Shown: piece by piece, positions 1 through 64,000 of the stretch
Numbering within the stretch: position 1 is the first letter of the stretch
How the letters are laid out: the number at the start of each line of letters is the position of its first letter
From: Bacteroidales bacterium
GTDB lineage: Bacteria; Bacteroidota; Bacteroidia; Bacteroidales; NBLH01
Length of the DNA: 64,000 nucleotides
Reading direction: 5' to 3'
NCBI GenBank assembly: GCA_016937695.1
Contig: JAFGWC010000046.1
Span: forward strand, 1-64,000
Notes under the pieces: generated by a model
What the model saw: the letters and a program-made list of their open reading frames with translations, nothing else
Databases searched by the model: none
What the model was told of the DNA's origin: nothing
Translations under genes and position numbers: made by a program

Positions 1-2
1 AT

Positions 3-1778
3 GTTTTTGGCTATAAACCCAAAGAGTTTGGATTGTTATTGTCAAAAATGATTGGATTTGGAATTTTAGGTTTAGCAATAAATTCTGTAAATATTGTTCG
101 TGGTTTTTACAAAATGTTTTTTAGTCCACGAGTTAGCGGAAGTGCTTCATACACAGATGTTTTAACATCAGGAGTTAATACCGGAATTGATTACAGTTCA
201 AATTTTGCAACTTCATTATTACGTTTTTTCTCAAATGATATTTTAGGAAACGGAAGTAATTTTAACGGATGGAATAATTATTTGGAAGCGCCTGCATTTT
301 ATGCCGGAATAATTTCATTAATGCTTATACCACAAGTATTTAGCTTTTTAAATTTAAAAAAGAAAGTAATTTTTGCTTCGTTTTTAATGTTTTGGCTTTT
401 AATCGCTTTTATTCCTCAGCTAAGATATGCTTTTTATTTGTATATGGGTGATTATTACAGAGTTGGCTTAGATTTTATAATTCCTTTTATTTTAATATTA
501 TTTTCGGTTTTTGCATTAAAAGAGATAATTAAAAATCAAAAAATAAATATTGTTGTTTTAGTTTTAACGGCAGTTTCACTTATAATAATTTTATATTTTC
601 CATACAAATCTTTACCTGAAAATGCTATCGATAAGAATATCAGGCTTTTAGTAAGTTTTTTGATAATTACGTATAGCGGTTTATTGATTTTATTAAGCAA
701 AAAAAGTTTTAAAAAAATAGCTAAAATATCAATTGTTTTATTGGTAATATTTGAACTTTCAGTTTTTTCGTACAATACTGCCGGAAAAAGAAAAACTTAT
801 TCAAAATATGAATATGATAAAACTAAATTTGGATATAATGATAATACGATAGCATCTGTAAAATATTTAAAATCAATTGATAAAAGCTTTTATCGAATAG
901 AAAAAGATTATTATTCCGGAATAGCACAACATGGAAGCCTTAATGGCGCAAAAGCCCAAAGTTATTATGGCACAGCAAGTTATTCATCTTTTAATCAATT
1001 AAATTATATTCGTTTTTTAGAAGAAAGCGGAATAATTGAAAAAGGAAACGAAACTCAAACCAGATGGTCTGTTGGTTTGCGTGGTCGACCATTAATGTAC
1101 ACTTTTGGAAATGTTAAATATCATTTAAGCGATAAAGCCGAACCTGAATTTTTGAATTTTGGTTTTGATAGTATAAATTCATTTGGCAAGGTTAAAGTGT
1201 TGAAAAACAGATACTTTGTGCCTTTTGGTTACACTTACGAAAAATTTATAACTGCCGATGATTTTAAAAAACTAAAAGAATTTAGGAAACAAGTAATTTT
1301 ATTAAATGCTTTTGTTTTTGAAAAAGAAATGTTTTATGATTCGTTAGGTGTTGATTTTAAAGAGCTTACAATTAAAGATACAAATTTAATTGCATCTTCA
1401 TCAAAATTTAATTTTGAATTGTATAAAAACTATACAGATAAACTTAAGGAAGATACATTACAAATTAAGCATTTTGAACAAAGTAAAATTATTGGCGAAA
1501 TAGATTTAAAAAAGACAAAGCTTTTGTTTTTGACAATTCCATTTGATGAAGGCTGGAAAATAACCGATAACGGTAAAAAACGGAAACTTTCGAGAGTAAA
1601 TTTTGGATTTACCGGAATAATTTTATCAAAAGGAAAACATGAACTTAAATTAGAGTATGTGCCTGGATATTATTATGTTAGCTCAATAGTTTCAATATTT
1701 TTCATGATTTTTACATTGGCTTTAATAATTTTTGATATGATTAGGAAAAAAAGATTACATAAAGCAGAAAAGTTATAA
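3..1778 (+). CDS. YfhO-family membrane protein, 3' part (cut by window edge)
   Basis: The reading frame is open from the first bases of the window, with residues such as FGYKPKEFG before the first possible TTG start at 33, so the true start lies upstream and only the C-terminal ~590 residues are seen. Visible parts are several membrane segments in the first ~230 residues, a long soluble domain, and a last membrane helix near the C-terminus followed by a basic tail. The segment with EAPAFYAGI and the layout (membrane block, soluble domain, terminal helix) match the YfhO family, large GT-C-like membrane proteins linked to glycosylation of lipids or teichoic acid in other bacteria. It is 4 bp from the flippase gene and is probably co-transcribed with it. 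The family call is fairly firm; the substrate is unknown. Confidence 0.72.
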   Translation, partial: VFGYKPKEFGLLLSKMIGFGILGLAINSVNIVRGFYKMFFSPRVSGSASYTDVLTSGVNTGIDYSSNFATSLLRFFSNDILGNGSNFNGWNNYLEAPAFYAGIISLMLIPQVFSFLNLKKKVIFASFLMFWLLIAFIPQLRYAFYLYMGDYYRVGLDFIIPFILILFSVFALKEIIKNQKINIVVLVLTAVSLIIILYFPYKSLPENAIDKNIRLLVSFLIITYSGLLILLSKKSFKKIAKISIVLLVIFELSVFSYNTAGKRKTYSKYEYDKTKFGYNDNTIASVKYLKSIDKSFYRIEKDYYSGIAQHGSLNGAKAQSYYGTASYSSFNQLNYIRFLEESGIIEKGNETQTRWSVGLRGRPLMYTFGNVKYHLSDKAEPEFLNFGFDSINSFGKVKVLKNRYFVPFGYTYEKFITADDFKKLKEFRKQVILLNAFVFEKEMFYDSLGVDFKELTIKDTNLIASSSKFNFELYKNYTDKLKEDTLQIKHFEQSKIIGEIDLKKTKLLFLTIPFDEGWKITDNGKKRKLSRVNFGFTGIILSKGKHELKLEYVPGYYYVSSIVSIFFMIFTLALIIFDMIRKKRLHKAEKL

Positions 1779-1782
1779 AATA

Positions 1783-3063
1783 ATGTTAAAACAAATTCGA
1801 AGAAAAATATACAACAGTTCAAAAATTATTGGCGACCGCTTTGGATTTGATTTGCCTTATTATGTTGAAAATGGGTTTTGGCTCAGTTTATCAAAAATTA
1901 TTGAACTTGCATTTGGAGTTGCTATATCTGTGTTTTTTGCCAGATTTACAACTCTCGAAATCTACGGACAATATAATTTGCTAATTTCTATTTTAGCAAT
2001 TTTATCAATTCTTTCAGCTCCAGGATTAAGCGTTTCTGCATTAAGAGCTGTTGCAAAAGGAAATCATGGAGTTTATAAAAAAGCTGTAAATCTTAGATTT
2101 ATTTGGAGTTTAACAGGCATTCCTTTGCTTTTGTTAATTGGATTGTTGTATTTTTATTTCGACAGTAAAGCGATGAGCTACAGTATATTAGCTTCTGCAT
2201 TACTATTTCCATTATTTTATTCTGTTAGCTCTTGGCCAATTATTTTTCAGGGAAAAGAAAAATTCAATAAATTTTCAAAATTTGAAGTTATAAGAGTAAT
2301 TTTATCGTCATCATTAATAATTGGCGTAATTTACTTAGGCGTTGAATCAATATTTCCTGTTTTTATTACTTATCTTATTGTGAATTCAGCATTAAATTTT
2401 ATTTTTTATTTTTTAAGCTTAAAAGAAATAGAAAATGATAAAATTGATAATGTTTGGAAATCAAGTGGTTACAAGCTTACTTTTTTGAAATTTATTTCTT
2501 TAGCTTATGATTATATCGATAAACTGATTATTGGGTTTTTTCTTGGTCCGGAAAAATTAGCCGTTTATGCAATTGCAGTTGGAATTAGTTCGTATTTAAG
2601 ACAAATAAACGGAATTGCAACCCGCGTTATTATGCCAAAACTTTTTAAAATATCTAAAAATTATTTTAAAGATATTTTTAAAAAACTGCTTGCAATTTTC
2701 TCTTTATCATCAGTTTTAGTTTCAATTTTGATGTTTTTTATACTTCCTTTTCTAATTACATTTTTGTATTCTAACAAGTATTTTGAATCGATATTTTATG
2801 CTCAATTGTATTTAATAACAATTCCATTTTACTCAATATCAACTATTTACCAATTAGGAATGATATATTTAGAAGAAGAAACCGATTTATCTAAAATAAA
2901 AATTTTTTCAATAATAATTAACTTAATTTTGTATTTTATTCTAATTCCATATTTCGAGTTAGTTGGAGCTATTGTAGCTTCTGTTATTTATTTTTTAATA
3001 TTGGATATAATTTTTGTTTTTAAATTTAAAAAGATTTATAAATATAAACTTTCAAATAAGTAA
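1783..3063 (+). CDS. Wzx-like polysaccharide/oligosaccharide flippase
   Basis: A 426-residue polytopic membrane protein with about twelve hydrophobic segments, the length and layout of the MOP/MVF polysaccharide transporter superfamily (Wzx, RfbX). Such proteins flip undecaprenyl-linked oligosaccharides across the inner membrane. Typical features are the N-terminal stretch leading into a first helix around residues 30-50 and charged loops such as FQGKEKFNKFSKFEVIR near residue 165. It lies 4 bp after the YfhO-like gene and its stop overlaps the ATG of the sulfotransferase gene, so the three form one transcription unit at the edge of a glycan locus. The substrate cannot be read from the sequence. 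Confidence 0.85.
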   Translation: MLKQIRRKIYNSSKIIGDRFGFDLPYYVENGFWLSLSKIIELAFGVAISVFFARFTTLEIYGQYNLLISILAILSILSAPGLSVSALRAVAKGNHGVYKKAVNLRFIWSLTGIPLLLLIGLLYFYFDSKAMSYSILASALLFPLFYSVSSWPIIFQGKEKFNKFSKFEVIRVILSSSLIIGVIYLGVESIFPVFITYLIVNSALNFIFYFLSLKEIENDKIDNVWKSSGYKLTFLKFISLAYDYIDKLIIGFFLGPEKLAVYAIAVGISSYLRQINGIATRVIMPKLFKISKNYFKDIFKKLLAIFSLSSVLVSILMFFILPFLITFLYSNKYFESIFYAQLYLITIPFYSISTIYQLGMIYLEEETDLSKIKIFSIIINLILYFILIPYFELVGAIVASVIYFLILDIIFVFKFKKIYKYKLSNK

Positions 3064-4001
3064 TGAAACCAAATCTTTTTATTGTTGGAATGCCCAAAGC
3101 AGGAACAAGCGCTTTATATTTTTTTTTAAAGCAACATCCCGAAATTTTTATGTCAGAAGATAAAGAACCAAATTATTTTTGTGCTGATTTAATCGAAGAA
3201 AGCGATAATTTTCATAAACGTAAATTTGAAGATTTTAGATATAGAAATGAAAAATCGTATTTAAAACTGTTTGAAAATAAAGATAAATTTAAAATTGCAG
3301 GCGAAGCTTCAACACAATATCTTTTTTCGAAAAAAGCAGCCGAAAATATTTATAATTTTAATACAAAAGCAAAAATTATAATTATAATTCGAGAACCAGT
3401 AAGTTTTTTGTATTCGTATCATTCTCAATTACTTAGAAATGTAAGAGAAAATATATTAGACTTTAAAAAGGCATTGGAATTTGAACCCGAAAGAAAAAAA
3501 TTAAATAAATATCCAAGTAATGTTAGATTTCCATCACAATTGCATTATACCGATTGGATTGATTATAAATCGTAGATTAACAGATATTTACAATGTTTTC
3601 CGAAAGAAAATATTAAAATTTTGATTTTTGAAGAATATAAAAAAGATAATTTAAAATATTATAAACAAATTTTAGATTTTTTAGGTGTAAATAATAGTTT
3701 TATTTTTGAATTTAAGGAAGTTAACGCAAATTTAGAAGTTAGAAATATTTATATAAAAAGCTTTTTTATAAAATTTACACGATTTGTAATAAAAACAGCT
3801 AAATTATTTTTTCCTGAAAAACTGGCTAAAAAAATTGAACCTGCATATTACAAAATTATTTCAAAAATAACGGTAAAAAAAGCATCACGAAAAAAAATAA
3901 ACGAAGAATTAAAAATAAAATTAAAACAAAAATATAAAAATAATGTTTTTGATTGTCAGCAATTTATAGATAAAAACCTATTTGAAATTTGGAAATATTA
4001 A
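3063..4001 (+). pseudogene. Sulfotransferase, interrupted by one in-frame TAG
   Basis: The N-terminal part (3063-3575) has the PAPS 5'-phosphosulfate loop GMPKAGTSALYFFLKQHPE and the 3'-phosphate segment IIIIREPVSFLYSYHSQ of sulfotransferases that modify carbohydrates. A TAG at 3573-3575 ends this ORF. The same frame then continues without a stop to 4001, through NRYLQCFPKENIKILIFEEYKKD, which is the expected downstream sulfotransferase sequence. Full length would be 312 codons, normal for the family. One point mutation (for example CAG or AAG to TAG) explains the break; a sequencing error or readthrough is possible. TAG is a normal stop elsewhere here (arsR, ricT), so recoding is unlikely. 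The intact gene at 10381-11229 could supply a similar activity. Confidence 0.85.
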
Positions 4002-4004
4002 AGC

Positions 4005-4742
4005 TTAATTTTCTTTTGTAAACTCACAAATTATATGTCTGCAATTATTTTGATTTGCAGTAAAAAGCGTTTTTTTAGCAAATTTTAATTGCAATTTATT
4101 CATTATTGAATAAGGGAAAAGTGTAGAAAAAATAGCATTTGCTTTAAAAATAAAACCTTTTTTTACTAAAAAATATGCTTTTTCAAACTTAAATTTTGAA
4201 AACGAATTTTTAATCATTTCTAAAGAATAATGCCTGTAATGTTTAGCTTTTACCGGAAAAACATTAATCGAAGGTAAAGACACAATCAATTTTCCGCCCG
4301 GTTTTAGTTTTTTATAAATATTTTCAACAAAATTTTCGATTTCCGCATCAGGTATATGTTCAAGCACTTCGATTAAAGTTATTAAATCAAACTCAAATTC
4401 GGCTTCTGCAAAATCGCCATTTACAAAAGTTGCATTTTTTCTGTTGAAATTTAGTGCTTTTGCCAATAAAATTGCAGGTTCTGACAAATCATATCCAAAA
4501 TGCTGTTTTTCTTTATTCAACTTGCTTATAATCGAAATTAATTTTCCGTCGCCGCATCCAATATCTAAATGATTTTTGTAATCTATATCTAAAATCAGCT
4601 CTTTTACTTTGTTAATGTACGCGTAATATTCAATTCCCCAATTTAAATTTTTAAAACTTTTAAAATTCTCAAAATCAACCAAATAGTGATATGGGAAGTT
4701 ATATTGCAATTCTTGTATTTTGAACTTATTTATATTGCTCAT
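4005..4742 (-). CDS. Class I SAM-dependent methyltransferase
   Basis: A 245-residue protein with a Rossmann-type SAM fold. Motif I is LDIGCGDGKLI, near residues 58-68, followed by an acidic loop (GYDLSEPAI), then the segment LITLIEVLEHIPDAE and a motif KLKPGGKLIVSLP. This is the UbiE/Methyltransf_11 type. In glycan loci such enzymes usually methylate sugars or act as small-molecule methyltransferases. It is the last gene of a two-gene - strand unit, 2 bp after the glycosyltransferase at 4745-5947, and it converges on the broken sulfotransferase with only 3 bp between them. The acceptor substrate is unknown. Confidence 0.82.
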   Translation of the reverse strand: MSNINKFKIQELQYNFPYHYLVDFENFKSFKNLNWGIEYYAYINKVKELILDIDYKNHLDIGCGDGKLISIISKLNKEKQHFGYDLSEPAILLAKALNFNRKNATFVNGDFAEAEFEFDLITLIEVLEHIPDAEIENFVENIYKKLKPGGKLIVSLPSINVFPVKAKHYRHYSLEMIKNSFSKFKFEKAYFLVKKGFIFKANAIFSTLFPYSIMNKLQLKFAKKTLFTANQNNCRHIICEFTKEN

Positions 4743-4744
4743 TA

Positions 4745-5947
4745 CTAGTTATTTATGGTAAAATTTAAAATGTTTCTGCATCTAATTTTATATGTATAAT
4801 TATATGCTTTTTTATAAGCATTTTCCGATAATTTGTCAGCCAATTTATCATCATTTAATATTTTTTCAATATTTTGTTTTGCCGAAATAATATCGTCAGG
4901 TTTTTGCATTAAAACATGAGTATTATTTTCAACAATTTTTTCGATTGTAGGAATTTGCGAAACGATAATTGGTTTTTTTGCTGCCATATATTCAAAAAGC
5001 TTAATTGGCGATGTTGTATTTATATCCATAACCATTTTTTTTTCATTTTTGCTGTAAAGCATAATTAAAATGTCTGAGGCTTTTAAGTGCTTAATAATAA
5101 GTTTATTATAAATAAATCCTGTAAAAATAATATTTTTTAATTTATGTTTTTCACAGATATTTTTATAATGGATTTTTGAATTTTCAGGTCCGCCAACAAT
5201 TAAAAAAATCAGCTCTTTATTTTTATTAAATAATTTTGCTAGTTCGATAATTGACTTTATTCCTTTTCCTTTTCTTAAAGAGCCGGAATATGTAATTATT
5301 TTTTTGTTTAAATCTAAATTTAATTCTTTGCGCAGTTTAATTTTATTGTCTGTAATTTGGTTAAAACGCTCAATATCAACAGCATCTTCTTGTACAATTA
5401 TTTTTTTTTCCTGTATTCCTGATTTTATAAAATTTGATTTTAGAATATCAGAAATTGTTGAAATATTTAAATTATTATTGTTTTTTAAGTTTAATAGTTT
5501 TTTTAACTGTGGATTTTTAGTGTTTGACGAATGTGTTTCAACTATAATAGGAATTTCTGATTTTGCAATATAATAACTTGCTCTAAAACTGCGAGCATAA
5601 ACAAAATCAAATTTATTATTGATAATATATTGTGCAATTTTTTTTTCTGCGTCGAAAATGTATCTTATTGTATGTCTGCTAATTAAGTCAATTAGCGAAT
5701 AAATTTTTCGGAAAAATAAATTATTAATTGAAAAGAAAAAATTTTCTTTAAATGCATAAAAATTAACTTTTGAATTAATATCATAAAAATCATGAAAATT
5801 TATATTTTTTGATTCTTTGTTTTTATTAATATAAAAAACAGTAACATCATTGCCCAAATCAGCAAAAGCACTTGCATGTTTTATAGTATTTATGCTGTTT
5901 GCATAAGTATTTGGCAATTCATTTGTATAAATTACAGCAATTTTCAT
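4745..5947 (-). CDS. Glycosyltransferase, family 4 (GT-B)
   Basis: A 400-residue GT-B glycosyltransferase. The N-terminal acceptor domain starts MKIAVIYTNELPNTYANSI. The C-terminal donor domain opens with IITYSGSLRKGKGI near residue 215 and carries the nucleotide-sugar loop SPIKLFEYMAAKKPIIVS with its conserved glutamate near residue 320. It transfers a sugar from an activated nucleotide donor during assembly of a surface polysaccharide; the specific sugar cannot be inferred. It heads a two-gene unit with the methyltransferase at 4005-4742. The ATG at 5947 follows a long non-coding region that contains a perfect inverted repeat (5993-6037) and the repeat array of the divergent ATPase gene. 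Confidence 0.85.
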   Translation of the reverse strand: MKIAVIYTNELPNTYANSINTIKHASAFADLGNDVTVFYINKNKESKNINFHDFYDINSKVNFYAFKENFFFSINNLFFRKIYSLIDLISRHTIRYIFDAEKKIAQYIINNKFDFVYARSFRASYYIAKSEIPIIVETHSSNTKNPQLKKLLNLKNNNNLNISTISDILKSNFIKSGIQEKKIIVQEDAVDIERFNQITDNKIKLRKELNLDLNKKIITYSGSLRKGKGIKSIIELAKLFNKNKELIFLIVGGPENSKIHYKNICEKHKLKNIIFTGFIYNKLIIKHLKASDILIMLYSKNEKKMVMDINTTSPIKLFEYMAAKKPIIVSQIPTIEKIVENNTHVLMQKPDDIISAKQNIEKILNDDKLADKLSENAYKKAYNYTYKIRCRNILNFTINN

Positions 5948-5992
5948 CTGTTTGTATTTTAATTGTTTTTAATTTGTCAGATGGAACCGCAA

Positions 5993-6037
5993 GATAAAAA
6001 TAATCATCTCTCGTGTGTGTTAATGATTATTTTTATC
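5993..6037. repeat. Perfect 15-bp inverted repeat (hairpin)
   Basis: The arms GATAAAAATAATCAT (5993-6007) and ATGATTATTTTTATC (6023-6037) are perfect reverse complements around a 15-nt loop rich in GT. It lies about 45 bp upstream of the glycosyltransferase start at 5947. There is no gene immediately on the other side, so it is not an obvious terminator; it could be a regulatory hairpin or the remains of a mobile element. Confidence 0.6.
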
Positions 6038-6193
6038 ATGCTTGTTTCATTTTTTTATCAAAAAACTAAATTTATTGGTAATCGAAGATATTAATAAAAT
6101 TGTTCAGGCCGAAATTGATTTTTATATTTATAATCTCTGCAAGTTTTAAAAATATTGCGTTTAAAACGATATTTTTACTCTTTGATTTCATTT

Positions 6194-6417
6194 AACACGA
6201 TAATTCCGAAAGTATGATTTGCGATTAACCCGATAATTACGAAAGTATAGTTTGTGATTAACTCGATAATTCAGAAGCATAATTTGCATTAACCCGATAA
6301 TTCCGAAAGTGCAATTTATGATTAACCCGATAATATAGAAAGTTTAAATTGTAAATAACCCGATAATTAAACAAGTTAAATTTGTAAATAACCCGATAAT
6401 TGTGTAAATTTGTTATG
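6194..6417. repeat. Seven tandem ~33-bp repeats upstream of the ATPase gene
   Basis: Seven head-to-tail units start at 6194, 6227, 6260, 6291, 6324, 6357 and 6390. Five full units are 33 bp, the third is 31 bp and the last is shortened. Every unit begins with AACnCGATAAT (mostly AACCCGATAAT); the second halves diverge. Units 6 and 7 contain a perfect Bacteroidota -7 element TAAATTTG (6377-6384 and 6405-6412), and earlier units carry near-matches such as TATAGTTTG. The array ends about 20 bp before the likely ATG of the ATPase gene, so it most likely holds promoters and/or iterated protein-binding sites. There are no spacers of CRISPR type. Confidence 0.85.
6405..6412 (+). promoter_or_regulatory. 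-7 promoter element of the DUF4143 ATPase gene
   Basis: TAAATTTG matches the Bacteroidota -7 consensus TAnnTTTG and lies 26 bp upstream of the ATG at 6438. A second identical octamer in the preceding repeat unit (6377-6384) could be an alternative start site. No clear -33 TTG was identified. Confidence 0.5.
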
Positions 6418-6437
6418 AATTGATTAAAAATATTATT

Positions 6438-7706
6438 ATGGATTCTGAATATTTAATTGACAGAGATATATACAGCAAAATACTAAATCATTTATCTAAG
6501 AAAGAAATTACAATAATAAGTGGAACCAGACAATGTGGAAAATCTACAATTCTTCATAAATTAAGAACAAATCTTGAAAAAGCAGGCGAGAATACAATAT
6601 TTTTAAATTTTGATTTTGAAAAAGACAAAAAATTTCTTGAAACTCAAGAATCATTAATTAATAAACTTGAATTTGAATTTGGTAATAATAAAGCATATGT
6701 TTTTATTGATGAAATTCAGCGAAAAGAAGATGCAGGCTTGTATTTAAAAGGCATTTACGATTTAAAATTACCTTATAAATTTATAGTTTCGGGTTCGGGA
6801 AGTATCGAACTGAAAGAAAAAATACAAGAATCGCTTGCAGGCAGAAAACGCGTGTTTGAAATGAATACTGTTAATTTTACTGAATTTGTAAATTATAAAA
6901 CCGATTATAAATATTCGGACAGATTAGATAAATATTTTGAATTTGAAAAAGAAAAAACAGATGAATTATTAATCGAATTTATGAATTATGGCGGATATCC
7001 GAGAATAGTTACAGAAAAAGACGTGAATGAAAAAACAGAATTAATAAATGAAATTTACAACAGTTATATTGAACGTGATTTAATACGATTATTGAACATA
7101 AATAATGCGGAACTTTTTAAAGATATTTTTCGAATGTTATCAATTATGTCCGGCAAATTAATAAATTTTTCAAATATAGCTGATGATACAAGCACATCTG
7201 TTCAAACTCTTAAAAAGTATTTACATTTTGCAGAAAAAACATATTCGATAAAAACTATAAGGCCTTATTTTAACAATTCGATAAAAGAATTAAGAAAATC
7301 GCCAATGATTTATTTTACAGATATTGGATTAATGAATTTTACAATAGGCAAGTATGGTTTGTTAAGCAATTCAATGGATTTTGGTTTTGTATTTCAAAAT
7401 TTTGTTTATAATATACTTAAAGATAAGGTTTTACGAAACATGGAAATTAAATATTGGCGAACAACCGATAAAGCAGAAGTGGATTTTGTTGTTGATAGAA
7501 TTACCGATGTTATTCCCATTGAAGTAAAATACAAAAAACTGAAAAAAGAAACTATCGACAGAGCTTTTAGAAGTTTTATTGATAAATATAATCCTGAAAT
7601 TGCTTATGTTGTAAATTTAAGTTTGGATAAAACAATAAAAATAAAAAATACAACTATTCGTTTTATTCCCTACACAAAATTGTTTGTTGAAGATTTATTT
7701 TCTTGA
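6438..7706 (+). CDS. ATP-binding protein, AAA_14 + DUF4143
   Basis: With the ATG at 6438 the protein has 422 residues; a TTG at 6420 would add six. The Walker A motif is SGTRQCGKST (about residues 28-37) and Walker B is VFIDEIQ (about 88-94). A central winged-helix-like segment is followed by the C-terminal DUF4143 region with YWRTTDKAEVDFVV and PIEVKY, a nuclease-like fold in which the ExK-type triad EVDF...EVKY is present. Members are common, often repeated and poorly understood in Bacteroidota, with suggested links to mobile elements or toxin-like functions. It is the only + strand gene inside a - strand glycan cluster and is preceded by a tandem repeat array, which suggests an independent insertion. 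The function is unproven. Confidence 0.85.
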   Translation: MDSEYLIDRDIYSKILNHLSKKEITIISGTRQCGKSTILHKLRTNLEKAGENTIFLNFDFEKDKKFLETQESLINKLEFEFGNNKAYVFIDEIQRKEDAGLYLKGIYDLKLPYKFIVSGSGSIELKEKIQESLAGRKRVFEMNTVNFTEFVNYKTDYKYSDRLDKYFEFEKEKTDELLIEFMNYGGYPRIVTEKDVNEKTELINEIYNSYIERDLIRLLNINNAELFKDIFRMLSIMSGKLINFSNIADDTSTSVQTLKKYLHFAEKTYSIKTIRPYFNNSIKELRKSPMIYFTDIGLMNFTIGKYGLLSNSMDFGFVFQNFVYNILKDKVLRNMEIKYWRTTDKAEVDFVVDRITDVIPIEVKYKKLKKETIDRAFRSFIDKYNPEIAYVVNLSLDKTIKIKNTTIRFIPYTKLFVEDLFS

Positions 7707-7721
7707 AAATCAACAAAATAG

Positions 7722-8387
7722 CTATTGTTTTTTTAAAAGAATAATAATATTTCTATCAATAAGGTTTTTATTTATTTTTCTTAAAATTTTTAAAATCAAT
7801 AGTTTTAACGATTTGATATTTAAATGATTATGTTCGCTTTCGATTATTGAAACCTTAAAATTAAATTTTTGGGCTCTGTATTTTATAAAATCAATTGCTT
7901 CGGAGAAAGAAAAAAACCAACGATGCCTGTCATCAGGCTTTTCAAGAGGTAAACCGTAAAATTTAATATGCTTACCAAATTGCTTTTGAGTTTCAATATT
8001 TTTAGAGTATTTTTTAGCTAAAAAAAAATCCGGGATATTTGCGTAAGCATTTGGTAATGTGATAATTATGTTTTTATTTGAAACTCTGCATAATTCATCA
8101 AAAATTAAATGAATGTTTTCTAAATGTTCAAGCACATCGGCACAAACAATTGTATCAAAACTATTATCGTTAAAAGGCAATTTTTCTATTTTATCAAGAT
8201 TTAAAAAAACATCAGGTTTTCCGGCAATGTCAATTCCTGTGTAATTTATGTTTTTTGAGATAAAGTTTTTTAAATCAGCATTATAACAACCAATATCTAA
8301 AAGGTTTTTTGAGTCTGATATTTCAGATTCAAATCTTTTTGCAAGCCATTTGCTTCTTTCTTCTCTATTTTTATAAAACCAATTCAT
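7722..8387 (-). CDS. Class I SAM-dependent methyltransferase
   Basis: A 221-residue methyltransferase. SAM motif I is NLLDIGCYNADL (about residues 29-40), an acidic residue follows in YTGIDIAGKPDV, and the segment TIVCADVLEHLENI is typical of Methyltransf_11 enzymes. A C-terminal basic region is present. It is the last gene of the long - strand unit that starts at 20010, 3 bp after the next methyltransferase gene (8391-9227), and it converges on the DUF4143 ATPase gene. It probably methylates a glycan or lipid precursor; the substrate is unknown. Confidence 0.8.
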   Translation of the reverse strand: MNWFYKNREERSKWLAKRFESEISDSKNLLDIGCYNADLKNFISKNINYTGIDIAGKPDVFLNLDKIEKLPFNDNSFDTIVCADVLEHLENIHLIFDELCRVSNKNIIITLPNAYANIPDFFLAKKYSKNIETQKQFGKHIKFYGLPLEKPDDRHRWFFSFSEAIDFIKYRAQKFNFKVSIIESEHNHLNIKSLKLLILKILRKINKNLIDRNIIILLKKQ

Positions 8388-8390
8388 TTT

Positions 8391-9227
8391 TTATTTTTTT
8401 GGATAGGCAATTCCGTATAAATTTCGGAAACTGACTTCATGTTTTTTGAATATTTTCTGTGTTTTTTTATTGAAATCGTATAATTGCGAAACTTCAATTA
8501 TTTTATTTTCAAATCCGGCTCTTTCTAAAATGTTTTTTAATCTGCTTTTAGTCAGTGGATTACAGTGTGCAAAATTTTTAATTCTTTCTTTTTGAGTTTT
8601 GCCTTTAAAAAGAATTAACAAAATGTCTATTTTTTTAGCATATATTTTTGTAAGGTTTAAAAATGCTTTTTTTCCTAAAAAAGAGAATAAAATTAATGGA
8701 AATCGAACTAATTTATTTTGAAAAAACAAGTAATCGTATTGAGTTGGAAAAGTATGATAAATTAAAACTCCATTTTCTGATAATCTGCTTTTTATTGATT
8801 GCAAAAATGCGCCAATTTCGTCATCGTGAAGATGTTCGAAAATATCAAAACAAACAGCAATATCTATTTTATTGTTAAAATCAATATTTTGAGAAATATC
8901 GCCACAAATGAATTTAGCCTTAATGTTCTCTTCTTCAGCTAGTTGCTTTGCTATGTTTATTGCGTCATTATCAAAATCAATTCCAATAGCATTAAATCCG
9001 TTTTTTGCAGTTTCTAATGCAAAAGTTCCTATTGAACAACCAATATCAACAATAGTTATATCTTTTTTCTGTTTTCCTTCAAAATTTGGTAAAACATTGT
9101 TTAACAGTGTATTAAAAATTTCAATTCGATATTTCCAATGATTTGTTTCTCTGTTTTTGTATTTTTCAACTTGTTTGTTTTGATAATCATTTCCATATTG
9201 AAATGATGTAGTTTTTATATGATTCAT
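8391..9227 (-). CDS. Class I SAM-dependent methyltransferase
   Basis: A 278-residue methyltransferase with motif I IVDIGCSIGTFALETA near residue 65, the acidic motif IGIDFDNDAINIA, and CFDIFEHLHDDEIG near residue 130. The C-terminal half is basic and aromatic, a common feature of enzymes acting on sugar nucleotides or lipids. Its ATG overlaps the stop of the glycosyltransferase gene at 9227-10378 by one base, so the two are translationally coupled. Neighbours place it in surface-glycan synthesis; the substrate is unknown. Confidence 0.8.
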   Translation of the reverse strand: MNHIKTTSFQYGNDYQNKQVEKYKNRETNHWKYRIEIFNTLLNNVLPNFEGKQKKDITIVDIGCSIGTFALETAKNGFNAIGIDFDNDAINIAKQLAEEENIKAKFICGDISQNIDFNNKIDIAVCFDIFEHLHDDEIGAFLQSIKSRLSENGVLIYHTFPTQYDYLFFQNKLVRFPLILFSFLGKKAFLNLTKIYAKKIDILLILFKGKTQKERIKNFAHCNPLTKSRLKNILERAGFENKIIEVSQLYDFNKKTQKIFKKHEVSFRNLYGIAYPKK

Positions 9228-10378
9228 TAGTTAATTTGCTTATTTTGAGTTATTTGATAAATTCTTGAACTGAAACTTTCTAAAGAATGATTTTCTTTTG
9301 CCGAAATTAAGGCATTTTTTGAAAAATCGATTAATTTATTTTTATCAGAAATTAAATTTATTATTTTTTCTTTTAAATCTTCTGAATTATTAGATTCAAA
9401 AATGTAACCGTTTTTTCCGTTTTCGATATAGCATTTTGTTCCATTTTCGGTAGAACAAATAACAGGTAATCCAAAAGCTAAAGCTTCAACAGGCGAATAT
9501 GCAGCAGGTTCTTTAAAGCTTGGTAAAATAAATAAATCGTGGCTTTTGTATTCTTCAAGGGTTTGCCGATAATCAAAATTAGTTTTTATTTCTATAAATT
9601 TAGATATATTATTTTCTTTTAAAAAATCATTAATCTCATTAAAGTACTCATTATCAGACTTTTCGCCTATAAATGTAAGCTTAATTTTGTAATTATTTTT
9701 TATAAGCTGATTTACTGTTTTTAATAACAAAATTTGGTTTTTTCGTTTTACAAATTTTCCGATAGATAGAATTTTAATGTAATCTGTATTTAAGTTTTTG
9801 TTATCAATATTTTGATTTGGAAAAACAAAAGGAATGTAAAATACATTTTTGATTCCAAAATTTTTAAAAGCTTCATAATTTGATTTTATTGGAGTTATAA
9901 ATGAATGAACGCCAAGAAATTTGAATAATTTGATATTTAATTTAAAAAGAAATTTTGAACCTTTTATATGCGTATAAGGAGTTTGTGTTAGCATTAAAAC
10001 CTTAATATTAAGCAGTTTAGATATAATTAAAGTTTTAAGTGCTAAATTGTTTTGATAAGCTTTTAAAATAATAAAATCAGGATTAAAAGATTTAATAATT
10101 TTAATAATTTTTAATTGCGGACTTTGAATTCTTAATTCAAAATCAGATTTTAAATTTGATTTTTTTAGGAATGAACTGATTTTTAAAACTATTTTGCTAA
10201 AAATAGATAAGCTAATAGTTTCAATATCAATATTTTGGTAGAATTCTGACTTGCCTTTGTATAAAACCAAAACTTTTACTTTATTACCATCGTTTTGCAA
10301 TGCAATAGCTCGATAGTACAAATTTGTATGAAAGCGTGGTGCAATTATTAAAAATTTATGTTTTTCCTGAATATCCAA
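9227..10378 (-). CDS. Glycosyltransferase, family 4 (GT-B)
   Basis: A 383-residue GT-B enzyme. The donor half begins near KILSIGKFVKRKNQ (about residue 205). The loop LPSFKEPAAYSPVEALAFG contains the E-x7-E motif of retaining family 4 enzymes (EPAAYSPVE). The N-terminal domain is basic, as in membrane-associated glycosyltransferases. It lies 2 bp after the sulfotransferase at 10381-11229 and overlaps the next methyltransferase. It probably adds one sugar to the repeat unit; donor and acceptor cannot be read. Confidence 0.83.
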   Translation of the reverse strand: MDIQEKHKFLIIAPRFHTNLYYRAIALQNDGNKVKVLVLYKGKSEFYQNIDIETISLSIFSKIVLKISSFLKKSNLKSDFELRIQSPQLKIIKIIKSFNPDFIILKAYQNNLALKTLIISKLLNIKVLMLTQTPYTHIKGSKFLFKLNIKLFKFLGVHSFITPIKSNYEAFKNFGIKNVFYIPFVFPNQNIDNKNLNTDYIKILSIGKFVKRKNQILLLKTVNQLIKNNYKIKLTFIGEKSDNEYFNEINDFLKENNISKFIEIKTNFDYRQTLEEYKSHDLFILPSFKEPAAYSPVEALAFGLPVICSTENGTKCYIENGKNGYIFESNNSEDLKEKIINLISDKNKLIDFSKNALISAKENHSLESFSSRIYQITQNKQIN

Positions 10379-10380
10379 AT

Positions 10381-11229
10381 CTAAATTTTATTTAAAACAT
10401 CATTTAATATAAACTTCTGATTTTCAGTAAGTTCTTTTTCCAATTTGTAATTTGTATTTCTGATTTTTTGTTTTTTTATAAATTTATTAAATGGTTTTGA
10501 TTTTTTAATTTCAGTAAATTCAAGCATTTTATTAAATTCTTGTACAGGATTTTCGCAAATATCTTCGTAATTTATTTCAAGAAATTGATTTTGATTTAAT
10601 TTGTTAACTGCCTTATTTATAGCATTATCCATAATTTTATAATTAATTGCGGCAAGTGCTACAAATGATTTATCGTGTTTTTCCCATTCTACTTTCTGTT
10701 CTTCGGTTAAATTTCCCCATCGCCAATTATTTGGCCCTTCCCAACCTTTCCAAAAGTAAACATTTAAAAATGAGTTAGTTACAGCGCGCGAATCTCTTTT
10801 TATATGAATGAATTTAGCATCAGGAAATATTTTTAAAATATAACCAATTCTTGGCCAGCCGGTTATTTTTATAAGTAAGCGATTTCTTTTTTTTGTTAGT
10901 GTTTTACTAAAAATTTTCGGTATTGTTTCTTTAACCTTTACTGTTAGGTCATTTTCTGTTAAATCGCGAAATGGTTTACTAAAACCTTTTGCATAATTTT
11001 CCCAAAACTGATATGATTCTGTTGGAATAATATATTTTTTTAAAATTGTTCCAATTATCGGTAAATCAATTAATTGCATGTAAAGCTTGTTTAAACGAAT
11101 TTTTGAGGGAAATACACTTAATAATACCGAAAACCAAGTTAAATTTGGATGATTGCATAAAATTTCATGAACCATTGTTGTTCCGCTTCGGCCTGTTCCT
11201 ATTATAAAAATTGGTTTTTCTATATGCAT
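10381..11229 (-). CDS. Sulfotransferase (PAPS-dependent)
   Basis: A 282-residue protein with the 5'-phosphosulfate loop FIIGTGRSGTTMVHEIL (about residues 8-24) and the 3'-phosphate-binding segment FIHIKRDSRAVTNSFL (about 137-152), as in the Sulfotransfer_3 family. A conserved NYEDICENPVQEF motif follows near residue 213. It should transfer sulfate from PAPS to a hydroxyl group, here probably on a glycan. Its start overlaps the stop of the 11220-12341 glycosyltransferase by 10 bp. Together with the broken sulfotransferase at 3063-4001 it suggests a sulfated surface polysaccharide; no PAPS-synthesis genes are in the window. Confidence 0.85.
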   Translation of the reverse strand: MHIEKPIFIIGTGRSGTTMVHEILCNHPNLTWFSVLLSVFPSKIRLNKLYMQLIDLPIIGTILKKYIIPTESYQFWENYAKGFSKPFRDLTENDLTVKVKETIPKIFSKTLTKKRNRLLIKITGWPRIGYILKIFPDAKFIHIKRDSRAVTNSFLNVYFWKGWEGPNNWRWGNLTEEQKVEWEKHDKSFVALAAINYKIMDNAINKAVNKLNQNQFLEINYEDICENPVQEFNKMLEFTEIKKSKPFNKFIKKQKIRNTNYKLEKELTENQKFILNDVLNKI

Positions 11230-12341
11230 TGGCTTATAATTTTTTCAAATTTTATTACAATTTTATTCAAATCATGTTGATTTTCAAGATATTGACGAAG
11301 ATTTTCTCCTAATTGTTGCATTTTAGAATTATCATTTAATAGATAATTTATTTTTTCAGTCATTTTTAAAAAATCATTATTACAAAAATAACCGCAATTA
11401 TATTCTGTTAAAAAATTATCCGGATTTACATTTAATGAAATAATTGGGGTTTTTGCTGCTGCTGCTTGTAAAAAAGTGTTTGGATAACCTTCAGATTCAG
11501 AGGTGTTTACAAACAATTTAGATTCGTTGAAATATTTTTGAATTTCAAAAAATGGAACATTATCTATAAAATTCAGGTTTTTTATATTGTAAGCTTTTTG
11601 TTTAAATTTATTCCATTCTTCAAGATTTTTATCAGAATACGGACAAATCATAGTAAATTTTTCATCAGTAAATTCAGTGGCAAGTTTTAAAAATAAATCA
11701 GGATTTTTCCAATTTACAAAACGCCCAACCCAAAGTATCGATTTTTTTTCTGTTTGTTGATATTTGTTGATTATAAAAGCATTTTTTATTACTTCAGCTT
11801 CTATTTTATGATTTTTGGAGAGTAAATTTTTGTGTTCAATGCTTTGATTAATAACTTTATCTGCATTATACAAGCCATATTTATAAATATTTCCAACAAT
11901 TCCGTTAGTGTTTATCCAAGCTAAATTTACATCATTTAAATGTGCCGTTCTGTGAATGTGTTTTTTATTGAATATTTTTGAGTAAAGAGCTGTAAATCCG
12001 ACAGTTGCATGTGCAGCGGTTGTTATAATTATATCCGGATTTATTTTTATCAGCAATAAAAAATATGAAATTGATTTAATAAATTTACTGAAAATAGACT
12101 CTTTTTGCAATAATTTAAAGCTTTTAAAAACAGTAATATTTTCAAACTTTTCAATTTTTTTTTGACCATAATCAGCAACAATAAAATCGATAATATAATT
12201 TTTATTTTTAGATAATTTATTGGCTATTAGATACATCTGCAATTCGGCGCCGCCAAAAACATCAGAATAATTTTTTTTAAACAGCGGAAAAGCAGCCGGA
12301 GCAAAAAAACAAACTTTTATTTTATGTGTGTTTCGTACCAC
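11220..12341 (-). CDS. Glycosyltransferase, family 4 (GT-B)
   Basis: A 373-residue GT-B enzyme. The N-terminal FGGAELQMYLIANKL is the acceptor-side motif often seen in capsule glycosyltransferases. The donor side has ILWVGRFVNWKNPDLF (about residue 203) and SESEGYPNTFLQAAAA. It is clearly paralogous to the 14180-15286 protein: both have VADYGQKKIE / VADFGQKPIE near residue 60 and a similar donor domain, suggesting an old duplication with a changed acceptor. Its start overlaps the end of asnB by 25 bp. Confidence 0.83.
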   Translation of the reverse strand: MVRNTHKIKVCFFAPAAFPLFKKNYSDVFGGAELQMYLIANKLSKNKNYIIDFIVADYGQKKIEKFENITVFKSFKLLQKESIFSKFIKSISYFLLLIKINPDIIITTAAHATVGFTALYSKIFNKKHIHRTAHLNDVNLAWINTNGIVGNIYKYGLYNADKVINQSIEHKNLLSKNHKIEAEVIKNAFIINKYQQTEKKSILWVGRFVNWKNPDLFLKLATEFTDEKFTMICPYSDKNLEEWNKFKQKAYNIKNLNFIDNVPFFEIQKYFNESKLFVNTSESEGYPNTFLQAAAAKTPIISLNVNPDNFLTEYNCGYFCNNDFLKMTEKINYLLNDNSKMQQLGENLRQYLENQHDLNKIVIKFEKIISQCI

Positions 12342-14173
12342 TTATTAAACATTATTAAATTCCAAAAAACATGCGAATAGTCTGAAATGCCTTCTTGGTG
12401 ACTTTTCCATAATTTTTCAACAATGGTTTTATTGTAATAATCGAATGCTGAAAATCCAAAAATTATATCTTCTGTATATTTTTTCAGCTCTTTTTTGTAA
12501 TAATATTTTAACGGAACACCAAAACCTTTTTTTTCTCTGAATAATATTTCATCAGGTAAAATACCTTTTAATGTTTGTTTTAATAAATATTTTCCTGTTT
12601 TTCCTTTCAATTTTAATGAAGAATTTAAACTGTTTACATAGTTAACAAGCTCATAATCAAGGAATGGCATTCTGCCTTCGATACTGTTTGCCATTGTTGC
12701 TCTGTCTTCTTTAACCAATAAATCGTCAGGCAAATATATATTTTGTTCAAAGTTTAAAACATTATGTAATTTATCTTTATAAATGAAATATTTTGTAAGA
12801 TAATTTAGCTTTTCTATATCAATTTTATATTCATTTTCTACTCTAAATGCATTGCTAAATAATTTCAGATATAATTGATTTTGAGGTGATTGCAGAAGAA
12901 TTTTTAATTTTGAAACTCTGTCATTATCATTAGAAATTATAGAATAAGATTTTGCAATAATATTTTTAATTTGGCTTGGCAATTTGTTTATTTGAGATAA
13001 TATTTTGTATTCATAATATCTTTGATAACCTGCAAAAATTTCATCGCTTCCTGTTCCTGAAAGTACAACTTTTACATGTTCGGCAGCTACTTTAGAAACA
13101 AGATATGTTGGTATTAAAGACGAATCGCCCAAAGGCTCGTCAAAATAATATGGCATAATATCTATTAATTCGCGAACATCGTTAGCCGAAAAGTTAATTT
13201 GGTAATGCTCTGTATTAAATTTATCAGAAATTATTTTTGCCTTATCTGCTTCGTTAAATTCCTGATAATCAAAGCTTATAGAAAAAGTTTTAAGATCTTT
13301 TACGTATTTGCGCATAAAATAAACAATTGCAGAACTATCTATTCCGCCCGATAAAAAAGCTCCAATAGGAACATCGGCTAAAAGCCTTCTTTTTACTGAT
13401 TTTTCTAATAAATTGTAAACGTTTTCTTTAGCTGTTTTTATGTCGATATTTTTGTTGTCGAAATTTATTTTGTAATAATTATGTTTATTTTTTATTTGTT
13501 TTTTGTTTAAATCGTAAATTAAATTTTCGCCTGGTTCTATTTTTTTAATTTTATTAAGTATAGATTGATTTTTAGGAGTAATTCCAAACATCAGATAGTA
13601 ATTAAGCGAATCAGTATTTATTTGTTTTTCAATGCCGTAATCAAAAAAAACTTTCATTTCAGAACCAAACACAAAAGTCTCATTATCAGCATAATAATAT
13701 AAAGGTTTTTGTCCAAATCTGTCTCTGGAAAGAAATAATTCTGATTTTTTTTTATCGTAAATACAAAAAGCCCACATGCCGTTAAAATAGTTTACGGCAT
13801 CTTTTCCAAATTCATTGTATGCAGCTAAAACAAGTTCTGTATCGCTGTTTGTTGTAAAAGTATAGCCAATTTCTGATAGTTTGGTTTTTATTTCTTTAAA
13901 ATTGTAAATTTCGCCGTTAAATACGATTCCGATGTTTGCTTTTTCAATTAATTTTGGATTTATTTTTTTAGAACAAGCGCCGTTTTGTGCAGAATAAAAC
14001 ATTGGTTGATTTGCAGAATTGCTTAAATCAATAATTGAAAGTCGAGTTTGACCAAGACTAACAAAATCATCGCAGAAAATACCTTTCGTATCTGGTCCGC
14101 GATGAGCCAAATTGCTTAAAATTTTCCCGATTTTAGATTCATTATTGCCTGTAAATCCTGCTATTCCACACAT
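12317..14173 (-). CDS. asnB: Asparagine synthase (glutamine-hydrolysing) type amidotransferase
   Basis: A 618-residue protein of normal AsnB length. It begins MCGIAGFTG, so Cys2 is the glutaminase nucleophile once Met1 is removed. The N-terminal class II amidotransferase domain contains HRGPDTKG and FNGEIYNF. The C-terminal synthetase domain has the ATP-pyrophosphatase P-loop LSGGIDSSAIVYF near residue 270, then LSGTGSDEIFAGY. AsnB converts aspartate to asparagine with glutamine and ATP, but paralogues inside polysaccharide loci are thought to amidate sugar acids or related acceptors. Placement between two glycosyltransferase genes supports this second role, which remains an inference. Confidence 0.9.
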   Translation of the reverse strand: MCGIAGFTGNNESKIGKILSNLAHRGPDTKGIFCDDFVSLGQTRLSIIDLSNSANQPMFYSAQNGACSKKINPKLIEKANIGIVFNGEIYNFKEIKTKLSEIGYTFTTNSDTELVLAAYNEFGKDAVNYFNGMWAFCIYDKKKSELFLSRDRFGQKPLYYYADNETFVFGSEMKVFFDYGIEKQINTDSLNYYLMFGITPKNQSILNKIKKIEPGENLIYDLNKKQIKNKHNYYKINFDNKNIDIKTAKENVYNLLEKSVKRRLLADVPIGAFLSGGIDSSAIVYFMRKYVKDLKTFSISFDYQEFNEADKAKIISDKFNTEHYQINFSANDVRELIDIMPYYFDEPLGDSSLIPTYLVSKVAAEHVKVVLSGTGSDEIFAGYQRYYEYKILSQINKLPSQIKNIIAKSYSIISNDNDRVSKLKILLQSPQNQLYLKLFSNAFRVENEYKIDIEKLNYLTKYFIYKDKLHNVLNFEQNIYLPDDLLVKEDRATMANSIEGRMPFLDYELVNYVNSLNSSLKLKGKTGKYLLKQTLKGILPDEILFREKKGFGVPLKYYYKKELKKYTEDIIFGFSAFDYYNKTIVEKLWKSHQEGISDYSHVFWNLIMFNKWYETHIK

Positions 14174-14179
14174 TTTATA

Positions 14180-15286
14180 TTAGTTTTTTAATAGAATTTC
14201 ATTTGTAAATTTTGTAATGATTTTTTCTTTATTATGATTTTCTATTAAATAATTTAAGGCATTTGTTGCAAATTTTGTTCTTAAATCAACATTATTTATA
14301 ATTTTTTCAAAATACTCATAAAATAATTTAGAATTATTGTTTGCACAAAAACCAATTTCGTATTTACTAAAAATATTATCAGGATTTATATTTAAGCTTA
14401 AAACAGGACAATAATTAGCCATTGCCTCTGCCATTGTGTTCGAGAAACCTTCTGTATATGAAGTGATTACATATGCTTTTGCTGATTTATAATAATCAGT
14501 TATTTTATCGGGCGAAACATATTCAATATGTTTCAGGTTTTTTATATTTTGTATTGATTTTTTAAATTCTAGTCCAAATTTTTCGTCTTCTTTTATAACA
14601 GGTGCAATCATTATAAAATTTTCTTCTGGAAATTTTTTTGCCAATTCTGAGTAAAAATACGGTTGTTTTACTTTGTCGAGGCGTCCAATCCATATAATAT
14701 GTTTTTTTTTAGATTGCTTAATGTCTTGAATATCAGTAATATTTACAATATTGTGTATTATTGAATTTGGAATAATATTTCTGTTTTTTTTGAATAAATT
14801 ATATTGTGTTTCGGTTTGTGATGTTAACATATTACTAAATTTATAAGCCAAAGGCATAAAAACGGCAGTTAAAAAACCCGACATTTTTTTTAAATCTTTA
14901 AACAAAGTTTCAGAATTGCTGGCAATCATGTAAATAGTTTTTTTCTTTAATAAGAAACGTACTGAAAATAAGGCAATTGCTGTTCCAAAATCTGCCGAAC
15001 GGAAAATATATTTATCGGCATTAATTTTTTTTAGGGTTTTTATTAATTTTAAAAAGCCTTTTATTCTATTTTCTGTTGGTTTAAATGAGCGCCAAAGTGT
15101 TGATTTATTGATTGTTTCTATTGGTTTTTGTCCAAAATCGGCAACACAAAAATTAACATCAAAGTTATTGTTTTTTGAAAGTTCTGTGCCTAAATAATAA
15201 ATTTGTCTTTCTGCGCCTCCTGCATTATTTGTTATTTCTGTGTTGAAATAAATATAAACTCTTGGTACAACAAAACAAATTTTCAT
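14180..15286 (-). CDS. Glycosyltransferase, family 4 (GT-B)
   Basis: A 368-residue GT-B enzyme. The N-terminal motif is NNAGGAERQIYYLG and the donor domain has HIIWIGRLDKVKQPYF (about residue 194) and TSYTEGFSNTMAEAMANYCP with its conserved glutamates. It resembles the 11220-12341 enzyme along its whole length. It lies 6 bp upstream of asnB and 14 bp after the large GT-C gene, within the same - strand unit. The donor sugar is unknown. Confidence 0.83.
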   Translation of the reverse strand: MKICFVVPRVYIYFNTEITNNAGGAERQIYYLGTELSKNNNFDVNFCVADFGQKPIETINKSTLWRSFKPTENRIKGFLKLIKTLKKINADKYIFRSADFGTAIALFSVRFLLKKKTIYMIASNSETLFKDLKKMSGFLTAVFMPLAYKFSNMLTSQTETQYNLFKKNRNIIPNSIIHNIVNITDIQDIKQSKKKHIIWIGRLDKVKQPYFYSELAKKFPEENFIMIAPVIKEDEKFGLEFKKSIQNIKNLKHIEYVSPDKITDYYKSAKAYVITSYTEGFSNTMAEAMANYCPVLSLNINPDNIFSKYEIGFCANNNSKLFYEYFEKIINNVDLRTKFATNALNYLIENHNKEKIITKFTNEILLKN

Positions 15287-15300
15287 AAAACTATGGATTT

Positions 15301-17925
15301 CTAAAATCTTTTTTTCCAGAAATAAATTGGGTTAAAATATCTGTCGTTTGATATTAATTTTTCTACAAATGAATTATTTCCATTTATATAAATTGAATTA
15401 ATTTGCTGATTATTAGGAATATAGTCGTAAATTCTTACGCCGTCTAAATTACCTTTGAATTTAAGATTTACTTTAAATTTAACAAATTCATTTCTGGAGA
15501 AAGGAATTAAATTGCTGTCGATTTTTTTATTATCGATATATAAACCAAATTCAGCACCTTTTTCGCCTGATTGCTGATAATAAATAATATTATGCCATTT
15601 ATTGTCTTTTATATTGTTTGTTTCTACAAATATATCGTCATTTTTATCAGAATAAATAATTTTAAAACCTAAATCTGTTTCTTTCAATCTGATTAAATTA
15701 GTTAAAGAATCGCCAACAAAAATAAATGGAACATCGTTTGTTTTTTTTGTCATTTTTATCCAAAATGAAAAAGCGTATTGGTTCGATATTTTAAGATTTC
15801 CGCAAGGAACGTTAATTGTTTTATTAAACGAATCTTTAGAAATTATCATGTCTTTTGTATATCTAAAAACTTCTACATTTGTTTTATCAATTCCATATCC
15901 GTGAATTTTTTTAAAATTTTGGTTTACATAGTAATTTATTAAAGTGTCGATATGCATTTCATTTTGAGTATCCCAAATAATCCAGCCTGAATTGTACTGA
16001 TTTATGTTTTGAAAAAATCCTTTTTTATGTTTTAATTTTTTACTTAAATAACTGTCAAATTTGAATAATCTATTTCTTCGCATATCAATAAAAACAGCTG
16101 ATGTATCAATTCCTTTAAAATAATAATGAATTGGATATTGATAAAAAACAGCTTCGCCTTTTTGGTAGTTTTCAACTATTTCTTTGTATGCAATTGAAGG
16201 AACAGAAGGCGAACCAAAATTTTCGACATAAATATCATTATATCTTTGATTAAAATGAATTAAGGAACTTGCTATTATTGTTAAGGAAATTAAAATTACA
16301 ATGTATTTATTAAACAATGCTCTTGATATTAAAATTAAAATGTACAGTGTTAAAAATATTACAATTGGCGCCAAAAAAGATATATATCTGAACGAAATTA
16401 CATAAGTTATTATATATACAAACATTATAAAAATAAAAGCTGTGAAGATATAGAAATAGGCAATATTGTTTTTTATAATTTTATTTTTTACGATATAAAT
16501 TAAATTAATACCCAAAAGCAATATTATTAAAGCAAATTCTTTTGAAATTGGGTAAAAGTTGAATAAATCGATATAAATATAATTTCTACTTTCAAAAAAA
16601 GACATTACATGAGTAGGAATATATCTTGGAATAATTAAAACTGTAGTTACTGATATTATAAATCCTAAAATTAATGCAGTATAATATTTTTTTTCTTTTT
16701 CAGCTATAGCTAAATATATTATTGTTAGATATATTGAAGGAAGTGTAAAAACTGAACTTTTATGAATATAGTAACCTAAAAATACTAATGCAATAAATAG
16801 AATTAGGTAATAAAAATTAAAGTCTAAGTATTTGTATATGAAATCATTAACTTTTTTATTTTTGAAATCAATGCTGTTTTTTTCTGTAAGTCCTTTATAA
16901 ACAATAGTAAACTGAAACAGAAAAAAAGGAATTAAAATTCCATACATTCTTGTCCACCTAAAAAGTACAATTTCTTCGGGATGAAAAATAAATGCCAATA
17001 AAATTAAAAGTGCTATTGCCTTGTTTTTAAAGAAAAATTTTAGGACAAAATATCCTAGAAAAACAAATAATATTCCTGCAATTACAGAAATTATTCTCGA
17101 CGACCATTCCGAAACACCAAATATTTTATACGATTGTGCCACAAGCCATAAATGCGGAAAATTTCTGTCAAAACTTTCATTCGGATATGGTTTTTCTTTT
17201 ATAAAATTCCATTGTTGAAATTTTCCTGTATGATAATATCCTGCTGCGCCTTGTGTTACTTGTTTTTCATCAGACCAAAAATCAAATTTATCTAATTGAT
17301 AAAGTAATATTGTTGATGAAATTCCACTAATTAATATTAAACCAATTATGTAAATTGCGCCTTCTTGTTTTATTCTATAAATTATTTTTGATATTAAATT
17401 ATTTTTAATTTCTTCAGGAATAGGCTTTTTTTCAGAATTTTTAATGTCATTATTAATTATTTTATTTATTTCATTCCTGCTAAGCCAAATTGAAATTACG
17501 CCAAAAATTAATGTTGGTGCGTAAAAAAAGCTTATTATTAAATTAAATTTAACCAGATTTTCTGTTTGGCTGATTGTTAAATCTTGTGTAAATATTAATG
17601 CACGAAAAATATTTATAAATATCAGCAATAAAAAACTTATGTTTGCAATTTTTCTTGAGCGTTTTTTTTCGTATAAACCTATAATTATAAAAATATCAAA
17701 AGAAACGATTAAACTTGAAAAAGGAAAAATCCATTGTGCAATTTCATATTTACTTATTAATGAAATTAATGGCGAAAAATAGTTGAAAATAAAAAAGGAA
17801 ATTATTGAAATAATAATCCCAATTGGTAATTTATGTTTATCAAAAACAATCGTGTTTTTTTTCTTTACAGCGTTAATCTTCTGATTATCAGCGTTTCTTA
17901 TTGTTCGTTTCGATTTCTGTTTCAA
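15301..17925 (-). CDS. GT-C glycosyltransferase (family 39-like) with C-terminal LamG-like domain
   Basis: This is an 874-residue protein in three parts. Residues ~30-150 form an extra N-terminal membrane block of about four helices. Residues ~190-560 form a GT-C core with the first-loop acidic motif DFWSDE at 215-220 and a long RNFPHLWLVAQSYKIFG segment, as in ArnT/protein-mannosyltransferase relatives that use polyprenyl-phosphate sugars. Residues ~708-845 look like a LamG/concanavalin-like beta-sandwich (AFSFWIKM, KWHNIIYYQQ, GLYIDNKKID, GNLDGVRIYDY). That domain would be extracytoplasmic and could bind the glycan. Its start overlaps the upstream glycosyltransferase gene by 4 bp. The GT2 enzyme at 19090-20010 is the likely donor maker. 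Confidence 0.78.
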   Translation of the reverse strand: MKQKSKRTIRNADNQKINAVKKKNTIVFDKHKLPIGIIISIISFFIFNYFSPLISLISKYEIAQWIFPFSSLIVSFDIFIIIGLYEKKRSRKIANISFLLLIFINIFRALIFTQDLTISQTENLVKFNLIISFFYAPTLIFGVISIWLSRNEINKIINNDIKNSEKKPIPEEIKNNLISKIIYRIKQEGAIYIIGLILISGISSTILLYQLDKFDFWSDEKQVTQGAAGYYHTGKFQQWNFIKEKPYPNESFDRNFPHLWLVAQSYKIFGVSEWSSRIISVIAGILFVFLGYFVLKFFFKNKAIALLILLAFIFHPEEIVLFRWTRMYGILIPFFLFQFTIVYKGLTEKNSIDFKNKKVNDFIYKYLDFNFYYLILFIALVFLGYYIHKSSVFTLPSIYLTIIYLAIAEKEKKYYTALILGFIISVTTVLIIPRYIPTHVMSFFESRNYIYIDLFNFYPISKEFALIILLLGINLIYIVKNKIIKNNIAYFYIFTAFIFIMFVYIITYVISFRYISFLAPIVIFLTLYILILISRALFNKYIVILISLTIIASSLIHFNQRYNDIYVENFGSPSVPSIAYKEIVENYQKGEAVFYQYPIHYYFKGIDTSAVFIDMRRNRLFKFDSYLSKKLKHKKGFFQNINQYNSGWIIWDTQNEMHIDTLINYYVNQNFKKIHGYGIDKTNVEVFRYTKDMIISKDSFNKTINVPCGNLKISNQYAFSFWIKMTKKTNDVPFIFVGDSLTNLIRLKETDLGFKIIYSDKNDDIFVETNNIKDNKWHNIIYYQQSGEKGAEFGLYIDNKKIDSNLIPFSRNEFVKFKVNLKFKGNLDGVRIYDYIPNNQQINSIYINGNNSFVEKLISNDRYFNPIYFWKKRF

Positions 17926-19073
17926 TTTTTTTCAGTATTAATTTCACTCAAAAGTTTATCATATTGGGTTATGATATTATTCCAAGAATACATTTTTCTG
18001 AAATTTTCTAAAAATTCTTCGTTAATTTTATACGAATTTTTGAATTCAGTATTGTAAAAATTTTCAATTTTATTTGCTAAAATAAAAGAATCTTTAAAAT
18101 TATAAAAATCGCCGTTTACTCCTTTTTTTATTATGTCTGTGTTTCCGCTAACAGGCGTTGATAAAATATAAACTCCAGAGAATAAAGATTCTAAAGCAGA
18201 AATTGAAAAAGCTTCAAATCGTGAGCTAATTACTTGCATGTGAGACGATTGGTATTCTTCTGCGATTTCTTCTTTCGAAATCCAACCTTTAAATTTTATT
18301 ATTTCTGATAAATTATTTTTTTTCACATAATTTTCAGCCTTTTCTTTTAAAGGTCCATCGCCTAAAATATTTACAGTAAATTCTATATTTCTTTTGCTTA
18401 GCATATTTATAGCCTCAAGAAAAACAAATGGCTCTTTAACATCAGCTAATCTACCAACATAAATTATTTTAAAATTTTTTGAGCGTTTTGAATAATCAGG
18501 AAAAAAAAGTTTTTCATTACTGCCGTTTGGGATAACAATACTTTTATCGCCAGATTTTAAAAACTTATCGAGTTTTAATTTTAAATAATTTGTTAATACA
18601 ATGTTATTTAACGAATTAGCGAAAATCAATTTTAAAAAATAATATGTGAAAATATGATATTTTAACATCACCTTTTTGTTTAAAAAAGGAATATCTTCGC
18701 CATGAGAAATTATAATATATGGTATTTTGTATTTTAATTTTAAAAAATAAGCAACTAATCCGCCTGGTATTGCATAATGCGATAAGCACAAATCATAATT
18801 TATTTCAGTTTTGGATTTTAAATACTTTATAGCATGAAAAACCCACGAAAGCATTTCAATTGGATTTGATTTGTATATAAATCGGCGTTTAGATTTTAAT
18901 CTAACAATTTTTAAATTATTTTTTGTTTCGATTTCGGCTTCGCCTTTATACCAAGTTGATATAACAGTAACATTGTGTCCTTTTTCTGCTAAACCTTTGG
19001 CATGATATTGAGAAACAACACCGGCGCCGCCTCCTAATGGCGGATATTCATAATTTAAAATTAAAATTTTCAC
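17922..19073 (-). CDS. Glycosyltransferase, family 4 (GT-B)
   Basis: A 383-residue enzyme starting MKILILNYEYPPLGGGAG, a classic N-terminus of family 4 glycosyltransferases of the PimB/WecG-like group. The donor domain has IIYVGRLADVKEPFVFL near residue 202 and SSRFEAFSISALESLFSG with the E-x7-E pattern. It overlaps the GT-C gene by 4 bp and is 16 bp from the GT2 gene, so it is co-transcribed with them. It adds a sugar to the growing surface glycan; specificity is unknown. Confidence 0.84.
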   Translation of the reverse strand: MKILILNYEYPPLGGGAGVVSQYHAKGLAEKGHNVTVISTWYKGEAEIETKNNLKIVRLKSKRRFIYKSNPIEMLSWVFHAIKYLKSKTEINYDLCLSHYAIPGGLVAYFLKLKYKIPYIIISHGEDIPFLNKKVMLKYHIFTYYFLKLIFANSLNNIVLTNYLKLKLDKFLKSGDKSIVIPNGSNEKLFFPDYSKRSKNFKIIYVGRLADVKEPFVFLEAINMLSKRNIEFTVNILGDGPLKEKAENYVKKNNLSEIIKFKGWISKEEIAEEYQSSHMQVISSRFEAFSISALESLFSGVYILSTPVSGNTDIIKKGVNGDFYNFKDSFILANKIENFYNTEFKNSYKINEEFLENFRKMYSWNNIITQYDKLLSEINTEKN

Positions 19074-19089
19074 AAAAAATGTATTTTAT

Positions 19090-20010
19090 TTAAAGATTAT
19101 ATTTTTCTTTAATAATGTATAATGGTCTGGATCTCACCTCATTATATATTTTACCAATATATTCGCCAATTATCCAAAAAAGTATAAACATAAAACCCAT
19201 AAATATAAAAATTACAACAATAAGCCATTTATATAAATGATAATATGCGCCATTTATTAAAAAATCACCTATTTGATATAATAATAAGCCAAAACCACTA
19301 ATAGTGCTAATCATGCCAAGATAAAAGCCTAATCTGAGAGGAAGAACAGAAAAATTTAACATTCCATCCATTCCAAGGCTTGCCAGTTTAGATAAAGAAT
19401 ATCCGGATTCTCCATCTTTTCTGTCGGGACGATAAAAATCTACAAATGTATGCTTAAAGCCTGTCCAGGCAACCATTCCACGCAAATATCTTGACAATTC
19501 AGGCATATTATTTAATTCCAATAATACTTTTTTATCAATTAATCTAAAATCGCCAACGTTTCTTGGAATATCAATTAATGAAAATTTGCTGAAAATTCTG
19601 TAATATATTTTTGAACCTATTTTTTTAAACCAATTATCTTTTCTAAAGTTTAATCTTCTTGCATATACAATATCAAATCCGTTTTTCCACTCAAGTATCA
19701 TGTTTTCAATTACTTCCGGCGGATCTTGCAAATCGCAATCCATAGTTATTATCGCATCGCCTTTCGCTATTTTTAAACCTGCTGTTAAAGCTGCTTGATG
19801 TCCAAAATTTCTGCTAAAATCTATAATTTTAACTTTTTTATTTTCATTTGCTAGATTTTTAAGTTCTTCCAATGTATTATCAAAACTTCCATCGTTAATA
19901 AAAATAATCTCAAAGTCATTGTTTTTATTACTTTCCAGATTTTTTATTTTCTGATAAATGATTCTTACGTTTTTTTCTTCGTTAAATGCAGGTATTATAA
20001 ATGAAAACAT
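19090..20010 (-). CDS. Polyprenyl-phosphate glycosyltransferase, GT2 (DPM1/GtrB/ArnC-like)
   Basis: A 306-residue protein. The GT-A domain starts FSFIIPAFNEEKNVRIIY, with the metal-binding DCDLQDPPE near residue 95 and NVGDFRLIDKKV near 155. Two C-terminal membrane helices (about 225-290) follow, the layout of GtrB/ArnC enzymes that load a sugar onto undecaprenyl phosphate on the cytoplasmic side. The product is the donor for GT-C enzymes, and a GT-C gene follows two genes later. It is the first gene of the long unit running to 7722. Confidence 0.87.
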   Translation of the reverse strand: MFSFIIPAFNEEKNVRIIYQKIKNLESNKNNDFEIIFINDGSFDNTLEELKNLANENKKVKIIDFSRNFGHQAALTAGLKIAKGDAIITMDCDLQDPPEVIENMILEWKNGFDIVYARRLNFRKDNWFKKIGSKIYYRIFSKFSLIDIPRNVGDFRLIDKKVLLELNNMPELSRYLRGMVAWTGFKHTFVDFYRPDRKDGESGYSLSKLASLGMDGMLNFSVLPLRLGFYLGMISTISGFGLLLYQIGDFLINGAYYHLYKWLIVVIFIFMGFMFILFWIIGEYIGKIYNEVRSRPLYIIKEKYNL

Positions 20011-20073
20011 TTTTGATATATATTTTTATAGAAATTGGATGTAAATATATAAACATTAATTATTTAAAAATTA

Positions 20074-20104
20074 AAAAAAGACGATTAATAATCGCCTTTT
20101 TCCT
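20074..20104 (-). terminator. Hairpin terminator after the GYD-domain gene
   Basis: GACGATT and AATCGCC form a short stem flanked by A and T runs, between the GYD gene stop (20123) and the GT2 start (20010). Read on the - strand it ends in a T run, so it should isolate the glycan operon from the GYD gene. Confidence 0.6.
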
Positions 20105-20122
20105 TATCAAAAATTAAAATAA

Positions 20123-20419
20123 TTACAAATCCTGAACAAGTTCTACATATTTTTTGTATTCTATTGCAGGTAAACTTTCTGCATGGCTGGCTCCGTTTTG
20201 TCTGCTTATCATCGATATTTTTGCAGCTGTTTCAATATCAGGAGCTTCGTAAATATCTAAAAAATCGTATTGACCTAAAATTGCATAATGAGCAATAAAT
20301 TTAACATCAGGACAACTTTCTTTTACTTTTTTTAGCCAGGTTTTCCCAATTTGCTCTCGCATATTCATTCTCGATGATAAATCGGATGATAGTTTTGTTA
20401 ATAAAATAAATGTTTGCAT
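20123..20419 (-). CDS. GYD-domain protein
   Basis: A 98-residue protein starting MQTFILLTKLSSDLSSR, with HYAILGQYDFLDIYEAPD in the middle, characteristic of the GYD family of small alpha/beta ferredoxin-like-fold proteins. The biochemical role of the family is not established. It is monocistronic, with a terminator between it and the glycan operon and the divergent S46 peptidase gene upstream. Confidence 0.8.
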   Translation of the reverse strand: MQTFILLTKLSSDLSSRMNMREQIGKTWLKKVKESCPDVKFIAHYAILGQYDFLDIYEAPDIETAAKISMISRQNGASHAESLPAIEYKKYVELVQDL

Positions 20420-20498
20420 AGTATATATTTTTAATTGTTTGCGGATATATACTAAGATACTAAATTTTATATTCTTTTCAAAACCGGTTTTGATTTGA

Positions 20499-20506
20499 TA
20501 TATTTG
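20499..20506 (+). promoter_or_regulatory. -7 promoter element of the S46 peptidase gene
   Basis: TATATTTG fits the Bacteroidota -7 consensus TAnnTTTG and ends 28 bp before the ATG at 20535. Confidence 0.5.
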
Positions 20507-20534
20507 TTTAATTATAAACTAAATTCAATATCAA

Positions 20535-22688
20535 ATGGAACTTTTTAAAAAACATAATTTATTAATTTTAATTGTTCTTTTTTTAGCAATTAATATAAAT
20601 GCTAATGCTCAAAGAAGCATATACGAACCTATTGATTATAAGAATGTTAAGTCTTCGTTTGAAGATTTTGGTTCAATGTGGACTTTTGATGCTGTGCCTG
20701 TTCAAAAATATGAAAAAAAATATGGTTTTAAACCTGATAAAAAATGGCTTGATAATGTTCAAAAATCGGCTCTTCAATTTGGTGGCGGTTGTTCCGCTTC
20801 GTTTGTTTCTGAAGATGGTTTAATTATGACAAATCATCATTGCATAAGAGGTCTTTTAAAAGAAATTCAGCAAAATGGTGAAAATCTTATGCGCGATGGA
20901 TATTATGCTAAAACTTTAGAAGAAGAAAGAGTTTTTCCGGGGCTTTTTGTAGATCAACTTATTTCTATTACTGATGTTACAAAAGAAATTATTGACGAAT
21001 TAAATAAAGGTAAAAATGATGAAGAAAAGTTGAATTTTAAAAATAATAAAATCAAAGAATTAATTGATAAATATCAGAAAAACAGCGAATTAACATGCAA
21101 AGTTGTTAGTTTGTATAATGGCGGAAAATATTCTTTATATTCATACAAAAGATATAATGATATTAGATTAGTTATGGCGCCTGATGTTCAAATTGCTGCA
21201 ACAGGTTGGGATTGGGATAATTTTACTTATCCAAGATACGAACTCGATTTTGCTTTTTTAAGAGCTTACGATGAAAACCAAAAACCAGTTAAGGTTAAGA
21301 ATTTTTTTACTTGGAGTAAAAAAGGAGCTAATCCCGGCGAAGCAATTTTTATAATAGGAAGACCGGGAAATACAGATAGATTATTGTCAACCAGAGAGTT
21401 AGAGTATTACAGAGATATTCGGCATTCTATGATTTTGCACAGATTAAACGAAGCTTATCAGGCATATTTTAATTTTTATATTAATAATCCCGAAAGGAAA
21501 GATGAGTTGCTTGGACAACTTTTAAGCGTTGCAAATGGAAGAAAAGTTTATGCCGGACTTGTAATGAGTTTGAATGATAAATATATAATGACAAAAAAAT
21601 ATGATTTTGAAAATAATTTAAAAGAAAAAGTAAAAGCTAATGCTGATTTGCAGAAAAAATATGGAAATTTATGGAATGATATTTCAAATATTTTTACTGA
21701 ACTTGATAAGTTTGAGAAAGAAGTTTTAACCATTGCTTTTTCTGAATATTACGCTTCTGATTATCAGATTACCGCAAAAAATATTATTTTTTATGCAAAA
21801 AAAATGCAGTTTCCTGAAGATAAACGTTCAAATTTCTATAAAAAAGATGAAATTGATAAAACAAGAGCAAACGTTTATAAAGAATTAATTGACAAAGACT
21901 TACAAAATGATTTACTTATTGCACATGCTAATTTTTTGAGTAAAGTTGATGGCGGAAAAACATCGTATATAAAAGATTTATACGGTGGAAAAACCAATAA
22001 AGAAGCTCTTGATTATTTTATGAAAAATTCAAAAATTTGGGATGAAAAATTTGTTGAAGAATTATTAAAAAAAGGCGCAAATGACATTTTAAAATCTGAC
22101 GATCCAATGATTAAATTCTATATCAAATCACAAGAAAAAATGAAAGAATTTGCAGAAAAAAGAAAAGAATTATACAATAATCTGGAAATTTTAAATCAAA
22201 AACTTGGACGATTAATATTTGAAATTTACGGCGAGCAAATTCCGCCTGATGCAACTTCTACTCTTAGAATTTCTGATGGTGTAATTAAGGATTACGAATA
22301 TAACGGAACAATTGCGCCGGGGAAAACTACTTTTTACGGACTTTGGGACAGATATTATTCTTTTGGACAAAAAGATTATCCTTGGGGATTGCACGAAAGA
22401 TGGAAAAAAGTGCCCGAAGCTTTAGATTTATCTATTCCAATTGGCTTTGCTTCAACAAACGATATGGTTGGCGGAAATTCAGGAAGTGCAGTTATTAATA
22501 AAAATGCCGAAATTATTGGTTTAATTCACGATGGAAATTTAGAAAGTATAGCCGGTGGCTTTATTTTCCTTGAAGAGAATAATAGAGCTGTTGCTACGGA
22601 CTCATGGGGTTTAATGGAAGCACTAAAGCTTATTTATAAAACCGATAGATTAGTTGATGAAATTTTAAAATCGAAAATCGAAAATTGA
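20535..22688 (+). CDS. S46-family serine peptidase (dipeptidyl-peptidase 7/11 type)
   Basis: A 717-residue secreted enzyme with a signal peptide of about 25 residues ending INANA-Q. The catalytic His lies in TNHHC (about 99-103), an Asp is expected in the segment RYELDFAFLRAY (about 233-246), and the nucleophilic Ser lies in GGNSGS (646-651). The S1-site region follows (HDGNLESIAGG). S46 enzymes release dipeptides in the periplasm and are typical of asaccharolytic Bacteroidota living on peptides. The specificity-determining residue (Gly in DPP7, Arg in DPP11) cannot be assigned safely without an alignment. It stands alone between the GYD and mgsA genes. Confidence 0.93.
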   Translation: MELFKKHNLLILIVLFLAININANAQRSIYEPIDYKNVKSSFEDFGSMWTFDAVPVQKYEKKYGFKPDKKWLDNVQKSALQFGGGCSASFVSEDGLIMTNHHCIRGLLKEIQQNGENLMRDGYYAKTLEEERVFPGLFVDQLISITDVTKEIIDELNKGKNDEEKLNFKNNKIKELIDKYQKNSELTCKVVSLYNGGKYSLYSYKRYNDIRLVMAPDVQIAATGWDWDNFTYPRYELDFAFLRAYDENQKPVKVKNFFTWSKKGANPGEAIFIIGRPGNTDRLLSTRELEYYRDIRHSMILHRLNEAYQAYFNFYINNPERKDELLGQLLSVANGRKVYAGLVMSLNDKYIMTKKYDFENNLKEKVKANADLQKKYGNLWNDISNIFTELDKFEKEVLTIAFSEYYASDYQITAKNIIFYAKKMQFPEDKRSNFYKKDEIDKTRANVYKELIDKDLQNDLLIAHANFLSKVDGGKTSYIKDLYGGKTNKEALDYFMKNSKIWDEKFVEELLKKGANDILKSDDPMIKFYIKSQEKMKEFAEKRKELYNNLEILNQKLGRLIFEIYGEQIPPDATSTLRISDGVIKDYEYNGTIAPGKTTFYGLWDRYYSFGQKDYPWGLHERWKKVPEALDLSIPIGFASTNDMVGGNSGSAVINKNAEIIGLIHDGNLESIAGGFIFLEENNRAVATDSWGLMEALKLIYKTDRLVDEILKSKIEN

Positions 22689-22766
22689 TTAGCAGTTTAG
22701 CATTTTATTTAGTTTTAATTAATGTTTAATTAACAAATGCTTTTTTCTGTTTTAATTTAATTATAA

Positions 22767-22774
22767 TAATTTTG
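22767..22774 (+). promoter_or_regulatory. -7 promoter element of mgsA
   Basis: TAATTTTG fits TAnnTTTG and ends 28 bp before the mgsA ATG at 22803, in the 114-bp gap after the S46 peptidase gene. Confidence 0.5.
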
Positions 22775-22802
22775 TGAAATAAATTAAATTTAAAATCACT
22801 TA

Positions 22803-23264
22803 ATGGATAAAATAAAAAGAATTGCACTTGTAGCACACGATAATAGAAAAAAAGACCTTATTGAATGGGTTAGCTTTAACAGAGAAATTTTAATTAATCA
22901 CAAACTGGTTTGTACCGGAACTACCGGAAAATTAGTTGAAGATGCCCTTATAAATGACGAAATATCAGAAAGTTATGAATTAAATATTAAAAAGTTAAAG
23001 TCCGGGCCGCTTGGTGGAGATCAACAACTTGGAGCTTTAATTTCTGATGGAAAAGTTGATATCGTTATTTTCTTTTGGGATCCGATGAGTTCGCAACCGC
23101 ACGATGTTGATGTGAAAGCTCTTTTAAGAATATGTGTACTTTACAATGTGCCAACAGCAATGAACAGATCTACTGCCGATTTCATAATTTCTTCTCATCT
23201 TTTTAAAGAAAATTACATTCAAAAAATTAAAAATTATTCTGAATATATTAATAGAACTGTTTAA
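22803..23264 (+). CDS. mgsA: Methylglyoxal synthase
   Basis: A 153-residue enzyme that converts dihydroxyacetone phosphate to methylglyoxal and phosphate, a bypass of lower glycolysis. Visible landmarks are ALVAHDNRKKDLIEW at the N-terminus, the phosphate-binding loop CTGTTG (about residue 38), GPLGGDQQLGALI with the catalytic Asp (about 63-75), and the C-terminal FFWDPMSSQPHDVDVKALLR. Length and motifs are standard. It is monocistronic with its own promoter and terminator. Confidence 0.95.
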   Translation: MDKIKRIALVAHDNRKKDLIEWVSFNREILINHKLVCTGTTGKLVEDALINDEISESYELNIKKLKSGPLGGDQQLGALISDGKVDIVIFFWDPMSSQPHDVDVKALLRICVLYNVPTAMNRSTADFIISSHLFKENYIQKIKNYSEYINRTV

Positions 23265-23298
23265 AAAAAAGGCTGTTTTTTAAGACGGCCTTTTTTTT
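23263..23298. terminator. Bidirectional terminator between mgsA and glmS
   Basis: An A run, the stem GGCTGT / ACGGCC (one G-U pair), an 8-nt loop and a T run form a symmetrical terminator between convergent genes. It includes the stop codons of both genes. Confidence 0.8.
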
Positions 23299-25837
23299 AA
23301 TCAACTGTTATTGACTTAGATACATTTTTTGGAACATCAGGATGAACTCCATGATTTTCTATTTTATTTTTGTTTAAATATTTTCTTTTTGTAATAGACA
23401 TATTTAATGCTAAAAGCTGTAAAGCAAGCGTTGCTTCAAAAACAAAAATAAATTTATCGCCTGTTTTAGGTATTCTTATATATTTATTAAAATATTGTTC
23501 TTGTCCAGATGGTTTTCCTTCAATTGCTTTTCTTAAATCTTCATCTTCTTCGGCAATTAAAATAATATCGGCGCCTCTTATTTTATGCGTGTGAATTTGC
23601 GAAATTGTTATTCTTTTGTCTCTTTCGTCAGGTGGACAAATAAAAACAAGTGGATAATTTGAAAAATAATCTTCAATATTAATATGTTCTGTATAATTTT
23701 TATATGCTTTTTGATAAATCTTTCTTTCTTCTTTGCTTTCAAAATTTCCTTTCAAAATTTCTGCTCCATAATCGCTAAATTTAAAATTTTTCATCAATGA
23801 AATAAAGGATTTTATTTGTTTATCATTTTTAAATTCCTGATTATAAATATCATTAAAATAAGTTAACAGATTTGTATGCAGTTTTTCTAAATCATTAAAA
23901 GAATAAATTGTATTTTTGCCTAAAATCGTATTTGGACCGTGTTTAAATTCAGCAGAATCGTAACCTTCTGTGTGATTTAAAACTACTTCTCTTATCTTTA
24001 ATGCGCCTTCTTTTGCTATACCAATTAACGAAGTGCCTAAAATATGAATAGATGGCTTTAAAAACAATTTTAAAACAACTTCTATTATATCTTCTTCAAT
24101 ATTTTTGATAGTAAAATCCATAAAATGCCTTATTTTACCCAATTTATTCTTAATGTCTTCGTCGGTATAGCTCATGCTTAGCGCGATTAATTTAAAAAGA
24201 GCTATTTGGCTGATAAAAGATTTTGTTGCTGCAACAGCTATTTCAGAGCCGCAAAGTATTGGTAAGTAAAAGTCCGATTTTTCTTGTGGGATTGTCGAAT
24301 TTTCATTGTTTACAACCGAAATCAATTTTATTTTGCTAAATCTATTTTTGATATCTGTAAAAATATCAACTAAATCTTTGGTTTCGCCAGATTGACTAAC
24401 ACCAATTAAAATATCTTTTTCCTGTACAGATGCAAGATAAAACGACCTGAACATTCCCGGATTTGCTACAATTACCGAAAGTTCTTGAATATTATTGAAA
24501 AACACAGCCGCTGTTAATGCTGCATGATAAGAAGTGCCTGAGGCAACAATATATACTCTTGCTCCTTTTTCTTTTGCTTTTTTTAATATATCAACTGTTT
24601 GATTCTTGTATTTTATTATTGTTCTTTTCTTTTTCCATATTATCATTAAATCCAATACAAAAAGTTTCATAAAATATTCTTCGCCAAAACCTAAAAGCTC
24701 ATTTAACAATGGTGTTTCTTCTGATGTAAAACCAATTGATTTTGAGTTTTTTAGTGTATTCTCATTGTTTTTGCTTATTAATTCGTAAACATTTAAAAAG
24801 TCTGTATTATTAATTATCTTTAAAAAAACTTTTTCTAACTCTTTAGGATCAAAAATATCATAAAGCTTTACTAAATCATACAATAAAGCTCTGCACGATT
24901 TATAATTATCTTCGAAAATTGCATGAAATTTCTTTTCTTCAGTTTCGGTCAAATAATATTTCATTATAATATCAAGATTTGCCGATGAAGTATAAATTTC
25001 TTGTTCCATATAATAATTAAACCTTGGCTGAAGCGCAATGTCCTGAATGTTTAATCTCGAACGTTTTAAACCTGGCTTGTGTTCTTTGTCGCCACTAACA
25101 GAAAAAACCAAATAATCTTTATGTGTAAAATAAATTGCTTCTCCTTCAGAAAGTGGAATTAAAAATCTTGTTTTAGATAATACAGAAGTTAAATCTGAGC
25201 TTATAACAATAAAATCGCCATTAGCATCTTTACCTTTTCCTGCATAAAGCGACGAACCAGATTTTATTGCAAAAATACCAGGAATATCGGGCGATGAAAC
25301 ACATGCAGCATACGAACCAACTGCTTTATTTTCGGCGAGTTTAATAGCTTCTTTAAAATAATTTACTTTATCTTTTTCGCTCGCCGATTTTTTTGATTTT
25401 AGTATTTGAGAATAATAATGCTCAATCAAATGCACCAGCATTTCACCATCGTTATCTGATAAAACAACATGTCCGTGTTCAACTAAAAACTCTTTTAAAG
25501 TATCTGTGTTTGAAATGTTGCCATTATGTGCACCAATTATATGTGCAGAACAATTAACTTCGTGAGGCTGAGCATTTTCATCGGTAACAGAACCATAAGT
25601 AGCCCATCTAACCTGACCAATAAATTTTTTTCCGCTACGTTTACCAATTTCCAGTTCTTCTGTTACAACAGATGGTGCACCAACTTTCTTTATTAAAACA
25701 ATATTGCCGTTTTCTGTGATAAACGAAGCGCCTGTACTGTCATAACCTCTGTATTCAAGCTTTTTTAAAAGGAAACATGCTTCATTTCCAATATTTTTAT
25801 TGTCATTTTCATATATTATAGCTACTACACCGCACAT
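23297..25837 (-). CDS. glmS: Glutamine-fructose-6-phosphate aminotransferase (isomerising), long form
   Basis: The protein has 846 residues, against about 610 for typical GlmS. It starts MCGVVAIIYE (Cys2 glutaminase nucleophile), with RWATYG and HNGNISN in the class II amidotransferase domain (1-230). The EIYTSSANL segment before the isomerase half is at ~280, followed by ~130 residues absent from usual GlmS. SIS1 begins near 427 with ASGTSYHAA and SQSGET (491-496). SIS2 has the FKHGPN motif but carries a further insert of ~80 residues. The C-terminal end VPKNVSKSITVD is the normal GlmS tail. It should make glucosamine-6-phosphate for peptidoglycan and LPS, unless this long form is a paralogue with another sugar substrate. 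Confidence 0.85.
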   Translation of the reverse strand: MCGVVAIIYENDNKNIGNEACFLLKKLEYRGYDSTGASFITENGNIVLIKKVGAPSVVTEELEIGKRSGKKFIGQVRWATYGSVTDENAQPHEVNCSAHIIGAHNGNISNTDTLKEFLVEHGHVVLSDNDGEMLVHLIEHYYSQILKSKKSASEKDKVNYFKEAIKLAENKAVGSYAACVSSPDIPGIFAIKSGSSLYAGKGKDANGDFIVISSDLTSVLSKTRFLIPLSEGEAIYFTHKDYLVFSVSGDKEHKPGLKRSRLNIQDIALQPRFNYYMEQEIYTSSANLDIIMKYYLTETEEKKFHAIFEDNYKSCRALLYDLVKLYDIFDPKELEKVFLKIINNTDFLNVYELISKNNENTLKNSKSIGFTSEETPLLNELLGFGEEYFMKLFVLDLMIIWKKKRTIIKYKNQTVDILKKAKEKGARVYIVASGTSYHAALTAAVFFNNIQELSVIVANPGMFRSFYLASVQEKDILIGVSQSGETKDLVDIFTDIKNRFSKIKLISVVNNENSTIPQEKSDFYLPILCGSEIAVAATKSFISQIALFKLIALSMSYTDEDIKNKLGKIRHFMDFTIKNIEEDIIEVVLKLFLKPSIHILGTSLIGIAKEGALKIREVVLNHTEGYDSAEFKHGPNTILGKNTIYSFNDLEKLHTNLLTYFNDIYNQEFKNDKQIKSFISLMKNFKFSDYGAEILKGNFESKEERKIYQKAYKNYTEHINIEDYFSNYPLVFICPPDERDKRITISQIHTHKIRGADIILIAEEDEDLRKAIEGKPSGQEQYFNKYIRIPKTGDKFIFVFEATLALQLLALNMSITKRKYLNKNKIENHGVHPDVPKNVSKSITVD

Positions 25838-25952
25838 AATTTTGTAATTTAGATTTAAATAACATTAAAATTACTATTTTATTTTAACATTATCCGATAA
25901 AAATTCAAATAAACAATAAATGCTTTAATACAAGGCAGTTATAGAATATTTC

Positions 25953-26038
25953 GCTCCTCTAGAGCTTGATTTATTATTTTATAGCGTTTCTTTAAATATA
26001 ACGCAACTCTGTTGCCATTATAAGAGCTGCAGAGCAGC
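25953..26038. repeat. Three small 5-3-5 palindromes (REP-like)
   Basis: The non-coding region between glmS and arsR contains GCTCC-TCT-AGAGC (25953-25965), GCAAC-TCT-GTTGC (26003-26015) and GCTGC-AGA-GCAGC (26026-26038). Each has a 5-bp stem and a 3-nt TCT/AGA loop. The stems differ in sequence but keep pairing (the first has one mismatch). This is the architecture of REP-type palindromes; the island at 30.5 kb has similar units. The rest of 25838-26099 shows nothing else. Confidence 0.6.
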
Positions 26039-26099
26039 AAAATATAAATTCATCTTTAGCTATATACTAATAAATCAAATTATAAGCAATAAAATTTTG

Positions 26100-26107
26100 T
26101 ATCTTTG
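26100..26107 (+). promoter_or_regulatory. -7 promoter element upstream of arsR
   Basis: TATCTTTG fits the Bacteroidota consensus TAnnTTTG, 105 bp before the arsR ATG. A second, weaker TATCTTTT lies near 26169. The leader between them is almost pure A/T. Confidence 0.45.
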
Positions 26108-26212
26108 CTAAAAAACAATAAATTTTTCTAAATATTTGATATTTAAATGTTTTTATTGATTTTTTTTGTATCTTTTTTTTTAAGAAATTTTAAATTTTAA
26201 TAAAACTTAAAA

Positions 26213-26512
26213 ATGAATTCTTTAGAAATATTAAAAACAGAGCACGAATTATTAGCAAAATATGCAAAAGCAATTTCGCATCCAATACGTGTGTATATTT
26301 TATATTTTCTTGCAAAACAAGCTTGTTGTTTCAGTGGCGATTTAGATAAAATCCTACCAATTGCACGCTCAACATTATCACAGCATTTAAAAGAACTTAA
26401 AAAAGCCGGATTAATAAAAGGAAATATTGAATATCCTAAAATCAGATACTGTTTAAACACAGATAATTGGGAAGAAGCCAAAAAACTTTTCGAAAACTTT
26501 TTTGGTAAATAG
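26213..26512 (+). CDS. arsR: ArsR/SmtB-family metalloregulator
   Basis: A 99-residue winged-helix repressor: SHPIRVYILYFL leads into the recognition helix ARSTLSQHLKELKKAGLI (about 51-68) and the wing GNIEYPKIRY. Cys38-Cys39 (in AKQACCFSGD) and Cys80 could form a trivalent arsenic site. ArsR proteins repress arsenic genes and leave the DNA when As(III) or an organoarsenical binds. It is the first gene of the arsenic operon. A perfect inverted repeat over a second promoter directly downstream is its likely operator. Confidence 0.88.
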   Translation: MNSLEILKTEHELLAKYAKAISHPIRVYILYFLAKQACCFSGDLDKILPIARSTLSQHLKELKKAGLIKGNIEYPKIRYCLNTDNWEEAKKLFENFFGK

Positions 26513-26529
26513 ATTTTTTTTTCAAATAT

Positions 26530-26556
26530 GTTTCGTAATTTTGCGAAATACGAAAC
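26530..26556 (+). promoter_or_regulatory. Operator overlapping an internal ars promoter
   Basis: GTTTCGTA (26530-26537) and TACGAAAC (26549-26556) are a perfect 8-bp inverted repeat with 11 bp between the arms. The Bacteroidota -7 element TAATTTTG occupies 26536-26543, starting in the left arm and running into the spacer. A repressor bound here would cover the promoter. Place and symmetry suggest the ArsR operator for arsE and the downstream genes. Confidence 0.7.
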
Positions 26557-26578
26557 GTTAATTTAAATTAAAATCATT

Positions 26579-26812
26579 ATGGAAATAAAAATACTTGGTA
26601 CAGGTTGTAAAAATTGCAAAACACTTGAAAGCATTGTCAGAAAAGTTGTTGAAGAATCTAACATAAATGCAGAAATAATAAAAGTAGATAATATTGAAGA
26701 TATTATTGAATATGATATTATTTCTACGCCTGGTTTAGTTGTTGATGAAAAAGTTGTTGTTAGTGGAAGAGTGCCTTCTGAACAAGAAATAATTGAGTTT
26801 TTAACTAATTAA
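26579..26812 (+). CDS. arsE: Small thioredoxin-like protein (ArsE-like, redox-active disulfide protein)
   Basis: A 77-residue thioredoxin-fold protein of the TM0996/MTH895 type. The CxxC motif is GTGCKNCKTLE (Cys10, Cys13), with a cis-proline segment STPGLVVDEKVV near residue 53. In arsenic operons with the order thioredoxin, ArsF, ArsG, this gene is called arsE and is proposed to act with ArsF in reduction of nitroaromatic arsenicals. Here arsF follows after 11 bp and arsG next. The fold is firm; the ars role is from context. Confidence 0.78.
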   Translation: MEIKILGTGCKNCKTLESIVRKVVEESNINAEIIKVDNIEDIIEYDIISTPGLVVDEKVVVSGRVPSEQEIIEFLTN

Positions 26813-26823
26813 TAACAAGAAAA

Positions 26824-27255
26824 ATGAAACAAATTGTTAGTATATTATTTGCAATGTTGGCTATATTTAATACCACAGCTTGTAACAACACACCAAAATC
26901 TGAAAATATTATTTCTGATAATGACAAAGAATTAAAAGTTATTGAAGTTTATTATTTTCATTATACAAGAAGATGCATTACGTGTAATGCTGTTGAAAAA
27001 ATTACACTAGATGCTTTAAAAGAATACTTTGCAAAAGAAGTAGATTCCGGCAAAATAGTATTTAAATCTATTAATTTAGATGATAAAGTTAATGAGGCAT
27101 TAGCTGAAAAATTAAAAATATCTGGGCAAACATTAATGTTTATAGCGGGAAATAATAAAATTAATTTAACAAATGATGGTTTTATGTATGCAAAAAACAA
27201 TCCTGATAAATTAAAAGCTAAAGTAAAATCAGTTATTGATAAAATGATGAAATAA
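26824..27255 (+). CDS. arsF: ArsF-like thioredoxin-fold lipoprotein
   Basis: A 143-residue protein with a lipoprotein signal ending at Cys20 (NTTAC) and a thioredoxin-like domain with YYFHYTRRCITC (Cys51, Cys54). This matches the ArsF family, described as a subunit of a nitrophenyl-compound nitroreductase in arsEFG operons, from memory of that family. It would sit on the outer face of the inner membrane or in the outer membrane facing the periplasm. It lies between arsE and arsG with 3 bp to the latter. The enzymatic role in this organism is inferred from the gene order. Confidence 0.72.
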   Translation: MKQIVSILFAMLAIFNTTACNNTPKSENIISDNDKELKVIEVYYFHYTRRCITCNAVEKITLDALKEYFAKEVDSGKIVFKSINLDDKVNEALAEKLKISGQTLMFIAGNNKINLTNDGFMYAKNNPDKLKAKVKSVIDKMMK

Positions 27256-27258
27256 TAA

Positions 27259-27954
27259 ATGGAATTTTTACATTCATTGTTAGAAAATGCTCAATTCCCT
27301 TTGCTCTCTGCTTTTATACTTGGTTTAATGACAGCTATAAGTCCTTGTCCACTTGCTACAAACATTACCGCAATTGCATATATTGGTAAAGACATTAAAG
27401 ATAGAAAAAAAGTTTTCGCAAACGGAATTATTTACACACTAGGAAGAGCAATTACTTATACTTTGATTGGGATTATTTTCTATTTCGGTGCAAATCAGTT
27501 TCAAATTTCCGGATTTATTCAAAAATGGGGCGAGAAGTTTTTAGGTCCAATATTAATTTTTGTTGGAATATTTATGTTCGATTTCATTAAAATTAAGTTT
27601 CCTGTTTTTGGAAAGTTAAATGAACAAATGAAGAATAAAAGTCAGTCTGGTTTTTTTGGCGTTTTGTTGCTTGGAATTGTATTTGCACTTGCATTTTGCC
27701 CGTATAGCGGCGTATTATATTTTGGTATGCTTATACCAATTACCGTTTCTAGCGCTTCAGGACTTTATTTGCCACTTATTTTTGCTTTAGGAACAGGTTT
27801 GCCTGTTATAATATTTGCATGGATTATTGCTTATACAATTGGTGGCGTAGGAGCTGTTTATAATAAAATAAAAGCTTTTGAAATTTGGTTTCGACGTATT
27901 GTTGCAATTATTTTTATTGGAGTTGGCGTGTATTATATGAGTTTTTTATTTTAA
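27259..27954 (+). CDS. arsG: ArsG-like permease (CcdA/DsbD transmembrane family)
   Basis: A 231-residue protein with six predicted membrane helices and the CcdA/DsbD pattern of one cysteine in each repeat: SPCPLATN (Cys30) and AFCPYSG (Cys147). In arsEFG operons the member of this family (ArsG) is reported as an efflux permease for aromatic amino-arsenicals. Equally, it could pass electrons across the membrane to the periplasmic thioredoxin-like ArsF, as DsbD does. The immediate linkage to arsE and arsF fits either idea. Confidence 0.75.
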   Translation: MEFLHSLLENAQFPLLSAFILGLMTAISPCPLATNITAIAYIGKDIKDRKKVFANGIIYTLGRAITYTLIGIIFYFGANQFQISGFIQKWGEKFLGPILIFVGIFMFDFIKIKFPVFGKLNEQMKNKSQSGFFGVLLLGIVFALAFCPYSGVLYFGMLIPITVSSASGLYLPLIFALGTGLPVIIFAWIIAYTIGGVGAVYNKIKAFEIWFRRIVAIIFIGVGVYYMSFLF

Positions 27955-27987
27955 ATAATATTTATTAATTTACTGATAATCAAAATA

Positions 27988-28431
27988 ATGAAAAAATTTA
28001 CTTTATCTGGTTTAATAATTATATTAACATTTTCGTCATGCGCTATGTCGCAGGAAATAAGTCTTGAAAATTACCTGTTAGAATATAATTATGAATCTCG
28101 GTTAGATATGAAAATTAAAAGTCAAGATCTTTTAGTATTATTGAATGAAAATAAAGTTCAATTAATTGATATCCGTTTTAAAGAAGAATATAAATCATGG
28201 AACATGCCTTTTGCAATAAATATTCCTTTGCCCGAGCTTCCAAATAATCTTAATAAACTAGATAAAACAAAAATTATAGTAACAGCATGTCCGCATAAAG
28301 ATAGAGCCATTATTGCAATGACATACTTGAAAACACAGGGATACAATGTAAAATATCTTACTGATGGACTTATTGGTTTAGCCGAATATTTACGCGGTAA
28401 TAATGCTTATAATTTTATTCACAAATTATAA
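27988..28431 (+). CDS. Rhodanese-like lipoprotein
   Basis: A 147-residue protein with a lipoprotein signal (FSSC, Cys18) and a rhodanese domain: [22 protein letters not shown] (about 59-80) and the active loop [10 protein letters not shown] with Cys101. Rhodaneses move sulfane sulfur or act as arsenate-reductase-like folds. In an arsenic operon a periplasmic rhodanese may handle thio-arsenicals or keep ArsF reduced, which is speculative. It ends 10 bp before the acr3 ATG. Confidence 0.82.
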
Positions 28432-28441
28432 AAATGATATA

Positions 28442-29482
28442 ATGCCAACCCAAAAAAAGCTTAAATTTTTAGATCGATATCTTACATTGTGGATATTTCT
28501 TGCAATGTTTATCGGTGTTGGCTCCGGATGGTTATTCCCTTCAGTTGCTGATTTTTGGAATAATATGAGCAGCGGCACAACTAATATTCCTATTGCAATT
28601 GGTTTAATTATAATGATGTATCCGCCACTTGCAAAAGTGAAATATGAAGACTTAAAAGATGTTTTTCGTAATAAAAAAGTATTATTGCTTTCCTTGATTC
28701 AAAATTGGATAATTGGTCCGGTTTTAATGTTTGTTTTAGCAATTATTTTTTTAAAAGATTATCCGCATTACATGACAGGCTTAATTTTAATTGGCTTGGC
28801 ACGATGTATTGCAATGGTAATAGTTTGGAACGATTTGGCAAAAGGTGATACCGAATATGCTGCGGGTTTAGTTGCTTTTAACAGTATTTTTCAGGTTCTT
28901 TTCTTTTCAATTTACGCATTTGTTTTTATAACTATTTTACCCGAAAAGTTTGGATTACCAGGAACAGAAGTAGATATAACTATTGGACAAATTGCCCAAA
29001 GTGTTTTTATTTATTTAGGAATCCCATTTATGGCAGGAATGCTAACCCGATATTTTCTTATAAAAATCAAAAATAAACATTGGTATCAAAGTAAATTTAT
29101 ACCTAAAATCAGTCCTTTAACTTTAATTGCATTACTATTTACAATTCTTGTAATGTTCTCGTTAAAAGGCGATTACATAGTAAAGCTTCCGCTTGATGTT
29201 GTTCGTATTGCAATACCGCTTGTGATATATTTTGTTGTAATGTTTTTTTTGTCATTTTATATCAGTAAAAAAATGGGAACAGATTATGAAAAAACAGCAA
29301 CACTCTCGTTTACAGCAGCCAGCAGCAACTTTGAACTTGCAATTGCAGTAGCAATAGCTGTTTTCGGCATCAATTCAGGCGAAGCATTTGCTGCAGTTAT
29401 TGGTCCTTTGGTGGAAGTTCCGGTTTTAATATTACTTGTAAACGTTTCATTAAAATTAAAAACTAAATATTTTATAGTATAA
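28442..29482 (+). CDS. acr3: ACR3-family arsenite efflux transporter
   Basis: With the ATG at 28442 ([19 protein letters not shown]) the protein has 346 residues and about ten membrane helices, standard for ACR3. An in-frame start 39 bp further upstream would run into the rhodanese gene and is less likely. The catalytic cysteine of ACR3 is seen in [18 protein letters not shown] (Cys122), and a conserved acidic residue in [20 protein letters not shown]. It exports arsenite using the proton gradient. It follows the rhodanese and precedes the arsP-like gene in the operon. Confidence 0.93.
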
Positions 29483-29529
29483 AGTTCTATTATTTAGCAA
29501 AGTACAGATATTCTAAAAATTTATTATAA

Positions 29530-30504
29530 ATGTTCGATTGGATACAAAAATTGGCAGATTGGTTTGTTTTTGATATTATTAATTTGCAGGAAAAAAGTCA
29601 TTTAGCTCAAGCCTTAAACTTTTTTATTTACGATAGCATTAAAATATTACTACTCCTTTTTGTAATTATTTTTTTAATGGGAATTATTAACAGTTATTTT
29701 CCGGTAGAAAGAGTTCGTAATTACTTATCTAATACAAAATTATACGGATTTGAGTACTTATCAGCTTCATTGTTTGGAGTTGTAACGCCTTTTTGTTCTT
29801 GTTCGTCTGTTCCGCTTTTTATTGGATTTGTTCGTGGTGGAATTCCGCTTGGTGTAACATTCTCATTTCTAGTAACATCGCCATTAGTAAATGAAGTGGC
29901 AATCGGACTATTTCTTGGTTTGTTTGGCGTAAAAACCACTTTAATTTATGTAATAAGCGGAATTCTGCTTGGAACAATTTCGGGTGCAATTTTGCAAAAA
30001 ATGAAACTCGAAAGATTTCTTACCGATTGGGTGAAAAATATTTTAAATAATTCAAGCAAAGCAACTGAAATATCAATAAAAAAACAAAATCTAAAGAGTA
30101 GATTACCAATTATTTGGAAAGATGTTTTAAAAATACTAAAAGGAGTTTTACCATACGTATTAATTGGCATAGCAATAGGCGGATTAATGCACGGATATAT
30201 TCCTGAAGGATTTTTTGAGAAATATATTGGAAAAGACAATCCGTTTGCAGTGCCTGTTGCTGTAATACTTGCAGTACCAATGTATTCTAACGCATCAGGA
30301 ATATTGCCTGTTGCACAAGTACTTGTAGCAAAAGGAATTCCTTTAGGAACAGCAATAGCGTTTATGATGGCAGTTGTTGGTTTATCTTTTCCCGAAGCCA
30401 TGCTTTTAAAAAAAGTAATGACGTTTAAACTAATAGCCATATTTTTTAGTGTAGTTGCTTTTTGTATTATAATCTCAGGATATATTTTTAATGTGATTTT
30501 GTGA
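29530..30504 (+). CDS. arsP: Permease of the ArsP/DUF318 family (organoarsenical or metal efflux)
   Basis: A 324-residue polytopic protein. The signature TPFCSCSSVPLFIGF (residues 86-100, with Cys89 and Cys91) and VTSPLVNEVAIGLFLGLFG are typical of pfam03773 permeases. Members include ArsP, which exports trivalent organoarsenicals such as methylarsenite and roxarsone(III), and related Cu/Zn exporters. Being last in an operon with arsEFG and acr3 makes ArsP the best assignment. There are about eight helices with a cytoplasmic loop around residues 165-195. Confidence 0.82.
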   Translation: MFDWIQKLADWFVFDIINLQEKSHLAQALNFFIYDSIKILLLLFVIIFLMGIINSYFPVERVRNYLSNTKLYGFEYLSASLFGVVTPFCSCSSVPLFIGFVRGGIPLGVTFSFLVTSPLVNEVAIGLFLGLFGVKTTLIYVISGILLGTISGAILQKMKLERFLTDWVKNILNNSSKATEISIKKQNLKSRLPIIWKDVLKILKGVLPYVLIGIAIGGLMHGYIPEGFFEKYIGKDNPFAVPVAVILAVPMYSNASGILPVAQVLVAKGIPLGTAIAFMMAVVGLSFPEAMLLKKVMTFKLIAIFFSVVAFCIIISGYIFNVIL

Positions 30505-30554
30505 AGAGATCTTAGTTTTAAAAATAAAAATGATAAAATATTAAGTTCCCCCTC

Positions 30555-30581
30555 GCTAGCGCGAGCTTGTAGCTCGTACTA
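30555..30581 (+). repeat. REP-like palindrome, copy 1
   Basis: A 27-bp unit with core CGAGCT-TGT-AGCTCG (6-bp stem, 3-nt loop) flanked by GCTAGCG and CTA. It differs by one base from the copy at 33602-33628. Together with the inverted degenerate copy at 30604-30628 it forms a paired, BIME-like element upstream of the transposase remnant. Confidence 0.8.
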
Positions 30582-30603
30582 ATGTAGCCTATAGCAGAAT
30601 AAG

Positions 30604-30628
30604 TCCGAGCTACAAGCTCGAACTAGCA
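30604..30628 (-). repeat. REP-like palindrome, copy 2 (inverted, degenerate)
   Basis: CCGAGCTACAAGCTCGAACTAG is the reverse complement of copy 1 with about three changes in 26 bases. The pair (30555-30628) can fold into one long cruciform-like structure. Confidence 0.75.
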
Positions 30629-30656
30629 GAAAATACAAATATTTCAACAAAATTTA

Positions 30657-30664
30657 TATATTTG
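30657..30664 (+). promoter_or_regulatory. -7 element of the transposase remnant
   Basis: TATATTTG ends 5 bp before the ATG at 30670, so any transcript would have almost no leader. Confidence 0.4.
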
Positions 30665-30669
30665 TATAA

Positions 30670-30834
30670 ATGAGCCGTAAATATAAATTAAAAAATCCGG
30701 AAGGTATATATTTTGTTAGTTTTGCTATAGTTTATTGGTTAGATGTTTTTGTTATAGAACCACACTTTTAGAAGTATAGTTGTGCTAGAAATTATGGTGG
30801 CGATAAAGGAATAATTGAAATTGATGAAATATGA
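30670..30834 (+). pseudogene. REP-associated tyrosine transposase (RAYT), internally deleted
   Basis: The start MSRKYKLKNPEGIYFVSFA and following VYWLDVF are the N-terminus of Bacteroidota RAYT/Y1-type transposases (usually ~180-200 residues). After PHF a TAG (30769-30771) occurs, and the same frame continues KYSCARNYGGDKGIIEIDEI, which is the C-terminal end of such proteins, then TGA. So an in-frame internal deletion has removed the catalytic core (HUH and tyrosine regions), leaving 55 codons. REP-like palindromes flank it at 30555, 30604 and 30860. It cannot be active and would depend on a transposase elsewhere. Confidence 0.75.
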
Positions 30835-30859
30835 AAAATATCAACAGTTCTTGAGTAAA

Positions 30860-30886
30860 TAGCACGAGCTACAAGCTCGCGCTAGC
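30860..30886 (-). repeat. REP-like palindrome, copy 3 (inverted)
   Basis: Its reverse complement is identical over 27 bp to the copy at 33602-33628. The two therefore form perfect inverted boundaries around the segment 30887-33601. Confidence 0.85.
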
Positions 30887-31114
30887 TGGGACCCTTGTAC
30901 AGGAAAAGGGTTTAGCCCAAAAGGAGTTGGAAGTCCAAGTACTTCTAAGTTTCTTAAATTAATGAAAAAATCAGGAATGTTTGTTAGTGAGAATTTGAAG
31001 TTTATATTTCATGAAAATATACAATTTGAAGCATTTTATACAAACAAAAAAACTAAACCTTACAGAAAGATACTTGGCGAATCAATTGGTGATTATTTTT
31101 TAAGTCATTTTTAA
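30887..31114 (+). pseudogene. ORF fragment without recognisable start
   Basis: An open frame of 75 codons begins directly after the REP palindrome with WDPCTGKGFSPKGVGSPST and ends FYTNKKTKPYRKILGESIGDYFLSHF. There is no upstream start; the frame continues backwards into the REP sequence to a TAG at 30860-30862. An internal ATG at 30963 could make a 50-residue peptide. I do not recognise the family. The lysine-rich end next to RHS remains suggests the tail of a polymorphic toxin, but this is only a guess. Confidence 0.35.
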
Positions 31115-31132
31115 ATCTAATAATAGAAAAAT

Positions 31133-31749
31133 ATGAAATATTATATGTACTTTTTAATTAATATTTTTTTTATTATAAATATTGATTGTTTCTCTCAAGA
31201 TACTATTAATGAAAATTATTTTAGTGAGTTAAGAGATAAATTAATAGTAATAGTAATATAAAAAATATTAAATTATTTCAGAAGAAGCATCGTAATGGGA
31301 ATATCTATTTTCAGTCAATGTATGTTAAGTATAAAAATGATTCTACAAATTATTGGTGGGGTATTGGCAAAGAGTTTAGCTATAATAAAAATGGAAGGCT
31401 TACTTATTTAGCTGAAACTGATATAAATAAGAAAATACTCAAATATGCAAAATGGTATGATTGTGATGGAAAATTATATAAGATATTAGTTCCAGATTCT
31501 GTATATGATAAAGTACTTCCTATAAAAAGTATTCGTAATATATTTTCATTATTCACCAATTATCATATAAAACTTCCAAATAGGTATAAGGAAGTTTTAC
31601 TCAATGATGGCAATAAAGCCAAAGAAGCTATTCTAGTTAATTTTAATGAAGATGGCTATTTAATAGACGGAGATGTTATTTATTACAACAAAGATGGAAC
31701 AATTGAAAAAATTGTTAAGTATAAAAAAGGTAAAATAGTTGATAAATAA
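31133..31749 (+). pseudogene. Secreted YwqK/MORN-like protein, frameshifted
   Basis: An ATG at 31133 starts a signal peptide (MKYYMYFLINIFFIINIDCFS) and runs to a stop at 31259-31261. The second frame carries the rest, from about INSNSNIKNIKLFQKKHRNGNIYFQ through to 31749. The two frames meet in an AATAGT-type microrepeat near 31240-31258, where a one-base slip would restore one protein of about 205 residues. The second part has repeated strands of the form KHRNGNIYFQSM, YNKNGRLTYLAE and YYNKDGTIEKIVKYKKGK, as in YwqK-like antitoxin or MORN-variant proteins. These are often found beside RHS toxins. The frameshift may be real or a sequencing error. Confidence 0.65.
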
Positions 31750-31768
31750 ATTTAATATTCTACAATTA

Positions 31769-31800
31769 AAACCGAACAAGTTTTAAATGTTCGGTTTTAT
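31769..31800 (+). terminator. Terminator after the YwqK-like gene
   Basis: AACCGAACAAG and ATGTTCGGTTTTAT form a stem followed by a T-rich tract directly after the stop at 31749. Confidence 0.7.
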
Positions 31801-31889
31801 TTGTTTTAAAATGACGCTTCAAGGTTCTGCGAACGCTTGAAGGTCAGACCTCAAAGCGTTTGCAGAACCTTTGAGCGTTATAAAACAAA
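31800..31889. repeat. Long imperfect inverted repeat (~43-bp arms)
   Basis: The left arm begins TTTGTTTTAAAATGACGCTT and the right arm ends AGCGTTATAAAACAAA. The reverse complement of the right arm matches the left over most of ~43 positions, meeting at AGGTCAGACCT (31841-31851). Each arm also contains a smaller palindrome around GTTCTGCGAAC. It looks like a MITE or REP-type non-autonomous element lying between the YwqK-like gene and the RHS remains. Confidence 0.7.
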
Positions 31890-31962
31890 GAAAATTTACT
31901 AATTTTAACAAAAAATACATATTTTTACAAAAAAGTTCTTTGAAAAACCGAATATCTTTTAA

Positions 31963-32736
31963 CATGGTCTTGCAGCAGTATATATTATTGATGCAGAAAA
32001 TCCTGAAGGTAAAATGTATTACACATAAACCGACCATCCGGGTTCAATAATAGCAATAACAAATGATGCAGGAACTTTACTTGAAGAACAAAGCTTTGAC
32101 CCATGGGGACGCAGAAGAAACGTTAACCATTGGACATACAACAACCCAAGCACAATAACATTATTAGACCGTGGTTATACAGGCCACCAGCATTTACCCG
32201 AGTTTGGCTTAATAAATATGAACGGAAGATTATACGACCGTGTTGTAGGCCGTATGTTAAGCCCAGACAATTTTGTGCAAATGCCGGATTTCACCCAAAA
32301 CTTTAATAGGTATTCTTATGTGCTTAATAATCCACTGAAGTTTACGGATCCAGCTGGTCATAATTGGGTTAATAAATTATTAGGTGATATTGGTATAAAT
32401 GTTAAAAAGTTTACAGATAAAGTCATACAGGATATCAATGAATTAGGAGATAAAATAAGTAAAGGTGCTAATAACTTTGGAAATTGGCTTGCTGATGAAC
32501 CCTGGTTGTTTATCAGAAGGGATATATTTAGACCAATTATTTCTTTTACAATGAATGTTGTTGTCTTGGCCGTAGTAATATACATCCCGGTTCAAATTGG
32601 AATTTTTGCTGGTATTACCGCTCATGGAGCCGCTGCAGTAGCAGGAACTTCGTTGTCTCTTTATTCAATAACTGGTTTTTTTGGGCAAGATGGTAAAATT
32701 GGGGAATGGGTTGATGGATGGGGCTGTTGGGATTGA
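31963..32736 (+). pseudogene. RHS repeat-associated core, C-terminal remnant with unknown tip domain
   Basis: The frame reads HGLAAVYIIDAENPEGKMYYT, then TAA (32026-32028) where RHS proteins have a tyrosine, then TDHPGSIIAITNDAG and SFDPWGRRRN. The RHS core signature follows: LINMNGRLYDRVVGRMLSPD and NRYSYVLNNPLKFTDPAGH (ends near 32360). The last ~125 residues are the variable tip, with hydrophobic helices (IFAGITAHGAAAVAGTSLS) and a WVDGWGCWD end. RHS proteins are normally over 1000 residues, so the N-terminus is missing. The surviving piece could be translated from ATG 32218 (172 aa) but is most likely a pseudogene or cassette tip. Confidence 0.8.
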
Positions 32737-32775
32737 TAATAGCTTTTAAAGAAACATTATTAAATTAAGATTAAA

Positions 32776-33504
32776 ATGAGGAAATATTTTATTATTTTAT
32801 TAATACTAACTTCTAACTTTGTATTTAGTCAGTCTGTTATAAATGTCAATAGTTTAACTTTTGGCATTTATGCTAATACATCAGTCCATTATTATAATTT
32901 TGATAAATTGAATAATAATTTCAATTCAAATTTAATATCGCCAATTAATAATGAGCAAACTATTTAATTAATTGGATTAAGCATAAGGGATAGTTCTAGT
33001 TCATATTATTCAGCTTTCTGTATAGGATATATAGAGCATTCAAATTTTGAATCAGGTAAAAGGAAGTCCTATTTAACAGGAAAATATTTAGAAAGTATTT
33101 TTGCATTTAATTTATTTAAAAAGAAAAAAACTTATTTAGTACCTAAATTATCAATTGGTAGTAAAGATTATAAATTGCTAATATCTGGTGATAATATCAA
33201 TAATACTTTTACTAATTACCTTCAAGCTAGTAATGATATAATTTTTAAGACTAACAGTATATATTATGCTTCTATAGGTATTGGTGTTGAAAGATATGTG
33301 AAAATTATTATTACTAGTTTATCAATAGGACTAGATCTAAAGTATTCTATTCCATTTAATAAAATTACTTGGTCTAACAATAATGACAACGAAGTTCTAG
33401 ATTTTCCAGATACGAAGGTCTCTGGATTTGAGTTTGGTGCTATTATCAGATGGGAATTTGATTTTAAAATTAAACGAAATAAAAGGAAAAGATTTGGAAA
33501 ATAA
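32776..33504 (+). pseudogene. Secreted, outer-membrane-barrel-like protein with in-frame TAA
   Basis: An ATG at 32776 gives a clear signal peptide (MRKYFIILLILTSNFVFSQ). The ORF stops at 32965-32967 (TAA), but the same frame is open from there to 33504 without another stop. Alternating hydrophobic strands (SAFCIGYIEHSNF, YYASIGIGVERYVKIIITSLSIGLDLKYS, SGFEFGAIIRWEFDFKIKR) suggest a small beta-barrel or porin-family protein of about 242 residues. One nucleotide change explains the break. It is the third damaged gene in a row within the REP-bounded segment. Confidence 0.65.
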
Positions 33505-33601
33505 AAGTTCCCTCGTTAGCTCGCACCCAATGTCATTAAGTTAAGGTCATATACTTTTGTAATTTAATATTTTAACTTGCCTATGTGATGAGGCATCCTC
33601 A

Positions 33602-33628
33602 GCTAGCGCGAGCTTGTAGCTCGTGCTA
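33602..33628 (+). repeat. REP-like palindrome, copy 4
   Basis: This is the perfect inverted partner of the 30860-30886 copy. A partial relative of the left flank of copy 1 (AAGTTCCCTCGTTAGCTCGC) lies at 33506-33525. Confidence 0.85.
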
Positions 33629-33675
33629 ATAAAGATATTATTTAATAATAGTAAAGTCAAAATTGCATTAAATTA

Positions 33676-33710
33676 AACCGGGCAGTTATTAAAACATGTC
33701 CGGTTTTTTC
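33676..33710. terminator. Hairpin terminator at the right edge of the island
   Basis: AAACCGGGCA and TGTCCGGTTTTTT form a GC-containing stem with a T run, like the hairpin at 31769. It isolates the island from the gene at 33743. Confidence 0.65.
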
Positions 33711-33726
33711 TTTGTAAACAAACAAT

Positions 33727-33734
33727 TATATTTG
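33727..33734 (+). promoter_or_regulatory. -7 element for the HEAT-like gene
   Basis: TATATTTG ends 8 bp before the ATG at 33743, so the transcript would begin at, or a few bases before, the start codon. Confidence 0.5.
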
Positions 33735-33742
33735 CAAAACAA

Positions 33743-34243
33743 ATGAAAACAAATCTTGAAAATATACTAAAAAAACGTTTTATTAAAGATGAAATAGTTT
33801 TATATATAAATTCAAATCAAAATATTTTTAACGAGGCTTTTGATTTGGCTATTTCAGATAAACATCCGCAAGCATGGCGTGCATCTTGGTTATTGGGGCA
33901 CAGTATAAAACAAAACGACATACGGATAAAACCATTTGTAAATAAAATTATTGAAATAATTAAAGATAAAAAAGACGGTCATCAAAGAGAATTGCTTAAA
34001 ATTATTGAGAAATTTGAAGTAGAAGAGGAGCAAGAAGGTATGTTATTTAATGTGTGCATGAATATTTGGGAATCTATTAACAAAAGTTCTTCTGTGCGTA
34101 TTGTAGCATTTAGAATATTAATGAAAATTGCAAAAAAATATCCTGAATTAAACAATGAAATTGATTTTTTATCACAAAGTCATTATTTAAAAAATTTATC
34201 ACCGGGAATTAAACATTCTTTCGAAAAAATTAAAAGTAAGTAA
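33743..34243 (+). CDS. Conserved hypothetical helical protein (HEAT/ARM-like)
   Basis: A 166-residue, predominantly alpha-helical protein without signal peptide or membrane segment. Repeating amphipathic helices such as HPQAWRASWLLGHSI, LLKIIEKFEVE and SSVRIVAFRILMKIAKKYPE resemble HEAT or ARM repeats, which serve as protein-binding scaffolds. I do not recognise a specific family. It has its own promoter and lies between the decaying island and murF-alr, which is convergent. Confidence 0.6.
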   Translation: MKTNLENILKKRFIKDEIVLYINSNQNIFNEAFDLAISDKHPQAWRASWLLGHSIKQNDIRIKPFVNKIIEIIKDKKDGHQRELLKIIEKFEVEEEQEGMLFNVCMNIWESINKSSSVRIVAFRILMKIAKKYPELNNEIDFLSQSHYLKNLSPGIKHSFEKIKSK

Positions 34244-34309
34244 GTTTGCGATTTTTATTGAAATATTGAAACAAATATTTCTTAATTACTTCCTGCCAAA
34301 AAAGAATCA

Positions 34310-36769
34310 TTAATGAATATAAATTCTCTTAACTCTTTGCGAAATACTTGTTAAAATTTCGTAAGGTATTGTATTAAGTTTTTCGGCAATTTCTGTAATT
34401 GGTTTATTTTGGCCAAAAATAATCACTTCATCGTCTTGGTTTGCTTCAATTCCGCTTAAATCTACCATGCACATATCCATGCAAATATTTCCAATAAATG
34501 GTGCTAATTTATTATTAATAAGCACATTACCATTTCCGTTGCTTAGTGCTCTATTAAGTCCGTCGGCATATCCAATTGGTAAAATTGCAATTTTGGTTTC
34601 TTTATTTACACGTCCTTTTCTGCTGTATCCAACACTTTCGTCTGCTTTTATGGTTTTAATTTGCGATATTCTTGTTTTTAATGTGCTGATATTCTGCAAT
34701 TTATCTTGATTTTGCGAGCTAATTCCGTAAAGTCCTATTCCTAAACGTACCATTTCAAATTGTGCTTCTGGAAAACGTTCAATTCCCGAAGAATTTAAAA
34801 TATGTCGTAAGAATTTATAGCCGAATGTTTTTTCAATTTCATCAGCAATATGCTTAAAATCAGATATTTGTGTTTGTGTAAATTTATCGTGAACAGCTTC
34901 GTCGCTTGCTGCAAGGTGCGAGAAAACGGATTTAACAATAATTGATTTTGATTTTTGTATTTCAGAAATTAATTTTTCCAAATTCTTTTTTTCAAAACCT
35001 AATCGTTTCATTCCTGTATCTATTTTAATATGAACAGGATATGCATTTACGCTTTGCTGAGAAGCTACTTTATTAAATTGAATTAGTGAATTAAAATCAT
35101 AAATTTCGGGTTCTAATTTATATTCTATAATATTAGAAAAGTTTTCAAAATCGGGATTCATAACCATAATTGGCAAATTTATTCCAGCTTTTCTCAGCTC
35201 AATGCCTTCATCAGTATATGCAACTCCAAGATAATCAACTTTTTGATGCTGCAAAAATCCTGCAATTTCGTGGCTGCCGCTTCCATACGAAAATGCTTTT
35301 ACCATTATCATTATTTTAGTTTTTTTGTTTAATAATGATTTAAAATAGTTTAAATTATGAGTTAAAGCTTCCAGATTTATTTCTAATTGTGTTCTATGAT
35401 TTTTTTTCTGTAAAAGTTCAATAATTTTTTCAAATCCAAAATCGCGGGAACCTTTTATTAAAATGGCTTCATCGCTAAATTTTTCAATTATTTTACTTTG
35501 TAAAAATTCGGCTGTTGTATTAAAAAAATATTTTTCTTTTGTAAAAAGTTCAAAATTATTACTGATGTTTTTCCCAATTCCAACAATTTTTTGAATGTTC
35601 GATTTATTTATTATTTCGCTAATAGTTTTATAAAGTTCGTATTCTTTTTTTCCGCTTTGTTCAATATCTGATAAAATAATGCTTTTAATTCGGTTTTGAT
35701 TTTGTTGTTCAAGAACATCAATTGCAATTTGGATTGAGTTTAAATCAGAATTGTAGCTGTCGTTAATTAAAGTACAATTATCTTTTCCTTTAATCATTTC
35801 AAGACGCATTGCAACTTTTGTTAAATGTTTAAAATTTTCTTTTGTTTTTGAGCTAAACAATTCATTTACAAGTAAAAACGACCAAACATGAATAGCATTT
35901 TCAATTGATGCTTTATCTGAAAAAGGTATTTCAATTTCTATTTTTTTTGTTTTAAATATTGCCGAAATTTTAGTATTTGTTTTATTATTTTCAATTTTAT
36001 CAATAAATAAATCAGAATCAGAATTATTTGACCAAGTAAATGTTTTTAAATTGTAAGTATTTGATTTTGTGCTTATTAGATTATGAATATTTGCATGATT
36101 TTTACAATATATCAAAATCTCGGATTTTTTAAATAGTTCAAGTTTTTCTTTAATTTTTTGTTCAATCGACTCGAAATTTTCTTGATGTGCATCACCAATA
36201 TTAGTAAAAATACCAATATTAGGGTTTATCATTTTTTGAAGTTTATTCATTTCATTTAATTTTGAAATCCCTGCTTCAAAAATTCCAAAATCATAATTTT
36301 TTTCGAGTAAAATCAGCGATAAAGGCACTCCAACTTGCGAGTTATAGCTTTTCGGATTTCTAATAATCAGTTTTTCATTATTTAAAACCTGAAAAATCCA
36401 TTCTTTAATAATAGTTTTTCCATTGCTGCCGGTAATTCCAACAATTGGATAATTTATTGTATTTCTGTGATATTCAGCAATTTGCTGAAAAGCATTTAAT
36501 GAATTTTTAACAATTAAAAAGTTTGCATTTTTAAGTAATTTATAATTTTGAGGTAAATCTTGAACCAAAAAGTTTAAAATTCCGTTGTTATATAATTCGT
36601 TAATGTAATCGTGTCCGTTGTTTCTTTCGCCTTTAATAGCAACAAAAAGAGTTTGATTATCGTAAACAAAACTTCTGCTGTCGATAATTATTTTTGAAAT
36701 AATTGTTTTTTTATTTCCAATTATCTCAGAATCAGTTATTTCTGATATTTTTTCAAAAGAGTAATTCAC
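34310..36769 (-). CDS. murF-alr: Bifunctional MurF / alanine racemase
   Basis: The 819-residue fusion is typical of Bacteroidota. The N-terminal part is UDP-MurNAc-tripeptide:D-Ala-D-Ala ligase, with ATP loop GITGSNGKTIIKEW (from residue 111) and NDSYNSDLNS near 338. The C-terminal ~365 residues are a PLP-dependent alanine racemase, with the PLP lysine in MVKAFSYGSGSHE (about 487) and the second catalytic tyrosine in VGYSRKGRV, plus the IGNICMDMCMVD loop. The alanine racemase supplies D-Ala for D-Ala-D-Ala, so both steps feed peptidoglycan. The start is GTG at 36769, only 5 bp after a -7 element, which implies a nearly leaderless mRNA. Confidence 0.96.
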   Translation of the reverse strand: MNYSFEKISEITDSEIIGNKKTIISKIIIDSRSFVYDNQTLFVAIKGERNNGHDYINELYNNGILNFLVQDLPQNYKLLKNANFLIVKNSLNAFQQIAEYHRNTINYPIVGITGSNGKTIIKEWIFQVLNNEKLIIRNPKSYNSQVGVPLSLILLEKNYDFGIFEAGISKLNEMNKLQKMINPNIGIFTNIGDAHQENFESIEQKIKEKLELFKKSEILIYCKNHANIHNLISTKSNTYNLKTFTWSNNSDSDLFIDKIENNKTNTKISAIFKTKKIEIEIPFSDKASIENAIHVWSFLLVNELFSSKTKENFKHLTKVAMRLEMIKGKDNCTLINDSYNSDLNSIQIAIDVLEQQNQNRIKSIILSDIEQSGKKEYELYKTISEIINKSNIQKIVGIGKNISNNFELFTKEKYFFNTTAEFLQSKIIEKFSDEAILIKGSRDFGFEKIIELLQKKNHRTQLEINLEALTHNLNYFKSLLNKKTKIMIMVKAFSYGSGSHEIAGFLQHQKVDYLGVAYTDEGIELRKAGINLPIMVMNPDFENFSNIIEYKLEPEIYDFNSLIQFNKVASQQSVNAYPVHIKIDTGMKRLGFEKKNLEKLISEIQKSKSIIVKSVFSHLAASDEAVHDKFTQTQISDFKHIADEIEKTFGYKFLRHILNSSGIERFPEAQFEMVRLGIGLYGISSQNQDKLQNISTLKTRISQIKTIKADESVGYSRKGRVNKETKIAILPIGYADGLNRALSNGNGNVLINNKLAPFIGNICMDMCMVDLSGIEANQDDEVIIFGQNKPITEIAEKLNTIPYEILTSISQRVKRIYIH

Positions 36770-36774
36770 AAAAT

Positions 36775-36782
36775 CAAATTTA
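36775..36782 (-). promoter_or_regulatory. -7 element of murF-alr
   Basis: On the - strand the octamer reads TAAATTTG (TAnnTTTG). It ends 5 bp before the GTG start codon. Confidence 0.5.
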
Positions 36783-36981
36783 GAATTAATGTTGTAACTA
36801 ATATTTTTTTAAAATTGAAGCTTTCCTGAAAATCCTGCAAAAGTTAATTTTATTAAAGACTAAAAGCCTAATTACCAATAAATTAACAAAATTTTGGCCG
36901 AGTTAATTTAAATAAAATACATTTTTTCGAGTATTTCAAAATTATAAAGTTTAACAAATTTAGCAATATCATTTTATAAAA

Positions 36982-37011
36982 AAACAGCAAAACTATTTTG
37001 TTTTGCTGTTT
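36982..37011 (-). terminator. Terminator of the carbonic anhydrase gene
   Basis: AAACAGCAAAAC and GTTTTGCTGTTT are perfect 12-bp arms with a 6-nt loop, followed on the - strand by a T run. It lies 25 bp after the stop at 37036. Confidence 0.85.
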
Positions 37012-37035
37012 CCTTTTTATATATATGCCTTAGGT

Positions 37036-37842
37036 TTAAAAATCTTCTATTTTTCTGTTATTTAAATCTTGTACTGGTCTAAAATTATTTGCAGGCATTG
37101 AATTTTTAAGTATTTCAATTTGGTATTTACTGGCTTCACAAGGATTTTTCATTACAAACCAATTAACTCCTTCTGTACAAGGCGGAGTAGTTAAAGAACC
37201 AACATAATGATAGTAACTTTTATTTACAGGAAATAAATTTTTAATGTCAATTTGTAAGGTTTCTTTGAAAGTTTCATCGGCTTGATCCGGAATTTTATCA
37301 ATTATTTTTTTTAATAATATATTTTCAGCTCCTTCTTTAAACCAAATGCCAATAACTGCAATTTTATTGTCGGTAGTTAAATGAACCAAATGTGCTTCCA
37401 TCGGAAATTGTACGCCGTTTAAAGTATGCTCACTTGCAGTATGAAAATGAAATTGCGTTAAATTATATACTTCATCTGCAAAAATAAATTTTCCTGATTG
37501 ATAATTTAATTGAACAGTATGTCCATTATTTATCACATCAATGCTATCTGTCTGATAATCAGTTTTTAACTCTATTAAATCTACATCAATTATATCGCCA
37601 CCAATGTCAATTGGCGATTGAGCCAAACCACCGCAATTACAGTTTGGAACTATTTCTGCCCAATGTTCCGGACCGTTTTCGCCTTGGTAAGTCCAATGTA
37701 CTTCATGCGTTTGAGCATGCTTTGTACTATCGCTTGTATTTTCTTCATTATTATCTGTTTTATTGCCATTGCATGATGAAAATGATAAAAGAAATACCGT
37801 AATTGTAAAGATTGTGAAAAATAATTTAAAATTTGTTTTCAT
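37036..37842 (-). CDS. Alpha-carbonic anhydrase, lipoprotein
   Basis: The ATG at 37842 is preferred over an upstream TTG because it starts a clean lipoprotein signal (MKTNFKLFFTIFTITVFLLSFSSC). The protein then has 268 residues. Alpha-CA hallmarks are present: GLAQSPIDIGG, the two zinc histidines in FHFH (in NLTQFHFHTASEH), the third in EAHLVH, and GSLTTPPCTEGVNW near the C-terminus. It interconverts CO2 and bicarbonate outside the cytoplasm, anchored to a membrane. It is monocistronic with its own terminator. Confidence 0.93.
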   Translation of the reverse strand: MKTNFKLFFTIFTITVFLLSFSSCNGNKTDNNEENTSDSTKHAQTHEVHWTYQGENGPEHWAEIVPNCNCGGLAQSPIDIGGDIIDVDLIELKTDYQTDSIDVINNGHTVQLNYQSGKFIFADEVYNLTQFHFHTASEHTLNGVQFPMEAHLVHLTTDNKIAVIGIWFKEGAENILLKKIIDKIPDQADETFKETLQIDIKNLFPVNKSYYHYVGSLTTPPCTEGVNWFVMKNPCEASKYQIEILKNSMPANNFRPVQDLNNRKIEDF

Positions 37843-37945
37843 AATTTTATTGTTTGATTTATGTAAATATATCAATTTTTTTAACAGATAGTAGAAAAAA
37901 ATATTTTGAGACTATTTGAAAAAGAAATTACGCAAAAAATATTTT

Positions 37946-39646
37946 CTAGTTTTCTGATGGAGTTTTATATACGCTCCAATTATATTCGTATTCGTGCCAA
38001 ACTTTTACTCCGTTTCTTTGTTTTCCCGTTTCTCTATAAATGGCAAAAGGAAAAGGGAGTATTTCTTTTTTTTCAATAGTTTCAAAAACCGGAACTTCCA
38101 TAGATTTTGTTTCTCCGGTAGCTGCATCTTTAAAGTAAATAGTTTCTGTTTTTTCAATTTCCTCATATATAGTAGCCTCACTACCAGTATTTTGCATTTT
38201 TGCTGCATCTTTTAAAAATGGTGTCCAAGTTGGAAATGTAGGCTTTTCTGTTTTATAATTTACAGTGTATTGTAGAGTTAAATTTTTAGAGCCTTCAAAA
38301 ACATCGCCGTCCATTTGTAAATACAAAAGATTATTTTCTAAACGGCCTTTAATTTTAAATTTTCTTGTTTCTGGTCCGTTTTGTAATCCTTTGTATTCGT
38401 ATTGTATTTGTGTAACGCCGGGAATTGACAAAACCATTCCAACAGGCAAACTTCCGGCCATCATATCCATAAAAATTGTTTTGGCAATATCAATTCCTGT
38501 TGTGTTAATCAATTCTTTAATTGTTGACGGTCCAATTTTATTTCCGGCAGTTATTGCAGCATGTCCTGATGCGCAATTACAAAGTGCATTGCTTTGTTGT
38601 CCTTCTAAATCAAGCGCTTTCATCTTTTCTGGCAATTTCATTCCGATATATTCGTTTATTAGATTTCCGCCTGTTTCTGTTGCAATTTTAACATTTTTAG
38701 CCAAATTGCTTTGAAGACCTAAAAACTTTCCGCTAAAACTTTCGGCTGTTTTTTTTGTGATTTTTGCACCTAAATCAAAAAAGAAAGCAAATTCGCTCAT
38801 TAAATTAACGGCAGCATTAACTTGTTCGGTTAAAATTGCTAATCCGCACAAATTTGGAATTACGTTATAAACAATTTCGCCTTCGCCTGTAACTTGCTGA
38901 TTTTCACCTATATGTATTTTAAATTTTGTTGCATGTTCAACCATCAAACTCATTATAATTTTATCGCCTTCAAAAGGCAATTCATTTTTATCGGTTCCGG
39001 TAAATTGCGAAACAAAATCGCCGGAACTATGTTTAAATCGAACTTCCCAGCCCCAAGCTGTTCCAATATAGTCGCCAATAAATTCGTTATCTGTGTTTTC
39101 AGAAGAAATTTCTCTATTCGTATTTTGAATATTGCTCTTATTATCAGCGATTTCGCCAACGTTTGGATTGTTTGTTTCAATATTCGAGTTATTTGGCGTT
39201 TCATTGTTTGAAATAACTCCAGAAAACGGATCTATATTGTTGTTATTTATAATATCGGTTTGGTTAGTTTTAGTCCAAACAGAATTTCCATTTTCAATGC
39301 TGCTTGTAATTTTAAAAGGTAAATTTAAAGATGTATTGTTTATATTAAAAGGCTGATTTTCAATAATAAAATTTAAATCATTAAATGAAATATTTATTAA
39401 ATTGTTGCAAGCATTAAATTTCCCGCACGAAATAATTTCTTTATCAGGATATTTAATATTTAAATCAGCAGTATTTCCATACAATGATAGAGTTGCTGTA
39501 GTTTGATTATTGATTTTTAATAAATATTTTCCTGATAAAGCAGAATTTTGACAATCGTTAAATAATTGAGAATGAGATTGAAACGAAATTAAACCAAATA
39601 ACAGAATTAATAAAAAAAATCGGATTTGTAAGTTAAAAGTCTTCAT
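37946..39646 (-). CDS. Secreted protein of unknown function
   Basis: A 566-residue protein with a signal peptide (RFFLLILLFGLISFQSHSQ, cleavage near residue 26). A beta-rich N-terminal part of ~140 residues is followed by an Asn-rich linker (~140-185: NNETPNNSNIETNNPN). A core starting GDYIGTAWGWEVRF contains a helical segment with CNCASGHAAITAG, and the C-terminal ~150 residues are beta-rich again. I recognise no family. No type IX C-terminal sorting domain or lipobox is evident. The coding strand is fixed by the signal peptide; open antisense frames inside it are shadows. Confidence 0.6.
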   Translation of the reverse strand: MKTFNLQIRFFLLILLFGLISFQSHSQLFNDCQNSALSGKYLLKINNQTTATLSLYGNTADLNIKYPDKEIISCGKFNACNNLINISFNDLNFIIENQPFNINNTSLNLPFKITSSIENGNSVWTKTNQTDIINNNNIDPFSGVISNNETPNNSNIETNNPNVGEIADNKSNIQNTNREISSENTDNEFIGDYIGTAWGWEVRFKHSSGDFVSQFTGTDKNELPFEGDKIIMSLMVEHATKFKIHIGENQQVTGEGEIVYNVIPNLCGLAILTEQVNAAVNLMSEFAFFFDLGAKITKKTAESFSGKFLGLQSNLAKNVKIATETGGNLINEYIGMKLPEKMKALDLEGQQSNALCNCASGHAAITAGNKIGPSTIKELINTTGIDIAKTIFMDMMAGSLPVGMVLSIPGVTQIQYEYKGLQNGPETRKFKIKGRLENNLLYLQMDGDVFEGSKNLTLQYTVNYKTEKPTFPTWTPFLKDAAKMQNTGSEATIYEEIEKTETIYFKDAATGETKSMEVPVFETIEKKEILPFPFAIYRETGKQRNGVKVWHEYEYNWSVYKTPSEN

Positions 39647-40000
39647 ATCATTATAGTTTTGTTGGTTTTATACTGAAAATAAAAACAGAAATTTTAAAAA
39701 TATAATTAATTGGTATTACATGAAGATTTTTATTTAGGGCAAATCAAATTTACGAATAAATTAACCACATGGCAATAAGTTTAATGCTGAAATAAATATT
39801 ATTGAGAATTTGATATAAGAAAATTTTGGATTACAAATTGAGATTTTATAAAAATATCATTTCAGCAAAAAAATATTATAATGTTGATAAGTTGTTAGAA
39901 TACAAATTATTAGCAATTTAATATTACTGTTTACAAAAATATGACTTATTAATGGCTAAATAATTAGTTAAAACAAAGCTTATTATTTTTTCAGAAATTC
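39647..40000. other. Intergenic region, no feature seen
   Basis: This 354-bp AT-rich stretch lies between the secreted-protein gene and the SDR gene. I see no gene, RNA, repeat or clear terminator in it; it probably contains the promoter of the 39646 gene and the end of the SDR transcript. Confidence 0.5.
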
Positions 40001-40717
40001 TTACATTTCTCTTAAATCTAAAATTACATTATTATACTTTTCAGGATTTTTAATTATTTTAACTAATTGATTTGCAGTATATTGTGGCTTCTCAAGCAAA
40101 TTGTCGTTTTTGTATTGAACAAAAGTGTTTAACAAGCTGAAATCATTTTTATCTGTTTCTCGTATTTGGTTCTGCATGTTTGTATCAACAATTCCGGGCG
40201 CAATAGAAAATATTTTAAATCCGTATAGTTTTTTATCTGAATCTGCTTTTGCAACTAAACTAAACATATCTAGTGCCGATTTTGAAGCGCAATAAGAACT
40301 CCACGATTCTATTGCATGCCTTGCTGCGCCGGAACTTATATTGATTATTATTTTTTTTCCCGAGAAATTTTTATACGTTTTAATAAAATTATTTATTAAA
40401 ATAGCCGGACTTATAGAATTTACATTGAATGTGCTAATTATAGAATTGTTGTCGATATTGCCAATATGCTTAACATCTCCAATAACACCGGAATTATTTA
40501 TAAGTGTAACCGATTCAGCATCAATAATATCTATAAATTTATAATTTTTTACGATTTCAGGTTTAGATAAATCTAAATTAATATGTTCGTATCGTTGATG
40601 CGAAATATTATTGTTTCTTGAAAAACCAATTATATAATTATTCTCGTTTTTTAAAATTTCATTTGCCAAAGCAAAACCAATTCCGCTGCTGGTTCCTGTA
40701 ATAAAAAAATAATTCAT
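40001..40717 (-). CDS. Short-chain dehydrogenase/reductase
   Basis: Starting at the ATG at 40717, 4 bp after the stop of the upstream gene, the protein has 238 residues; an in-frame start 45 bp upstream would overlap that gene. The cofactor motif is TGTSSGIG (about residues 6-13), and the catalytic residues are Ser in NISSGAARHA and Tyr/Lys in SYCASKSALDM. The AAR-x-ESWSSYCASK pattern resembles sepiapterin reductase/benzil reductase-like SDRs. The substrate is unknown. It is co-transcribed with the flippase-like membrane protein gene. Confidence 0.85.
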   Translation of the reverse strand: MNYFFITGTSSGIGFALANEILKNENNYIIGFSRNNNISHQRYEHINLDLSKPEIVKNYKFIDIIDAESVTLINNSGVIGDVKHIGNIDNNSIISTFNVNSISPAILINNFIKTYKNFSGKKIIINISSGAARHAIESWSSYCASKSALDMFSLVAKADSDKKLYGFKIFSIAPGIVDTNMQNQIRETDKNDFSLLNTFVQYKNDNLLEKPQYTANQLVKIIKNPEKYNNVILDLREM

Positions 40718-40721
40718 AAAC

Positions 40722-41768
40722 TTAAATTTTTGAAAAGTGTTTTCTAATCCATCCCGGAACAATTATTGCCCCAACAATTAAGTATGGATAATAAGTAATA
40801 AGTCGCCACAATAAAGCCATAACAATTGCAACGCCAGCAATTTGCGGAAGAAAATCGCCAAGATATTCGGAAAAAACAAATTCTGTAAAACCGCTTCCTC
40901 CAGGAGTTGGACTAACAAGCATCATAATCCACATAACAAGCTGACGTGCAAAAAGTAAAGCATGATCGTTAACTGTAAAAAATGCTAAAAACATTGCGTT
41001 TACAACCCAATATCTTGATGTCCACGAAAAAACAGTTGCCGAAAAAGCTTTTAACCAAAATGATATTTTCTTGGTTTTGAGTTCTTTAGAACTTTCAATT
41101 ATTTCGGTTCCTGCTTTTGCAGCGCCTAGTCTCCATCGGCGTAAAAATCGAATATTAAATAAATTTATTAAGAATTTTTTTATTGCTCTAGGGTTTTTAA
41201 ACAGTCCGTAAGAAAGAAAAAGTATATATGCCAATTTTATTGAATATCCGATAATTGCAAAAAGGAAAAACTCGTTTGTTAAACTAAAACCTTCATCCAT
41301 AAAAAAAAGTTTTTGCGGATTAAGAACTAAAAGCAATAAAGGAAACATTATTATAAAATAAAGCTCGTCTAAAAAGGAAGTTGCCATAACAACAGCGCTG
41401 CTTTTTCCAATACCTAAACCTTCTTTATTTACATAAATAATAGCTAAACCTGTTCCGCCAACTGCAGAAGGAGTAATTGCTGATGAAAATTCCCAAAGCA
41501 TAATAACACGCAAAGCTTTTTTAAATGAAAATGCATTACCGGTTAAAATTCTTAATCGCAAAATATAACCTAAGTCTCTGAATAGCATCAAGATAATAGC
41601 AATTGCAAGCCAAAAAAACGTGTTTTTTGAAAAAACAACTACATCGAAAGCTTTAACATCAAAACTTCTGAAAAGCATAAATGCTACAAAGCCTAAACCT
41701 ATTAAAACAGGAAAAATAATTTTGACAGGATTTATTTTATTTGAAATATTTTCATTTTTTTTAGGCAT
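40722..41768 (-). CDS. Flippase-like membrane protein (LPG synthase TM / UPF0104 family)
   Basis: A 348-residue protein with about eight membrane helices. The signature TPSAVGGTGLAIIYV (about 97-111) and SPTPGGSGFTEFVF (about 291-304) are the two conserved glycine-rich repeats of the family that includes the MprF flippase domain and AglD. Members are thought to move or modify lipids. No synthetase domain is fused here. It lies 4 bp before the SDR gene. Confidence 0.85.
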   Translation of the reverse strand: MPKKNENISNKINPVKIIFPVLIGLGFVAFMLFRSFDVKAFDVVVFSKNTFFWLAIAIILMLFRDLGYILRLRILTGNAFSFKKALRVIMLWEFSSAITPSAVGGTGLAIIYVNKEGLGIGKSSAVVMATSFLDELYFIIMFPLLLLVLNPQKLFFMDEGFSLTNEFFLFAIIGYSIKLAYILFLSYGLFKNPRAIKKFLINLFNIRFLRRWRLGAAKAGTEIIESSKELKTKKISFWLKAFSATVFSWTSRYWVVNAMFLAFFTVNDHALLFARQLVMWIMMLVSPTPGGSGFTEFVFSEYLGDFLPQIAGVAIVMALLWRLITYYPYLIVGAIIVPGWIRKHFSKI

Positions 41769-41942
41769 AAACGAATTTTTAATATCAATTAAAAAAATCC
41801 GAAAAAAACTAATGTGCTAAATATCAGTATTTAACGAAAAAAACTTCTTTCACAAACATAAACAAAACAAATGAATGATATAAATAAATATAAAAAGTTT
41901 TTTTACATGACTAAAATCATTTTTTTTAACAAGTAATATCTA

Positions 41943-41950
41943 TATATTTG
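41943..41950 (+). promoter_or_regulatory. -7 element of the ArsR-family gene at 41978
   Basis: TATATTTG, a perfect TAnnTTTG, ends 27 bp before the ATG. Confidence 0.5.
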
Positions 41951-41977
41951 CATATAATAATTTAAGAATAATATACT

Positions 41978-42286
41978 ATGGAGTTAAAAGAATTAAGCTC
42001 AGCACAATTAGACGCATCTGCAAATATGTTAAAAGCCATTGCTCACCCAATGAGAATTGCTATACTTAGTTTTTTAGAAGGCGGACAAAGTTTAACTGTT
42101 ACTGAAATTCACGAAAAACTTGGCATAGAGCAATCTACAACCTCACATCATTTAGGAATTTTAAAAGATAAAGGTGTGTTAACCTCAAAAAGATCGGGAA
42201 AGAATACATTTTATTCGCTTAAATACACAAGTTTGAGTCATATAGTAGAATGTGTTAGTAAATGCACTGATTATTCAAAAAAATAA
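41978..42286 (+). CDS. ArsR-family winged-helix regulator
   Basis: A 102-residue regulator. AIAHPMRIAILSFLEG starts the domain, IEQSTTSHHLGILKDKGVL is the recognition helix and SKRSGKNTFYSLK the wing. Two cysteines near the end (ECVSKC) could bind metal or sense redox, but the classic alpha-3 cysteine pair is missing. It differs from the arsR at 26213 and is not next to resistance genes, so its target is unknown. A strong terminator separates it from the ECF sigma gene. Confidence 0.85.
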   Translation: MELKELSSAQLDASANMLKAIAHPMRIAILSFLEGGQSLTVTEIHEKLGIEQSTTSHHLGILKDKGVLTSKRSGKNTFYSLKYTSLSHIVECVSKCTDYSKK

Positions 42287-42310
42287 TGTAAAATTTTATT
42301 TATTTTTTTA

Positions 42311-42354
42311 AAATTGCAGATATTCATTTTATAGTGTTATCTGCAATTTTTTTT
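42311..42354 (+). terminator. Terminator after the ArsR-family gene
   Basis: AAATTGCAGATA (42311-42322) and TATCTGCAATTT (42338-42349) are perfect 12-bp arms followed by a T run that leads directly into the ECF promoter. Confidence 0.85.
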
Positions 42355-42383
42355 GTAACTTTTTGTTATCCTAATTCGTCTAA
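42354..42383 (+). promoter_or_regulatory. ECF-type promoter (TGTAAC - 17 - CGTCTAA)
   Basis: TGTAAC at 42354-42359 and CGTCTAA at 42377-42383, 17 bp apart, match the promoter pattern usually seen before Bacteroidota ECF sigma genes. It lies 19 bp before the ATG at 42403, which suggests autoregulation. Confidence 0.75.
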
Positions 42384-42402
42384 GTATTATAAGGCTTATT
42401 TA

Positions 42403-42888
42403 ATGACATTAAAAGAATATAACAATTGCGTAGATAATTTTTCGGATAATTTGTATAGATTTATTCTGAAAAACATTAAAAATGAGGCTATTGCAGAAGA
42501 TGTTGTGCAAGATAGTTTTGAAATTTTATGGATTAATCATGAAAATTTAAAATTTGAAAAGGCAAAATCATATCTTTTTTCAACAGGATATCATAAAATG
42601 ATTGACCAAATCAGAAAAAATAAAAAATTTACTGATTTAGAAGATAAAACTTCGTACGAACAAATTCACGAAGAGCAATATTCTGATATTCAGGAAATTT
42701 TAAATAATGCAATTTCTCAACTGCCTGAAATTCAAAAACATGTATTACTTTTAAGAGATTACGAAGGATATTCTTACAAAGAAATATCGGAAATAACTAA
42801 TATCACAGAAACTCAAGTTAAAGTTTATATTTACAGAGCACGAGTTTTTTTGAAAAATATTATTGTTAAAGTAGAAAATTTAGCTTAA
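42403..42888 (+). CDS. ECF RNA polymerase sigma-70 factor
   Basis: The ATG at 42403 gives 161 residues starting MTLKEYNNCVDNFSDNLYRFI. An in-frame ATG at 42334 would run through the promoter and terminator and is rejected. Region 2 has AEDVVQDSFEILW and region 4 has YSYKEISEITNITETQVKVYIYRARVFLK. ECF factors redirect RNA polymerase to stress or envelope genes. It is followed after 9 bp by a single-span membrane protein that is the likely anti-sigma partner, and its own promoter is of ECF type. Confidence 0.92.
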   Translation: MTLKEYNNCVDNFSDNLYRFILKNIKNEAIAEDVVQDSFEILWINHENLKFEKAKSYLFSTGYHKMIDQIRKNKKFTDLEDKTSYEQIHEEQYSDIQEILNNAISQLPEIQKHVLLLRDYEGYSYKEISEITNITETQVKVYIYRARVFLKNIIVKVENLA

Positions 42889-42897
42889 CAAAAAGAA

Positions 42898-43929
42898 ATG
42901 AATATTACACTACAAAATTATGAAGCTTATATTTTAGATTTAATCGAAGGTAATTTATCTGCGATTGAAAAGGCTGAATTATTTACTTTTTTAAATAATA
43001 ATACTGATTTAGAATATGATTTAGATAGTTTTGAAGATTTTATCTTACGTCCTGATAATAAGATGTTTAAAAACAAAAACTTATTAAAAAAAGATAAAGA
43101 ATTAAATATTTTTGCAATTTCAGAAATTGACCGTTTGAGCATTGCATATCTTGAAAAAGACATTACTGAAAAAGAACAAAAAAGTTTGGATAATTTATTG
43201 AATAAAAGGCCTGAAAAAATTATTGATTTTAATGTAATTCAAAATACAAAATTAAAATTTGATTTAAATATAAAATTTTTAAAAAAGGCACAGCTTAAAA
43301 AAAGAATTTTATTGCAAAAAAAAGTTCTCCTTCCTTTTTATGAAGTTGCTGCTACAATAATTTTATTTTTTGGTTTTAGTGTTTTGCTTAAACAAAATAC
43401 TGAGAATGATTTTGTCTCGACAAAATTTGTTTTTATTCAAAAACAAATAAAAATCAGAAAAGAAAATGCCACATTAAAAGAAAAAAACAATACTAAAAAT
43501 GTTTATTTCAATCAAACTGCTGATATAGAGCAAATTGAGCTTGATAATTTGAATTTTGAACTTGAAGAACAAATTGTTGCTTTAGAAATTAAGAAAGCCG
43601 AAAAAATAATTGTTGAAACTGATATTAACACTGATTTTTTTAAAAATAGTGGAATTAATGAAGTTGCTTATATTGCAGAAAATAAGAATGTTACAGCTGA
43701 ATTTGTAAATGATGATATTTCAAAAAGAATTCAACAATTATTAGATGATAATAGTAAAAGTGAGAGTAAAAAATCAAGTTTTGCAAAAATTATAGGAAGT
43801 ATTGCAAATATAATAAATCGAAATTTTGGTTTTAAGAAAACTAAAACAGATGATAACAGAAAAATGATTGCCTTGAAAGCAGTTAATTTTGAGTATTACA
43901 GAAGTAAATCAGAAAATAATAAAAGGTAA
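42898..43929 (+). CDS. Single-span membrane protein, probable anti-sigma factor
   Basis: A 343-residue protein with a cytoplasmic N-terminal part of ~150 residues (LQNYEAYILDLIEGNLSAIEKAELFTFL), one membrane helix near 155-172 (VAATIILFFGFSVLL) and a periplasmic, charged C-terminal region. The N-terminal segment resembles zinc-less anti-sigma domains that sequester ECF factors, but sequence evidence is weak. The tight linkage to the sigma gene is the main argument. It ends before a strong terminator. Confidence 0.65.
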   Translation: MNITLQNYEAYILDLIEGNLSAIEKAELFTFLNNNTDLEYDLDSFEDFILRPDNKMFKNKNLLKKDKELNIFAISEIDRLSIAYLEKDITEKEQKSLDNLLNKRPEKIIDFNVIQNTKLKFDLNIKFLKKAQLKKRILLQKKVLLPFYEVAATIILFFGFSVLLKQNTENDFVSTKFVFIQKQIKIRKENATLKEKNNTKNVYFNQTADIEQIELDNLNFELEEQIVALEIKKAEKIIVETDINTDFFKNSGINEVAYIAENKNVTAEFVNDDISKRIQQLLDDNSKSESKKSSFAKIIGSIANIINRNFGFKKTKTDDNRKMIALKAVNFEYYRSKSENNKR

Positions 43930-43994
43930 TTTTTATAATCAAAAATTAAATTGAATATAAGATTGTTATAAAATATAAATAAAGTATTTATCTT

Positions 43995-44037
43995 AAAAAC
44001 ACAGAATAGCTTAAAAAAGATATTCTGTGTTTTTTTA
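43995..44037. terminator. Bidirectional terminator
   Basis: AAAAACACAGAATA (43995-44008) and TATTCTGTGTTTTT (44021-44034) are perfect 14-bp arms with a T run. It lies between the anti-sigma-like gene and the convergent pgk gene. Confidence 0.85.
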
Positions 44038-44189
44038 TTGATTCCTTTTGCAAGTAGTTAGTATACTGTTAATTAGTTATTAGGAATATTAGGAGTTCAT
44101 TTTTAATTACCGATTACTAATTTCTAATTACCTGTTAATTAAATCAATGCAAATAATATTATGCATATCAGCTATTTTAAAGCAGAGCC

Positions 44190-45383
44190 TTATTTGTCTC
44201 TAATAGCCTTAATACCAGGAAGTTCTATTCCTTCCATATACTCAAGTAAAGCGCCACCGCCAGTTGATACATAGCTTACTTTTTCTGCAAGATTGTATTT
44301 ATTAATAGCAGCCACAGAATCGCCACCACCAATTAAACTGAAAGAGCCTGTTGATGTAACTTCAGCAATGGCAATTGCCATTTGCTTGGTTCCATTTTCA
44401 AATTTTCCCATTTCGAAAACACCTACTGGTCCATTCCAAAGTATTGTTTGAGAGTTTTTAATTATTTCAGTAAATTTATCAATAGATTTTTGTCCAATAT
44501 CTAAACCCATCCATCCATTTTCAATTTTATCAATATCGGTTTGGTTCGTATTTGCATCATTACTAAAATTATCAGCATTTAAACTGTCGATTGGCAAATA
44601 AAGAGACACATTATTTTCTTCTGCTAATTTCATAATTTCAACAGCCATATCTAATTTATCATCTTCAACCATTGAAGAACCAATTTTGCCGCCTTTAGCT
44701 TTAATAAAAGTATATGTCATTCCGCCACCAATAATTAAATTGTCTATTTTAGGAAGCAAGCGCTTAATTATTGTAATTTTGCTCGAAACTTTTGCTCCAC
44801 CCATTATTGCTGTAAATGGTTTTTTAGCTTTTAGTAACATATTGTCTATGTTATTAAGCTCATTTTCAATAACATATCCAAACATTTTATCATTTGGGAA
44901 AAACTGTGCTATAATTGTAGTAGAAGCATGTGCACGGTGAGCTGTTCCAAATGCATCATTCACATATACATCAGCTAGATTTGCAAGCTTTTTTGAAAAT
45001 TCGATATTCCCTTTTTCTTCTTCAACATAAAATCTTAAATTTTCAAGCAGAAGTATTTCTCCTTTTTTTAGCTCTTTTGATTTTGTAACAGCTTGTTCTC
45101 CAATGCAATCATCAGCAAATTGAATTTCTTTATTTAAAAGTTTAGAAATGTGCTTTATAATATGCTTTAAAGATAATTTTACATCGTCTTTACTTTTCGG
45201 TCTTCCTCTGTGTGACATTAAAATAACGGAACCACCACCAGAAATAATTTTTTCAATAGTTGGTATTGTTGCTCTTATTCTTGTGTCATCAGTAATACTA
45301 AAATTATCGTCAAGTGGCACATTGAAGTCTACTCTTATTATAGCTCTTTTGTTGTTAAAATCGTAATTATCAATATTTTGCAT
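44190..45383 (-). CDS. pgk: Phosphoglycerate kinase
   Basis: A 397-residue enzyme of standard length. It transfers phosphate between 1,3-bisphosphoglycerate and ADP in glycolysis. Landmarks are RVDFNVPLD at the N-terminus, MSHRGRPKS (about 57-65), LLENLRFY (about 110), the MGGAKVSSK segment and GGGDSVAAI near the C-terminus for the nucleotide. It is divergent from holB and appears monocistronic. Confidence 0.97.
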
Positions 45384-45488
45384 GGTTTAATGTTTATTTG
45401 TTTAAAATGTAAAATTAAGAAAAAAATATTATAACTTTCATCTTTCAACTTTATAAACTATATGAACTTTAAAGTTGAATGTTTTTTA

Positions 45489-45496
45489 TATTTTTG
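45489..45496 (+). promoter_or_regulatory. -7 element of holB
   Basis: TATTTTTG (TAnnTTTG) ends 4 bp before the ATG at 45501. This rules out the in-frame upstream ATG at 45462 for transcripts from this promoter and suggests an almost leaderless mRNA. Confidence 0.5.
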
Positions 45497-45500
45497 CAGA

Positions 45501-46643
45501 ATGCAATTTAAGGATATAATAGGACAAAAAGATATAATTAAAAGTTTTGTAAATACAGTTCAGACTAATAGAATTAGTCATGCCCAATTATTGTATGGAC
45601 CAGAAGGTTCCGGAAAACTTAAGCTGGCAATTGCTTTAGCACAATATATTTCGTGTAAAAACAGAACCGATGAAGATTCTTGTGGCGTTTGTCCATCTTG
45701 CAATAAATATAATAAATTAATCCACCCAGATTTACATTTTGTATTTCCAGTTGTTAAAACAAAAACCATTAGTAAACCTGTAAGTGATAATTTTATTGCT
45801 GAATGGCGAAAATTTATTCTTGAAACAGAGATTCACAGATTGAATAATTGGCTAGATTTAATTGAAAATTCTGATGCACAAGCAGGAATTTTCACACAGG
45901 AAAGTGGTGAAATAATAAAAAAATTAAGTTTAAAAACATTTGAGTCTGAATATAAAGTTATGATAATTTGGTTGCCCGAGAAAATGAATCTTTCATCGGC
46001 AAATAAATTACTTAAAATGATAGAAGAGCCACCAACAAAAACACTTTTTCTAATGGTTTCTGAATATCCTGATAAAGTAATAAATACAATACTTTCCAGA
46101 GCTCAATTTATTAAAATACCTAAAATTGATACCCAAAGCTTAATAGATGTTTTAAAATTAAAATATTTAGTAACTGATGAAAATTTAGATTATATTGTTA
46201 AAATTGCTAATGGTAACTTTTTTGAAGCTTTAGAAGCTATTAAAGAATCTGATGGACAAAAGTATTTGTTTAACTCTTTTGTAAATTTAATGAGACTTGG
46301 TTTTTCAGCAAAAATAGTTGAGCTTACAAAATGGGTAGATGAAATTACAAGTTTGGGAAGAGAAAAACAAAAAGAATTTATAGAATATTCTTTAGGATTA
46401 TTTCGAGAAAACTTTATTCTAAATAATTTATCCGAAAAATCAAATGAATTGAATTTATTTACAACAGCAGAAAAAGAATTTTCGATTAATTTTAATAAAT
46501 TTATACACATTAATAATATATTTGACATTTACGAAGAATTTAATAAGGCACATTTACATATAGAAAGAAATGGTATGGGCAAAATTATTTTTTTAGATTT
46601 AGCCCTTAAATTAGTTAAATTATTACGCCGAAGTGCTATCTAA
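45501..46643 (+). CDS. holB: DNA polymerase III delta' subunit
   Basis: The ATG at 45501 gives 380 residues starting MQFKDIIGQKDIIKSF, the usual N-terminus of clamp-loader AAA+ subunits. The loop LLYGPEGSGKLKLA is a Walker A relative. A four-cysteine zinc knuckle (CKNRTDEDSCGVCPSC) follows, and EEPPTKTLFLMVSE and TILSRAQF mark sensor regions. Delta' is part of the clamp loader that places the beta clamp on DNA. The following ricT, gldH and trmB genes form a common Bacteroidota neighbourhood. Confidence 0.9.
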   Translation: MQFKDIIGQKDIIKSFVNTVQTNRISHAQLLYGPEGSGKLKLAIALAQYISCKNRTDEDSCGVCPSCNKYNKLIHPDLHFVFPVVKTKTISKPVSDNFIAEWRKFILETEIHRLNNWLDLIENSDAQAGIFTQESGEIIKKLSLKTFESEYKVMIIWLPEKMNLSSANKLLKMIEEPPTKTLFLMVSEYPDKVINTILSRAQFIKIPKIDTQSLIDVLKLKYLVTDENLDYIVKIANGNFFEALEAIKESDGQKYLFNSFVNLMRLGFSAKIVELTKWVDEITSLGREKQKEFIEYSLGLFRENFILNNLSEKSNELNLFTTAEKEFSINFNKFIHINNIFDIYEEFNKAHLHIERNGMGKIIFLDLALKLVKLLRRSAI

Positions 46644-46677
46644 AGCATTTATGCGTAAGGCTCTGATTTTAAATAAC

Positions 46678-46743
46678 TTTTGTAATTAGTAATTTCTGAA
46701 TTAAAAAAATGAAATTCAGAAATTTTGCAAACTAATTACAAAA
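46678..46743. repeat. Long interrupted inverted repeat
   Basis: TTTTGTAATTAG and AATTTCTGAATT on the left pair with AATTCAGAAATT and CTAATTACAAAA on the right, with a few unpaired bases between the two blocks. It lies in the 251-bp gap between holB and ricT and may act as a transcription attenuator. The T tract expected for a terminator is missing. Confidence 0.5.
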
Positions 46744-46894
46744 AAACAGCTTATTTATTGTAATCAGAGATAATTATAATTGCAATTTACTGATTATTAA
46801 CAGTTTAAAATCAATATGTAATAAAATTGCAAATTACATAAAATCATTAAGCATATTGCTTAATACAAAGTTTTACAGGAAAATTTGATATAAA

Positions 46895-48055
46895 ATGGTA
46901 AATGATAAAAATATTTCAAGAGGATGCAACTCTAATTTTAATGATGAAAGTAATTTAGGATGTCAAATAGGCACGTGCAATAAGCTAAATGTTTACGATT
47001 GGCTTTCAAAAACACCAGAAGGCTCAAGGTTTTTTGAAATAGTTGAAGTTAGATTTAAAAATACCAGAAAAGCATTTTTTAAAAACGTTAACAGATTAAA
47101 ATTAAAGCAGGGAGAAGTGGTTGCAGTAGAAGCTTCGCCAGGACATGATATCGGAACTGTTTCATTAACAGGACAGCTTGTTCTTGAACAATTAAATAAA
47201 AACAATGTTAGTCCTGATTATGAGTTTAAAAAATTGTATAGAAAAGCAAAACCTGTTGATATTGAAAAATGGGAAAAATCCATTGAGAAGGAATTCAATA
47301 CAATGATTAAAGCCAGACAAATAACTGAAAATCTCGGACTTAATATGAAAATTGGAGACGTTGAATATCAAGGAGATGGAACCAAAGCAATATTTTATTA
47401 TATCGCTGATGAAAGAGTTGATTTTAGAGAATTGATTAAGATATTGGCCGAAGAGTTTAGAATTAGAGTTGAAATGAAGCAAATTGGTGCTCGACAAGAA
47501 GCTGGAAGAATTGGTGGAATTGGCTCTTGTGGTCGCGAACTTTGTTGCTCTACATGGATTACAAATTTTGTGTCTGTAACTACTTTAACTGCTAAATATC
47601 AAGAACTTTCATTAAATCCGCAAAAGCTTGCAGGACAGTGTGGTAAGCTAAAATGTTGTTTAAATTTCGAATCAGATTCTTATTTAGATGCACAAAAAGA
47701 TTTTCCTGATACATCTATAATTCTAAAAACTAAAAAAGGAGATGCTTTTCATCAAAAAACAGATATTTATAAAAAAATAATGTGGTATTCTTTTAATGAA
47801 AATTCTGCTTTTAATTTAACAGCAGTTCCAGTTGACAGAGTTCTTGAAATTATAAAATTAAATAAAGAAAATTCTATAGTTGAAAGTTTAGTAGATGCAG
47901 AAGAAAAGCAATTTAAAGATATTCTTAGTTCAGACCAAACATCAGATAATGAGAGAGTTAGTCTTATCGGAAAACAAGGACAGGAAAGCATTAAACAAAA
48001 ATCTACTTTTAGAAAAAAAATGCCGAATAAAGGAAAATTTCGCAGTAAAAAATAG
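46895..48055 (+). CDS. ricT: PSP1-domain protein, RicT-like
   Basis: A 386-residue protein. The PSP1 domain contains GRIGGIGSCGRELCCSTWITNF and LAGQCGKLKCCLNFESD, whose cysteines correspond to those of RicT (YaaT), which binds an iron-sulfur cluster with partners in Firmicutes and influences RNA processing. The N-terminal ~120 residues match the usual PSP1 start (FFKNVNRLKLKQGEVVAVEASPGHDIG). The C-terminal ~60 residues are basic and disordered, ending RKKMPNKGKFRSKK, which suggests RNA or ribosome contact. It lies 5 bp before gldH. Confidence 0.88.
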   Translation: MVNDKNISRGCNSNFNDESNLGCQIGTCNKLNVYDWLSKTPEGSRFFEIVEVRFKNTRKAFFKNVNRLKLKQGEVVAVEASPGHDIGTVSLTGQLVLEQLNKNNVSPDYEFKKLYRKAKPVDIEKWEKSIEKEFNTMIKARQITENLGLNMKIGDVEYQGDGTKAIFYYIADERVDFRELIKILAEEFRIRVEMKQIGARQEAGRIGGIGSCGRELCCSTWITNFVSVTTLTAKYQELSLNPQKLAGQCGKLKCCLNFESDSYLDAQKDFPDTSIILKTKKGDAFHQKTDIYKKIMWYSFNENSAFNLTAVPVDRVLEIIKLNKENSIVESLVDAEEKQFKDILSSDQTSDNERVSLIGKQGQESIKQKSTFRKKMPNKGKFRSKK

Positions 48056-48060
48056 TTTTT

Positions 48061-48534
48061 ATGAATAAAATAGTAATTGGATTTATTGTAATGCTTTCCT
48101 TCTCTTTTATAGCATGCAATGAAAATGTTTTTTATAATAAAAAATATGATATCTCGGAGAATACTTGGAATTATGAAGATACACTAAGTTTTAATGTAAA
48201 TATTTCAGATACATCACAACTATATAATTTGTATTTCTCAATAAAAAATACTGAAGAATATCAAAATAGTAATTTATGGTTATTCATAACTACTAGTTCT
48301 CCAGATGGTTATATGATAAAAGACACGCTCGAGTTTTTTTTGTCAGATGATTTAGGAAAATGGTTTGGGAAAAAATCTTCAGATAATTTTATTACTTATC
48401 ATTATTTTAAAAGGCAAGTTATTTTTCCTGTAAAAGGCAAGTATTCTTTTGTTATTCAACAGGGAATGAGGCAATTAGATTTATATGGGATAAACAAATT
48501 TGGATTAATTATTAAAAAAAGTGGCGAAAAATAA
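48061..48534 (+). CDS. gldH: GldH-like gliding motility lipoprotein
   Basis: A 157-residue lipoprotein (signal ending FIAC, Cys19). The region FYNKKYDISENTWNYEDTLSF and the C-terminal GMRQLDLYGINKFGLIIKK fit GldH, a lipoprotein needed for gliding and type IX secretion in Flavobacterium. It is usually found directly after the PSP1 gene, as here. Gliding itself is not implied; GldH homologues also exist in non-gliding members. Its last codons overlap the trmB start by 14 bp. Confidence 0.82.
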   Translation: MNKIVIGFIVMLSFSFIACNENVFYNKKYDISENTWNYEDTLSFNVNISDTSQLYNLYFSIKNTEEYQNSNLWLFITTSSPDGYMIKDTLEFFLSDDLGKWFGKKSSDNFITYHYFKRQVIFPVKGKYSFVIQQGMRQLDLYGINKFGLIIKKSGEK

Positions 48535-49246
48535 ACTGGCAAGATTTGAAGAAAATGCAGGCTTTGAACATGTTTTGCAGCCTGATTATAAAGATGTTCT
48601 AAATAAGGATTTTCATTTGAAAGCCAATTGGAATAATGTTTTTTTCAAAAATAATAATCCAATTGTTCTGGAACTTGGATGCGGAAAAGGTGAGTATACT
48701 GTAAATTTAGCTCAAAAATTCCCAAATAAAAATTTTATTGGTATAGATATTAAAGGTGCAAGACTTTGGCGAGGAGCTAAAATCGCTTTTGAGAAAAAAT
48801 TAAACAATGTTGTTTTTATAAGAACTAGAATCGATTTTATAGAATCTTTTTTTTGCAAAGATGAGGTAAGTGAAATTTGGATTACTTTTCCTGATCCACA
48901 ACCAAAAAGGATTAAAAAAAGATTAAGTTCAACGCTATTTTTAACTAGATATAAAAATTTTTTAAATGAAACAGGAATAATACACTTAAAAACAGATAGT
49001 CAACTACTTTATAAATACACAAAAGCTTTAATACATGAAAATAAATTCATTGTAAACAATTCAATTTCTGATGTTTATGATGACAAAGATGTTCCTGAAG
49101 AACTTACTTCTATACAAACATTTTATGAAAAGCAATTTCTAAATGAAGGTAAAAAAATTACTTATCTTAGATTTAATTTACATAACATATTACCATATGT
49201 CGAACCTGAGGAATTTAACCGTAAATTTGCAAAAGAGCTTTTATAA
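48521..49246 (+). CDS. trmB: tRNA (guanine-N7)-methyltransferase
   Basis: A 241-residue enzyme that methylates G46 of tRNA. It starts with GTG inside the end of gldH (MAKNKLARFEENAGFEHV), the normal N-terminus of Bacteroidota TrmB. Landmarks are the SAM motif VLELGCGKGEYTVNLA (about 50-65), IGIDIKGARLWRGAK, and WITFPDPQPKRIKKR with the conserved FPDPxPK motif. Translational coupling to gldH is likely. Confidence 0.93.
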   Translation: MAKNKLARFEENAGFEHVLQPDYKDVLNKDFHLKANWNNVFFKNNNPIVLELGCGKGEYTVNLAQKFPNKNFIGIDIKGARLWRGAKIAFEKKLNNVVFIRTRIDFIESFFCKDEVSEIWITFPDPQPKRIKKRLSSTLFLTRYKNFLNETGIIHLKTDSQLLYKYTKALIHENKFIVNNSISDVYDDKDVPEELTSIQTFYEKQFLNEGKKITYLRFNLHNILPYVEPEEFNRKFAKELL

Positions 49247-49262
49247 CTAAAATTTAATTTTC

Positions 49263-50351
49263 TTGGTAAAATTTTTAAGTAAAATATCACTTTCAATAAA
49301 TATTCTGTTTGCACTATTTTTGATATTTGCATATTTATCGGCATATGTAAGTCCGGTAGATTTTGCCTTTTTTGCTTTTTTCGGACTAATTTATCCTTTT
49401 TTTTTAGTAATAAATCTAATTTTTCTGGCATACTGGATTTTTCGCAAGAAAAAATACTTTTTAGTTTCACTAATTGCAATTTTAATTGGATGGAATTTTT
49501 TATTCAGCTTTTTCCAAATAAATCTTAATAAAAAGAACTTTTCTGATGATGAACAAAGAATTAAAGTTTTATCATATAATGTTAGAATTTTTAATTTATG
49601 GAATTGGGCCGCAGAGAAAAACATAACCCAAAAAGCTTATGATTTTATTAGAGAAAATAATTACGATATTGTTTGTTTACAGGAATTTTATTCGAGTAAA
49701 AAAAAAGGAAAGAATGCTTTAGATTCTATTTTGCAAAAATCATCTTTAATAAATGCACATGTTTCATACACTAAAAAGAATGGTAAAACATATCATCACG
49801 GAATTGCTATTTTCTCTGTTTATCCAATTTTAAACAAAGGAAATGTCCAACTTAACAATGATGAAAATTTTTGTATATACACCGATTTACTAATAAATGA
49901 AGACACAATTAGAGTTTATAATCTTCATTTAGCATCTGTACATCTTGGATATAACGATTATCAAGTTATAGATAATATTGATAATGATACAATTATAGAC
50001 GTAAAAGCCTATAAAAATATTTTAGGAAAATTACGTAAAAGCTATATTAAGAGAGCTCATCAAGTAAATATTATTTCAGCACATATAAATGCTTCAAAAT
50101 ATCCTTCAATTGTTTGTGGCGATTTTAATGATACACCTTTTTCATATGCATATAATCGGATTATAAAAGATATGAAAGATGCCTTTATTGAGTCAGGAAA
50201 TGGTGTGGCAAGCACTTATATACACAAATTTTCAACTTTCAGAATCGATTTTATTCTGCATTCAAAATCTTTAAAATCGTATAATTTTAGAAGATTAAAA
50301 ATCAATTTATCAGATCATTATCCTATTGAATGCTATTTTAAAACAAAATAA
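49263..50351 (+). CDS. Membrane-anchored endonuclease/exonuclease/phosphatase family protein
   Basis: A 362-residue protein starting with TTG at 49263. Three hydrophobic segments lie in residues ~5-85, followed by an EEP domain: LSYNVRIFN, DIVCLQEFY (metal Glu), HHGIAIFS, YNLHLASVHLG, VCGDFNDTPFSYAY and the terminal SDHYPI with the catalytic Asp-His. All key residues of the DNase I fold are present. Substrates of such membrane-anchored EEP proteins are not settled. It follows trmB after 16 bp, probably in the same transcript, and converges on the dehydratase gene. Confidence 0.88.
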   Translation: MVKFLSKISLSINILFALFLIFAYLSAYVSPVDFAFFAFFGLIYPFFLVINLIFLAYWIFRKKKYFLVSLIAILIGWNFLFSFFQINLNKKNFSDDEQRIKVLSYNVRIFNLWNWAAEKNITQKAYDFIRENNYDIVCLQEFYSSKKKGKNALDSILQKSSLINAHVSYTKKNGKTYHHGIAIFSVYPILNKGNVQLNNDENFCIYTDLLINEDTIRVYNLHLASVHLGYNDYQVIDNIDNDTIIDVKAYKNILGKLRKSYIKRAHQVNIISAHINASKYPSIVCGDFNDTPFSYAYNRIIKDMKDAFIESGNGVASTYIHKFSTFRIDFILHSKSLKSYNFRRLKINLSDHYPIECYFKTK

Positions 50352-50369
50352 TCAGAAATTATTTTGTTT

Positions 50370-51329
50370 TTAGAAAGGTAAATTATTCAAATCCACATTT
50401 CCTCCCGAAATTATTATCCCGACTCTTTTATTTTTAAAAATATTTTTATTCTCAAGTATTGCTGCTAAAGGAACAGCTGACGAAGGTTCTACAATAATTT
50501 TCATTCTTTCCCAAATTAAACGCATCGCTTCAATTATACTATCTTCGCTAACAGTTAAAATATTATCAACGTTTTCAGATATAATTTTAAATGTTAAACT
50601 TCCAAGCGAAGTCAAAAGTCCATCTGCAATTGTTTTTGGATTGTTTGAAGGTATAATATATCCGGCATTAAATGATTTAAATGCATCATCAGCATTTTTT
50701 GGTTCTGCTGCAATTACCTGTATATCAGACCTTAAGCTTTTTGCTGATATTGCTGTGCCACTTAACAAACCGCCTCCGCCAACCGGCGCAGAAATGATAT
50801 CCAGTATTTTATAATCGTTTAATAATTCAAATGCTGAAGTGGCTTGACCGCAAATAACATTAAAATTGTTATACGGATGAATAAATTCAGCTCCTGTTTT
50901 TTCTGTAATTTTCTCAAGAGTAGATTCTCTTGCTTCTATAGTTGGTTCGCAAAAAGTGATTTCTGCACCATAATATTTAACAGCCTTTTTCTTAATCAAA
51001 GGTGCATTTTCTGGCATTACAACATATGCTTTAACTCCTGCGATTTTAGCCGCTAATGCAAGTGCAGCTGCATGATTACCTGATGAATGTGTTGCAACTC
51101 CGTTTTTTTTTTGATTTTCAGTTAATTGTAAAACAGCATTTGTTGCGCCTCTGAATTTAAAAGCACCAGTTTTTTGAAAATTTTCGCATTTAAAATAAAT
51201 TTCAGCTCCTGTTATTTTATTTATGCTTTTTGAACTTAATACTGGTGTTTTATGAATAAAAGATTTTATTCTGTTATAAGTTTCAAAAATATCATTATAA
51301 TTAGGTGTTTTTTCAATTGAATTGTTCAT
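50370..51329 (-). CDS. Threonine/serine dehydratase, short (catabolic) type
   Basis: A 319-residue PLP enzyme. The PLP lysine is in TGAFKFRGATN (Lys59), the substrate loop is SSGNHAAALA (82-91) and the phosphate loop is PVGGGGLLSG (about 180). It lacks the C-terminal ACT regulatory domain of biosynthetic IlvA, so it resembles TdcB or serine racemase. It deaminates threonine to 2-oxobutanoate (or serine to pyruvate). It lies 11 bp after the sugar-transferase gene on the same strand. Confidence 0.9.
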   Translation of the reverse strand: MNNSIEKTPNYNDIFETYNRIKSFIHKTPVLSSKSINKITGAEIYFKCENFQKTGAFKFRGATNAVLQLTENQKKNGVATHSSGNHAAALALAAKIAGVKAYVVMPENAPLIKKKAVKYYGAEITFCEPTIEARESTLEKITEKTGAEFIHPYNNFNVICGQATSAFELLNDYKILDIISAPVGGGGLLSGTAISAKSLRSDIQVIAAEPKNADDAFKSFNAGYIIPSNNPKTIADGLLTSLGSLTFKIISENVDNILTVSEDSIIEAMRLIWERMKIIVEPSSAVPLAAILENKNIFKNKRVGIIISGGNVDLNNLPF

Positions 51330-51340
51330 ATTAATTGATT

Positions 51341-52756
51341 TTATATTCCATCTCTTTTAAATACAACTAAAATGGTGTTTATCATTATTTTAAAATCAAA
51401 ATATAGCGACATATTTTTTATATAAATAACATCAAGTTTCAGTCGTTCAAGCATTTGCTCTACATTTTCAGCGTATCCGTATTTAACTTGACCTAGAGAA
51501 GTAATTCCTGGTTTTATTTTAAGTAAAAGCATATATTCTGGTGCTATTTTTACTATTTTATCAATAAAAAATTGCCGTTCAGGTCTTGGACCAACAATTG
51601 ACATATCTCCTTTTAGAACATTAAAAAACTGAGGAATTTCGTCAAGTCTGGTTTTTCTTAAAAACTTTCCAAATTTTGTTATTCTTTGATCATATTTTGA
51701 GGAAAGTTCGGGCGTGCCATTCTCTGCATTACTATACATCGATCTGAATTTGTATATTGTAAAGTGCTTGCCTTTTTTTCCAACTCTTTTTTGTTTGTAT
51801 ATTATTGGTCCGGGCGATGAAAGTTTTACTGCTGAGGCTGCAAAAATGTATAAAGGAAGCATTAGAACAATAAAAATTACTGAAATTGAATAATCCAATA
51901 TCCTTTTAATTGTTGTATCGCTTACAGACATTAGTTCTGAAGAAACTTTAAGTAAAGGTGTTCCTTCAATTAATGACATTTCTATTTTTCCAATCAGAAT
52001 TTCTAATAAATCAGGAATTATTTTTATCGAGGCATCTGTAAATATTAATTCCGATATGATTTTTTCTACTTCTTTGTGCTCGTTTCTTTCAACAGCAATA
52101 ATAATTTCTTCAATTTTATTCGCCTTAATTATTTGGTAAATATTTTTAAATTCACCTAAATAATTAATTTTTTTTTCAAGTTCAGGATTTATGTTTTCAT
52201 ATACATTTACAAAACCAACAAATTTATATCCTGATGATAATTTCATGGAAGTAAATTCATTTAGCAATTTTTGTGCTTTTCCGTTGCTTCCAATTATTAA
52301 TGTATTATATCCAATTTTCCCTAATCTTAATTTATTTATAGTTTTGCTTGTAATAATTACTCTAGGAATATAGGTTAATACAAAGTTTAAAGTAAACAGA
52401 GCAGCAATGGATAAGTAATAATCTTTATATGAACCGACAAAATCATCTAATATAAAAATGAAAAACAATAATAAAACTCCAAATAGAATAGAGAAAAAAG
52501 TTTGAGATAATTCTTGAAGTCTCGATTTGCGATAAATGTTATAATAATAACCGCTAAATAGATATATTGATAACCAAAAAATAATAATAACAAACAAACT
52601 TATAATAAAGTAATGGTTTATTATAAAAGGAATTTTATATCCAAAAACTGTTGTTTCGATAAATATTTTTCTAAAAATATTAAATAAAATCCATGCAAAT
52701 GAAGCACTTAAAATGTCAAATATTAAATATTTTAAAGTATGAATTTTATTATTCAT
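51341..52756 (-). CDS. Polyprenyl glycosylphosphotransferase (initiating sugar transferase)
   Basis: A 471-residue protein of WbaP/WcaJ layout. It has an N-terminal block of four to five helices (1-145), a nucleotide-fold middle (CoA-binding-like, YNTLIIGSNGKAQKLL) and a C-terminal sugar-transferase domain. That domain contains a helix, KRVGKKGKHFTIYKFRSM, TRLDEIPQFFNVLKGDMSIVGPRPE and KPGITSLGQV. It attaches the first sugar-1-phosphate to undecaprenyl phosphate. It is 30 kb from the glycan genes at 4-20 kb but could start that chain. Confidence 0.92.
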   Translation of the reverse strand: MNNKIHTLKYLIFDILSASFAWILFNIFRKIFIETTVFGYKIPFIINHYFIISLFVIIIFWLSIYLFSGYYYNIYRKSRLQELSQTFFSILFGVLLLFFIFILDDFVGSYKDYYLSIAALFTLNFVLTYIPRVIITSKTINKLRLGKIGYNTLIIGSNGKAQKLLNEFTSMKLSSGYKFVGFVNVYENINPELEKKINYLGEFKNIYQIIKANKIEEIIIAVERNEHKEVEKIISELIFTDASIKIIPDLLEILIGKIEMSLIEGTPLLKVSSELMSVSDTTIKRILDYSISVIFIVLMLPLYIFAASAVKLSSPGPIIYKQKRVGKKGKHFTIYKFRSMYSNAENGTPELSSKYDQRITKFGKFLRKTRLDEIPQFFNVLKGDMSIVGPRPERQFFIDKIVKIAPEYMLLLKIKPGITSLGQVKYGYAENVEQMLERLKLDVIYIKNMSLYFDFKIMINTILVVFKRDGI

Positions 52757-52850
52757 AAAAATTGAGGATATATAAAACCATATAAAATAATTGGCTTGAA
52801 TATGTATTAATTTTAATAAAAATATTATTATTATTTAAAATTAATAAATG

Positions 52851-52858
52851 CAAATATA
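52851..52858 (-). promoter_or_regulatory. -7 element of the sugar transferase gene
   Basis: On the - strand the octamer reads TATATTTG, 94 bp upstream of the ATG at 52756. The leader is AT-rich without a recognisable riboswitch. Confidence 0.45.
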
Positions 52859-52912
52859 GATATTTATTCTGTTTTGATATAGTTATAATAACAATTTTAG
52901 ATTAAATTTGGG

Positions 52913-52920
52913 CGTTCATA
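52913..52920 (+). promoter_or_regulatory. -7 element upstream of sprE/porW
   Basis: TAAATTTG fits TAnnTTTG, 106 bp before the ATG at 53027, divergent from the sugar transferase promoter. Confidence 0.45.
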
Positions 52921-53026
52921 TTATTTAATTTAAAAATGTTTAAAATTGATTTTCTTATTACTAAAAAATGAGTTGAATTATTTAATAAATTTATTTACTA
53001 AAATATAAAATAGAAAATTTTACAAA

Positions 53027-55657
53027 ATGCAATATTTTCCTAAACCATTGAAAATAAGTAAGATATTAATTGTTGTAGCTTTGTTGGCTTTTTCTGCTTG
53101 CTCTACAAAGAAAAATACAATTGTTACAAGATCATATCACAATTTAACCTCAAGATTTAATTTATATTTTAACGGAAAAGAAAGTTTAAAATCCGGAATT
53201 AAAAAAGTTGAAAAAACATATGTAGAAGATTATTCAAAAATATTACCCATTTTTACTTATGAAGATAAAGCTGTGTCTTCAATGATGACTTCAGAAATGG
53301 ATAGAAGTATTAGAAAGTGTGCTAAAACAATTAAAATGCACTCGATAACAGTAAAGCCCAAAAAAAATAAAAATAAAAAATTAAGTAAAAAGGAACTTGA
53401 TTTTTACAATAAAACAGAATATTGTAAATGGATTGATAATACTTATTTGTTAATGGGAGTAGCCCATTTTTATCAAATGGAATTTGAAACTGCCAAACTT
53501 ACTTTTTTACTAGTTTTAAGTAAGTATAAAAATGAAGATATTATTTATGATGCGATGCTTTGGTTAGCAAAAACTTATGTGCAAACTAATGAGTTTGATG
53601 ATGCTTTGAAAATCCTTACTGATTTAAAGAAAAAATCTCAACGTCCCGAAAAAATAAATCATCAAATGGACTTGCTATATGCTCACATGTATTTGAAACA
53701 AGGCGAATATAAAAAAGCAATTCCGAAAATTAGAACTGCTATCGATAATGAGAAAAATAAAAATTATAAAGCCAGATTAATTTACATTATAGCTCAGATA
53801 TATAAAAAAGAAGAAAAATATTTAGAAGCATCAGAAAATTTTATGAAAGTAATTAAGTTAAATCCTAATTATGATATGACTTTTAGCGCTAGAATAAATT
53901 TGGCAGAAATTTCTGAAAAGATTGATTCAAAAGGAAAAGATTTGAAAAAAGAGCTTTTGAAAATGGCTGATGATGAAAAAAATATAGACTATCTTGACCA
54001 GATTTATTATGCTTTAGGTAAAATTGAACTTGATGAAAAAAATATCCAAAAAGCTATTGAATATTTTAGTTTATCAGCAAACTCTAAATCTTCTAATAAA
54101 AGCCAAAAAGTTAAAACATTTATTGTTTTAGCTGATTATTATTACGGAATTAAAGATTATAATAAAGCTGAAGCTTATTATGATAGCACTTCAAAAGTTA
54201 TGGATAATACATATCCTGATTATGAACTTTTAAGCAAAAATGTAAAATCATTTAAAGGAATTTCGCACAATTATAATGTTATAAACAGAGAAGATAGTTT
54301 AATTGCGCTTGCTAAAATGCCTGAAAATCAGCGTAATGAGGTAATTAATAAAAAAATAGCTCAAATAATAAAAGAAGAAAATGATAAAAAAGCTCTGGAA
54401 CAAAATGCAGCTTTTGATCCATTTTTATCAAATCAAAATAATACATTTAGCGAAAATCAAAACCAAAGTGGTTTGTGGTATTTTTATAATCAATCTTCTT
54501 TAAGCTATGGCCAAACAGAGTTTAAACGAAAATGGGGAGATAGAGAACTTGAAGATAATTGGAGAAGGAAAAATAAAACCCTACAAGTTGAGTTATCTTC
54601 TGAAAATGAGGAATCTACCGAAACCAATGGCGAAAACACAACTAATAAAGAAGCTAAAACAAATAAAAAATCAAAAGAATATTATTTGAAAGATATTCCT
54701 TTAACTGACGAAGCACTTAAAATCTCTAACAAAAAAATTGAAAAAGCATATTATGATAATGGCGAAATTTATTATAAAGATTTAGCTCAAAATGAAAATT
54801 CTTTAAAAAGCTTTCGAGAACTTTTAGAAAAATATCCACAAACAGAATTACGATTAGAAGTTTTGTATTTTTTGTACAATCTTAGTGTGAAATCTGCAGA
54901 TATTGGTAAAATTGATATTTATAAAAGCCTTATTGTGAATGAATATCCGCAAAGTGTTTATGCTAAAATAATTAACGACCCTGATTATTTAGATAAAGAA
55001 AATGCCAAAACTAAAGAAGCGAATGAACTATATAAAAGTGCCTATGATTTATACTCAACTCAAAAATTTGAACAAGCTATATTATTGTGCGATAAGGGAT
55101 TATCAGAAATTAAGAGCAATGAATTAGAGGCAAATTTTTTATTTTTAAAAGCTATGAGTAATGGCGAACTAGGAAATAAAGAAATGTTGAAACAAAATTT
55201 AGAGTTTATTGTTTTAAATTTCCCGAAAGAAAAAATTTCAGAAAATGCTAAAAACATTTTAGATGTTATTAATAGTGGAAAGCTTGATATGGATATTTAT
55301 TTAAATGAGATGGACTCTGCTCATTTTTATGTATTAATTATTCCAAAAGGAAGAGTAGATTTGAATAGAATTAAATTTAATTTTGCATCTTTTAATGTTG
55401 AAAATTATACGCAATTAAACCTAGAAATAACAACAGATTCAATAAATCAAACCAAAGATTTAGTTATTATTAAAGGATTTAGAAATTCAGCTAAAGCTAA
55501 TGCATATTCGAGACTTCTTCTTTCGAAAAAAGAAAATGAAGAATTGAGATTAGTGCCTAATAATCAGTTTATTATATCGAAAAACAATTATGATATTTTT
55601 ATAAAAGACGGCGATATAGACAAATATTTAAAATTTTATAGTAAAGTTTATAAATAA
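53027..55657 (+). CDS. porW: TPR lipoprotein, SprE/PorW-like type IX secretion component
   Basis: An 876-residue lipoprotein (signal ending AFSAC, Cys25). The opening CSTKKNTIVTRSYHNLTSRFNLYFNGKE is characteristic of SprE/PorW. TPR helices fill residues ~110-400 (VAHFYQMEFETAKLTFLLVLSKYKNED). A disordered Asn/Gln/Glu-rich stretch around 465-565 is followed by more TPR units and a C-terminal alpha/beta end. SprE/PorW links the PorXY system or outer-membrane parts to the type IX secretion machine. It stands alone; other secretion genes are not in the window except gldH. The identification rests on recognisable N-terminal sequence and layout. Confidence 0.82.
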   Translation: MQYFPKPLKISKILIVVALLAFSACSTKKNTIVTRSYHNLTSRFNLYFNGKESLKSGIKKVEKTYVEDYSKILPIFTYEDKAVSSMMTSEMDRSIRKCAKTIKMHSITVKPKKNKNKKLSKKELDFYNKTEYCKWIDNTYLLMGVAHFYQMEFETAKLTFLLVLSKYKNEDIIYDAMLWLAKTYVQTNEFDDALKILTDLKKKSQRPEKINHQMDLLYAHMYLKQGEYKKAIPKIRTAIDNEKNKNYKARLIYIIAQIYKKEEKYLEASENFMKVIKLNPNYDMTFSARINLAEISEKIDSKGKDLKKELLKMADDEKNIDYLDQIYYALGKIELDEKNIQKAIEYFSLSANSKSSNKSQKVKTFIVLADYYYGIKDYNKAEAYYDSTSKVMDNTYPDYELLSKNVKSFKGISHNYNVINREDSLIALAKMPENQRNEVINKKIAQIIKEENDKKALEQNAAFDPFLSNQNNTFSENQNQSGLWYFYNQSSLSYGQTEFKRKWGDRELEDNWRRKNKTLQVELSSENEESTETNGENTTNKEAKTNKKSKEYYLKDIPLTDEALKISNKKIEKAYYDNGEIYYKDLAQNENSLKSFRELLEKYPQTELRLEVLYFLYNLSVKSADIGKIDIYKSLIVNEYPQSVYAKIINDPDYLDKENAKTKEANELYKSAYDLYSTQKFEQAILLCDKGLSEIKSNELEANFLFLKAMSNGELGNKEMLKQNLEFIVLNFPKEKISENAKNILDVINSGKLDMDIYLNEMDSAHFYVLIIPKGRVDLNRIKFNFASFNVENYTQLNLEITTDSINQTKDLVIIKGFRNSAKANAYSRLLLSKKENEELRLVPNNQFIISKNNYDIFIKDGDIDKYLKFYSKVYK

Positions 55658-55700
55658 CAATAAATTGATGCTAATAAGACAATTTGTTCAATTTAGAACT

Positions 55701-55967
55701 TTATTTATTTATGATTTTTTTCAAACTTTTTGCACTAGGCGCAGAATAAGCTTTTCCATCATAAAATAGTGCAAAATTAGTATCGCATTTTCCAAAACAA
55801 GGATAATAACCAATTTCTTCATCTTTAAAATCTTCTTTTAGCCAATCTTTTAATATTTCTTGAGTTCCTGCAATGCTACAGGATTTTCCATTACAGATAT
55901 GAATTTTTTTATTCTCGTTTTGTAATTTTTCTGTATCTATTATTTTTTCCTTCTTTTTATTTATCAT
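55701..55967 (-). CDS. Thioredoxin-like [2Fe-2S] ferredoxin
   Basis: An 88-residue protein with four cysteines: IHICNGKSCSIAG (CxxxxC) and YYPCFGKCDTNF (CxxxC). This is the pattern of NuoE-like/thioredoxin-fold [2Fe-2S] ferredoxins. It probably carries electrons in the cytoplasm for an unknown partner. It lies 55 bp after the secreted-protein gene at 56023 on the same strand. Confidence 0.82.
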   Translation of the reverse strand: MINKKKEKIIDTEKLQNENKKIHICNGKSCSIAGTQEILKDWLKEDFKDEEIGYYPCFGKCDTNFALFYDGKAYSAPSAKSLKKIINK

Positions 55968-56022
55968 AGCTTAATAAGATTTAGTGATTTTCAAATTTTT
56001 CAAATAAAAATGTTAGTTGTAA

Positions 56023-57282
56023 TTAGGTTTTCATTTTCTTTTTCTTAGCAGCAGGAAATAAAATATTATTTAAAATTAATCTGTAGCCGGGTGAATTTGG
56101 GTGTAAATCTAAATCTGTTTTCGGATCGCCTACAAAGTGCTGATAATCAGCAGGATCGTGACCGCCATAAAATGTCCAAGTGCCTTTATTTAATTCGCCA
56201 TGTATATATCTGGCTTCATTCAATAGCTTATTTTCACCCATTATTAGTACACTAGATTTAATCAAATTCTTATTAAAAGCAGTAGTTTGACCCATAAATC
56301 CTTTAATAATTGAAGTGTGATTTTGACAAAGCATTGTTGGAATTGGATCCCATTTTGCCGAAAATTCAAAAAGATAGAAATAATCTTTATCCGGAGTAAC
56401 TTTTCTGAAATTTGTAGCATCAATATTTGAAAATTCGTATTCGTAAGGATTTTTACTTAAAACAAAATCTTTAAAAGCAAAAGTTTTGCTGTAATCTATT
56501 TTACTTTGAAAGTCTGCATCTGTATTATCGCCATCAAACATTGGCATACAAATATCTACATTTTCAGTAGATAATGCAATATCGTATGTGTCTGTAGCAG
56601 AGCACATTGCAAACAAAAATCCGCCATTGTAAACATAATTTCTAATTGCTCTTGCAACGAATTTTTTCATTTCTGAAACTTTATTAAAACCAAGTTCCAA
56701 TGCTGATGCTTCTAATTCGTTTTTATTAAGCTGGTACCAAGTAGTATTAGCATAACTGCCATAAAATTTTCCATATTGGCCAGTAAAATCTTCATGATGT
56801 AAATGTAACCAATCGTATTTTGACAAATCACCTTCTATTATTTCTTTGTCATAAATTATATCGTATGGAATTTCTGAATAACTTAGAACCAGAGTTACTG
56901 CATCATCCCAAGGTAGTTTGTTTTTTGGCGAGTAAACAGCAATTTTAGGGGCTTTTTCAAGTTTTACTCTGTCCATATTTATATCAGGGCGCATAATTTC
57001 ATTAAAAATTTGTTGAGCCTGAAAATCTGCAATTACAGCATATGAAACACCTCTAATTACACATTCTTCTTCTATTTCTTTATAGTATTTTGTAAGAAAA
57101 CTGCCGCCTTTGTAATTTAACAACCAATCTACTTCAATATCGTTTTGAAGAGACCAATATGCTATGCCATAAGATTTTAGATGATTTTTTTGCGAATCAT
57201 CCATCGGAATTAATATATATGATGCAAATAAAAAATTTGAGGATAAAAGAATTGATAGTATTATTGCTAATATGTGTTTCAT
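56023..57282 (-). CDS. Secreted conserved Bacteroidota protein (often labelled asparagine synthetase B)
   Basis: A 419-residue protein with a signal peptide (HILAIILSILLSSNFLFA). Landmarks are MDDSQKNHLKSYGIAYW, VDWLLNYKGGSF, YDWLHLHHEDFTGQYGKFYG and the C-terminal TWTFYGGHDPADYQHFVGDPKTDLDLHPNSPGYRLILNNILFPAAKKKKMK. I recall homologues being deposited as asparagine synthetase B, but the AsnB motifs (Cys2 start, SGGxDSS) are absent, so that name is not supported. The GLHLHHEDF-like and GGFLFAMCSATDTYDIAL segments suggest a glutamine-amidotransferase-like or ThuA-like fold. The function is unknown. Confidence 0.7.
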   Translation of the reverse strand: MKHILAIILSILLSSNFLFASYILIPMDDSQKNHLKSYGIAYWSLQNDIEVDWLLNYKGGSFLTKYYKEIEEECVIRGVSYAVIADFQAQQIFNEIMRPDINMDRVKLEKAPKIAVYSPKNKLPWDDAVTLVLSYSEIPYDIIYDKEIIEGDLSKYDWLHLHHEDFTGQYGKFYGSYANTTWYQLNKNELEASALELGFNKVSEMKKFVARAIRNYVYNGGFLFAMCSATDTYDIALSTENVDICMPMFDGDNTDADFQSKIDYSKTFAFKDFVLSKNPYEYEFSNIDATNFRKVTPDKDYFYLFEFSAKWDPIPTMLCQNHTSIIKGFMGQTTAFNKNLIKSSVLIMGENKLLNEARYIHGELNKGTWTFYGGHDPADYQHFVGDPKTDLDLHPNSPGYRLILNNILFPAAKKKKMKT

Positions 57283-57473
57283 TTGTTTTTTGTATAAATT
57301 TAATAATTATAAACTTACATGCTAAATAACGCAATAAATATTATTTTATGATTAATACATGTGTGTAATATAATTTGCATTTATTTATTTCAAACAATAT
57401 CATTAATTAGCATTATTATTAAATTTAATAATATTATATCAATTTTATATAATTATAATTACAAAATTCCTTC

Positions 57474-59000
57474 TTAGAATGGAGCATCGTCATTTAAACT
57501 ATAATTTGAAAAGTCGTCTTGAGTGTTGTTGGGTTTAATATCCTGATTCATTTTTGAGCCAACAGTCATACCGCTTAAAGTATTGAAATCATCAGCTCCA
57601 AGCGGAATAAGTTCATCAATTTCAAATTCTTCAAATTTAGCAAGTTCGTCTCTAAATTTGAGCTGAACATCAGCAATAGCACCGTTTCTGTGTTTTGCAA
57701 TTATTAATTCTGCTAATCCTTTTGTGCTATTTCCTTCATGGTCTTCAGTAATACCGTATTTCTCAGGTCTGTGTATAAATATTACAAGGTCGGCATCTTG
57801 CTCAATTGCTCCAGATTCACGTAAATCTGAAAGTTGTGGCCTTTTATCTCCCGAACGCATTTCAACCGAACGGTTAAGCTGCGAAAGTGCAATAATTGGA
57901 ATATTCAGTTCTTTAGCTATTGCTTTTAAACCTCTAGAAATCGTACTTACTTCTTGCTCTCTGTTTCCTCTAGTTTCGGGAGTTCCAGACATAAGTTGCA
58001 AGTAGTCGATTATTACCATTTTTATGTCGAATTGGGTTTTTAATCGTCTACATTTTGCTCTTAATTCAAATAATGTTATAGCCGGCGTGTCATCAATAAA
58101 AATAGGAGCGTCGTTAAGGTTTTTTGTTTTGATATCAAGTTGTTCCCATTCGTAATCTTTCAGTTTTCCACTTCTAAGTTTATCACTTGATAATTCTGTT
58201 TCTGCTGCAATTAATCTGTTTACCAGTTGCAAAGTTGCCATTTCAAGAGAAAAAATTGCAAGTGGAACTTGATGATTAACCGCCATATTTCTTGCCATTG
58301 AAAGTACAAAAGCTGTTTTTCCCATAGATGGACGTGCTGCAATAATCACTAAATCAGAAGCTTGCCAACCCGAAGTTATTCTGTCTAAACTTGTAAATCC
58401 TGATGGAGTTCCACTTAAATTGTCTTCTCTGTTTGATGCTTCTTCAATTTTATCTATGGCATCATTAATTACTTCTGAAATTCTTACAGTTTCATTTTTA
58501 ATATTTCCTTCTGCAAGTTTAAATATAGAACTTTCCGAAAAATTCAGTAAATCTAAAACGTCAGTATCATCTTCAAAAGCTCTTTTTTGAATTTCTGATG
58601 TTACTTTTATTAATTCTCTTTGAATAAATTTTTGAGCAATTATTCTTGCGTGATATTCAAGATGAGAAGCAGAACCAATATTGCTTGTTAACTTTGAAAT
58701 ATAGTAAGCGCCGCCAATTTCTTCAAGATCACCCGATTTTCGTAATCCTTCTGTAACTGTCAGCATATCAATTGGTTTATGCTCAGCTGCTAATTCAAAA
58801 ATAACACTAAAAATTTTTTGATGTGCAGGACTATAAAAACTATCTGGTTTTAAAACATCAAGAACTTCTAAAGCTGCATGTTTTTCAAGCATAATTGCAC
58901 CAAGAACTGCTTCTTCTAATTCTAATGCTTGTGGTGGCAATTTTCCTAGTTCAGAGTTATTTACTTTTTCCGGATAATTTGTGTGTTTTTTTACGGCCAT
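57474..59000 (-). CDS. dnaB: Replicative DNA helicase
   Basis: A 508-residue helicase of normal length and no intein. The N-terminal domain starts PPQALELEEAVLGAIMLEK and the RecA-like domain has the Walker A IIAARPSMGKTAF (near 222) and Walker B MVIIDYLQLM. SQLNRSVEMR and DLRESGAIEQDADLV are the classic DnaB motifs. The acidic C-terminal tail ends LNDDAPF. DnaB unwinds DNA at the replication fork. It follows accA with a terminator in between. Confidence 0.97.
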   Translation of the reverse strand: MAVKKHTNYPEKVNNSELGKLPPQALELEEAVLGAIMLEKHAALEVLDVLKPDSFYSPAHQKIFSVIFELAAEHKPIDMLTVTEGLRKSGDLEEIGGAYYISKLTSNIGSASHLEYHARIIAQKFIQRELIKVTSEIQKRAFEDDTDVLDLLNFSESSIFKLAEGNIKNETVRISEVINDAIDKIEEASNREDNLSGTPSGFTSLDRITSGWQASDLVIIAARPSMGKTAFVLSMARNMAVNHQVPLAIFSLEMATLQLVNRLIAAETELSSDKLRSGKLKDYEWEQLDIKTKNLNDAPIFIDDTPAITLFELRAKCRRLKTQFDIKMVIIDYLQLMSGTPETRGNREQEVSTISRGLKAIAKELNIPIIALSQLNRSVEMRSGDKRPQLSDLRESGAIEQDADLVIFIHRPEKYGITEDHEGNSTKGLAELIIAKHRNGAIADVQLKFRDELAKFEEFEIDELIPLGADDFNTLSGMTVGSKMNQDIKPNNTQDDFSNYSLNDDAPF

Positions 59001-59029
59001 TTTTGTTACTTATTTTAAATTACCAGATA

Positions 59030-59058
59030 AAAAAAGAGGATGTTTTTTTCCTCTTTTA
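59030..59058 (-). terminator. Terminator between accA and dnaB
   Basis: AAAAGAGGA and TCCTCTTTT form a stem with a run of T on the - strand, 205 bp after the accA stop. Confidence 0.7.
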
Positions 59059-59264
59059 TATCTTTTCCGATATCTTACTTATATTTTTAATCGTATTTAT
59101 TTCCGTATATAAACATAATAAACTTTAGCTGTAAAGCCCTGATTAAATGCTTGTTATTGTTAATAATTTTGTTTTTTAACTTAATTTTTTTTTAGTATAA
59201 AAGATAAAATGCAAACCGAGCTAGGCTTAATTATTTTGCATTTATATAGATTTAAAAAACTGGA

Positions 59265-60221
59265 TTAGTTATCAAGATATTTTCCCATAGCAGTAAATTT
59301 TTTTATTCTATCTTCTACTAATTTTTTTGGTTCAATTTTCTTTAATTCTTGTAAGTGTTTTTTAATTTCTTGTTTAACAGTTTCAAAAGTTGTTTTAGGA
59401 TCTGTATGTGCACCTCCTAAAGGTTCTTTAATAATACCATCAATTAATTCATGATATTTCATGTCTGTTGGTGTAAGTTTTAGTGCCTCAGCAGCATCCT
59501 GTTTAAAATCCCAGCTTCTCCATAAAATTTGCGAACAAGATTCTGGTGAAATAACTGAATACCAGGTATTTTCAAGCATTAAAACACGATCTCCAACTCC
59601 AATTCCAATAGCTCCGCCTGATGCGCCTTCGCCAATGATAACGCATATTATCGGCACTTTTATGTTAAACATTTCATAAATATTTCTGGCAATAGCTTCA
59701 CCTTGTCCGCGCTCTTCGGCTTCAAGACCAGGATATGCTCCCGGAGTGTCGATAAGCGTAACAATTGGCTTATTAAATTTTTCAGCTAAACGCATTAACC
59801 TCAACGCTTTACGGTAGCCTTCTGGGTTTGCCATGCCGAAATTTCGATACTGACGCATTTTTGTATTTATTCCTTTTTGCTGGCCAATAAACATTACAGT
59901 TTCGCCATCAATTGAGCCAAATCCTCCAACCATGGCTTTGTCGTCTTTTACATTTCTATCACCATGTAATTGAATAAATTCGCCATTTGTTATTGCATCT
60001 ATATATCCCAGAGTGTAAGGTCTTTCTGGATGTCGTGATACTTGAACTCTTTGCCAAGCTGTTAAATTCTCATAAATTTCTCTACGGGTTTTATCTAGTT
60101 TGTTTTCCAGTTCTTTTATTGTCACACTAACATCAACTTGACTTTGCTCACCTATTTCTTTAGCTTTTTCAAGCTGAGTTAGAAGCTCGCCAATTTTTTC
60201 TTCAAAATCTAATAATACCAT
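59265..60221 (-). CDS. accA: Acetyl-CoA carboxylase carboxyltransferase subunit alpha
   Basis: A 318-residue subunit of standard length. It transfers the carboxyl group from carboxybiotin to acetyl-CoA, the first step of fatty-acid synthesis. It starts [18 protein letters not shown] with the usual helical N-terminus. Landmarks are [14 protein letters not shown]-like [51 protein letters not shown] and [14 protein letters not shown]. It has its own promoter. Confidence 0.97.
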
Positions 60222-60243
60222 ATTAATGTATTTTTTGAGATGA

Positions 60244-60251
60244 CAAATTTA
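60244..60251 (-). promoter_or_regulatory. -7 element of accA
   Basis: On the - strand the octamer reads TAAATTTG, 22 bp upstream of the ATG at 60221. Confidence 0.5.
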
Positions 60252-60432
60252 TAAATTTCTTAACACAAATTTTAATTATGTTGATAAAATTGAAAGATTT
60301 ATTAACGAATACTTGACTTACTTGGCTGATATTCATTATTATAACCTTGTATTAAAAAAGAGTTTTTAACAAGTTTTTAACTGCAAAAGAGATTTTTTAA
60401 AACATAAAATTATTTATTTAGAAACATTCTAA

Positions 60433-60939
60433 TTATTCGGTAATTTGTTTTTTTGATATAGTTTTATGAATTTCATTTAATTCCATTAACGCTGCAGAAC
60501 CATACCATTCTTTAAGCTCCATAACTAAACTGCCTGCTTTTATTGCAGGATCTGAATTTGTGAGATTTTCTGCCTCTTCAATACTTGACACATTAAAAAT
60601 GTAGATTCCTCTTAAGTTGTCGTTGTCAAAAAAAGGTCCTGCTAATACAAGTTTACCATCATTAGCCATTTTTTCTATATTTTTTAGATGTGCCATTTGT
60701 AATTTACTTGATTCCAAAGAATCTAAATTTCTGTTTGGGCCTCTTTTTAAAAAAGCCACAACATATTTTTTCATTCCATATTCATCAGCACCAAATTTTT
60801 GTGCTTTAATTGAATCATATTCTTTATGAATTTCATTTCCCTTAATTGTTTCATTATTAATTCTTTGAAAGTTATTGCATGAAATGAAAAATGAAAAAAT
60901 AATTATTAACAGAATAATTTGGTTAGAGTATTTTTTCAT
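60433..60939 (-). CDS. YciI-domain lipoprotein
   Basis: A 168-residue protein with a lipoprotein signal (IIFSFFISC, Cys21) and a YciI-like domain: YVVAFLKRGPNRNLDSLESSKLQMAHLKNIEKM, LVLAGPFFDNDNLRGIYIFNV and EEAENLTNSDPAIKAG. The His and Asp pair of the family (AHLKN, SDPAI) is present. YciI-like proteins have a dimeric ferredoxin-like fold and mostly unknown function. Secreted versions are uncommon outside Bacteroidota. It is monocistronic. Confidence 0.83.
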   Translation of the reverse strand: MKKYSNQIILLIIIFSFFISCNNFQRINNETIKGNEIHKEYDSIKAQKFGADEYGMKKYVVAFLKRGPNRNLDSLESSKLQMAHLKNIEKMANDGKLVLAGPFFDNDNLRGIYIFNVSSIEEAENLTNSDPAIKAGSLVMELKEWYGSAALMELNEIHKTISKKQITE

Positions 60940-60986
60940 AATATTCTCTATTTAATTTGAATATAGTTTTTTCATGAAAATAAAAC

Positions 60987-61022
60987 AACACATAGAAGAT
61001 TATAAAAAATCTTCTATGTGTT
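60987..61022 (-). terminator. Terminator of the pyrophosphatase-like gene
   Basis: AACACATAGAAGAT (60987-61000) and ATCTTCTATGTGTT (61009-61022) are perfect 14-bp arms with an 8-nt loop, 26 bp after the stop at 61049. Confidence 0.88.
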
Positions 61023-61048
61023 TTATTTTTTCCACTAATAAAATTTGT

Positions 61049-63226
61049 TTAAATTCCTGATGCAATAATTAGTGCTGTAAGTGCCATAACCTTAATAATT
61101 ACGGTGTATGCAGGAGATGTTGCATTTCTAAAAGTATTGCCTACTAAAGCTCCAACAAGTGATGTTTTATGAGCTTCAGAGCCTTTTTCATAAATTGCAG
61201 AATTCCATTGAACGCCATCGTAAATCATTTTTTCGGCGCTATTCCAAGTTCCGGCAGAATTTGATTGGAAAAATGCTAAAATAATGCTACTAAAACTTAC
61301 TCCAATTAGCATTCCTGCTAAAATACCGGCACCAAATAAATATCCAACTGTTATAGGAATTATTATTGCTGAAACACCTATTATAATTGCCTCTAAAACA
61401 GAGTAATAAGTCGAAATTTCGACAAATTGTTTATGTTCAATTTTATCTTCGGCTGAATCTACAATTGCTTTTTCTTCTTCGTTTGCAAATGATAAATCGC
61501 CATCATATTTTTTTATAATTTCTAGAGATTCATTTAGTTGTGGTATATCTGTAAATTGTCTGTTTGCTTCTGTCAGCATTTTTGTTTTTATTCTTTCAAC
61601 ACTTCCTATTATTATTGATGAAAACAAAAATGGAATCATTATTCCTGCAAATAAACTGATAAGTACATTTACAGAATTATATTCATTTAAAGAAAAATCT
61701 GTTTGCTGAGAAAAAATTACCAAAACTGATAATGTAGTTAAGATAGCAGCTAAAATTGAAAATGATTTACTAATAGGTAATTGATTGTTTCCTAAATCCT
61801 TCAATTTTTTAGTGTTGTCTTTTATATTATACTCAATATCAGTTTGTTGTGCTATATTGTCTGAGCTTTCAGAAATTGCAAAGAAAGTGTTTAGAGCTAC
61901 TTGAAAACCAGAATTTGCCAATAATGCAACTGCTGATATAGCAATACCATAATATCCTGCAAAGAGATATGCAACATATATAGAAGCTATAATTACAAGA
62001 GAAATATAAACGGTTGAAAGCATTCCTTTTTCTATTCCTTTCGTTACATTAGCCCAAGCACCTAAAAATGAGCTTTTAACTACAGTATTTGTAGGATTTT
62101 TATATGTTTTGGTGTAATATTCTGAAATTAATTCAATTATTATTCCTGAACCAACTCCCATAAAAGCTGCCCAAAAAACGCCAAGCGATTTATATTTTGT
62201 AATTATTAATTCATCGCCAATATTTTCAGATATATTCCATTCAATAGGTAAAAAGTATTTTATTATAAAAAATGAGGATATAATAAATATAGCAGTAGAA
62301 AAATATTCGCCAAATTTAAAACCTGAAAAAAAGTTATTTTCTTCGGCAGACTTAACCATAAAAGCACCCATTATTGAACTTATTATTCCAACTGCGGCTA
62401 AAACCAACGGAAGTAAAACTGTTGATAATGAGTAGTTTGCGCTAAATACTTCTTGACTTACGAAAGAAGAACCAATTATCATTGCTGCAATTATAGTTGT
62501 TGTATACGAATCGAAAATATTTGCGCTTGAACCTGAAACTTCACTAACATTATAAGCCAATTCCTGACCAATTTTGGCAGGATTAAGATTAGAATTTTCT
62601 TTTAAGCCATTATTATCTTCATTTAATAACATATAACTTTCTTTAGCTGCATTAGCATATGTACCTCCGCCAATTTTTGAGAAAATTGCTACAGTTGAAG
62701 AGCCTAGTGCAAAACCTAAAATAATGTTAAGGATATTAGTTAATCCCCAATTTATACCAATATAGCTATATGAAAAAAGAAGAGCGCTTAAACCAATTAC
62801 ACTTAATGAAACCGTTGTTAGCCCATTATAAATACCTGCAGAAAAAGCAACGCTAAAAGCCTGATTTAATGAAGATTGTGCTGCTTCTACTGTTTTTTTA
62901 TTAGATTTTATTGCAAACTTAAGACCCAAATAAGAAGCTAATGCAGATAAAGCCGCACCTGTTATAAATGAAAGTGCTAAATAACTGTTCGAATTTATAT
63001 CAGTTTTGGCTTTAAAAAATAATAATATCGATAATGAAGCCACAAATATTCCTAAAACTTTGTATTCTGAAATAATAAATGTTTTTGCTGCTTCAGTTAA
63101 TTTATTAACATAATTGTCTGTTTTTGTACTTCCTAATTCTTGAGTTTTCACCCAATTTTTTCTCCAAAAAGAAAATGCAAGTCCAAATATACCTGCACCG
63201 GCAATATAGTAAATTAAGTTTTCCAT
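61049..63226 (-). CDS. Membrane pyrophosphatase-like protein lacking the catalytic residues
   Basis: A 725-residue polytopic protein (about 16 helices) of normal mPPase length. The scaffold is intact: GGGTYANAA (186-194) aligns with GGGIYTKAA, and SEAHKTSLVG (683-692) with SEAHKAAVVG. Alignment is gap-free through the active-site segments, yet the acidic ligands are gone. The positions of D and D in ADVGADLVGKVE are Lys195 and Met199 and its lysine is Glu203. Those in DNVGDNVGD are Gln221, Tyr225 and Glu229, and Asp of GADLYESY is Asn236. The GDTVGDPFKD segment reads GALVGNTFRN (692-701). It can hardly hydrolyse PPi and may be a regulator or a transporter of new function. The C-terminus is complete and the gene has its own terminator, so it is not decaying. 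Confidence 0.88.
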   Translation of the reverse strand: MENLIYYIAGAGIFGLAFSFWRKNWVKTQELGSTKTDNYVNKLTEAAKTFIISEYKVLGIFVASLSILLFFKAKTDINSNSYLALSFITGAALSALASYLGLKFAIKSNKKTVEAAQSSLNQAFSVAFSAGIYNGLTTVSLSVIGLSALLFSYSYIGINWGLTNILNIILGFALGSSTVAIFSKIGGGTYANAAKESYMLLNEDNNGLKENSNLNPAKIGQELAYNVSEVSGSSANIFDSYTTTIIAAMIIGSSFVSQEVFSANYSLSTVLLPLVLAAVGIISSIMGAFMVKSAEENNFFSGFKFGEYFSTAIFIISSFFIIKYFLPIEWNISENIGDELIITKYKSLGVFWAAFMGVGSGIIIELISEYYTKTYKNPTNTVVKSSFLGAWANVTKGIEKGMLSTVYISLVIIASIYVAYLFAGYYGIAISAVALLANSGFQVALNTFFAISESSDNIAQQTDIEYNIKDNTKKLKDLGNNQLPISKSFSILAAILTTLSVLVIFSQQTDFSLNEYNSVNVLISLFAGIMIPFLFSSIIIGSVERIKTKMLTEANRQFTDIPQLNESLEIIKKYDGDLSFANEEEKAIVDSAEDKIEHKQFVEISTYYSVLEAIIIGVSAIIIPITVGYLFGAGILAGMLIGVSFSSIILAFFQSNSAGTWNSAEKMIYDGVQWNSAIYEKGSEAHKTSLVGALVGNTFRNATSPAYTVIIKVMALTALIIASGI

Positions 63227-63419
63227 TTATAATGAGTTTAGTTTGTTTTCAGAAAATAAAAATAAACATATTGATACTTATATCCAATTATACTTTAATA
63301 ATTATCAAATAATTGTTAATAAAAATAGAGTTGGAAAGTATAATTGTTTAATATTTAGATATTTATTATTAAATAATATTACAAAATTAAAATTAAGTTG
63401 CAATATTAAATTTGCATTT

Positions 63420-63956
63420 TTAATTAGATTTTATATTTTGTTTGTTATAAAAACCCAGAATTATACCTAAAACAACAGAAAAAATTGCTGCTAATCCAAT
63501 CTGAAATGGTTTTGGAAGCATAAAAGTTATAGTATGTGCAGGAATCCAAAACCAAAGAAGAGATAACATTCCTTTATCAATTTTTTCCCAGTTATTTTTT
63601 TTAGAAATTAAATTATCTAAAAACCGATGGAAGATAACCAAAAAAGGCCCATATTGTAAATTCATTGATGATGATATCGCAAATGATTTAGTGAAGATAT
63701 TTAGCTCTGGTAACATTTTATGCTCAATTAATATGTCTACAAAACCATGAAAACCAACAAAGGCATATTTTATTGTTACTGCAATAACTGCCCATTCTAA
63801 CATTTTTAATATTAAAGTTAAGTATGTATATGGTAAAAATATTTTTTTTTCGATAATCCATTTTGATATTATATCGCCAAAAGTTCCTAAAATAGCAAAT
63901 TGAACCATTGCTGTTAATATTGGATATGTTTTTACTAAATCAATATACCAGTTCAT
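63420..63956 (-). CDS. Small membrane protein, Mpv17/PMP22-like
   Basis: A 178-residue protein with about four membrane helices. The start YPILTAMVQFAILGTFGDIISKW resembles the N-terminus of Mpv17/PMP22 proteins (YPxLTxxxxxGxLxxxGDxxxQ). Later QYGPFLVIFHRFLDNLI and LLWFWIPAHTITFMLPKPFQIGLAA have the spacing of the family's GP...WY..L and W.P..NF..VP motifs, although the asparagine is replaced. The match is remote and unproven. It lies 193 bp upstream of the pyrophosphatase-like gene on the same strand, so the two may be linked. Confidence 0.5.
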   Translation of the reverse strand: MNWYIDLVKTYPILTAMVQFAILGTFGDIISKWIIEKKIFLPYTYLTLILKMLEWAVIAVTIKYAFVGFHGFVDILIEHKMLPELNIFTKSFAISSSMNLQYGPFLVIFHRFLDNLISKKNNWEKIDKGMLSLLWFWIPAHTITFMLPKPFQIGLAAIFSVVLGIILGFYNKQNIKSN

Positions 63957-64000
63957 TTTTTTTATGTTTATTTGTTTAAATTGTTGATTTACAGTGTTTT

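Follow-up and report, generated by a model that had tools for sequence, protein, structure and literature searches.

The ATPase-nuclease gene of the window (the 64,000-nucleotide stretch of a Bacteroidales contig analyzed here) is preceded by a seven-unit repeat array. We propose that this array serves as the operator of the gene itself, in which candidate binding sites for the encoded ATPase are lined up, and we assign this reading a probability of approximately 0.7. The array itself was confirmed to be real and lies far above chance. At the sequence level, genes of the DUF4143/PDC-S01 family were shown to regularly carry upstream putative sites that overlap a predicted promoter, are spaced by two or three helical turns, and vary in sequence with the protein clade.

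A sequence-only reading of this stretch had described seven units of approximately 33 bp that keep the core AACnCGATAAT while the remainder drifts, and this was borne out, with one unit being 31 bp. The units run head to tail over 6191-6412 (Table 1), and the core occurs nowhere else in the window. Core-to-core distances are 33, 33, 31, 33, 33, and 33 bp, so the period is not strictly constant; TRF assigned a period of 33 and 6.4 copies to the array. The mean pairwise identity of the units is 0.69, and core columns are nearly all 7/7. The lag-33 self-similarity of the array is 51.6, compared with a ceiling of 18.0 over 2000 dinucleotide shuffles and a top score of 15.6 elsewhere in the window, outside the array neighborhood. 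A CRISPR array was rejected because the units are head to tail, 31-33 bp long, only 0.69 identical, and without spacers. A structured RNA leader was also rejected, since the sole Rfam match is at chance level (E 0.79) and lies outside the array. Elsewhere in the same genome, nine scattered single cores were found versus 18 for a reversed-pattern control. Since these nine fall within the control range, the genome has one array and shows no sign of a regulon.

Table 1. Coordinates of the repeat units, the likely -7 box, and the ATPase-nuclease gene with its domains
Feature	Position	Strand	Remarks
Repeat unit 1	6191..6223	+	core AACACGATAAT 6194-6204
Repeat unit 2	6224..6256	+	core AACCCGATAAT 6227-6237
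Repeat unit 3, 31 bp	6257..6287	+	core AACTCGATAAT 6260-6270
Repeat unit 4	6288..6320	+	core 6291-6301
Repeat unit 5	6321..6353	+	core 6324-6334
Repeat unit 6	6354..6386	+	core 6357-6367; TAAATTTG at 6377-6384, TTTG 6381-6384 = likely -33 box
Repeat unit 7, shortened	6387..6412	+	core 6390-6400, occupies the interval from the likely -33 box to the likely -7 box
Likely -7 box TAAATTTG	6405..6412	+	Bacteroidota TAnnTTTG, 20 bp after TTTG 6381-6384
ATPase-nuclease gene, 422 aa	6438..7706	+	AAA_14 + DUF4143; PADLOC PDC-S01
AAA+ domain	6501..6887	+	Walker A GTRQCGKST and Walker B FIDEIQ, both intact
Winged-helix-like segment, residues 224-274	7107..7259	+	AlphaFold2; proposed DNA reader
PD-(D/E)XK nuclease-like domain, residues 290-411	7305..7670	+	D349, E362, K364

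Bacteroidota promoters follow a -33/-7 consensus in which the -7 box reads TAnnTTTG. The array overlaps the ATPase gene's own promoter as predicted from this consensus, and the likely -33 and -7 boxes frame the core of the last unit. Perfect -7 elements had been noted in the last two units, and both contain exact TAnnTTTG boxes. The broader idea of a promoter array held insofar as the repeats overlap one promoter; it did not hold for the array as a whole because exact -7 boxes are confined to these two units. The same layout, TTTG-N20-TAnnTTTG with a core inside, was found in L041 and L037. Among Bacteroidota DUF4143 genes, an exact TAnnTTTG lies within 100 nt of the start in 89/118 cases versus 11/118 for shuffled sequences. 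In this phylum, the last base of the array most commonly precedes the -7 box by 2-6 bp, with a wide spread.

The ATPase gene had been described as a stray + strand gene in a - strand glycan cluster, and its neighbors are indeed glycosyltransferase, methyltransferase, and sulfotransferase genes, all on the - strand. ATG 6438 is a likelier start than TTG 6420 because the corresponding MDS is also where close homologues start. The protein scored 105.2 bits against AAA_14 (PF13173; cut-off 27) and 119.9 bits against DUF4143 (PF13635; cut-off 28.1), and matched the PADLOC PDC-S01 profiles at E 3.5e-77 over residues 7-390 of 422. The PDC-S01 models also matched six relatives, five of which bear arrays and one a palindrome. 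In the AlphaFold2 model (12 sequences; mean pLDDT 88.7, pTM 0.88), the domain order is AAA+, helical lid, winged-helix-like segment, and PD-(D/E)XK-like domain. The order of elements in residues 224-274 (helices 224-236, 244-251, and 255-267, strand 271-274) reads as winged-helix-like in this model. Among 173 proteins, D349 is present in 173, E362 in 162, and K364 in 162. A PDB sequence search with the window protein found no relative. The closest PDB folds are AAA+ proteins, archaeal Orc1 on DNA being first, with TM-scores of only ~0.3.

In a divergent DUF4143 clade, the nuclease residues corresponding to E and K are altered (Q..T, E..G, and similar). Its members are L018, L019, L021, L022, L176, L185, L210-L213, and L215; four are from the window's own genome, and a 33- or 23-bp array was found in 0/11. 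Since these genes form one clade, the absence of arrays counts as a single event.

A scan of genome contigs seeded with the window protein alone yielded no relatives. These were instead found by whole-genome searches and by screening GTDB species genomes for pairs of TAACCCGATAA motifs separated by 14-30 bp, which gave 19 loci. In this array-first scan, the ATPase gene adjoins five of the seven arrays of the window's type; it directly follows the array in L037 (a Chlorobiota MAG), L039 (a Draconibacterium MAG), L040, L041, and L046. Twelve homologues at 46-84% identity form, together with the window gene, a subfamily of 13 distinct genes, all of which have at least two such sites immediately upstream. 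The sites relate to TTTAAyCCGAkAAt, and the number of units ranges from 2 to about 8 (approximately 8 in G004). The core reads CCGATAA in G004, G042, G618, and L046, CCGAGAA in G059, G662, and G717, and CCCTGCTAA in G511. In the CCGAGAA clade, the recognition-helix stretch is also changed, from LKK/LKR/LKN to LKT and from AEKT to AEQT/AEQI. Inverted sites are additionally present in L037, G005, G028, and G739. Because neighboring genes differ among the homologues, the gene and its upstream array together are the shared unit. The exact motif pair was found in none of 394 other genomes of the phylum and in no viral contigs; the core is subfamily-specific.

Several other matches were set aside or noted separately. 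The G005:C634 match arose by chance within a hydrolase gene, and low-complexity ACCCGATA repeats at WOR-3, Acidobacteriota, Saprospiraceae, KR13, Cyanobacteria, and Jorgensenbacteria loci were considered unrelated. In Oscillospiraceae, L051 (3820-3953, - strand) has at least four copies of 41-bp units around ATAACCCGATAAACT; no match to an ATPase of the window's subfamily was found at this locus, and the array may be unrelated. Short inverted clusters of TATCGGGTTAT / ATAACCCGATAAT lie between genes in L042 and L052, which are Cyclobacteriaceae and Cytophagales loci, with no DUF4143 gene of the window's subfamily detected nearby.

A survey was conducted on 106 usable DUF4143 genes from 60 relatives and the loci already collected; start codons were assigned by rule, and many of the genomes are MAGs. 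DUF4143 is present in 55 of the 60 relatives, with up to 29 copies per genome. Within 200 bp of upstream sequence, direct repeats were significant (shuffle p <= 0.01; per-gene floor 0.005) at 51/106 DUF4143 genes, compared with 8/103 downstream and 14/144 upstream of neighboring genes. When only lags of 22, 23, 32, and 33 were counted, the corresponding numbers were 45/106 upstream versus 4/103 downstream (Fisher p 6e-12) and 4/144 at neighbors (1e-15), and these last four are, judging by coordinates, DUF4143 arrays seen from divergent genes. Upstream mean self-identity was highest at lags 32-33 (0.358 and 0.347, versus 0.290 downstream). A lag of 32 or 33 was found in 47 of 70 significant arrays and a lag of 21-23 in 12; after collapse at 45% identity, 13 of the 17 clusters with arrays had spacings of 22-23 or 31-33 bp. 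Approximately half of the DUF4143 genes lack a significant direct repeat; a palindrome takes its place in some, and in others nothing was detectable.

The unit sequences are private, such as GCCAACTTGCCGAACAGAAAGCA repeated five times in L147 and AAAGTGTAAAACAAAACACCTTC four times in L144. Beyond the window's subfamily, the repeat sequence changes and the array architecture stays. The sequence-only reading had named absence of the core from other DUF4143 genes among its refuting conditions, and the outcome favors the reading: homologous ATPase genes have upstream arrays that share the core, and more distant DUF4143 genes have upstream arrays of other sequence at the same spacing. Its suggestion that the sites lie on one face of the DNA is strongly supported by the clustering of spacings at 32/33 and 22/23 bp. 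DUF4143 genes are often paired or in threes within a few kb, often with different upstream motifs (L129 [G028:C116], L073/G043:C45, L083, L060, and G055:C168).

The array pattern recurs in Clostridia, Gammaproteobacteria, and Treponema and, weakly, in an archaeon (Methanomethylovorans). Significant upstream direct repeats were found in 7/26 clostridial genes, with lags of 33 and 23 among them, and in 4/29 gammaproteobacterial genes, twice at lag 23. Three of nine plasmid copies had a matching lag at p < 0.05, namely, Treponema (lag 32, p 0.005), Methanomethylovorans (lag 32, p 0.015), and Agrobacterium (lag 22, p 0.03); the other six were above this threshold at these lags. In place of direct repeats, many gammaproteobacterial DUF4143 genes carry one clear palindrome ahead of the start, and inverted repeats were found upstream of 42/173 DUF4143 genes versus 16/166 downstream. 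A single long near-perfect palindrome lies just 5' of the start in L216 (ATGACAAATTGTCAATTCAATTGACAATTTGTCAT), L217, L219, L222, L227, and L234.

Spacing was compared with a FastTree tree of 173 proteins, which has long branches, and repeat classes were labelled at p <= 0.02. The 33-bp, 23-bp, and palindrome classes require 12 changes over 97 labelled genes, compared with at least 33 in 200 shuffles. The 33- and 23-bp classes alone require one change over 61 genes (at least 9 in shuffles), and the 23-bp clade unites Bacteroidota, Clostridia, and Gammaproteobacteria. Similarity between upstream sequences is lost once protein identity drops below about 45-50%. Thus, the spacing is inherited along with the protein, and the sites diverge rapidly. 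The candidate sites are specific to the protein clade. Residue-by-repeat covariation is weak and diffuse, with peaks at residues 148-194 and 374-387, not in the predicted recognition helix, and was not taken as proof.

In the proposed mechanism, the core would be read by the winged helix of the DUF4143 half, and adjacent ATPase subunits would occupy one DNA face, probably cooperatively through their AAA+ domains. The last unit, between the -33 and -7 boxes, would block RNA polymerase when occupied, and the ATPase gene would thereby keep its own expression low. Release would follow when the protein is diverted from the array or its nucleotide state or oligomeric state changes, as might happen in phage infection, and the PD-(D/E)XK nuclease would then act. 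As for an antiviral role of the window ATPase-nuclease, it is a database prediction only. The predicted operator probably acts by repression, although occupancy of the array may activate the gene instead. Among the three proposals of the sequence-only reading, a platform to which the ATPase itself binds has the best support, with tree coupling, promoter position, and the winged-helix-like segment pointing to it. The altered recognition-helix stretch in the CCGAGAA clade also speaks for the operator reading. Against it stand the DUF4143 genes that lack a significant direct repeat, the covariation peaks away from the predicted recognition helix, the inverted units in some arrays, the two arrays without this ATPase, and the long branches of the tree.

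The operator may alternatively be read by a different, host-encoded regulator of ATPase genes, the ATPase itself not binding. Arrays of the window's type without an ATPase gene beside them, in L044 and L047, are consistent with such a regulator, as both genomes lack the window's subfamily; these two cases indicate that an array can exist without its gene. They may be remnants or sites captured by another promoter. The L044 array (about 3700-4320) lies directly before a secreted glycoside-hydrolase-like gene, and the L047 array (about 4430-4550) before non-coding sequence. However, the spacing class tracks the ATPase clade across three bacterial groups (Bacteroidota, Clostridia, and Gammaproteobacteria), the core differs between DUF4143 genes, which is not expected of a shared host regulator, and the core has no regulon in the window's genome. 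We consider a host regulator unlikely.

We regard as similarly improbable that the array, in addition to being an operator, serves as a platform for assembly or licensing, on which AAA+ subunits polymerize like initiators on origin boxes, holding the nuclease inactive (or arming it) until invading DNA shifts the balance. Arrays with up to about eight sites, as in G004, are more than one promoter block needs, the units are helically spaced, Orc1/Cdc6 and DnaA are among the PDB fold matches of the window protein, and the clade with altered nuclease residues, a single event, lacks 33- and 23-bp arrays. However, many relatives manage with two units or a single palindrome, and autorepression alone explains the position of the array.

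The repeats were also proposed to be a target for the mobility of the ATPase. As ends or targets of a mobile element, they would involve the ATPase-nuclease in transposition, as for TnsA/TnsC and the 22-bp TnsB sites of Tn7. Consistent with this, presence is patchy, as a whole-genome search across 393 genomes of the order found close homologues in 10, with a single one per genome, and their neighbors differ; a 74%-identical copy is present in a Chlorobiota MAG, and sites flank the gene on both sides in G005. However, the repeats are upstream only in nearly all cases and recur downstream in few of the tested genes, some of these being plain duplications. They also abut the promoter at a preferred distance, and no recombinase or inverted ends were seen. 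Involvement in transposition is very unlikely. In L091, the same two-unit array recurs on either side of the gene, accompanied by other flanking sequence, which resembles a tandem duplication of the whole unit. A hypermutable, copy-number-variable promoter switch (phase variation) is scarcely credible: although unit number varies among homologues, the units are too diverged to be freshly copied or to resemble slippage-prone arrays, and private sequences at a conserved spacing are as in binding sites.

If the array is the ATPase's own operator, it provides each PDC-S01 protein with a ready DNA substrate, a predicted operator, and a regulatory hypothesis. Clade-specific cis arrays may offer a way to read the DNA specificity of the family directly from genomes, and private arrays would help to explain how up to 29 copies exist in one genome without cross-talk. 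A more general picture, which we offer as speculation and consider doubtful in its entirety, is that PDC-S01 ATPase-nucleases are widespread self-addressed modules, each with a private promoter array on which AAA+ subunits assemble at whole-turn spacing. The array would repress the gene and hold the nuclease safe and pre-assembled until phage DNA or protein disrupts it, and orthogonal arrays would let tens of copies coexist per genome.

PDC-S01 is a single-gene phage-defence candidate that combines an ATPase with PD-(D/E)XK (PMC12988326). In the available text of this source, it ranks fourth among prokaryotic defences by how common they are, and most such candidates are stated to await validation still; the upstream repeats are outside the definition of PDC-S01 and unmentioned in that text. 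In the papers searched, we found no description of upstream repeats at DUF4143, COG1373, AAA_14, or PDC-S01 genes, and nothing on the DNA target or regulation of PDC-S01. BrxR, of the WYL family, is reportedly a winged-helix autoregulator that controls a defence locus at its own promoter. Regulators of the BrxR type are separate genes, whereas the regulator proposed here is the ATPase-nuclease itself, on tandem sites at whole-turn spacing. Orc1/Cdc6 origin boxes, DnaA boxes, and plasmid iterons are arrays of short sites bound by AAA+ proteins with a DNA-reading domain, often with autoregulation. The window protein resembles these initiators in that Orc1 on DNA is its top fold match; in contrast, it has a nuclease domain, its TM-score is ~0.3, and its putative sites lie on a promoter with no origin known. 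In Tn7, the PD-(D/E)XK nuclease TnsA and the AAA+ ATPase TnsC act together with repeats of about 22 bp. Unlike Tn7, the window has one fused protein, no TnsB, and one-sided repeats at the promoter.

Follow-up and report, generated by a model that had tools for sequence, protein, structure and literature searches.

Why should a membrane-embedded GT-C glycosyltransferase of a Bacteroidales bacterium end in a LamG domain, and which partner would this domain contact? The question is raised by an 874-amino-acid protein encoded in the window (the whole stretch of 64,000 nucleotides analysed here, from the start of contig JAFGWC010000046.1), in which the first-pass annotation had noticed a GT-C enzyme carrying an additional N-terminal membrane block and a C-terminal beta-sandwich of about 140 residues. 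Using a combination of methods (Pfam and NCBIfam matches, structure modelling and superposition, alignment and tree of the relatives, and locus comparison), we propose that this protein is a polyprenyl-phosphate-sugar-dependent GT-C of the outer face of the inner membrane, that its donor is made by a neighbouring GT2 protein and then flipped, and that its periplasmic LamG domain contacts the acceptor glycan, a proposal that we hold at about even confidence. The features on which the argument rests are collected in Table 1.

Table 1. Position of the GT-C gene, its domains and the neighbouring genes in the window (residues are numbered on the GT-C protein)
Feature	Position	Strand	Basis
GT-C glycosyltransferase with C-terminal LamG/pentraxin-type domain, 874 aa	15301-17925	-	Pfam, relatives' alignment, model, structure match
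Extra N-terminal membrane block, residues 33-164	17434-17829	-	model and hydrophobic segments
GT-C membrane core, residues 189-570	16216-17361	-	PMT_2; STT3, PMT and ArnT fold matches
Asp219-Glu220, first outer loop, presumed catalytic	17266-17271	-	invariant in 18/18 aligned sequences
Periplasmic mixed alpha/beta domain, residues 571-691	15853-16215	-	model, conservation, structure match
LamG/pentraxin-type module and C-terminal Trp-basic tail, residues 692-874	15304-15852	-	Pfam 702-842; structure matches
GT2, ArnC/PgfS-like, presumed polyprenyl-phosphate sugar synthase	19090-20010	-	domain and NCBIfam-type matches, relatives' loci
GT4 glycosyltransferase; stop overlaps GT-C start	17922-19073	-	Pfam
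GT4 glycosyltransferase; homologue near 10/12 relatives' genes	14180-15286	-	Pfam, locus comparison
Asparagine-synthase-like amidotransferase	12317-14173	-	Pfam
GT4 glycosyltransferase	11220-12341	-	Pfam, locus comparison
Sulfotransferase	10381-11229	-	Pfam
GT4 glycosyltransferase	9227-10378	-	Pfam, locus comparison
Two methyltransferases (7722-8387 and 8391-9227)	7722-9227	-	Pfam
Flippase type (Polysacc_synt), candidate exporter of donor or repeat unit	1783-3063	+	domain match
YfhO-family membrane protein, beside the flippase	33-1778	+	domain match
Second sulfotransferase-family protein	3063-3575	+	domain match

Domain layout and folds of the GT-C protein

The open reading frame begins with a TTG codon, which matches the start position in the relatives and, within the letters TTGA, overlaps the stop codon (TGA) of the GT4 gene upstream. 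Both parts of the fusion were recognised by Pfam above the curated cut-offs, namely PMT_2 (residues 258-342, E 4.6e-6) and Laminin_G_3 (residues 702-842, E 5.9e-9), and NCBIfam gave no match to the protein at E 0.01. The whole-protein AlphaFold2 model, calculated from the 18-row alignment described below, has a mean pLDDT of 83.5 and a pTM of 0.79. The ten-residue pLDDT means are 67-95 over residues 701-870 and 49-64 up to residue 90, so that the start of the N-terminal membrane block is poorly modelled, and the basic N-terminus also has low model confidence. The membrane block itself, as the first-pass annotation held, is an addition to the usual layout: four hydrophobic segments (33-51, 66-84, 93-111 and 129-147) precede the first GT-C helix (190-208), the helices of the block reaching residue 164. 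By a simple count, such segments number one to four in the relatives. A chance fusion or an assembly artefact was rejected, since relatives at 25-45% identity, from other assemblies, have the same layout.

The membrane core has the GT-C fold, as judged from PMT_2 above its cut-off and from the best structure matches (Z 20-23, to STT3, PMT and ArnT). The core and the mixed alpha/beta domain (residues 182-692) superpose on yeast STT3 (Z 23.4, 406 aligned residues, rmsd 4.6), residues 190-693 superpose on ArnT, a GT83 enzyme, with bound undecaprenyl phosphate (Z 21.2), and the alignment with PMT (Z 21.5) covers the core only. The mixed domain, which stands separately between the membrane core and LamG, is thus part of the region aligned with STT3 and ArnT. 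The model also gives matches of the same kind to the AftA, AftB and Emb folds, and the sequence match to ArnT is weak (E 0.012 over the 57 residues 251-307). Just after the first core helix, the first outer loop holds the acidic pair D219-E220, which is invariant, together with H258, R326, M327 and Y328, in all 18 rows of the alignment, and which we presume to be the catalytic site. The donors of GT-C enzymes are polyprenyl-linked and are used at the outer surface of the inner membrane; judging from the GT-C topology, the basic N-terminus and the first outer loop as the location of the acidic pair, the LamG domain would lie on the periplasmic side.

The C-terminal part was predicted to be a beta-sandwich, as anticipated in the first-pass annotation (strands from 708 to 870), and only its extent had to be refined, from about 140 residues to a domain running from about residue 706 to the C-terminus and including a final helix and short last strands. 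In the whole-protein model, residues 706-874 superpose on PTX3 (9k6u_A; Z 13.7, 154 aligned residues, rmsd 2.8), and the other pentraxin-type matches of this part include PAPP-A (Z 14.1) and NP1 (Z 13.5). The model of LamG alone matched PTX3 (8pvq; Z 15.1, 159 aligned residues, rmsd 3.2) and PAPP-A (Z 15.6). At the sequence level, the profile of the module gave a match at E 7.8e-11 to an S-layer domain protein and one at E 1.4e-8 to the arabinanase AbnA (domain 4), which Foldseek also found (3.8e-5). As the structure matches cover the full C-terminal part and are joined by these profile matches, the modelled fold is that of a complete jelly roll of the pentraxin/LamG type, the Trp-basic tail included. 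The likeness to pentraxins and LamG proteins resides in the fold of residues 706-874, last helix and strands included, whereas the identity is 6-18% in the pentraxin-type rows, and the calcium ligands of pentraxins have no evident conserved counterpart in the LamG domain of the GT-C family.

Relatives, conservation and a second GT-C backbone

Against the objection foreseen in the first-pass annotation, that the domain order might be common and already characterised, few of the genomes searched have it: a strong match to the GT-C protein occurs in 7 of 393 genomes of the order, six further matches being short and weak, and in a draw of 395 genomes of the phylum the match at E 1e-20 is in the own genome only. 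The scan of the genome contigs kept 80 of 136 matches as loci, many of them short core matches, and the single-protein scan of the genome contigs gave no match. The 18-row alignment comprises the window protein and 17 of the 80 loci; it leaves out L032 (the N-terminal piece of the gene of L018, a row that is without its N-terminus because its contig begins there), L031 (cut by a contig end) and the weaker L034-L094. Twelve rows carry LamG (the window protein included), four end before it (L022, L026, L028 and L029), and the remaining two, L027 and L030, are truncated by the ends of their contigs. With L006, a thirteenth LamG-bearing protein outside this alignment, the total is 12 relatives and the window protein. 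The protein length and BLAST scores of L020 are the same as those of L007 (genome G208, from the order of the window). Pfam recognised LamG_3 in 9 of the 18 rows at E 0.1, and the domain has therefore drifted in some of them.

LamG and the two rows cut at contig ends were left out of the tree, whose 16 rows include long branches. Eleven LamG rows lie on one side of a single branch (99/99), while the twelfth, the long-branched L024, groups with the four LamG-less rows. The presence of LamG needs two changes on this tree, and there may have been a single gain or loss of the domain. The proposal of a recent fusion with a domain abundant in the genome was not supported, as PF13385 (LamG_3) matches only the GT-C protein in its own genome, where PMT_2 has five matches, four of them above the cut-off.

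Domain conservation was calculated from 11 of the 18 rows (the seven truncated or LamG-less rows were left out). The mean pair identity is 0.45 for the core, 0.44 for the mixed domain, 0.31 for LamG and 0.27 for the N-terminal block, and the invariant positions number 31 of 382, 6 of 121, 3 of 151 and 0 of 156, respectively. Hence, by pair identity, LamG is more variable than the core and the mixed domain, yet it is not the most variable part. Over the 13 LamG-bearing proteins, Lys816 and Phe823 are invariant; the conserved positions are mostly hydrophobic, apart from Lys816, Arg831 and the Trp-basic tail, and several aromatics are kept. When calcium-site residues were looked for, no LamG column had D/E in 10 or more of the 13 rows. 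In all 13 rows, four columns (798, 828, 834 and 841) are limited to D/E/N/Q, although the motifs to which they belong are presumably typical of this fold.

In each of three pairs, the dN/dS of LamG indicates purifying selection (0.25, 0.15 and 0.23, the value of 0.15 resting on a saturated dS of 2.59). In the pair L019/L020, dS is 0.34 for the core against 2.59 for LamG, and the identity of the DNA, 0.79-0.96 up to about position 9350, drops to 0.48-0.78 over the remainder of the contig (L019:9350-10389). Because this drop continues past the end of the gene, the low-identity tract includes LamG but extends further, which led us to reject an exchange specific to the module. We read the abrupt drop as a recombined tract in the glycan locus, in this one pair.

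Directly downstream of the first GT-C gene in L017, positions 10406-12730 encode a 775-residue GT-C (PMT_2, E 1.6e-15) with a LamG domain of its own (E 3.2e-6, just over the cut-off). By BLAST, the LamG domain and tail of this second backbone are related to the first family (to L024, E 1.2e-17), and its membrane part has no clear similarity to that family, one weak alignment with L006 spanning part of it (E 2.4e-5). Since both are PMT_2-type GT-Cs, the two cores may still descend from a distant common ancestor. Full-length homologues of the second backbone occur in two more genomes of the order, G178 and G075 (L159 and L160), and a shorter relative (G075:C363) matches residues 11-594 of the query only, ending without the module. 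A LamG-plus-tail profile recovered 10 places in 9 of 393 genomes, on both backbones, at E 9.4e-41 or better, with the next match at 1.5e-15, a gap to which the profile itself contributes, as members of both backbone groups went into it. Among the matches below the gap, 21 loci (L109-L129) were covered, and their longest frames contain zero or one hydrophobic segment, as in secreted proteins. A single-sequence search of the second module against the PDB gave no match. As a tentative and rather doubtful extension, LamG-plus-tail might be a portable acceptor-selecting adaptor of periplasmic GT-Cs in the glycan loci of the order, which is carried by at least two backbones without clear kinship, drifts faster than the core, and can be exchanged along with downstream glycan genes by recombination, the donor being kept while the acceptor changes.

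Gene neighbourhood and presumed donor supply

The GT-C gene stands third in a run of genes in the order GT2, GT4, GT-C, GT4, asparagine-synthase-like, GT4, sulfotransferase, GT4 and two methyltransferases. The two sulfotransferase-family proteins of the window, one in this run and one beside the flippase candidate, suggest a sulfated glycan. PgfS serves a protein glycosylation system, and the GT2 protein gave nearly full-length matches to both the ArnC and the PgfS models, below the equivalog cut-offs. It has two hydrophobic segments near its C-terminus, the TM count also being two in the homologues, and its sequence points to a putative polyprenyl-phosphate sugar synthase.

To what extent does this GT2 accompany the LamG-bearing GT-C? 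Thirteen LamG-bearing loci were compared (the window, L006, L015-L021, L023-L025 and L033, with L032 counted with L018), and GT2 is in the locus in nine of them, the eight copies outside the window being 67-72% identical to that of the window. In the L006 genome it lies on the same contig as the LamG GT-C (a tenth locus), in the L017 genome on another contig (68%), and the L024 genome has a 47% relative. The L015 genome has no GT2 match at E 1e-20, though its GT-C layout is the same. The best GT2 identity in the genomes of the four LamG-less relatives is 34%. At 60% or more identity, GT2 was found in 11 of 334 genomes, including four (G001, G002, G003 and G063) without a detected LamG GT-C, of which G001, G002 and G003 are assemblies in 660 or more contigs or otherwise incomplete.

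Concerning the transfer of the donor across the membrane, no GtrA was found in the genome. The flippase candidate lies 12 kb from the GT-C gene, on the opposite strand, and it could equally export repeat units. The YfhO family, represented next to it, is one that we take to be GT-C-like, and a YfhO relative adjoins the LamG-less GT-C in L029. Elsewhere in the window, Mur ligase domains are fused to alanine racemase domains in the protein encoded at 34310-36769, and positions 23297-25837 encode a protein of 846 aa that combines glutamine amidotransferase and SIS domains and is presumably longer than the usual GlmS. The 566-aa frame at 37946-39646 had no Pfam match at E 0.01.

Proposed pathway, precedents and alternatives

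In the pathway that we infer, the GT2 protein encoded at the head of the gene run would make an undecaprenyl-phosphate sugar in the cytoplasm, a flippase would turn it over, and the Asp219/Glu220 site would add the sugar, at the outer face of the inner membrane, to a glycan. This acceptor glycan would be built and decorated by the products of the neighbouring GT4, sulfotransferase, methyltransferase and amidotransferase genes, and the periplasmic pentraxin-type LamG domain would contact it and position it for decoration or extension.

Several known systems can be compared with this pathway. ArnT and ORF12 are GT-Cs with polyprenyl-linked donors, the acceptor of ArnT being lipid A (PMC11127046). 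ORF12, a GT136 enzyme of Citrobacter youngae, belongs to a three-component pentofuranose system comprising a polyprenyl-phosphate sugar synthase and a MATE-family flippase, and its C-terminal module binds LPS polysaccharide and was not essential under the conditions tested (PMC11127046). With its GT2 and its flippase candidate, the window locus looks like the three-component systems presented in that paper, and the two proteins, compared by description, are alike in being GT-Cs with a C-terminal beta-rich module (sugar-binding in ORF12) in a synthase-flippase pathway, a presumed one in the case of the window. They differ in that the ORF12 module is described as immunoglobulin-like, whereas that of the window is of the pentraxin/LamG type, and the sections on ORF12 describe no extra N-terminal TM block (PMC11127046). 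Similarly, EmbC (as well as EmbA/B and, according to the ORF12 paper, AftD) is a GT-C with a C-terminal lectin-like module binding the acceptor arabinan. In the EmbC study, single Trp changes at two C-terminal binding sites inhibited LAM extension, and the module weakly resembled known folds, CBM6 and CBM36 being among the top matches (PMC3044687); EmbC module mutants are also cited as making less and shorter arabinan (PMC11127046). Our model, in contrast, aligns with the Emb entries up to about residues 684-692 and not over LamG, and Emb modules do not appear among the matches listed for the LamG-only model, which need not mean that they are unlike it. As for ArnT, it shares the GT-C core with a periplasmic domain, but it is without LamG, and its 537-541 resolved residues leave no room for both extra parts.

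Since EmbC and ORF12 are already published as GT-Cs whose C-terminal sugar-binding modules have other folds, the design is less unusual than the first-pass annotation supposed. What appears new relative to the papers searched is that the module has a pentraxin-type fold, stands in this gene cluster and occurs on two GT-C backbones, the kind of protein itself being known. No description of LamG on a GT-C was found in the open-access literature, among the matches listed, in a search whose scope was LamG and not the pairing of pentraxin with GT-C, and proteins combining LamG and PMT_2 may already be listed in domain databases.

Since the EmbC and ORF12 modules bind acceptor glycans, contact with the acceptor is the most likely role of LamG. 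The lectin-like domain put forward in the first-pass annotation is reasonable in this respect, even if the ORF12 module, which binds LPS, proved dispensable under the conditions tested (PMC11127046). The fold and the precedents thus argue by analogy for a lectin function, which we keep as a prediction because no acidic column is strictly conserved. This lack of a strictly conserved LamG site would mean either that the site follows variable acceptors or that the domain is structural. Pentraxin and LamG folds bind proteins and lipids too, and LamG could be a structural or partner-binding element (for folding, dimerisation or docking to an envelope protein) instead of a lectin, the GT-C transferring without it for acceptor recognition. 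We think this possible, yet lean against it: the smaller share of invariant positions in LamG than in the core, the mostly hydrophobic nature of the conserved ones (besides Lys816, Arg831 and the tail), the family members without LamG and the working of ORF12 without its module (PMC11127046) are all in its favour, whereas the same module on a second GT-C backbone is in keeping with a portable function, D/E/N/Q are the only residues in four columns, and a binding site that tracks variable glycans may well lack conservation.

The first-pass annotation had also considered that the domain might recognise a glycoprotein acceptor or serve a processive enzyme. The former, with the cluster as a protein O-glycan locus, would fit PMT_2 and the resemblances to STT3, PMT and PgfS, but we judge it unlikely: matches of equal kind were obtained with ArnT, AftA, AftB and Emb, whose substrates are lipid A or polysaccharide, and the sulfotransferases, the amidotransferase and the several GT4s fit a surface polysaccharide too. 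A processive, length-controlling polymerisation conferred by LamG seems very improbable. It would recall the loss of LAM extension in the EmbC Trp mutants (PMC3044687) and the reduced, shorter arabinan of the module mutants (PMC11127046), but a GT2-made donor suits the decoration by a single sugar, as in ORF12 (PMC11127046).

We therefore retain, at the strength given above, a GT-C whose periplasmic LamG domain contacts the acceptor glycan. Together, these data would extend the small set of GT-Cs with C-terminal sugar-binding modules to another bacterial group and to a pentraxin-type fold, and the natural comparisons that the family offers (proteins with LamG, proteins without LamG, and two backbones) allow asking whether such modules choose the acceptor.
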